A stretch of 22,524 nucleotides of DNA. It comes from a virus. Position numbers and translations under genes: made by a program. The stretch is from positions 1-22,524 of the IMG/VR virus record IMGVR_UViG_3300010354_000728; one strand, given 5' to 3'. How positions within the stretch are numbered: the stretch's first letter is position 1; each line of letters begins with the position of its first letter. The notes below the pieces were generated by a model. The model was given only the letters and a program-made list of their open reading frames with translations, searched no databases and was not told the DNA's origin. Shown here in pieces: positions 1 through 22,524 of the stretch.

Positions 1-171
1 AAAGTATTCAATCGCAAAGAAACGATAGAATGGTCTTTCTCGCTCTGCTGCTTCAATCTCTGCAAGTTGTTTCAGAGCATCACCATTCTCTTCGTAGAGT
101 TTTTCTACTGCTTTAAGTGCTGCTGCTTCACGTTTCGCTGCTTCTTCAAGCATTTCTTCATGCGTCATCAT
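1..171 (-). CDS. hypothetical protein, 3' end cut by the window edge
   Basis: An open frame enters from position 171 and is still open at position 1, so only the first 57 residues are seen. The protein starts MMTHEEMLEEAAKREAAAL and is rich in Ala, Glu, Lys and Arg, with the look of a single long amphipathic helix or short coiled coil up to about residue 45, followed by an aromatic stretch (PFYRFFAIEYF). Two adjacent ATG codons (171 and 168) could both serve. A stop lies just upstream in the same frame, so the start cannot be much earlier. The frame overlaps the end of the upstream gene by 14 bases, the same tight packing as its neighbours. I do not recognise the family. The function is unknown. 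Confidence 0.7.
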   Translation of the reverse strand, partial: MMTHEEMLEEAAKREAAALKAVEKLYEENGDALKQLAEIEAAERERPFYRFFAIEYF

Positions 172-427
172 CAATTACCCAACATTGTACGATAGTAAAA
201 ATAGGAATAGCATTTCCGTTTTCGTCATACTGAGGCAAAGGTTTACCATCTTCACCCAATTGAAAAGGAGCATTTTGCTCCAAATAGTAGATATAATCGC
301 CTACTTCTTTTTCTTCAATTTGCTCTTGAATACCTGCTAACGTAGTATACTTTGGATTAATTGATGGCAAATTATATGGGAGTATTTTATGAATATTTTC
401 CCAATCAGTCTGAGATAGTGTTTTCAT
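158..427 (-). CDS. hypothetical small protein (89 aa)
   Basis: The 89-residue product begins MKTLSQTDWENIHKILPYN and ends in an acidic tail (DDDA). It has no signal peptide, membrane segment or Cys/His cluster. The middle is Glu/Gln-rich and probably helical, followed by a proline- and glycine-containing loop of the type DGKPLPQYDENGN, which looks like two short beta-hairpin turns. The ATG at 427 overlaps the upstream gene by 23 bases. No convincing Shine-Dalgarno sequence is visible before it, so translation may depend on coupling to the upstream gene. The family is not recognised. It belongs to the set of small genes read leftward from the promoter near 1480. Confidence 0.75.
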   Translation of the reverse strand: MKTLSQTDWENIHKILPYNLPSINPKYTTLAGIQEQIEEKEVGDYIYYLEQNAPFQLGEDGKPLPQYDENGNAIPIFTIVQCWVIDDDA

Positions 428-686
428 TTTTTATATCAGGATGAGGTGCGTAAAGTGGTCCTGGATAATTACCAGCAAAAACAGGATTATAAGTTGGTGG
501 ATGATATTTTAAATATTCACGAAACGTCATCTTCATTTCTTTTTGCGTCATTCCACAATGAGCAGCAGCGGCTGGCAACGTCATTGTACAGTTAAACAAT
601 CCTTGATTTGCTTCTCTAACGTTTTCTGGAGTTGTTTTAACAGGCGGTTGATACAACTCCCATTTATTAATTTTTAAAAGGACCAT
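405..686 (-). CDS. hypothetical protein with an HTH-like segment (93 aa)
   Basis: The product has 93 residues and starts MVLLKINKWELYQPPVKTT. Residues about 36-62 (TLPAAAAHCGMTQKEMKMTF and onward) read as two or three helices with an Ala-rich first helix, a Cys-Gly-Met-Thr turn and a Lys/Arg-bearing following helix. This pattern resembles a helix-turn-helix. The remainder, after residue 63, is rich in Pro, Tyr and Gly and probably lacks regular structure. The start overlaps the upstream gene by 20 bases; only a weak purine-rich stretch precedes it. A small DNA-binding or transcription-modifying role would fit an early phage gene, but that is inference. Similar short proteins with this 'AHCGM' segment are, from memory, common hypothetical proteins in marine T4-like phages. 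Confidence 0.78.
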   Translation of the reverse strand: MVLLKINKWELYQPPVKTTPENVREANQGLFNCTMTLPAAAAHCGMTQKEMKMTFREYLKYHPPTYNPVFAGNYPGPLYAPHPDIKNENTISD

Positions 687-873
687 CTTTAGTCATCTCA
701 TCAAGTTTATCAAGAATACCATCAAAAGATTTCATTTGGTCAATGCGACACAAAAGTTCTGAGATGCTATTACAAACTACAGGTCGCTCTTGACGAGCAG
801 CATATGCCAAAGCATTGCGAAGTGCCGCAGATGCTTCATTTAATGATTCGTCTACAGATTGTGATAATGCCAT
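667..873 (-). CDS. hypothetical small protein (68 aa)
   Basis: The 68-residue product begins MALSQSVDESLNEASAALRN. It looks all-helical: two or three amphipathic helices with regularly spaced Leu, Ile and Ala, one pair of Cys residues (34 and 42) too far apart for a CxxC motif, and a short Lys-rich end. The start codon shares one base with the upstream stop (TAATG), and a GGAGG sequence sits at 889-885, 11 bases ahead of the ATG, so translational coupling plus an independent ribosome site are both likely. No family is recognised. It is transcribed with the other small genes of the left cluster. Confidence 0.75.
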   Translation of the reverse strand: MALSQSVDESLNEASAALRNALAYAARQERPVVCNSISELLCRIDQMKSFDGILDKLDEMTKDGPFKN

Positions 874-1058
874 TAGTCAGTTGCCCTCCATTGTGTAAGT
901 TTATTGCGAACGGTTTGAAATTCTTCTACATGCTGAAGAATACGATGTGCTGCTTCTTTCGCAGTTTCTTGATCATCTTCATTCCAACTAGAACATTCAG
1001 TCCAAACATAATAAATTTCATCAATGATGGAATCAATCAGTTTATCATAATGAGTCAT
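873..1058 (-). CDS. hypothetical small protein (61 aa)
   Basis: The 61-residue product begins MTHYDKLIDSIIDEIYYVWT and is acidic in its first half, with aromatic residues (Tyr, Trp) clustered at 16-25, then a helix containing Glu/Gln and basic residues. No membrane helix or metal motif is seen. The ATG overlaps the stop of the 41-residue gene upstream (ATGA). It is preceded by an excellent Shine-Dalgarno sequence, GGAGG at 1070-1066, seven bases before the start, which supports both this start and the reality of the gene. Function unknown. Confidence 0.78.
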   Translation of the reverse strand: MTHYDKLIDSIIDEIYYVWTECSSWNEDDQETAKEAAHRILQHVEEFQTVRNKLTQWRATD

Positions 1059-1180
1059 TTAGTAACCTCCAGAAGGCGCTTGAGCGCCTGTTTGCGAGCT
1101 TTTGCTTGACGCAGTGCCTGAGGTTTCAGGGTGCGCTTCTGTTCTTTTTTAGAGTGATGTTGCCAGTTGGGAACAGTCAT
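1055..1180 (-). CDS. very small basic protein (41 aa)
   Basis: A short frame runs from ATG at 1180 to TGA at 1055 and encodes 41 residues beginning MTVPNWQHHSKKEQKRTLKP and ending in LLEVTK. More than a quarter of the residues are Lys or Arg, with no Asp and only two Glu, and the second half reads as one continuous positively charged helix. Evidence that it is real: an AGGA ribosome site (1186-1183) two bases before the ATG, an ATGA overlap with the following gene, and the fact that it exactly fills what would otherwise be an unusual gap between closely packed genes. A nucleic-acid-binding or host-protein-binding role is suggested by charge only. I cannot name a family. Confidence 0.72.
   Translation of the reverse strand: MTVPNWQHHSKKEQKRTLKPQALRQAKARKQALKRLLEVTK
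1074..1089 (-). other. GC-rich inverted repeat near the end of the 41-aa gene
   Basis: AGGCGC, a four-base loop (UCAA in the RNA) and GCGCCT form a perfect six-pair hairpin on the minus strand. It lies inside the 41-residue gene, immediately before the GGAGG ribosome site of the next gene. There is no T-run after it, so it does not look like an intrinsic terminator. It could slow ribosomes or protect the message, or it could be a by-product of the Ala-Leu-Lys-Arg codons. Confidence 0.4.
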
Positions 1181-1198
1181 TGTCCTGGTGTGTTTACT

Positions 1199-1204
1199 AT
1201 TATA
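1199..1204 (-). promoter_or_regulatory. possible -10 element ahead of the 41-aa gene
   Basis: The minus strand reads CTATATAATAG, containing a perfect TATAAT about 19 bases before the ATG at 1180. No acceptable -35 hexamer is found 16 to 18 bases upstream, so this would be a weak promoter or one needing an activator. It could also be chance in an AT-rich spacer between the 77-aa and 41-aa genes. Confidence 0.28.
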
Positions 1205-1209
1205 TAGAA

Positions 1210-1443
1210 TTATTCAAAAGACGGACAGACAAAATACGAAAGTTCATCACCCGCTTCGGCGGAACCCCACTCATAAAACTCTTGACAGAGTGCCATGATG
1301 TCACCATCACGACCACCTTTCTTGTCAAGAATCTCAAAGCGATTCTCCACATATTCAAGGATATTCTCAACAACGGTTACAACGTCATCCGAGTCAATCA
1401 TCGGAATTACGCCGTCGTCACCGTAATCAATAATGCCTTTCAT
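1210..1443 (-). CDS. hypothetical acidic protein (77 aa)
   Basis: The 77-residue product starts MKGIIDYGDDGVIPMIDSDD and is strongly acidic (many Asp and Glu in the first 35 residues and again near the end). A central helix, VENILEYVENRFEILDKK, is followed by a Gly/Asp turn and an aromatic C-terminal third. It is the first gene after a sigma70-type promoter, and an AGGAG ribosome site at 1451-1447 lies three bases before the ATG. Being promoter-proximal and acidic, it could be an early host-takeover protein (many phage proteins that bind host enzymes are small and acidic), but this is inference. No family is recognised. Confidence 0.78.
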   Translation of the reverse strand: MKGIIDYGDDGVIPMIDSDDVVTVVENILEYVENRFEILDKKGGRDGDIMALCQEFYEWGSAEAGDELSYFVCPSFE

Positions 1444-1466
1444 GGTCTCCTGTCCAGTGCTCCGCT

Positions 1467-1496
1467 ACTGTAGCACAGGTGTCAAGGGTCTGTCAA
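1467..1496 (-). promoter_or_regulatory. sigma70-type promoter for the left small-gene cluster
   Basis: On the minus strand a perfect TTGACA (1496-1491) is followed after 18 bases by TACAGT (1472-1467, four of six matches to TATAAT). Transcription would start near 1460, giving a leader of about 16 bases before the ATG at 1443. The TGA inside this TTGACA is the stop codon of the upstream gene. A second TTGACA lies at 1485-1480, 11 bases downstream of the first, with no good -10 at the right distance. It may be a duplicated -35 or an operator. This is the best promoter visible in the window and suggests host-polymerase transcription of the small genes. Confidence 0.6.
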
Positions 1497-2383
1497 GCCT
1501 CCTGACAAAGTATATTTTTTTCTTGTAATATCTTATCATCCCACACCATTTCATAAATGAAAGTAGATTGCTCACTATTTTTTATGTACTTTTTTAACTC
1601 ATCATTAATAATTAATTCTTCTGAAATTTCTTTCATTTTATCCATACCCAAAACCACAGACCATTTATATTGCTCTGGACCTATAAAATAAAACCCAACT
1701 TTGATAATTGGAGTGAAACATTCAGAATTTATAATTGTTTGTATTTTTTCTTTGTCTTCATAATCAATATTTAATTCACAAAAATTTTTCTTAGAAATAA
1801 AAAAATCAAATTTTTTGGGCGTATGATCTGGATTTACTGTAACCGATGCCATTCCTATATCATATGATTTGATATCTTCAATTTTTTCTGGACAAGACTC
1901 TAAAAATTTTGGCATATAATTAATAAATTTTTCAAGTTCATTATTATCAAACGTATGAAGAGAAACGTAATTTAAATTATATTCTGAATGTAAAATATAC
2001 TTCATATCGGACGTAAAAGTTGTTCCAAAAGTATTAGAAGCTTCAAAAAAATAAGTATTTTCTAAACTACGATAAGATTGTAAAAATTGTGTTAAATGTT
2101 GAATATTTGTTCGGTCATTTTCATCAAAAACTACTCCAGCGTCAGAGTAAGGATTATATTTTGATGTTTTTTTAATTTCAAAACTATCACTGTCGTAACA
2201 GGTTTCATTTATTAACGCAGTGAAATATTTTTTGGATTTTGCTTTGGCATTTAAAAGTATTGGAAAAATATCTTCAAATGCTTCATACAATTGATCAATT
2301 TTTTCAAAAGATATAGAAACATTTCTTTTTTCCAATTCAGAAAGTATTTGATTAATATCAAAGGCAGAATAATCAGAAATCAT
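1493..2383 (-). CDS. hypothetical protein of the AT-rich operon (296 aa)
   Basis: I chose the ATG at 2383 (MISDYSAFDINQILSELEKR), which lies two bases after the stop of the preceding gene, rather than a TTG at 2425 that would overlap that gene by 40 bases. The 296-residue product begins with helical segments (about 8-50), then has a mixed alpha/beta body rich in Phe, Tyr, Asn, Lys and Ile. Scattered Cys residues form no motif. No signal peptide, transmembrane segment or known catalytic motif is seen. The base composition is extremely AT-rich (one 60-base line counted has 10 G or C). Its position as the last gene of a coupled operon directly after tail-fibre genes suggests a role in adhesin assembly or modification, which is inference only. 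Confidence 0.75.
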   Translation of the reverse strand: MISDYSAFDINQILSELEKRNVSISFEKIDQLYEAFEDIFPILLNAKAKSKKYFTALINETCYDSDSFEIKKTSKYNPYSDAGVVFDENDRTNIQHLTQFLQSYRSLENTYFFEASNTFGTTFTSDMKYILHSEYNLNYVSLHTFDNNELEKFINYMPKFLESCPEKIEDIKSYDIGMASVTVNPDHTPKKFDFFISKKNFCELNIDYEDKEKIQTIINSECFTPIIKVGFYFIGPEQYKWSVVLGMDKMKEISEELIINDELKKYIKNSEQSTFIYEMVWDDKILQEKNILCQEA

Positions 2384-2385
2384 AT

Positions 2386-2748
2386 TTAATATCCAATAAC
2401 ACAGCGTCCCATTTCGTCCACACAATCTACACTAACGTAGTAGTCTTCATCAACATCTTCATAATCGGGATCATTAATTAATGTCAAAGGGGGAAACCAA
2501 TTAGATGCGTTTATTTGTGCGTCATTTTTTGTAGTAAAATAACAATATATATCTCCATAACTAATCAATTCGTCAAGAATTTCGTGTGGTACTTTATCCT
2601 CATAAAATTGCCAGATTTTTTTAACTTTTTCGGGATCTTGGCATTTCAATGGACCTTCGGCTTGTATTCTCATAACGATTTTTCCAGAATACTTTGCCAA
2701 GTCCTTAATAAATTCTACGGTTGGTTTAATATCTCCTTGATAAATCAT
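2386..2748 (-). CDS. hypothetical protein of the AT-rich operon (120 aa)
   Basis: The product has 120 residues, MIYQGDIKPTVEFIKDLAKY at the start, and an acidic Asp/Glu-rich segment around residues 92-103 (DPDYEDVDEDYY) followed by a short beta-like end (VSVDCVDEMGRCV). The ATG overlaps the stop of the gene before it (ATGA), and GGAGG at 2763-2759 precedes it by 10 bases, so the start is well supported and translation is coupled. Two Cys near the C-terminus (about 109 and 116) could pair, but the cytosol of an infected cell makes that unlikely. No family is recognised. It sits between the chaperone-like 339-aa gene and the 296-aa gene and shares their low GC content. Confidence 0.75.
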   Translation of the reverse strand: MIYQGDIKPTVEFIKDLAKYSGKIVMRIQAEGPLKCQDPEKVKKIWQFYEDKVPHEILDELISYGDIYCYFTTKNDAQINASNWFPPLTLINDPDYEDVDEDYYVSVDCVDEMGRCVIGY

Positions 2749-3764
2749 TTCGAATCACCCTCCGCAGATTTGTTCAATTCTTCTAAAATATCTATCACTT
2801 CTTGTGATATGCTGCTACCAGACATATTACGATAATGCGAAATAAGTGACGACACTGTTAGATCGGTTCCAATTCTTTTTAGTTGTTCATCAATTTTTTC
2901 AGAAAACTCAGAGAAATTTGCTAGGAAATCTTCATCAGTTGGTGCTTCAGAATAAAAATTATTTAAATTCATATCCAATAGTGGTAATTTCAATCGAGAT
3001 AGTGCCATAACAATATGTTGTTTTATTAAGTATTCACAATATCTATTAATAATATTATTCATTTTATCTTCAAAATTATCATCATTCTTAATAGTCTCAA
3101 TATAATTATAAACTGAATTGTCAATTTGTCCCATTTCTTTCATTATATTGTATGTAAATTGATTTTTTTCTTCTGGTGAAACGGGCAACAATACTTTATG
3201 AATTTCTCCATTTTCCCAAGCTTCTTGTTTTGTTATGTCTCTCCATTCTTGGCGATACTTAGACCATTCTATTTTTTTCTCTTCGGAAATAGGATAATCA
3301 CCAATAAAAAGATAATCGGTTTTGCTCAAAACATTTTCTCTCGTGTTCAAAACAAAATTTTGAATAATAGAATAATTTTGTATTTCGCCTAAAATTTGTT
3401 GTTGAATATCTTTTTGTCTTTCTATTTGAATAGATTCAAAATATTCTATTAAAATTTTAGTAAATTCATTTACCTTTTCTTCATCAGTCGCATCAAATAC
3501 ATATGGCACTTTTTCAAAAATTTTGGTAGCATAATTATATACGGTTTTTTCTCTTTCGCAATAGTAATTACCATCAGAAAAAGAAGTAAATAATATTAAT
3601 TTGTCATTTTCACTGTGCCAAAATTCTGGCAGCAAAGAAATAAATTCCGATATTTGATCAGTGTTCATTTCTAGTGGATGTCCTTTGTAAGTAAATATGA
3701 ATTTATTTACTACGTCTGGATGGTCCGCGTGGGGATTTAAGTATACCGTTAATACTTTGTTCAT
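2745..3764 (-). CDS. protein with a tail-fibre assembly-chaperone-like segment (339 aa)
   Basis: The 339-residue product begins MNKVLTVYLNPHADHPDVVN. Residues about 141-181 (TRENVLSKTDYLFIGDYPIS, then EWSKYRQEWRDITKQ) closely resemble the Arg-x-x-L-x-x-x-D / Pro-(I/L)-x-x-E / W-x-x-YRQ-x-(L/W)-RD pattern of phage tail-fibre or tail assembly chaperones (the Caudo_TAP/TAC type). In those families this segment ends a short protein downstream of the fibre gene and helps it fold or attach. Here it is embedded in a longer protein with about 140 extra residues before it and a helical, acidic 160-residue part after it. The ATG at 3764 follows the adhesin gene by 19 bases; only a weak GA-rich site precedes it. 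The gene order (fibre, then chaperone) supports the assignment. The pattern match is from memory of the family. Confidence 0.62.
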   Translation of the reverse strand: MNKVLTVYLNPHADHPDVVNKFIFTYKGHPLEMNTDQISEFISLLPEFWHSENDKLILFTSFSDGNYYCEREKTVYNYATKIFEKVPYVFDATDEEKVNEFTKILIEYFESIQIERQKDIQQQILGEIQNYSIIQNFVLNTRENVLSKTDYLFIGDYPISEEKKIEWSKYRQEWRDITKQEAWENGEIHKVLLPVSPEEKNQFTYNIMKEMGQIDNSVYNYIETIKNDDNFEDKMNNIINRYCEYLIKQHIVMALSRLKLPLLDMNLNNFYSEAPTDEDFLANFSEFSEKIDEQLKRIGTDLTVSSLISHYRNMSGSSISQEVIDILEELNKSAEGDSK

Positions 3765-3780
3765 TGTTTTATCTTTTTTT

Positions 3781-3788
3781 TATTTAGA
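3781..3788 (-). promoter_or_regulatory. T4-late-promoter-like element before the 339-aa gene
   Basis: The minus strand reads TCTAAATA, seven of eight matches to the T4 late promoter core TATAAATA. It overlaps the stop codon of the 1845-aa adhesin gene and lies 17 bases before the ATG at 3764, leaving room for a leader of roughly 8-10 bases. It could give the AT-rich helper operon its own late transcript. The short motif can arise by chance in DNA this AT-rich. Confidence 0.38.
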
Positions 3789-6700
3789 AAGCTTTGATGA
3801 GATATTTTAATCTAAAATATGGCTGTTGTAAAGGAATTGCCTCATTATTCCTCATATAAAAATCAAGAGCATTATCAAAATTAGTTCTTGATCTAGAACT
3901 CATTGTCGCAGTTCCAGATGGTAATGTTATACCTAAAGTTTCACTTGTAGAAGTGGGTTCAATATGATGATTTATTGTCTCTGATAAAAATTGATTAGCA
4001 GATCCCCTAAGTACTCCCCAGTTTCCATTGTGATCTGGACTACTGACACCACCAGTAGTTGGTGACGGTGCTGTTGGTGTGCTAGATGCAATAGTGATAG
4101 AAGCTGTTCCAGCTACTCCAGAATTACTAGAACCACCAGCTGCTCCGCCAGCATATCCAGAAGTTATAATAGGAGCAGAAGAAAAGAAAGCAGAATTGTA
4201 AGCACTAGTACCACCTGAACCAGCTGGAGCATTTACGTCACCCGAAGCTTGTGGACCGCCAGCACCGCCACGGTAACCACCGCCACCGCCACCGCCGCCG
4301 CCGCCATCACCAGATCTATCTCCACCTTGCCTTCCAGATCCTGGACTACCTCCACCAGATCCATCATATGGTTTAAAAGTTAAAGTAGATTGATTTGTAT
4401 AAAATTCAGAAGAATTTATAGTGCTAGAAGCAAAACTTGTTGGAGCAGCGCCACCATTGAATCTTGGATTTGTAACTCCTCCATGGTGACCACTTCCACC
4501 ACCACCGCCGCCACCGCCTGCCATAACTAAAATTGTTCCTCTTTGAATTCCACTTGGATTGGGTCCACTACCAATCGTTTCGCAAATAATAAACGCAGTA
4601 CCACCACCGCCGCCGCCAGACCCAGAACATCCACTAGGACCAGAATTTCCTCCTCTACCTCCACCCAATCCAGTCATTTGAGATCCGCCACCAGATCCAC
4701 CAGCACCATTCGAAGCACACCCAATACCCCCGCCACCAGCGAAAGGAACTACAACGCGCATATTACTTCCGCCAGGTATATTTGTACATGTTCCAGTTAT
4801 TCTAACACCAGCGCCGCCAGATGATCCAGGGTTTCCAGCATCATTTCCACCTCCACCACCAGAACCAGAGTAAATGGAAAAATTAAAACTAGTTTGATCA
4901 GCAGGTACGGTAAAATCATAAACCCCAGGAGAAGAATAAGTAAAAACTCCACCAGAAGAAGGAGGAACAACATCAGCACCAGTTCCTTCCCCCAAAGAAG
5001 CATCGTTTGGATTGAAAGATAAAGCATGACTATGCGTTCTGCCAGGATTTCTTGTATTTGTTATAATTCCTTCGGGTCCATCACTAATGTTTCCAGAGGC
5101 AGAATCCGATCTGGTGGCCCCACAACTACCAGATCCACCATATACAGCACTATCAGCAACATATATAATCGCATTAATTCTGTGGGCGTGTGCGGGAGGA
5201 CCACTCAATGCTACTTGTCCTATGCCACTGGAATCTGATATTTGATATGATGTAGATCCCGTAAATTGTGTTTCTGCTTCGATTGTACAATTTTCCCAAC
5301 CATCAGTTCTGTGTGTTCCAACAGTAAATAAGAATGGCGATACAGTTGGAGCAGTGCCATCTGGTTGACCACTTATATTTGGATTTCCTGGTGGCAACTG
5401 ATCATATTTTTCAAAGTTATATTCTCCACCCATAGATCCAGCGAGATTTATTTGTCCACCCGAAGTCCCATCTGGAGCATACAGAGGGACAACAGACGGC
5501 GATGATCTGTTATTATCAATATTTCCAGTACCAAGTAAATACTTTCCATAAGGACAAGGCAATCTAAAAACATCAGTGCTTTGATAATTTGGATATTGTC
5601 TTGTTGCTGGAATATTTCCACCATAAGTATTTCCCAAAATTCTTGCTAAATCTGGAAAATCTTGTGCTTTCAGTAATTGTCCTCGCATTTCAATATATCC
5701 AGGAAATCTATCATTTGACCCATATGGTCTAGTGGAAGCTGATACGCCCTGAACAGGGGCGCCAGATGATAATTGACCAGTCAAAGCAATTTTCCATCTA
5801 TCAGCATCATCGGTAGTAGCAGATGGATCTTCAAGGTATCCCGCTGGTTTTGGTACACATATAACAGTTCCGATCGCTGCTCCAACTTTTTGTCTTTGGT
5901 CGTTGTAAGATTGAACAGGCAAGGCAGATGAAATTACTGAAACAGTTATTTCTGCGGTGCTGAAAGGAGAACCAGCTGGACTAATAGGCAAAGTAAGTGG
6001 AATGCTTCTATAATATTTAACTAATGTAACCTGATTAAAAGTAATATTACATCTAAATTTAGAATTTGATAAACTAAGTGGTATATTAAACAAAGATAGT
6101 ATTGGTGTTGTAACACCATCAATATTAATATTGTATAAAGATGAATTAACTCCATTTGCTAAATTAAACCACGAAGCTCCACTAGTAGTGCTTGCTTGCC
6201 ACTGATACGTTGGGAGATCCGTTCCAGTGTAAATTGGTGCTATGTCTAAGATTAATGTTGAATTTGCCGTTATGGTTTTATTGGCAGCATCCGCAAAATA
6301 GTTAAATATTCTGTTAACTGTAACTGTACATTCATTTGAATAATAAGTATTTGGATTTCCTACTGCTGTTAAACGACAGCGATAAACATCACCATTATTA
6401 GTTGTTCTTGAAGGTGCTTGTATCCTGTAATTATTAGTATTAATAGTTGTTTGACCAAATCCAACAGGAGCAAGAGAAAATGTAGAAGATCCTACGGGTT
6501 TTAATTCCCATTGATATTGTATCGCTCCAGGAACGGTATTACTTGCCACCAACGAGAGTTCTGCGCCAGCAAAATCTTCCTCTACTGTGATAGAAGTAGG
6601 AATATTTGTTGTAATATTAATGGCAACAGGAAAAACTTGTAGTCTAGCAACATTACTGAAAGAAATAATAGATCCAGCACTTATCACTTGGCATCTATAG

Positions 6701-9321
6701 TAACCAGCGTCAGCAGTTGTAACCGAAGCTATTTGATAAGTAGAAGAGTTTGCTCCAATAATACTATTCCAGGTCGCGGAAGTAGGATTGCTGGGATTAT
6801 AGTTTGTACTTTTTTGCCATTGAAATGAGGGAGTAGACAAACTAGTAGAATTGGCACTGATTGTCCACGAAACACTATTATACTCTTGTACTTGTTTATC
6901 GTTAATTGATGTAATTCCTAAAAATGTATCTGTTCTAAGAACTAATGTTCCAAAAGAACTTTCTACAGAAGATAAAGAATCTGGAACAGACACAACACAT
7001 CTATAGTATCGTTCAAGAATACTAGCACTAACTGTGGTAATCAATAACGTATCAGTGTTAATTCCAGAATATTTGGGTGCTTTGTGTATCGTAAATGGTC
7101 CAACTCCATTCCCTGTCGGTATGTTTAGCACAGTATATCTAAATTGTGTGCTTGTAAGTCCAGCAGACAAAACGATGAATGTGCCGTTATATGTTATTGG
7201 TGTAACCCCAGAAACATATATTCTAGTTCCCGCTGTTAAATTATGTGGAGTAGAACACGTAACAGTAACTGTATACTGACTAAAAGTTATAGATGTGACA
7301 TTTAATAAAGGAGAATTATCTACTATAGGAGACCAAGTTACTCCATTTACACTATATTCCCATGCATAATTTATTATTGTTCCGCTGGATGGAGATGCTG
7401 ATATCGTAAAACTAGCAATAGAATTTTCAAACGTCTCGGAATTTCCTGGATTGTTATCAATATATGCTGTTCTAAAAACAGAAATAGTACAGGGATTGGA
7501 AAAAGTAGTAACCGAATTTCCTCCACTATTATAAGTTACATACATTCTATATTTTGATAAATGATCTGTGCTTCTTCTTAATGGTGGAGTTGTAAATGTA
7601 TGTATTCCAGCAGTGCTGGGAGACGTACTTGTTGGCGGTGGTAAATTTGTCCCAAAATCATTTTTCAGGGTTCCAACATCTGTCCACCCAGTTTCACCTA
7701 CATATTGTCTTTGCCACCCCAAAGTTATTGGTCCTCTTACTCCAGTATCTATAGAAACATCAACGCCAGCATTTAGAGTTATTGTTTGTTGATTTTCTAT
7801 GAACGAAGAACGATTAGATACTGGTCCATATCTATCTTCTACAGCAGAATCATCAAATGGTCCAGAAATAATCGCAGTTTGTGTTAAATATAAAAGAGCA
7901 TCATTAGAAATTACTGCTTGTTCTCCAGATAATCCTGTTATATTTACTCTTATGTAAAGTAAATTACTACTAGATCCAGATAACAATTTAACTCTTTCTA
8001 GTTGGAGAATAGGTCCATCTGCAGTTGTTCCAGAAACCAATCTAAAGGGAGTTTCTGTTGCTTGTGGATTATTAACTAATATTGGAGAATAAAGTGGTGT
8101 ATCACTCCATCTATATTCCCAACTGTATGATATTGATGTTGTAGATGTAGTAAAAGCAGTAACACTTAAAGTAGCATTTCCACTACCAGAAACATTCGTG
8201 TTATATGATATAGTACTAGTTGTATCTGTTCCTGTTCCTGGTTGTTTACTAATAAGTATTTGAGGATTAACTAGTAAAGTTATGGAATTAGTAGTTACAG
8301 GACTATTTGAAGCAGTAGTTCCATCCTTCGAATAAGAGATTTGACATCTGTATCTTCTATTATTTTGAGAAAATGAAATACTTGAAAGAGTAAGAACAGA
8401 TTGCTTAAAATATTGAATTGGAGTAGTCGGAAAAGAAATCATCGTTTCCGTTACTGTAGCAGTAGATCCAGTAACAATATTTGTCCAAGTAGATCCTCCA
8501 TCAGTACTTTGCTGCCACTGAAACGCCATCGGCGTAACATTTGTTTGGGTGGTATTAATAAAATTAGATAAAGTACTATTTGTTGTTGCTTGAAGTGTAA
8601 ATGATAAAGTAGCACCCGTAGCAACCGTGTAAGAGGCAAGATTAAAATCAATAACATTTATTTGGGGGGGTGCTTGAACGCTCAAAGTTCTAACAAATCC
8701 CACTTCATTGCTATAAACAGTAGAATTTAAAGTAGAAGCAGCTGGAGATAAAATAATTGTCCCAACCATGTTAGTTGGATTCTCCGCTGAAATATAATAA
8801 TATGTGCCAGCAGCAAGACCTGTCGTATTCCAAACAACAGTATTATTTTGAGTTCCGTTGTTAGTCACTCCCGTAGTTACAAGACTACCAGTTCCACCCA
8901 CCGCAGATGTCTTAAGATAAAAAGTATTTCCGTTTGTAGAACTAACAGCAAATCGTAAAGTATCTCCAACTACGGCATTAATTGTTGGATTGCTACCAGT
9001 GGCAGATCCAGTAAAAGACCAAAAAGCAGATCCGTTGCCAACAACAGTATAGTTATATGTTACTGGTACATATGGAGTAAGTTCTGATATAGCAACTCTA
9101 ATTTGATCGCCATTAGCTGTAATTGGTATATTTGTAAGAGTAATACTAGAAGCACCATTATCTGGCAAATCTAACCACGTTGTTCCATTATTACTGGTTT
9201 GCCAAAGATACGATAACGTCGCTCCAGATATGTTACTGGTAGCAGCAACAGAAAAAGTTAATGATCCGCCAGCAAAAACTGTTGGTGTAGTTGGTGTAAG
9301 CGAAGAAATTGTGATGGACAT
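3784..9321 (-). CDS. giant tail adhesin: Ig-like stalk, tail-collar domain, glycine-rich tip (1845 aa)
   Basis: Probable host-recognition protein of the tail or baseplate. Residues 1-90 form an Ig-like domain (Trp40). Residues 92-196 are cupredoxin-like. Residues about 220-1120 hold a series of Ig-like domains, each marked by a Y/F-x-W near the middle and most by a later YxC (Trp269/Cys326, Trp835/Cys877, Trp938/Cys982, Trp1041/Cys1091 and others). One of them (617-796) has a foreign module inserted at about 676-748. Residues about 1140-1275 are a tail-collar domain (GTVICVPKPAGYLED, then GYIEMRGQLLKAQDFPDLA and FRLPCPYGKYLLG). HAH at 1378-1380 and HSH at 1430-1432 are the metal-binding motif type of short tail fibres. 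Residues 1458-1740 are a glycine-rich domain, followed by the C-terminal YLIKAF ending shared with the two genes before it. The ATG lies five bases after the upstream stop, with no clear ribosome site, suggesting coupling. Confidence 0.85.
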   Translation of the reverse strand: MSITISSLTPTTPTVFAGGSLTFSVAATSNISGATLSYLWQTSNNGTTWLDLPDNGASSITLTNIPITANGDQIRVAISELTPYVPVTYNYTVVGNGSAFWSFTGSATGSNPTINAVVGDTLRFAVSSTNGNTFYLKTSAVGGTGSLVTTGVTNNGTQNNTVVWNTTGLAAGTYYYISAENPTNMVGTIILSPAASTLNSTVYSNEVGFVRTLSVQAPPQINVIDFNLASYTVATGATLSFTLQATTNSTLSNFINTTQTNVTPMAFQWQQSTDGGSTWTNIVTGSTATVTETMISFPTTPIQYFKQSVLTLSSISFSQNNRRYRCQISYSKDGTTASNSPVTTNSITLLVNPQILISKQPGTGTDTTSTISYNTNVSGSGNATLSVTAFTTSTTSISYSWEYRWSDTPLYSPILVNNPQATETPFRLVSGTTADGPILQLERVKLLSGSSSNLLYIRVNITGLSGEQAVISNDALLYLTQTAIISGPFDDSAVEDRYGPVSNRSSFIENQQTITLNAGVDVSIDTGVRGPITLGWQRQYVGETGWTDVGTLKNDFGTNLPPPTSTSPSTAGIHTFTTPPLRRSTDHLSKYRMYVTYNSGGNSVTTFSNPCTISVFRTAYIDNNPGNSETFENSIASFTISASPSSGTIINYAWEYSVNGVTWSPIVDNSPLLNVTSITFSQYTVTVTCSTPHNLTAGTRIYVSGVTPITYNGTFIVLSAGLTSTQFRYTVLNIPTGNGVGPFTIHKAPKYSGINTDTLLITTVSASILERYYRCVVSVPDSLSSVESSFGTLVLRTDTFLGITSINDKQVQEYNSVSWTISANSTSLSTPSFQWQKSTNYNPSNPTSATWNSIIGANSSTYQIASVTTADAGYYRCQVISAGSIISFSNVARLQVFPVAINITTNIPTSITVEEDFAGAELSLVASNTVPGAIQYQWELKPVGSSTFSLAPVGFGQTTINTNNYRIQAPSRTTNNGDVYRCRLTAVGNPNTYYSNECTVTVNRIFNYFADAANKTITANSTLILDIAPIYTGTDLPTYQWQASTTSGASWFNLANGVNSSLYNINIDGVTTPILSLFNIPLSLSNSKFRCNITFNQVTLVKYYRSIPLTLPISPAGSPFSTAEITVSVISSALPVQSYNDQRQKVGAAIGTVICVPKPAGYLEDPSATTDDADRWKIALTGQLSSGAPVQGVSASTRPYGSNDRFPGYIEMRGQLLKAQDFPDLARILGNTYGGNIPATRQYPNYQSTDVFRLPCPYGKYLLGTGNIDNNRSSPSVVPLYAPDGTSGGQINLAGSMGGEYNFEKYDQLPPGNPNISGQPDGTAPTVSPFLFTVGTHRTDGWENCTIEAETQFTGSTSYQISDSSGIGQVALSGPPAHAHRINAIIYVADSAVYGGSGSCGATRSDSASGNISDGPEGIITNTRNPGRTHSHALSFNPNDASLGEGTGADVVPPSSGGVFTYSSPGVYDFTVPADQTSFNFSIYSGSGGGGGNDAGNPGSSGGAGVRITGTCTNIPGGSNMRVVVPFAGGGGIGCASNGAGGSGGGSQMTGLGGGRGGNSGPSGCSGSGGGGGGTAFIICETIGSGPNPSGIQRGTILVMAGGGGGGGGSGHHGGVTNPRFNGGAAPTSFASSTINSSEFYTNQSTLTFKPYDGSGGGSPGSGRQGGDRSGDGGGGGGGGGGYRGGAGGPQASGDVNAPAGSGGTSAYNSAFFSSAPIITSGYAGGAAGGSSNSGVAGTASITIASSTPTAPSPTTGGVSSPDHNGNWGVLRGSANQFLSETINHHIEPTSTSETLGITLPSGTATMSSRSRTNFDNALDFYMRNNEAIPLQQPYFRLKYLIKAF
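4117..4869 (-). repeat. glycine-rich low-complexity domain with (GGC/GGT)n runs
   Basis: This codes for residues about 1485-1735 of the 1845-aa adhesin. The segment opens with a beta-sandwich-like lead-in (PGVYDFTVPADQTSFNFSIY) and continues with runs of six to ten glycines separated by short hydrophobic strands such as MRVVVPFAGGGG and GTILVMAGGGG. That layout matches the glycine-rich domain found at phage fibre tips, where glycine runs can pack as polyglycine-II helices (as in the gp38 adhesin of T-even-like phage S16). At DNA level the longest runs (around 4277-4306, 4501-4519, 4600-4617) are near-tandem GCC/ACC triplets on the plus strand and are natural sites for slippage. Confidence 0.75.
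5497..5889 (-). other. tail-collar domain inside the 1845-aa adhesin
   Basis: Residues about 1145-1275 have the order seen in phage short-tail-fibre collar domains: a Gly-(T)-(V/I)-I strand near the start, a Gly-(Y/W)-x-x-x-x-Gly strand (GYIEMRGQ), an 'F-P-D-L-A-x-x-L-G-x-x-Y-G-G' helix-turn, and a closing 'F-R-L-P' strand. The same order occurs in the two genes upstream, at residues 18-80 and 12-100 respectively. Confidence 0.75.
7078..7296 (-). other. HNL module inserted in an Ig-like domain
   Basis: Residues about 676-748 of the 1845-aa protein form a compact beta module with the pattern T-V-T-x-x-T-P-H-N-L-x-x-G-x-x-I-x-V-x-G ... Y-N-G-x-F-x-V-L-S-A ... F-R-Y-T-V. It interrupts an Ig-like domain: before it lie the Trp strand (YAWEYSVNGVTW) and after it the expected TLLIT strand and YYRC. 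The module shares the 15-residue string VLSAGLTSTQFRYTV with a module in the giant structural protein at 19812-20025. Confidence 0.75.
8734..9048 (-). other. cupredoxin-like domain without copper ligands
   Basis: Residues about 92-196 of the 1845-aa protein follow a cupredoxin layout: GDTLRFAV strand, NTFYLKTS strand where the first copper His would be, GVTNNGTQNNTVVW, then AAGTYYYISAENPTNMVGTI. In copper-binding relatives the last stretch reads Y-x-C-x-x-H-x-x-M-x-G. Here Ser replaces Cys and Asn replaces His, while the Met-Val-Gly end is kept. The fold is probably kept without the metal site. Confidence 0.62.
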
Positions 9322-9326
9322 ACTTT

Positions 9327-10247
9327 TTAAAATTTAATTAAATATTCGCACAAAATAAATTTTCCAGAAACTCTATCTACTGAAAATCTATTAAATTTAT
9401 TAAAAGTTACCGTTGTTGTTATACCAGAAGCTGGAATTTGTGTTCTTCTAATAGAAGCACTTGATGAACTACTAGTTATACTTGGAAATAATCCACTATG
9501 ACTATGTGCGGTTAATTCATCACTACCAAAAACACCTAGTTGAAATGTAGCCCATTGCCTCCCAGTTATTACGTTTCTACCACCGATAAAAGACCCTCCT
9601 TGACAAAGAATACCACCTGTCAAACTTCCCCCAACAAAACATCGAAGTCCAGTTAAAACTTGTGTGCCAGTGGATAAAGTACTTCCGTGCCCGTGTCCCA
9701 TTATCTCAGCTTCACTGACAGATCTTCGTGACGTAGAAGATGGACCAGTAACTCTTACTTGACCAGAGACTGCCAACTCTTTTTGATTTAACACAAAATC
9801 TCCTGTATATGAAAACGACAGTGTTCCTGATGTGGAAGCGTTAGATGATAATTCTACTGCTACTCCAGCTCTAGAAATTTCGGTATTTGTGGCAGTATTC
9901 GTTGTAGTGGTATTTAGATAACTACCTGGAGTTGTGGCAGCAGTAATATATTTTGATCCCAAATCTGGTAATTGTATTTGACCACCCGTTCCATTCGCAG
10001 CAGCATTCTGTAATGTTATTCCAGATTTCCTGTAAATACAAGTGTCTCCTACACCAATGACCAAAGCGAGATTTGGATACTGATCAGCGTTTAATATTTG
10101 ACCTCTACATCTCAAATATCCTGCAGGTATATTTTCAACATATTCTTGATCAGAAGGAATTAAATTCTGCATTGGTCTAAAATATGGAAAAATAGTTCCA
10201 CACGGTCCACCATATTTTCCTTTTTCGTAAGAGTAAGTAGTTGCCAT
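9327..10247 (-). CDS. tail-collar / short-tail-fibre-like protein (306 aa)
   Basis: I place the start at ATG 10247 (MATTYSYEKGKYGGPCGTIF), nine bases after the previous stop, rather than at a TTG (10298) that would overlap the previous gene by 43 bases and has no ribosome site. The 306-residue protein opens with a tail-collar domain at about 12-100 (PCGTIFPYF, AGYLRCRGQILNADQYPNLA, IQLPDLGSKY). A Ser/Thr-rich stretch follows, then HGHG at 185-188, HSH at 248-250 and the C-terminal EYLIKF. In T4 gp12 and gp37, His-x-His motifs bind metal ions along trimeric fibre tips, so a trimeric fibre or adhesin is likely. It lies between two other collar proteins and probably works in the same tail structure. 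The exact virion position is not shown by sequence. Confidence 0.82.
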   Translation of the reverse strand: MATTYSYEKGKYGGPCGTIFPYFRPMQNLIPSDQEYVENIPAGYLRCRGQILNADQYPNLALVIGVGDTCIYRKSGITLQNAAANGTGGQIQLPDLGSKYITAATTPGSYLNTTTTNTATNTEISRAGVAVELSSNASTSGTLSFSYTGDFVLNQKELAVSGQVRVTGPSSTSRRSVSEAEIMGHGHGSTLSTGTQVLTGLRCFVGGSLTGGILCQGGSFIGGRNVITGRQWATFQLGVFGSDELTAHSHSGLFPSITSSSSSASIRRTQIPASGITTTVTFNKFNRFSVDRVSGKFILCEYLIKF

Positions 10248-10252
10248 TTGTC

Positions 10253-10260
10253 TATTTAAA
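10253..10260 (-). promoter_or_regulatory. weak T4-late-promoter-like element at a stop codon
   Basis: TTTAAATA on the minus strand matches TATAAATA at seven of eight positions and overlaps the TAA of the 363-aa gene. It lies only five bases before the ATG at 10247, so a transcript starting from it would be nearly leaderless. It may be a chance result of a TAA stop followed by ATA. Confidence 0.2.
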
Positions 10261-11347
10261 ACGTTTTGATTATAAAAATCATAGTTAATGACGGGCAAGT
10301 ACTTGTGACTGATATAGTGCCCGCATTTAATCCTGCAGAATTATCTATTAGTACATCACTGGAAACAATATCAGTATAAGTATTTGAAGCTCTAACAGAT
10401 AATCCGCTTGTAAATGTAACCGTATTTGATCCATGACTATGACCACCGATTGAGGTCCATGTTCTATAGTTAGCACTAATACTCGTATGAAAATTTTTTG
10501 TGCCTCCTATGTGAGCCAACATGTCACCACCAGAAAATCCGTCCCCAGCAAGTTCTATTGTAGCTGTCGTTCTGCCCCCACCAGCAACATAATGGTTGCC
10601 TGTAGTGTTATTTCTAAATCCCACAGTAGCTTTAGCATTACTTTCATATGTAGTATTTTGACCACACCCATTATAAGCCCAAAAATTTTCAAAATCGTCC
10701 AAAGAAACAGATCCTTGAGTGTGTGAAATTTCGCCCGTATTTTCAACGGTATGATTATGAATAGGAATATGACCATCTCCCAATTTTCTTGGCATAACAT
10801 TATATCCACGCTGAAGTAGTCCAGCAGTTAAAGCAAGTCCAGTAACAGTTGCAGTTAATCCACCAATTCCTTCGTCTCTAACACCAACTAAATCAATGGT
10901 GGAAGGTGGGGGATTGCCAGTTCCAGATCCAGAATTTCCATTATTAGATGCTCCTATTTGCGCCCAATATGGATCATCTGTTCTATTTCTAGAAGTAAGA
11001 GGAGTCCACGCAGCAGAATTTAGATTTTGCATGGGGTGATTAATGGATCCAGCGGAATATGTGGACGTTGTTGTTTTTAAAAATCCATAATGCCCAACAA
11101 AAATATCAACTATTCCCGATCCAGCAATATTTGGCAACCTAAAAGTGGACCCCACTGTACCTCCATAAGTATATCCTATGGATTCAAATAATTTAGGATA
11201 AGCAGAAACATTTAAAAAAGAACCACTACATATTCTCCATCCAATTGGTATAGTTTCTTCATTACCAGACCAAGGAATGATAGTTCCAACAGGATACCCA
11301 GAGAGTGATTTTACTTTGTTATACTTTGTTGCGTCTATGTATGGCAT
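10256..11347 (-). CDS. tail-collar / short-tail-fibre-like protein (363 aa)
   Basis: The 363-residue product starts MPYIDATKYNKVKSLSGYPV. Residues about 18-80 are a clear phage tail-collar domain: YPVGTIIPWSG, IPIGWRICSGSFLNVSAYPK, the IGYTYGG turn and TFRLPNIAG. Two His-x-His motifs follow (HNH 197-199, HSH 303-305), embedded in glycine- and threonine-rich beta sequence, and the protein ends in LTMIFIIKTF, like its two downstream neighbours. The ATG begins two bases after the last base of the giant gene's TAA (one spacer base between). The GGAGG at 11358-11354 inside the end of that gene is a strong ribosome site, so this start is well supported. Likely role: trimeric short-fibre or receptor-binding protein on the tail or baseplate. 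Confidence 0.85.
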   Translation of the reverse strand: MPYIDATKYNKVKSLSGYPVGTIIPWSGNEETIPIGWRICSGSFLNVSAYPKLFESIGYTYGGTVGSTFRLPNIAGSGIVDIFVGHYGFLKTTTSTYSAGSINHPMQNLNSAAWTPLTSRNRTDDPYWAQIGASNNGNSGSGTGNPPPSTIDLVGVRDEGIGGLTATVTGLALTAGLLQRGYNVMPRKLGDGHIPIHNHTVENTGEISHTQGSVSLDDFENFWAYNGCGQNTTYESNAKATVGFRNNTTGNHYVAGGGRTTATIELAGDGFSGGDMLAHIGGTKNFHTSISANYRTWTSIGGHSHGSNTVTFTSGLSVRASNTYTDIVSSDVLIDNSAGLNAGTISVTSTCPSLTMIFIIKTF

Positions 11348-11348
11348 T

Positions 11349-14300
11349 TTACACCTCCACTAACCACCAGCCTCTATTGTCACTTGCTATTGAAGTAGTG
11401 CCACTAGAGTCAACTTCCCCAACGTATATTAATCCAAATCCAGCATTTGGAGTATTAACAATCAATTCTCCACCTGCCCATCCACCAGTGCCACCTTGAG
11501 ATTTTTGAAGATTTACCCCCGTTTCGCATCTAATTTTTAATGGCACATTATAGTTTAAACTGCCCTGAATATCAACAAATCTCACAATATCACCAGTTAC
11601 ACAATCAGATGCTAATGGTAGATATAAAATTAATTCGTTAGTAGGTCTAACCAAATATTGAGTATTTGGTTGTAGTCTTTGTCCAGAAGCATTCAAATTA
11701 CCACTTTGAGAATCAACAAAAATTGTTCGTTTTCCGCCATTTTTGGTGTAGAAATTCTCTCTACCAAATGCCTGAATAGAACCATCCAATCTAATTCTAA
11801 ATGGTTTATCGTTGTTAATTCCTAAATTTTCAACCGAAAATACTGGAGTGATTGAAGGAGCAGTTGTACTATATGTGGCATTCAATGTTAGAGTTGCTCC
11901 AGTTGCCGCAGATGACAGTGATCTACCAATGACGGTAGTTCCCAACTGAGCATCTAATGTTATAGTATTTGTTCCACTCAATCCATTTTTAATGGTAACA
12001 TCATCGCCAGTCGTTAGTGATCCAGCAATTCTTGTATTTCCAGAAACGCCCAAAACTTCAAAAGCAATATCACTAGCAATATCTTGCCTGTTTTTATCAA
12101 ATACTCCAGAAGAGAAGAATGCGTCTTTGAAAATTTGTAAATTAGCACCATTATACAATCTAGTGTTGCCAGTGGCACTCTCAACATACAATCTAGGCGA
12201 AGAACCATTAGTAATTACAAAATATTGTTTTGCTGGTAATGATGTAGAAGTATTTCCGCTCAATTCAATAGAATTGTGTACTTTGAGATTTCCTCCACCA
12301 GTTATAATATCAACTCCAGACAAACTTGATGTGCTAGATGTTCCTCCATTATCAAAACCAATTGTAACATCTCCAAGAATCGTTGTGTCTCCGCTCGTAG
12401 TAACAACATTAAATGTTGTTAATTTGCTGGAACCAGAAGCGCCATTGTTAATGGAGAAAGTTTGAGCTTCATTTGGATTAATTGCTGTAATTGTTACAAA
12501 TTCTTCAGTAGAAGTATTTTTATCAATTCTTAAAATGTCGGTTGGTTTAAAGACTCCACTAAATTCAGCAAGATTTATTGATGTTTCTACATCCGTAACA
12601 GTAGATGGGAAAATATAAGAAGCATTTTCAGTTTTAATTAGTCTGACAATTTTTGATCCATCGGGGTGAGAAACAGCTGCCGTTCCATCAACTCCTCTCA
12701 CGACTTCTACAGTATATGGAGCAACCGAAGATGGCAAATTAACAGTTCTAACAATTTCAGTATTAATTAAGAAATATATACCAATTTGATTTATTCCTGT
12801 TGGATTATTAATTGGCAACGTTGTAAGTGTAGAACTAATTTCAGAAGCGCCGCCAGTGTCTACGAGAGTATCTTTCAATCTTATCGTTGCGCTTCCTGGA
12901 GAAGTAGATCCTAGTTGATAACCAACAACAATAGCAGATCCACCAGAAGTTGTGGAAATTGTTATACCGTTTGAATCTGCTTCTACAACAAAGTATGTTG
13001 TTGTAGTAGTAACACCCGAAAGATTTCCTACATTTGTAAATACTACAGCATTTCCAGCAACTAAAGTATTTGCCGAAATAATTAATTTTGTAGATACTGT
13101 TGGACTTGTTATTGATAGTAATCCAGTAATACTTTGTGATGAAGCAATATTAGAAATAGATTCATAGTAATCTACATTTAAATTGCTGGTGACAGCACCG
13201 TTAAATCCAGCTAATTGTCCTGGACTATGGAATTTACCAAATCCAAGTCTAATTACAGTACCAGTTGCCGATTGCGTAGCAATGTTACCAGATGATACCG
13301 TTGTATACGTGAATGTTATAGCATCAACAACCGTAAGACTAACTACTCCAATAGTTGTAAATGAACTGTTGCTACATACAATTCTTGCGGTTTGTCCTGT
13401 TGACAATCCGTGTGCTGCCGTAGTTGTAATAGTTGCTGTAGTGCCAGTTCTAGAAACTTGAGAAATTTTAATAGTTCCTAATGTGTTTCTGCTAACTCCA
13501 ACACTAGAATTTCTAAATCCTCCGTTTTGCTCAATATCACTTTCAAAAATTGCTTTGTTATTTACTTTTAATCCATTTCTAAGTAAAGTAGTACCAGCCG
13601 AACCACCAATTTCTACGTTACCAGCAGTAGGAGCAATTTTTACAGATGTTAAATTAGATGGGAATAGAGTAAACTCTTGTGTAGTCGTAGTTGCCGAAAG
13701 TTGATCTCCCTTAATTTCAAGAGTTCCATCTAAAACCGTCTGATAATTTTTTACTCTAAAAATACTTTGAGAAGGATTATTAATTGCTCCACCAAAAGTA
13801 ATCAAAGATGTTGGAAGAACGCCTGGAGTACCAGGATTTGTTACCTGTGGTACAGTGCCAATATTTACAATAGAATTGTAACTATTGTTGTGAACATTAA
13901 ATGTACCAGCAGCAGCAACACTACTACCAATATTAACTGTTTGAGATGCTGTAGCAGCATTAAACAGATTTGCTGTAGTAGCATTAGCACCAGCAGAGAA
14001 CGTTAGAGCATTTGCTTCATTTGCGATATTGAATACTGCGTTTGTTGTGGTAATATCGCCACCATTAACTTCAATATCTGACTGGAATCTAAAGTCTCCA
14101 GTAATTCTACCATTTCCAGAAACAACCAAAGTTCTATCAAGATCTGCGTTGTTTACATTAATACCAACTCTACCACCATTTGTTGTAGCAATTCTTAAAG
14201 TAGCAGCAGAAGTGAGTGGATTGGCACTATCACCACCCACAACAACTGCGTCATCTCTATTTGTTTGCGTCTTAGTTGTTCCCGTTTCAGTGAGATAAGA

Positions 14301-17300
14301 AAGAATCTTCTTACCACTGATGAAGGCTGTACCAACAACGTCAAGGTTTGCTCTTGGAGTTGTTGAAGCATCAACGAATGCTGTCTGATAAGCACTGTGA
14401 GCAGAACGAGCGACAGTGTTAATGCCAAGTTTATAATCACCAATTGTTTCTGTTTCTGTTCTAATCGCTTCGGATCCGAGAACACCAAACTCTTTGAATG
14501 CTGCTTTCGATTTCTCGATTACAATATTTGGTTGTGCTACCGCATCAACTGGGTATCCATTATTTGGAAGAGGAATAGCAGTGTAAAGAGGAAGGTTATT
14601 ATTGACAATAATATTAACAAAATTATTGGTAGGAACAAATGGCGTACCAACAGAACTATAAACAGGCCACACGCCATTAAGCGGAGCAAGAGCACCAGTA
14701 GCACCAGTAATACGAATTTGTGAAGAAGAAGAAATTTGTAATGATGTATTTGTAATACCAACATTCCACGTTAATCTAACAATAGTACCAGAAGCAGCAC
14801 CCTGTATACCAATTACTTGAGCATTAAATCCACCACCAGAACGATTCTCAATACGAATGTAATCATTAGCATAGATCCATCCAAGAGATCCAGTGAATAA
14901 AGTTTGATTGCCCTTTAATTGAATCAAACCTGATGCTAGAGGGAATTTGGTGCCAAAATCAGTATTTTGTAACTGAGAAGGACCATTGGTAGTTAATCCA
15001 AATGTATTAGCAAGATCAGGCGTTCTATTGGATAGAGCCGTCATAATTTGATAATCTTGTAATCCTCTTGGATTTAAATCAACAACTGTTGTTTGTAGTC
15101 TTCCTTGATGTAGAATAATATCACCCGTTTTCTGCTGTGCGATATTTACTTCAAGATATGGGTCATAACCAACGACAACTCCCTCCCCTGTTACAATCTT
15201 AAGTGATGGGAAGTTTTCTACAGATCCAAACGCTGTAGTGTTATTGATTACGATAGGAGCATTGAAGAAACTTTCTGCTTTTCCTTCGGATCCATTAACT
15301 GTAATAATCTCATTAAATGTTACAGCGGTATCAAATGTTGTTACTAGTCCGCCAATTACATCAGCTTCATCTGTAGACTCTACAAGCTTAGCAGACTCTA
15401 GGAATGTTTCTTCGCCAGTGATAGCGTTGATCTTTCTGTTGCCGATGTAAAGATCGCCATTAGAGTTTAGACCAGTGTAGAAGACGATACCAGCGTCTTG
15501 TTTCTTCGCTTGAGCGTAGAAGTCCTGAACATCAGTAAGAATGATTTCCTGTCTTGCTGGGAAACCAGTTGAGTAGTTACCAGGACCGAAACCAAGATAT
15601 TCAAACGTGTGGTTACCAGAACGAGCGATAGATGGTCTACGAAGTTCTACATAAAGTTTTCCTTCTGTTGGATACTGAGAAGTTCCATTGATAGGAATTC
15701 TTCTTCCTTCCGAACCAGCAGAAGCTGTACCAGACTGTGCCTGGATGGTAGATGTACCATTAAATGTGTACCCACCAGTTCCTGGATCTTGAACAAAATC
15801 AAGAACCATCTCTTTGGTCAAGCTATTCTTAGCATCGTTTACAGTTACCAGACCATGAATGTAGTTGTCTGCGGTAGATACTGTTGGAGGTGGATCGGAA
15901 AGCGTAGTAGTAGTTAAATCTACGCCCTTATACCATTCTGGATCGTTCTTATAGAACTCTGGATACAACTTAGAAATTGGTTGTGAGAACTTAAAGTTTC
16001 TGAAGTTTTCGCCAACACCCGAACCAGTTGGATATGGAGAAATATTACCTCTCACGCAAGTTAAGTAGTATACACCATCTTGCTGACCAGGGATTCTTCT
16101 ACGAATAGTATTAACATCAAAGATGTAGAAAGTATTTTCCATGTCAGGAACATCTTCTACACTAGCGATGGTGTAAGAAACGCCATTGTCATCGTTTACT
16201 CTATCACCAGGAGTTAATGTGTAGACGTTTGCGCCTTCCACGACATATGGATACTTAGTAATATCTGATCTTCCATCATTTGGTTCACTTATGAGAGTAG
16301 CGGTTACAGAACCTTGTGTAAAGACAGTAGGAGTTGTGCTACTGTAATCAATGTTGGAATTGCCAGTTAAATCTTTAAGGATCATGTAGTAGTTATTTTC
16401 ATAAGCAAAATAACCATGTACATAACCACTACCAGAACAATTACCAGACCAAGAAATTAAATTAGTGCTGTTTGAATTAGGAATACTTGAAACAAAGACT
16501 CCATTACCACCTTCTGGAGAAGTAATTTTTACTGTGGTAAAGAGTTTTGTTTTGTATGCTTCAGCATCAATTCCGACATCAAAAACTGTTAATTGTAAAT
16601 AATTTTTGTTATTTAACGAAACCTTTCTAGCTGACTGAATAGTAAATGCTACCTTTGAAGTAGTCTCAAGTCTCTTTGGATTACCAAACGCAGAAGGATC
16701 GTATGTAGATACAAAGTTTGGATTTAGTACAAGTTGCTCGGCAGTTGTAAGTCCTAGTCTTTCCCCTGTCACTGGCGCAAGTAGAGTTGCTGTATCAGCA
16801 CCAGTTGATGTTGGCTTGAGAAGAATTTTTTGTGGTAACAATCTTCTCTTTTCGTCTGTACGAATTTTAAATACAAATCCTCTAATTGGATCACGAACTG
16901 TCTTAAGATTCTTAGGAATGACATAACGTAGACGATATACTCTATCTTCTTTAGTTCTGTTATCCTCAATTCTTTCAAAATATGAATCAGTAGTTCTCAG
17001 TCTACCAGCATAATCAGACAACTTTATTCTAGGAATGATCGTGTTGCCAGCAGATAGAGTTTCTAGATACCAGCATCCATCAGTAGCAGCTGTACCAATT
17101 TTAGGATCATATCTTAGAGGAGATCTACGCTTGTTACAGAAAGTATAGAATACTGCTGTGCTTCCTGGTTGGAAAGAAATAGGAGCGATGTTATCACGAG
17201 CATTCGCAAAGGTTTCGTGAATAGTAAATCTTCTAGCGTTTACATAACGTACATAGTAAAGGTTTTTACCAGAAATAGTTGTTCCACCGAACTGAGACGA

Positions 17301-20300
17301 TAAAGTTGGTAAAGAAGATCCAGTGATATCAGAACCAACACGGAAGAATACTAATTGTGGTTCTACGTTTGTTGATGGTTTATCAAAAGCATGTGGTCTA
17401 TCAGTTTCAAGAATTGTACTGGAACCAGCAGCGATTTTAGTTTGATATTGATGTAAATCGTAGTTAACATCAAGAACATACTGATATACATCAATTTCTA
17501 CGTTGGCATCAATACCATCTGTTTCAGATGAGTAGATATAGATACCAGCAGCAGCATTTTCTTCGCTGGTTGCTAGTAATAAATTTTGTTGATTAGATCC
17601 ATTAAATGAACCAATTGTGGAATAATTAAATGGATCAGTGATTCTACCAGGAGCAATAGCATAGTATACGGTATTGGTATCAAATCCTTTTGGCAGACGA
17701 ATTAATCGTTTGTCTACATTAACTCCAGACTTTGCTCTTGGAACAAGTCTAACGGGAGTTCCTGTCTCTAACTGGTGTGGGTTGGATGTTGGCAATCCAG
17801 TGCTATCGGACTCAGTTAAAGTAAATAAAGTTGCTCTCTGTGCTAAAGCACCTGTGTTAATAGAAGAAGCAACTCTAGGAACAGTTCCAACACCACTATT
17901 AATGATAGTAGATAGAATTTGATAGAAATTAACAATCGTGCTTGCTGTAGAAGCGCATTCTCCACCAGGAGCGCCAGTAGCAATATCACCTGGAGTTAAG
18001 TAGTTGTAATCTTGAATTACACTAGAGTCAGTGGATGGTGTTAGTGTATTTGTCCAAACTCCCTGCGTAAATTCAACATAAAGATTAACATTTGTCGCAG
18101 TAGCAGTAGCATTTACTGTAGAACCAAAATTTAACTTACTACCCTGTGTTCCAAGTTGAATTTGATTTGATGCCAATCCATTAACACCATCACCAATTTT
18201 TTTGATATATGCGGTTGATGGAATTGTCGTTGTATATGCTATTGTGCTGCTAGAAGAAGTTGGAATAGCATTAACGCTACGAACTCTCATGCCAACAACA
18301 AGACCAACTGTACTGTTGACGGTAACAATTGATGATCCAGATGTTGTGCTTGCGTTTGGAAGATAAGTATTGTGATTTCTCATTGAAGAAATCGCCAAAT
18401 CTCTCACATAACGATAAGCGTCTAGGGTCTCTAATTTTTCATTTTCAATATAATCTAAATTGTTGCCAGTATAGTATGATTCTGCGGCATTAATTGTATT
18501 GATGTTTCCACCCAATCTTAGGTCAGAAGTAATAGCTTCTACAATGTACCCAATATCACGCTTACACTTACTCGATTCGCTAACTTGTGACCAAGGACCA
18601 GGATTTCTGACTGGTAAATTGTTAAGATTGCCAGCAAGTAGAGTGCTAGTGATGATGTTTGTTAAAGTATCAATTGTCTGTCTTACGTTGGCGCAATCCC
18701 AATCGCCATTATCTACTGCTGGAAGACCAGAAATACTACCAGCATTGACAACACTGGTGACAATTGAGAACAGAGAATCTACTGCTGATTGTACATCAGT
18801 ACAAGTAGCACCGTTGCCAGAAGCTGTATAAGTAATATTTCCACCAGAACCACCAGCAGTTGCTGGACCTACAGATAAAGCAAGATTCTTTGTATAAAGT
18901 TGATTTGTTAAAGCTCTCTTACACCAATCTCTTGCTTTGTTAAAAGCAACAACAGATTCCGCCGATTCACCAACTAATCCATTGGAAATTGGTGTACCTG
19001 CCTGCGTGAAATACTCTCTAACAGCGCCAACAGTGAACTCGTTTCCACCCCAGAAGAGATCTTGTGCGATAGAGTCAACGATATAACCGATATCACGCTT
19101 ACATTTAGTTTCTCCAGCTGGAATAACAGTAGAAACTTGTTCAGCAACAAGATTTGTAATGTTTCCTGCGCTTAAATTGGAAGTAACAATAAAAGTAAGA
19201 CTGTCAATTGCTAATCTTACGTCAGCACACGAATTAGGACTTGTGTTTGGAATGTTACCACCAGTTCCGCTATAGTTTGCTGGTCCAGAAGTAACAGTAG
19301 TATCTTTGATTGTTAATTGATTGGTCAACGCAGACTTCATTAAGTTACGAGCCGCGATGAAAGCAGCATTTGATTGATCAATTTCTCCTGCTAATCCATT
19401 TGGAAGCAGTGTGGTAGCATTAGTAAAATATTGTTGAAGGAATTTACGTGTATATACGTTGCCAGCACCCTGAGAAATATCTAGAGAAACAGCATCAATA
19501 AAGAATTCAATATCACGCTTACACTTAACTGGATCTGGATTTGTGAAACTAGGATACTGAATCGCAATTTCTGCGTATGCTCCATCAATAATTTCTTGTT
19601 TATTTTGCTGAATTAGACGATAAGCATCTTTGTAACGAGAGATTGATGTTGTTTGAGGATCTCCAGGATAATAGAAATCGGGGAACTGAACAGCAATTTC
19701 AGCAGCTGCTTTATCAATAATTTCTTGACGGTTAGCAGTAATTAGTTTGCTGCCATCTTTAAATCTGCCAACATTTGCGTCATCATTTACTGGGTCAATC
19801 GTAATTGTGGAGACGTAAATAGCACCAGTGGCATTTGTTACGCCAGGAGCTGTTGGTACAGTATATCTAAACTGAGTACTTGTCAATCCAGCAGAAAGAA
19901 CTTGAAACTTTCCATTAAATGCTGTTTGTGTAGCACCACCAACAGTTACAGATTGATTTGGTTGTAGATTATGTGGTGTAAGAGTTGTTACGGTAATTGT
20001 AGTACCAGAAGCAGCAAGTGTTGGAGAATTGAGAAGCGATGTATTTGTCAATAAGTTTGAAATCGCTTTCTTGGACCAATCTTTTGCTCTGTTAAACGCA
20101 AAAATAGACTGTGTTTCTTCACCAGCAAGACCATTTGTAATTGGTGTACCTGTTGATGTGAAGTATGCCTTTGTGGCATCAATCATGTTTGAGTTACCAC
20201 CAGTGTATAAGTCATTAGCAATAGCATCTACAATAAAACCAATATCACGCTTACACTTTTCGTTCGCATTAGCTCCACCAGGAACAGTAAACGCTGGGAA

Positions 20301-22524
20301 AGCGGTTTGCATTTGTGAAAACGCATAATCAATGATTTCTTGGCGATTTGCCTTGATTAGATTACTTGCGTCTCTGTAACGACCAGTTTCTGCTGTAATA
20401 TTTGGATTTACATAAGGAATATTTTGAAGATTTGGATATTTCTCTAAAATGTATCCAAATGCTTCAGACTGAATAAATGTTTTATTAGCATCAATTAAAT
20501 TAGCGGCGTCTTGTCTAAGATTATATTCAACCGTAAAACCAACACCAGTAGGATTTAAAGTAGATAGAGATGCTGTCCACTTCTTAAATCCAGAGTGAAT
20601 CAAATCTGCTGACTTAGCACCAGACGCATCTAATTTTACAAAGATTTTTTCGTTTCTCTTAGCACCAAGTCTGTAACCATCAATGGATGCTGCTGGACGA
20701 TCTTCAGGATTGCGAGCATCTTCCGCACCCAAATAAAGTCTCGTTGAGTTTGGATTGAGCGACGTTCCTCTTACAAGAGGTACATCAAATGTATAATATT
20801 GCTTTCTAATTGTCTTTAATGTAGACAGTGATTTTGGTGGGATAATATCCGTAACATATCCACCTTTATCTTGGTTGAAAGCAAATCCTTTGTAACCAAT
20901 AGCATGGAGTGAGGTATTACCAAAGTTCGAGTTTGAGTTGGTGATAGACATATCACCACCAGATTCCATCAAGAAGTGGTCCGCAAAACCTACAGCAAAG
21001 ATCGAAACACACTGAATGAAGGAGTCATCAGATGCCTTAACGTGGAAGTTTCTCCAATCATCTTTCCAGTATGCGTCACCTTTGATGTGGTAAGGAGTTG
21101 TAGCGAACGCATCAGTGAGTGGTGCCTGATTCCATGTGTTGCTGAATTCATCGTAACGAATGAACGCACGATCGTCTTTCTGTAGCGAAACACCAGTGTA
21201 CTGAGCAATAACCATGGATTTGAATCCAGTGGCTTTCTTACCATCCGCCCAGATACCACAAATACCCCAAGTAGAACGAATCGAAACGTTGAAGACGTAT
21301 GGAGATGCCGATTCTACGCTATCTACCTCCGCCTGTACGGTGGCATTGGTGTCAAGAGCAGGAGATGAAGCGGCAGTATAAGTTGTGCCACTAACAAGAC
21401 CCAATCCAGTGGCGGTTGCTGGAACTCTGTAAGTAAATACTTTTGGATCTGTCGGACTAATTGAAGCGACTTGAAATACACCGTTTAATGTGTCGTTTAG
21501 TCCGTTATTTGTAATAGCAACGTACTGACCAGGGAAAAATCCATGGTTAATTTTTGTGCGTACAGTTAAAGTAGCAATACCAGCAGGAGAAGAATCATCA
21601 ATTCTTACTTCATCAAGACGAACCGCGTCTTGTAGAGGTCCAACGATTCTGTTTTCTTGTACTCTAAAGTCAAATTCTCTGTTGCGAATAACCATCAATG
21701 CCCATTTACTTGGGTTTGTGGTTGGTCTTGCGTTAGTAGAAGATGAAGAAGCTTGATATGCTTGACCATTATATAGTACTTTATCCCCAGCAGTATAGGT
21801 AGTGGTTGGTGACCAATACTCAGTTACAGGAAGAGTTTGACCTTCTACATATACGTCATCAATAGGTGGTTGGAAATCACTGAAAACATGCGAGATTTTT
21901 CTGTACAACAGACCTAAATCTTGTCTATCAGCGAAGACAAAGTTTGTAATTTTGTGGTGAGAGAATTCTGGAACAAGTTTTGTTACCGTATCATTTGGTT
22001 GTGTGTATACTTTACCAATACCAGCAACAGAATCATACAGAGGAGAATTAGAAGAAAGATCTCCATCCTGAATAGTGAACTGCCAGAAATAGCAACCACC
22101 AGTTACGTTGAATAGCGCACAACGAGGAACATCTTTGTCAGCAGGATCAGGAACATACAAAGGGCGTAGTTGAGTTCTACGCAGATCCATACCTACGAGA
22201 GATGTACCTCTAGGAATAGTGGCACCACCGTCGCGTCCATTAAATTTGTAGAGAATATTATTTGGATCGCTTAGATTAAAACTCACATTACTGTTTGTTT
22301 CCCACTCTCCTAATGCTTGATTATACTGAAAAACAGGAAGATCTGCTACGTTTTCTATACCTGGGCGGTTGTCAATGTGGTGTACACCAGGAGACAACAT
22401 GATTGTGAATTGATCAAAACGATCATTATCAATGCCTGGGGAATACGAGAATCTTGCTACCTCAAGGAAAGCTCTCTGGATGCTTACAAATGGTCTTGTT
22501 GGTGAATTTCCTCTGTTGTCTAAC
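11349..22524 (-). CDS. giant virion structural / tail-fibre protein, 5' end outside the window (at least 3724 aa)
   Basis: The frame is open from the right edge to TAA at 11349. The ATG at 22400 is probably internal, because 41 upstream codons in frame (SPTRPFVSIQRAFLEVARFS and so on) read as a natural beta-helix start of pectate-lyase type with no stop. Visible order: beta-helix-like part (22523 to about 20850) interrupted by a chitin-binding-like module (21825-21700) and an HGL/HNL module (21600-21360); helical repeats with CKRDI motifs (20523-18370) with a second HNL module; a conserved-looking central region (about 17850-15400) rich in Arg, Lys and Tyr; then a fibre-like part made of short beta repeats such as VGTAFISGKK and GRITGDFRFQSDIEVNGG, a third HGL module near 13460-13235, a VVRGVDGTAAVSHPDG motif near 12700-12650 and a Trp-rich end (GWWLVEV). 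Likely a structural or fibre component of the tail. No enzyme motif is seen. Confidence 0.85.
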   Translation of the reverse strand, partial: LDNRGNSPTRPFVSIQRAFLEVARFSYSPGIDNDRFDQFTIMLSPGVHHIDNRPGIENVADLPVFQYNQALGEWETNSNVSFNLSDPNNILYKFNGRDGGATIPRGTSLVGMDLRRTQLRPLYVPDPADKDVPRCALFNVTGGCYFWQFTIQDGDLSSNSPLYDSVAGIGKVYTQPNDTVTKLVPEFSHHKITNFVFADRQDLGLLYRKISHVFSDFQPPIDDVYVEGQTLPVTEYWSPTTTYTAGDKVLYNGQAYQASSSSTNARPTTNPSKWALMVIRNREFDFRVQENRIVGPLQDAVRLDEVRIDDSSPAGIATLTVRTKINHGFFPGQYVAITNNGLNDTLNGVFQVASISPTDPKVFTYRVPATATGLGLVSGTTYTAASSPALDTNATVQAEVDSVESASPYVFNVSIRSTWGICGIWADGKKATGFKSMVIAQYTGVSLQKDDRAFIRYDEFSNTWNQAPLTDAFATTPYHIKGDAYWKDDWRNFHVKASDDSFIQCVSIFAVGFADHFLMESGGDMSITNSNSNFGNTSLHAIGYKGFAFNQDKGGYVTDIIPPKSLSTLKTIRKQYYTFDVPLVRGTSLNPNSTRLYLGAEDARNPEDRPAASIDGYRLGAKRNEKIFVKLDASGAKSADLIHSGFKKWTASLSTLNPTGVGFTVEYNLRQDAANLIDANKTFIQSEAFGYILEKYPNLQNIPYVNPNITAETGRYRDASNLIKANRQEIIDYAFSQMQTAFPAFTVPGGANANEKCKRDIGFIVDAIANDLYTGGNSNMIDATKAYFTSTGTPITNGLAGEETQSIFAFNRAKDWSKKAISNLLTNTSLLNSPTLAASGTTITVTTLTPHNLQPNQSVTVGGATQTAFNGKFQVLSAGLTSTQFRYTVPTAPGVTNATGAIYVSTITIDPVNDDANVGRFKDGSKLITANRQEIIDKAAAEIAVQFPDFYYPGDPQTTSISRYKDAYRLIQQNKQEIIDGAYAEIAIQYPSFTNPDPVKCKRDIEFFIDAVSLDISQGAGNVYTRKFLQQYFTNATTLLPNGLAGEIDQSNAAFIAARNLMKSALTNQLTIKDTTVTSGPANYSGTGGNIPNTSPNSCADVRLAIDSLTFIVTSNLSAGNITNLVAEQVSTVIPAGETKCKRDIGYIVDSIAQDLFWGGNEFTVGAVREYFTQAGTPISNGLVGESAESVVAFNKARDWCKRALTNQLYTKNLALSVGPATAGGSGGNITYTASGNGATCTDVQSAVDSLFSIVTSVVNAGSISGLPAVDNGDWDCANVRQTIDTLTNIITSTLLAGNLNNLPVRNPGPWSQVSESSKCKRDIGYIVEAITSDLRLGGNINTINAAESYYTGNNLDYIENEKLETLDAYRYVRDLAISSMRNHNTYLPNASTTSGSSIVTVNSTVGLVVGMRVRSVNAIPTSSSSTIAYTTTIPSTAYIKKIGDGVNGLASNQIQLGTQGSKLNFGSTVNATATATNVNLYVEFTQGVWTNTLTPSTDSSVIQDYNYLTPGDIATGAPGGECASTASTIVNFYQILSTIINSGVGTVPRVASSINTGALAQRATLFTLTESDSTGLPTSNPHQLETGTPVRLVPRAKSGVNVDKRLIRLPKGFDTNTVYYAIAPGRITDPFNYSTIGSFNGSNQQNLLLATSEENAAAGIYIYSSETDGIDANVEIDVYQYVLDVNYDLHQYQTKIAAGSSTILETDRPHAFDKPSTNVEPQLVFFRVGSDITGSSLPTLSSQFGGTTISGKNLYYVRYVNARRFTIHETFANARDNIAPISFQPGSTAVFYTFCNKRRSPLRYDPKIGTAATDGCWYLETLSAGNTIIPRIKLSDYAGRLRTTDSYFERIEDNRTKEDRVYRLRYVIPKNLKTVRDPIRGFVFKIRTDEKRRLLPQKILLKPTSTGADTATLLAPVTGERLGLTTAEQLVLNPNFVSTYDPSAFGNPKRLETTSKVAFTIQSARKVSLNNKNYLQLTVFDVGIDAEAYKTKLFTTVKITSPEGGNGVFVSSIPNSNSTNLISWSGNCSGSGYVHGYFAYENNYYMILKDLTGNSNIDYSSTTPTVFTQGSVTATLISEPNDGRSDITKYPYVVEGANVYTLTPGDRVNDDNGVSYTIASVEDVPDMENTFYIFDVNTIRRRIPGQQDGVYYLTCVRGNISPYPTGSGVGENFRNFKFSQPISKLYPEFYKNDPEWYKGVDLTTTTLSDPPPTVSTADNYIHGLVTVNDAKNSLTKEMVLDFVQDPGTGGYTFNGTSTIQAQSGTASAGSEGRRIPINGTSQYPTEGKLYVELRRPSIARSGNHTFEYLGFGPGNYSTGFPARQEIILTDVQDFYAQAKKQDAGIVFYTGLNSNGDLYIGNRKINAITGEETFLESAKLVESTDEADVIGGLVTTFDTAVTFNEIITVNGSEGKAESFFNAPIVINNTTAFGSVENFPSLKIVTGEGVVVGYDPYLEVNIAQQKTGDIILHQGRLQTTVVDLNPRGLQDYQIMTALSNRTPDLANTFGLTTNGPSQLQNTDFGTKFPLASGLIQLKGNQTLFTGSLGWIYANDYIRIENRSGGGFNAQVIGIQGAASGTIVRLTWNVGITNTSLQISSSSQIRITGATGALAPLNGVWPVYSSVGTPFVPTNNFVNIIVNNNLPLYTAIPLPNNGYPVDAVAQPNIVIEKSKAAFKEFGVLGSEAIRTETETIGDYKLGINTVARSAHSAYQTAFVDASTTPRANLDVVGTAFISGKKILSYLTETGTTKTQTNRDDAVVVGGDSANPLTSAATLRIATTNGGRVGINVNNADLDRTLVVSGNGRITGDFRFQSDIEVNGGDITTTNAVFNIANEANALTFSAGANATTANLFNAATASQTVNIGSSVAAAGTFNVHNNSYNSIVNIGTVPQVTNPGTPGVLPTSLITFGGAINNPSQSIFRVKNYQTVLDGTLEIKGDQLSATTTTQEFTLFPSNLTSVKIAPTAGNVEIGGSAGTTLLRNGLKVNNKAIFESDIEQNGGFRNSSVGVSRNTLGTIKISQVSRTGTTATITTTAAHGLSTGQTARIVCSNSSFTTIGVVSLTVVDAITFTYTTVSSGNIATQSATGTVIRLGFGKFHSPGQLAGFNGAVTSNLNVDYYESISNIASSQSITGLLSITSPTVSTKLIISANTLVAGNAVVFTNVGNLSGVTTTTTYFVVEADSNGITISTTSGGSAIVVGYQLGSTSPGSATIRLKDTLVDTGGASEISSTLTTLPINNPTGINQIGIYFLINTEIVRTVNLPSSVAPYTVEVVRGVDGTAAVSHPDGSKIVRLIKTENASYIFPSTVTDVETSINLAEFSGVFKPTDILRIDKNTSTEEFVTITAINPNEAQTFSINNGASGSSKLTTFNVVTTSGDTTILGDVTIGFDNGGTSSTSSLSGVDIITGGGNLKVHNSIELSGNTSTSLPAKQYFVITNGSSPRLYVESATGNTRLYNGANLQIFKDAFFSSGVFDKNRQDIASDIAFEVLGVSGNTRIAGSLTTGDDVTIKNGLSGTNTITLDAQLGTTVIGRSLSSAATGATLTLNATYSTTAPSITPVFSVENLGINNDKPFRIRLDGSIQAFGRENFYTKNGGKRTIFVDSQSGNLNASGQRLQPNTQYLVRPTNELILYLPLASDCVTGDIVRFVDIQGSLNYNVPLKIRCETGVNLQKSQGGTGGWAGGELIVNTPNAGFGLIYVGEVDSSGTTSIASDNRGWWLVEV
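13235..13460 (-). other. HGL-type module in the fibre-like part of the giant protein
   Basis: The segment starts VSRTGTTATITTTAAHGLST, followed by GQ, a short variable loop, FTYTTV and a closing GTVIRL strand. It matches the layout of the modules at 21600-21360, 20025-19812 and 7296-7078, but with much lower identity. Confidence 0.55.
18370..20523 (-). repeat. array of helical repeats (CKRDI type) in the giant protein
   Basis: Three repeat types alternate. Type A (R-x-D-A-x-x-L-I-x-x-N-x-x-x-I) occurs near 20523-20405, 20393-20290, 19770-19660 and 19643-19530. Type B begins with CKRDI followed by (G/E)-(Y/F)-(I/F)-(V/I)-(D/E)-A-(I/V) and, about 30-40 residues later, NGLAGE; its starts are at 20255, 19523, 19103 and 18566. 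Type C (C-A-D-V-R-x-x-I-D-x-L-x-x-I-V-T-S) follows B near 19245-19150, 18805-18722 and 18695-18610. The DNA under CKRDI is nearly invariant: ATATCACGCTTACA on the plus strand at all four sites. The repeats look helical, in contrast with the beta-rich rest. Confidence 0.8.
19812..20025 (-). other. HNL module replacing a type C repeat
   Basis: It reads LAASGTTITVTTLTPHNLQP, then QSVTVGG, FNGKFQVLSAGLTSTQFRYTV and a GAIYVSTITI end. It follows the first CKRDI repeat at the place where the second and third are followed by a type C repeat. The string VLSAGLTSTQFRYTV is identical to the module in the 1845-aa adhesin, 12 kb away. Confidence 0.75.
21360..21600 (-). other. HGF/HNL-type module near the N-terminal part of the giant protein
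   Basis: The residues ATLTVRTKINHGFFPGQYVA, then LNGVFQVASI and FTYRVPATATG, follow the same strand pattern as the other HNL modules. It splits the beta-helix-like region. Confidence 0.6.
21700..21825 (-). other. chitin-binding-like (CBM5/12 type) module
   Basis: About 42 residues, EYWSPTTTYTAGDKVLYNGQ followed by AYQASSSSTNARPTTNPSKWALM. The spacing of W, Y-x-x-GD-x-V-x-Y-x-G-x-x-Y-x-A, a Pro and a final W is the signature of carbohydrate-binding module families 5 and 12. It lies at about residues 233-275 of the visible part of the giant protein, inserted in beta-helix-like sequence. Confidence 0.62.

Follow-up and report, generated by a model that had tools for sequence, protein, structure and literature searches.

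The window analysed here is the whole stretch of 22,524 nucleotides, and three minus-strand genes occupy its positions 3764 to 1493. They encode, in the order of reading, proteins of 339 aa (2745..3764), 120 aa (2386..2748) and 296 aa (1493..2383). As the original prediction held, the followers overlap or abut: the stop of the 339-aa gene and the start of the 120-aa gene overlap by 4 nt (ATGA), and the stop of the 120-aa gene lies 2 nt from the ATG (2383) of the 296-aa gene. The list of open reading frames also contains a 310-aa version of this last gene, with a TTG start at 2425; similarity to its relatives starts at the ATG, not at the TTG. The trio is found in the same order in two uncultured lineages, L002 and L003 (L001 being almost identical to L002). 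In three pairwise comparisons, the dN/dS was 0.27-0.33 for the 339-aa gene, 0.12-0.17 for the 120-aa gene and 0.32-0.47 for the 296-aa gene; the 120-aa value was the lowest among the four genes tested, the fibre being higher. The trio is therefore under purifying selection, and all three are true genes. They also have in common the very low GC content noted earlier (0.286, 0.333 and 0.256, respectively, vs 0.373 for the window). However, their GC3 (0.212, 0.256 and 0.162) is close to the values of the fibre genes (0.178-0.225). The low GC therefore reflects protein composition, and its reading as a sign of foreign origin was rejected. Altogether, the trio is a true conserved block in a marine T4-like cyanobacterial virus.

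The assignment of the 339-aa protein (2745..3764) as a tail-fibre assembly chaperone of the T4-GC_741 / phrog_4697 type is well supported by profile comparisons. A chaperone-like segment had been proposed at residues 141-181; the tail assembly chaperone family Phage_tail_APC of Pfam (PF16778) matches residues 141-198 (E 1.4e-10, 41.3 bits for a cut-off of 26.6), and phrog_4697 matches residues 25-202 (E 2.5e-24). Moreover, hhalign aligned the protein to 14 cyanophage TACs with Prob 99.7 and E 7.5e-27. Its sole significant match among solved structures was PDB 2kz6, obtained with the profile only (E 8.7e-13), and a single-sequence scan of viral contigs gave no relatives. The description of a segment buried in a much longer protein was only partly right, since the protein is not unusually long for its family: PHROG 4697 has 314 residues and 17 translated chaperones of this kind have 275-340. 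The 339-aa protein thus resembles the cyanophage T4-GC_741 proteins in profile match, length and place behind the fibre cluster. It differs from them in its C-terminal 140 residues, which align poorly to TACs outside the window lineage, and in that this lineage lacks the usual 2OG-Fe(II) oxygenase neighbours around the chaperone. The same job is expected as for the fibre chaperones Pam3 gp25 and Mu Tfa, intermolecular assistance to a fibre that has a distal glycine-rich part, as in the pair gp24-gp25 of Pam3 (PMC9608196). However, gp25 has 162 aa against 339 aa here, and a PDB sequence search with the 339-aa protein did not match gp25. By analogy with gp25, the 339-aa chaperone is probably not retained in the virion.

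The presumed client is the 1845-aa fibre encoded directly upstream (3784..9321, minus strand), the chaperone gene starting 19 nt after it. This protein carries a Collar domain (PF07484, E 5.7e-8, residues 1198-1248), an Ig domain at 811-883 and a glycine-rich part, with 43 Gly in the 100 residues from 1529. It ends in KYLIKAF, and the pattern KY[LI]IK[AV][FYW] was present in 17/17 upstream fibres examined. A CTAAATA motif (3781..3787, minus strand) coincides with the stop codon of the fibre gene and precedes the start of the chaperone gene by 16 nt; it stands at the same place in the window, L002, L003 and S-WAM2. It might be a late promoter; the window holds only 2 copies of it for 5.9 expected. 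The promoter and terminator scans were at chance level (19 found for 17.0 expected, and 1 for 1.1). The original prediction made the unusual 1845-aa protein a possible reason for the two partner genes, and proposed to look for their co-occurrence with Ig/glycine-rich collar proteins. A need for this protein was not supported: the chaperone and a GC_742-type gene also stand behind a plain 370-aa collar fibre in S-H9-1 and behind a 581-aa collar protein in S-MbCM7, both with no Ig domain in Pfam and no more than 17 Gly per 100 residues, and only 5/17 upstream fibres examined were glycine-rich (at least 40 Gly per 100 residues). The Ig/glycine-rich protein is thus ruled out as what makes the trio necessary.

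We then compared the order of these genes in 17 phage loci, 14 of which had been picked by chaperone matches and 3 by GC_742 matches. In every one the chaperone comes after the fibre cluster, separated from the last fibre gene by one gene or none, and is followed by a gene of the T4-GC_742 (phrog_4883) type, weakly so in S-RSM4. In this phage, the 111-aa gene beside the chaperone was considered for GC_742 and dropped; the weak relative is a 130-aa gene located further away. The 120-aa protein (2386..2748) shares with T4-GC_742 its size and its place behind the chaperone, and appears to be a remote relative linked to it through sequence intermediates only. It matched the S-WAM2 gene in the equivalent position (blastp against a small set, E 4e-9, 34% over 59 aa) and the group formed by S-WAM2, S-MbCM7, S-H9-1 and S-RSM4 (hhalign Prob 96.5); this group in turn matched the S-PM2-type GC_742 family (Prob 96.3), whereas the direct comparison with that family gave only Prob 35.9. 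In the phrog_4883 search, the 120-aa protein was without match and its L002 counterpart reached E 0.1, below passing; tblastn against 50,697 phage records found none, and a sequence search of solved structures gave chance-level matches only. In the window, L002 and L003, the 120-aa-type gene follows the chaperone with the same ATGA overlap as in S-WAM2.

T4-GC_743 (phrog_4851), whose gene comes directly after T4-GC_742, has the same order and size as the 296-aa protein (1493..2383). It is absent from 4/17 phage loci (S-MbCM7, S-H9-1, S-RSM4 and S-WAM2) and is therefore not needed for the chaperone; a 348-aa S-H9-1 gene at its place matched nothing in the set and was dropped. A GC_743 query retrieved 28 loci from IMG/VR; GC_742 was just upstream in 28/28 and the chaperone in 26/28, the two remaining contigs beginning too near the gene to show it. 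Likewise, the 120-aa alignment retrieved 6 S-WAM2-type loci from IMG/VR, and all 6 have the chaperone just upstream. The single-cell virus AG-345-P14 (L049) has the compact order chaperone, 742, 743, with a GC_743 recognisable by sequence, and there a collar fibre and a 2OG oxygenase precede the block. In general a collar-type fibre comes before the block, and the two are usually separated by 2OG-Fe(II) oxygenases. A profile match and a position close to fibre genes were thus found, the reverse on both counts of what would speak against the original prediction. Its proposal that the two partners are fibre factors keeps the part that links them to the chaperone across very different phages and loses the need for the 1845-aa protein.

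According to these results, we propose, at slightly better than an even chance, that the trio serves a T4-like cyanomyovirus as a fibre-maturation cassette. The 120-aa and 296-aa proteins are tied to the fibre by gene position alone. A less probable reading, which still deserves some weight, is that the chaperone alone serves the fibre and that the other two are accessory genes, parked where the structural cluster borders on the helicase region and acting on host metabolism, like the supposed role of the 2OG oxygenases. The block does end near a helicase gene in many cultured phages, GC_743 is missing from 4/17 loci as seen above, and the published roles considered for cyanophage 2OG oxygenases (nitrogen metabolism, DNA repair or host reprogramming) are not fibre-related (PMC3037559, PMC9602691). 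However, GC_742 accompanies the chaperone at all loci whose DNA extends far enough, and selection constrains the 120-aa gene more than it does the fibre. Moreover, in the window lineage and in AG-345-P14 the genes overlap or adjoin each other directly, pointing to a single translational unit.

For the 296-aa protein, there is good support, from modelling, for an ABBA prenyltransferase barrel (ten-strand alpha-beta-beta-alpha). The model itself, built from three sequences, is of low confidence (pLDDT 58.9, pTM 0.56). In Foldseek searches of the PDB, 9/9 matches with E<=0.001 were aromatic prenyltransferases, and all of the best 27 rows were prenyltransferases. The alignment with AmbP1 (VIA-align) gave Z 9.7 and rmsd 4.8 over 205 residues, a partial match of this low-confidence model covering approximately residues 54-295. 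The top BFVD match was an S-CAM1 protein (329 aa), ahead of proteins of ACG-2014e, S-RIM44, S-CAM3 and S-RIM32. These best matches come from GC_743-carrying phages, most are GC_743-sized, and they appear to be T4-GC_743. The top fold matches also included a 604-aa mimivirus protein named JmjC-domain; the literature was searched for a link between JmjC and prenyltransferases, with no useful result.

The T4-GC_743 model, predicted independently, is confident (pLDDT 84.2, pTM 0.82) and aligned with AmbP1 over its whole length (Z 12.9, rmsd 3.9, 217 residues). All of its best 50 structure-alignment rows were prenyltransferases, with Z 10.1 at rank 50, whereas the best Foldseek E was only 6.6e-3 (prob 0.97). 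We therefore regard the 296-aa protein as a predicted fold and positional counterpart of T4-GC_743. The two have no detectable sequence similarity: hhalign against three GC_743 groups gave Prob 0.1-3.8, and phrog_4851 was unmatched. Sequence relatives of the 296-aa protein were confined to the window lineage, L002 and L003; the single-sequence viral-contig scan and tblastn against 50,697 phage records found none, the sequence search of solved structures gave chance-level matches only, and neither Pfam (E to 1, then E to 10) nor NCBIfam (E to 1) returned a prenyltransferase profile match. This missing sequence link and the low-confidence model would fit a modelling artefact, the protein being something else. 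We consider this improbable, because two models of dissimilar sequences both match prenyltransferases, and because the best viral matches belong to GC_743-carrying phages, in which that gene holds the same genomic place.

The ABBA-fold aromatic prenyltransferases considered for comparison are AmbP1, AmbP3, FamD1, CloQ, NphB, KgpF, PagF, PatF and LimF. The phage proteins differ from them in sequence (4-12% identity in aligned rows) and in setting, since the phage genes adjoin a fibre chaperone instead of belonging to a natural-product cluster. AmbP1 binds diphosphate through K117, N168, Y170, R223, Y227, Y276 and K278 (PMC6632223). By a range-based mapping from alignment ends, Y276 and K278 fall on E287 and N289 of the modelled 296-aa protein, and the diphosphate-binding residues do not seem clearly kept; any catalysis is putative. 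Although the closest solved folds are the cyanobacterial indole prenyltransferases AmbP1, AmbP3 and FamD1, it is most doubtful that the 296-aa protein and GC_743 are active small-molecule aromatic prenyltransferases, auxiliary metabolic genes for host indole, quinone or pigment, given these residues, the place of the gene behind a fibre chaperone in all loci that could be checked, and the lack of any relative in a GC_743 alignment pattern scan of 84,980 bacterial and archaeal species genomes, which reaches fairly close relatives only.

The fibre-maturation cassette that we favour would work in three steps. First, the Tfa-like 339-aa chaperone would hold the C-terminal part of the collar-type fibre and promote its folding and trimerisation, a role well supported by the profile matches. 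Second, the 120-aa protein may be a co-factor or adaptor that cooperates with the chaperone, as suggested by strict linkage and translational coupling. Third, the 296-aa protein, with its predicted prenyltransferase barrel, may act on the chaperone-held fibre, either by attaching an isoprenoid, or a group like it, to a residue exposed close to the tip, or by binding the tip without catalysis. The 2OG-Fe(II) oxygenases present in the same block of most relatives may hydroxylate the same client. We can only speculate, and think it rather unlikely, that in marine T4-like cyanophages the chaperone presents the fibre end to a prenyltransferase-barrel enzyme (T4-GC_743, or here its diverged counterpart), to the small adaptor T4-GC_742 and, in most of these phages, to 2OG-Fe(II) hydroxylases, so that tips are hydroxylated and prenylated.

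A PMC literature search on phages with prenyltransferases returned, among the matches listed, no report of such an adhesin modification or family. If the fold is right, T4-GC_743 / phrog_4851 of cultured ocean phages becomes a candidate for a family of prenyltransferase-fold proteins encoded by phages. The fixed location of its gene after the fibre chaperone, with 2OG-Fe(II) oxygenases around it, leads to the testable idea that phage adhesins are modified after translation. If true, this would give a concrete client to some of the many cyanophage 2OG oxygenases, and would mean that an adhesin of a phage undergoes protein prenylation or some related change.

The window, a virus record of 22.5 kb, comes from a T4-like cyanomyovirus, as judged from its gene order and from DNA matches with phages of Synechococcus. 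Its minus strand carries a fibre cluster encoding proteins of 3683, 363, 323 and 1845 aa, followed by three genes: the 339-aa gene (2745-3764) starts 19 nt past the cluster, the 120-aa gene (2386-2748) overlaps it by the 4-nt ATGA, and the 296-aa gene (1493-2383) has its ATG at 2383, 2 nt past the stop of the 120-aa gene. Their GC contents are low (0.286, 0.333 and 0.256, respectively, vs 0.373 for the window), and their GC3 is normal despite this. The trio was found again in the uncultured IMG/VR relatives L002 (with its near copy L001) and L003, preceded by 1850- and 1854-aa versions of the 1845-aa fibre and with both the overlap and the near-zero gap kept. The sequence CTAAATA and the fibre stop codon overlap immediately 5' of the chaperone gene in four of four loci (window, 3781-3787; L002, 8961; L003, 8952; phage S-WAM2, L009, before 5860), and HATAAATA motifs number 0 in the window vs 7.65 expected, as if avoided inside genes. 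Downstream of the trio, L003 carries a 251-aa ORF (13636-14391) that looks methyltransferase-like by eye; no counterpart was seen among the ORFs listed for either L002 or the window.

The 339-aa protein is a chaperone of a known kind. PF16778 covers residues 141-198 above cut-off (E 1.4e-10), and PHROG 4697, 'tail assembly chaperone', covers residues 25-202 (E 2.5e-24). A tblastn search of 50,697 phage records found relatives in 55: 54 are cyanophages, and the other hit is a gene of a Roseobacter phage annotated as a tail fibre assembly protein. The protein aligns with 14 cyanophage chaperones over 174 columns (hhalign, Prob 99.7), and a profile of 10 chaperones matched PDB 2kz6 (E 8.7e-13). 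When six further chaperones were checked against Pfam, four were above cut-off (S-WAM2, S-H9-1, S-RSM4 and the single-cell virus AG-345-P14), Sf-CH1b was below it, and S-PM2 gave no match.

We read 17 phage loci, from 16 cultured phages and AG-345-P14, which are not a blind sample, 14 having been chosen via chaperone matches and three via matches to the cyanophage family T4-GC_742. The chaperone lies behind a fibre cluster in all 17 and is followed in all 17 by a GC_742-type gene (weakly so in S-RSM4). A gene of the family T4-GC_743 is present in 13, being absent from S-MbCM7, S-H9-1, S-RSM4 and S-WAM2, and lies directly behind GC_742 in cultured phages. Searches with GC_743 queries retrieved 28 IMG/VR loci, several of which are near copies. 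GC_742 is upstream in all 28 of them and the chaperone in 26; in the other two (L050, L051) the contig starts too close for it to be visible. All six S-WAM2-type IMG/VR loci have the chaperone and GC_742, and none has a GC_743 match within the available DNA. Both families are already catalogued, without function.

The 120-aa protein has no direct family match and no match in phage records. Cultured phages carry a 111-130-aa gene behind the chaperone, and the S-WAM2 counterpart overlaps the chaperone gene by ATGA, as in the window, with 34% identity over 59 residues. Profile comparison joins the window group to that of S-WAM2, S-MbCM7, S-H9-1 and S-RSM4 (Prob 96.5), and the latter to the S-PM2 group, i.e. 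T4-GC_742 (phrog_4883; Prob 96.3); the direct comparison is weak (Prob 35.9). We call the 120-aa protein a putative remote relative of T4-GC_742.

The 296-aa protein has no sequence relatives outside L001-L003. Its AlphaFold2 model, built from three sequences, is modest (pLDDT 58.9, pTM 0.56). Against the PDB, all nine Foldseek matches with E<=0.001 are aromatic prenyltransferases, which fill the first 27 rows, and VIA-align superposes the model on AmbP1 over 205 residues, spanning residues 54-295 (Z 9.7, rmsd 4.8). Viral predicted structures gave seven matches (E<=1.1e-3), five of them proteins of S-CAM1, ACG-2014e, S-RIM44, S-CAM3 and S-RIM32 that we take, by source phage and length, to be T4-GC_743; lengths fit in four of the five, the S-CAM3 entry having 325 aa vs 299 aa for the RefSeq gene. 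The second-best viral match (BFVD A0A0G2YAF0, E 5.9e-5) is a 604-aa mimivirus protein named JmjC-domain, remarked on together with BFVD G8EC07 (428 aa); its 2OG-type oxygenase name beside a prenyltransferase-like fold echoes the cyanophage gene neighbourhood. As an independent test of the fold, the S-PM2 GC_743 protein was modelled with GC_743 genes from 19 IMG/VR loci (12 distinct sequences). The model (pLDDT 84.2, pTM 0.82) has five beta-hairpins between helices and superposes on AmbP1 over 217 residues, spanning residues 1-289 (Z 12.9, rmsd 3.9); the best 50 VIA-align rows are all prenyltransferases, with Z down to 10.1. Foldseek gave poorer E values (best 6.6e-3, at prob 0.97), with no match at E 0.001 and prenyltransferases in the first 28 rows. 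Sequence profiles connect two of three GC_743 groups at Prob 99.6; the link from the remaining group to one of these has a Prob of only 40-79. Because the window group has no profile link to any of the three (best Prob 3.8), it is tied to GC_743 by fold and place only. The diphosphate ligands described for AmbP1 (PMC6632223) are not clearly kept in the candidate enzyme when residues are matched by alignment range. A limited search of PMC literature found no prenyltransferase-barrel assignment for GC_743. The annotated 231-aa GC_743 gene of S-RIM32 (BJD26_gp214, L013:8499-9194) looks too short; a tblastn match that starts at 46576 of the record spans the full 295 residues of the query.

The block is usually surrounded by 2OG-Fe(II) oxygenases, annotated or matched: every phage locus read except that of S-WAM2 (16 of 17) has one separating the chaperone from the last fibre, often with one or two more between the chaperone and GC_742. 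In AG-345-P14, a collar-domain fibre, a 2OG oxygenase, the chaperone, GC_742 and GC_743 all abut. At the oxygenase site, 'DNA endonuclease V' genes of S-PM2 (L007:7489-7998, E 1.9e-6), S-RIM32 (L013:7470-7973, E 1.3e-6) and S-RSM4 (L008:7691-8221, E 5.6e-7), three of three tested, match 2OG-FeII_Oxy_3 (PF13640) above cut-off, and that annotation is therefore probably wrong; two more genes at this place match below cut-off. In Sf-CH1b (L048:3245-8352), the region immediately after the fibre interleaves five 2OG-type oxygenase genes with those for the chaperone, GC_742 and GC_743; three of the five exceed a Pfam 2OG cut-off and two fall short of it. Within the trio of the window lineage there is no 2OG oxygenase. 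Downstream of it, two lie at about 1 kb in L002 and one at about 3.4 kb in L003, and the window DNA stops too near the trio to show any there. Cyanophage 2OG oxygenases are discussed in two papers as metabolic or repair genes (PMC3037559, PMC9602691).

It had been proposed that the two unknown proteins were possibly made necessary by the unusual 1845-aa protein (3784-9321, minus strand). Each of the 17 upstream fibres that were examined has KY[LI]IK[AV][FYW] as its C-terminus, and collar domains were found in seven of seven tested. The Ig domain is the window's only (one of seven), and 40 or more glycines per 100 residues occur in five of 17 (window, L002, L003, S-RSM4 and S-WAM2). The 1845-aa fibre is therefore a likely client, though it does not account for the presence of the three genes. 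In all three pairwise comparisons among the window, L002 and L003, where dS near or above 1 makes values rough, dN/dS was 0.21-0.27 for the fibre gene, 0.27-0.33 for the chaperone gene, 0.12-0.17 for the 120-aa gene and 0.32-0.47 for the 296-aa gene. In the cyanophage Pam3, gp25 serves as an intermolecular chaperone of the fibre: one of its domains binds the TNF-like, glycine-rich end of the fibre and a helical domain trimerises, and virions gave no sign of gp25 (PMC9608196). The 339-aa protein would act in the same role, as an intermolecular chaperone of the fibre, and this is the best-supported step of the mechanism. From their linkage, we infer that the 120-aa and 296-aa proteins would act on the same fibre client as the chaperone.

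Follow-up and report, generated by a model that had tools for sequence, protein, structure and literature searches.

T4 gp12 combines a collar domain with a pair of His-x-His (HxH) motifs, as the collar proteins studied here do, and to our knowledge it has no glycine-rich domain. Its His445 and His447 bind metal on the threefold axis (PMC3004832). Glycine-rich recognition domains are described on other phage fibres: S16 gp38 (PMC9608196), a separate protein at the tip of the long fibre, also has a beta-helix domain, and in the cyanophage Pam3 a TNF-like plus glycine-rich domain forms the distal end of gp24, a short three-domain fibre with a phage-encoded assembly chaperone (PDB 7YPX and 7YFW; PMC9608196). 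The glycine-rich domain of Pam3 gp24 folds with this chaperone and is the proposed receptor binder (PMC9608196). In S-PM2, genes of the fibre cassette acquire mutations while phage and host coexist (PMC9910659).

We analysed a 22.5-kb virus record (the window, whose own copy of the gene is called W; L-numbers are related IMG/VR contigs), which comes from a Kyanoviridae-like phage. P0001, a collar protein of 1845 residues, carries a module between its second HxH and its C-terminus. We read this module, at a probability of about 0.7, as a host-binding TNF-like plus glycine-rich domain inserted in a gp12-like collar protein. Its gene is laid out as follows.

3784..9321, minus strand: P0001, the 1845-aa collar protein, with Ig-like stretches, collar domain, two HxH, glycine-rich module and C-terminal ending
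5578..5730, minus strand: phage tail collar domain, residues 1198-1248 (PF07484, 33.1 bits, cut-off 24)
5182..5190, minus strand: first HxH, HAH at residues 1378-1380
5035..5181, minus strand: stretch between the two HxH, residues 1381-1429, whose equivalent is a divergence hot spot in the sister phages L008 and L009
5026..5034, minus strand: second HxH, HSH at residues 1430-1432
4054..4965, minus strand: inserted module, residues 1453-1756, a TNF-like beta-sandwich with a glycine-rich part, as predicted by AlphaFold and matched by VIA-align, and absent from syntenic orthologues
4309..4491, minus strand: 61-residue loop, residues 1611-1671, between the two longest glycine runs
3784..4053, minus strand: C-terminal part of the collar head, residues 1757-1845 and stop, common to the insert-free orthologues

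P0001 closes a series of four fibre genes, a giant fibre and three collar proteins, and the order of the cassette (giant fibre, gp12, structural protein, second gp12-like protein) matches that of S-MbCM7, S-H9-1, S-WAM2, S-RSM4 and related contigs. The neighbouring genes are listed here.

11349..22523, minus strand: P0007, giant fibre protein that opens the cassette, continuing beyond the window
10256..11347, minus strand: P0006, gp12-like collar protein without insert, neighbour of P0001
9327..10247, minus strand: P0005, collar protein without insert, neighbour of P0001, its start set at an internal ATG
2745..3764, minus strand: P0002, 339 aa, the gene after P0001, phage tail assembly chaperone (PF16778, 41.3 bits, cut-off 26.6)

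The collar domain of P0006 matches T4 gp12 (1OCY, E 0.012), and P0001, after its two HxH, ends in a hydrophobic ...KYLIKAF-type sequence as the gp12-like collar proteins of such cassettes do. P0002 is likely a folding helper of the fibre, and its adjacency to P0001 is conserved with or without the module. Separately, the alignment of P0002 with the chaperones of other module carriers covers its full length; with the chaperones of insert-free relatives it extends over only ~260 residues, and the C-terminal part of these chaperones differs. Near the N-terminus of P0001, residues ~85-195 match phrog_9158 and, by eye only, look cupredoxin-like.

The preliminary description of this DNA had noted that the ending of P0001 lies far from the second HxH, and we found 413 residues after that motif, compared with 58 in P0006 and 56 in P0005. 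The interval that it had marked as glycine-rich, 4117-4869, corresponds to residues 1485-1735 and is 36% glycine (90/251). This content is not due to chance, since the richest 251-residue window of P0001 ahead of the module holds 35 glycines. The marked interval lies inside the module and is shorter than the folded unit, which spans residues 1453-1756 (4054-4965), that is, 304 residues with 31% glycine.

We searched for orthologues in the same gene order by scans of IMG/VR. In W, L002 (the same as L004), L003, L008, L009, L010 and L011, about 412-438 residues separate the second HxH from the end, and the sequence of L012 ends inside the module. In L013, L014, L015, L023-L029 and L031, 67-102 residues follow the second HxH, and the module is absent; these insert-free syntenic fourth genes run directly into the same ...FYLRNNE...YFRLKYMIKAF-type ending. 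Hence, the stretch is an insert relative to syntenic orthologues, and not merely relative to the two neighbouring genes from which it had first been described as one.

In a tree built on the collar part with the insert excluded, the eight module carriers form one clade (support 100/99) nested among insert-free relatives, so a single gain of the module would be the simplest history, with repeated losses as the alternative. In another region of the tree, L037, L039 and the cultured cyanophages S-WAM2 and S-RSM4 have other glycine-rich inserts at the same site, and L041 has a glycine-poor one. S-RSM4 gp211 and S-WAM2 P29B0810_030 are also the fourth genes of their cassettes, with ~900 residues from the second HxH to the C-terminus, glycine-rich parts included. 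Their inserts, longer than that of P0001 and composite, probably have a separate origin from the module of the window, judging from the collar sequences, because they fall in another collar clade; the grouping of S-RSM4 with S-WAM2/L039 and the finer order there are unsafe, as long branches meet. We also noted by eye a recurring glycine-poor domain with a YD-x-(Y/F)GI-like motif as another insert in L041, L033 and L039; in L041 it follows the second HxH, and in L033 it is flanked by the two motifs. A foreign origin of the module by composition was rejected, as its third-position GC is 0.17 relative to 0.18 in the rest of the gene. Glycine codon choice differs between module and rest, which proves nothing on foreign origin.

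We modelled residues 1453-1756 alone as a monomer with AlphaFold, using 14 sequences in the alignment, and obtained a confident fold (pLDDT 84.6, pTM 0.86). Hence, the glycine-rich part is predicted to be folded rather than disordered. When the whole C-terminal part was folded as a monomer, the collar head had pLDDT below 50. In Foldseek, the animal receptors ALK/LTK rank first (E 2.4e-8), followed by the Bxb1 tail tip and the Pam3 fibre. With VIA-align, the TNF-like plus glycine-rich domain of vertebrate ALK/LTK scores Z 14-15.5 over ~205 residues, an invertebrate ALK homologue Z 12.6, the mycobacteriophage Bxb1 tail tip Z 11.9 and the Pam3 fibre Z 11.8 (rmsd 2.5 over 159 residues); the next row after Pam3 drops to Z 2.9. 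The matches to ALK/LTK and Pam3 cover 158-213 residues and span the whole of the predicted module.

A sequence profile of the 14 modules against PDB chains ranks the ALK homologue scd-2 first (E 2.3e-5), with LTK at 0.006, so that ALK/LTK is the best match in both predicted structure and sequence profile. The Pfam family Gly_rich_2 (PF21722, cut-off 24.3 bits) scores 32.2 in L010, 26.5 in L008 and 40.6 in L037, and the inserts of L008 and L010 are orthologous to the module of the window. For the window's own copy, no Gly_rich_2 candidate appeared in a loose first look or by hmmscan, and that copy carries no score. ALK_LTK_GRD (PF12810, cut-off 24.5 bits) gave no candidates in 7 phage records, and nothing was scored. 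Against predicted structures of viruses, virion proteins of ACG-2014i and ACG-2014j lead the named matches, and the short tail fibre of S-RSM4 and an S-WAM2 collar protein follow lower down. Hence, on the predicted model, in which glycine-rich stretches interrupt the strands of a beta-sandwich base, the module appears to be a self-contained TNF-like plus glycine-rich domain with the fold seen in ALK/LTK and the Pam3 fibre.

ALK and LTK are receptors of the animal cell surface, and the match does not imply a function in common with the phage module. Relative to Pam3, where the domain is terminal, that of P0001 is inserted internally, within a gp12-like collar head; it is also larger and has the 61-residue loop between its two longest glycine runs. 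S16 gp38, which had been proposed as the comparison, is a similar case of a glycine-rich domain on a phage fibre, but neither Foldseek nor VIA-align lists it among the matches, and the P0001 module lies within an 1845-aa reading frame rather than in a protein of its own.

We then asked where else the module occurs. A tblastn search with the glycine-rich part against phages gave no matches, probably because the low-complexity filter masks the query, and an alignment-based scan of viral contigs gave 599 pattern matches and no confirmed relative. With a DNA pattern on the GCSG core, we located the same module inside a 1789-aa virion protein of ACG-2014e and relatives, which lacks HxH, and at the N-terminus of proteins of 576 to 728 aa. 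In ACG-2014e Syn7803C85_32 (AIX20495.1) and its relatives, the homologous module has a GCSG[GS]GGGGGG core and, unlike in P0001, is internal to a virion protein without HxH. Among the ACG-2014e relatives, the module is internal or at the protein start and not a C-terminal tip, which counts against reading it as a tip adhesin. Cysteines 83 and 113 of the module (residues 1535 and 1565 in the window) are invariant in 14/14 modules from different proteins, a possible disulfide or metal site, and the positions of the glycine runs are conserved across the same 14 sequences.

Between species, the module is about 70% identical for W and L002 and 56% for W and L008, near the values of the Ig-like part (66-76% and 66-67%, respectively); the collar domain exceeds the module in the same comparisons. 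Within the module, glycine positions differ at 0.09 and other positions at 0.55, relative to 0.44-0.47 in the Ig-like part. This overall conservation, about equal to that of the rest of the protein, counts against the host-binding reading.

Between closely related phages, L002 and L004 show no difference over 13.7 kb and so are uninformative on variability, and the comparison of L008 with L009 covered 8.1 kb at 97% identity. In the latter pair, 22 changes within the module are nonsynonymous and 0 are synonymous, for which p is ~0.001 if all are independent and neutral and ~0.04 if they are counted as 11 events; some adjacent changes are probably single events. The equivalent of the 61-residue loop holds 11 of the 17 differing positions of the module (event-level p ~0.01), and the first half of the module has 0 differences. 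The module is not unique in its excess of amino-acid changes, since the whole gene has 81 of these to 11 synonymous changes (ratio 2.4), and the selection signal comes from one pair of metagenome contigs, which is thin evidence. Adenine-directed substitutions, as expected in the target of a diversity-generating retroelement, were not seen in L008/L009, where every base is affected and changes run both ways.

The same pair has hot spots in all three collar proteins (L008 positions 1063-1216, 2138-2246 and 6580-6763). In the third protein the hot spot lies between the two HxH; in the first two it precedes the second HxH. The hot spot between the two HxH has 19.2 nonsynonymous and 6.8 synonymous changes. 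From the sequence comparison, these hot spots look like allele exchange or strong selection, and the variable patch between the two HxH may matter as much as the module. Hence, the highly evolvable surface put forward in the preliminary description is borne out in part: within L008/L009 the module changes gather in one loop, but a hot spot of equal or greater strength lies between the two HxH, and across species the module and the remainder of the protein are conserved to about the same degree.

Synonymous changes in the hot spot between the two HxH are what an imported allele would bring, and the module recurs in several unrelated proteins; both would fit variable stretches that arise mainly from recombination with divergent alleles rather than from selection on point changes, with the module carried as a cassette. 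We consider this doubtful as the main source of variation, and the module differences of L008/L009 lack synonymous changes, unlike an imported allele. It concerns the mode of variation and can be held together with the host-binding reading.

Rather less probable is that the module is a structural spacer or a sticky coat, which strengthens or lengthens the fibre or adheres weakly and nonspecifically, with host choice left to the stretch between the two HxH. Such a role would suit the hot spots that precede the second HxH in 3/3 collar proteins, two of them without the module, as well as the same module inside virion proteins that are not collar proteins and its overall conservation, equal to that of the rest of the protein. 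It is at odds with the L008/L009 module differences, all of them amino-acid-changing and gathered in one loop, and with the ties of the related Pam3 and ALK/LTK domains to recognition. A disordered glycine stretch grown by repeat slippage, hinted at by short CCG/CCACCG-type repeats at 4255-4311, is rejected as extremely improbable given the confident fold, the glycine-run and cysteine positions conserved over 14 sequences from different proteins, and only four weak repeat rows.

Under the host-binding reading, and by analogy with gp12, the collar head, HxH motifs and C-terminal end would form a trimeric socket. The module would sit on this socket as a compact beta-sandwich with its glycine-rich stretches projecting, and the loops between these stretches would face the host surface and bind the receptor, probably after the baseplate has opened. 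The chaperone encoded by the next gene would assist folding. The analogies with Pam3 gp24 and gp12 make it probable that the module is on a trimeric head with its loops toward the host; we infer trimer, tip position, receptor binding and chaperone use from such likenesses, and the S-PM2 cassette mutations fit a role in adsorption.

The preliminary description had called the insert an adhesin-type domain that turns a short fibre into an adhesin. The first part stands in that the domain belongs to a type that serves binding in other phages and shows signs of diversifying change, and needs correction in that ALK/LTK and Pam3, rather than S16 gp38, are the best structural relatives among the matches listed. 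The second is unproven, and the insert-free orthologues are gp12-like and probably bind hosts already; hence, it is more likely that the module adds or replaces a binding surface than that it converts the fibre to an adhesin.

We searched the open literature and found no paper describing the slot, although one may still exist. Tentatively, and at somewhat less than even odds, the region from the second HxH to the C-terminal end of the fourth-gene collar protein may be a general plug-in socket of Kyanoviridae-like phages, in which ALK-like modules and unrelated domains have been inserted repeatedly, with modules common to other virion proteins and the fast-changing loop as the host-contact patch. 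The finding points to a precise slot of the fibre at which whole putative binding domains would be exchanged, and it connects uncultured phages with a domain whose structure has been solved in ALK/LTK and Pam3. Since the cultured relatives S-RSM4, S-WAM2 and ACG-2014e carry similar modules, the host-choosing part of the cyanophage-type fibre becomes testable.
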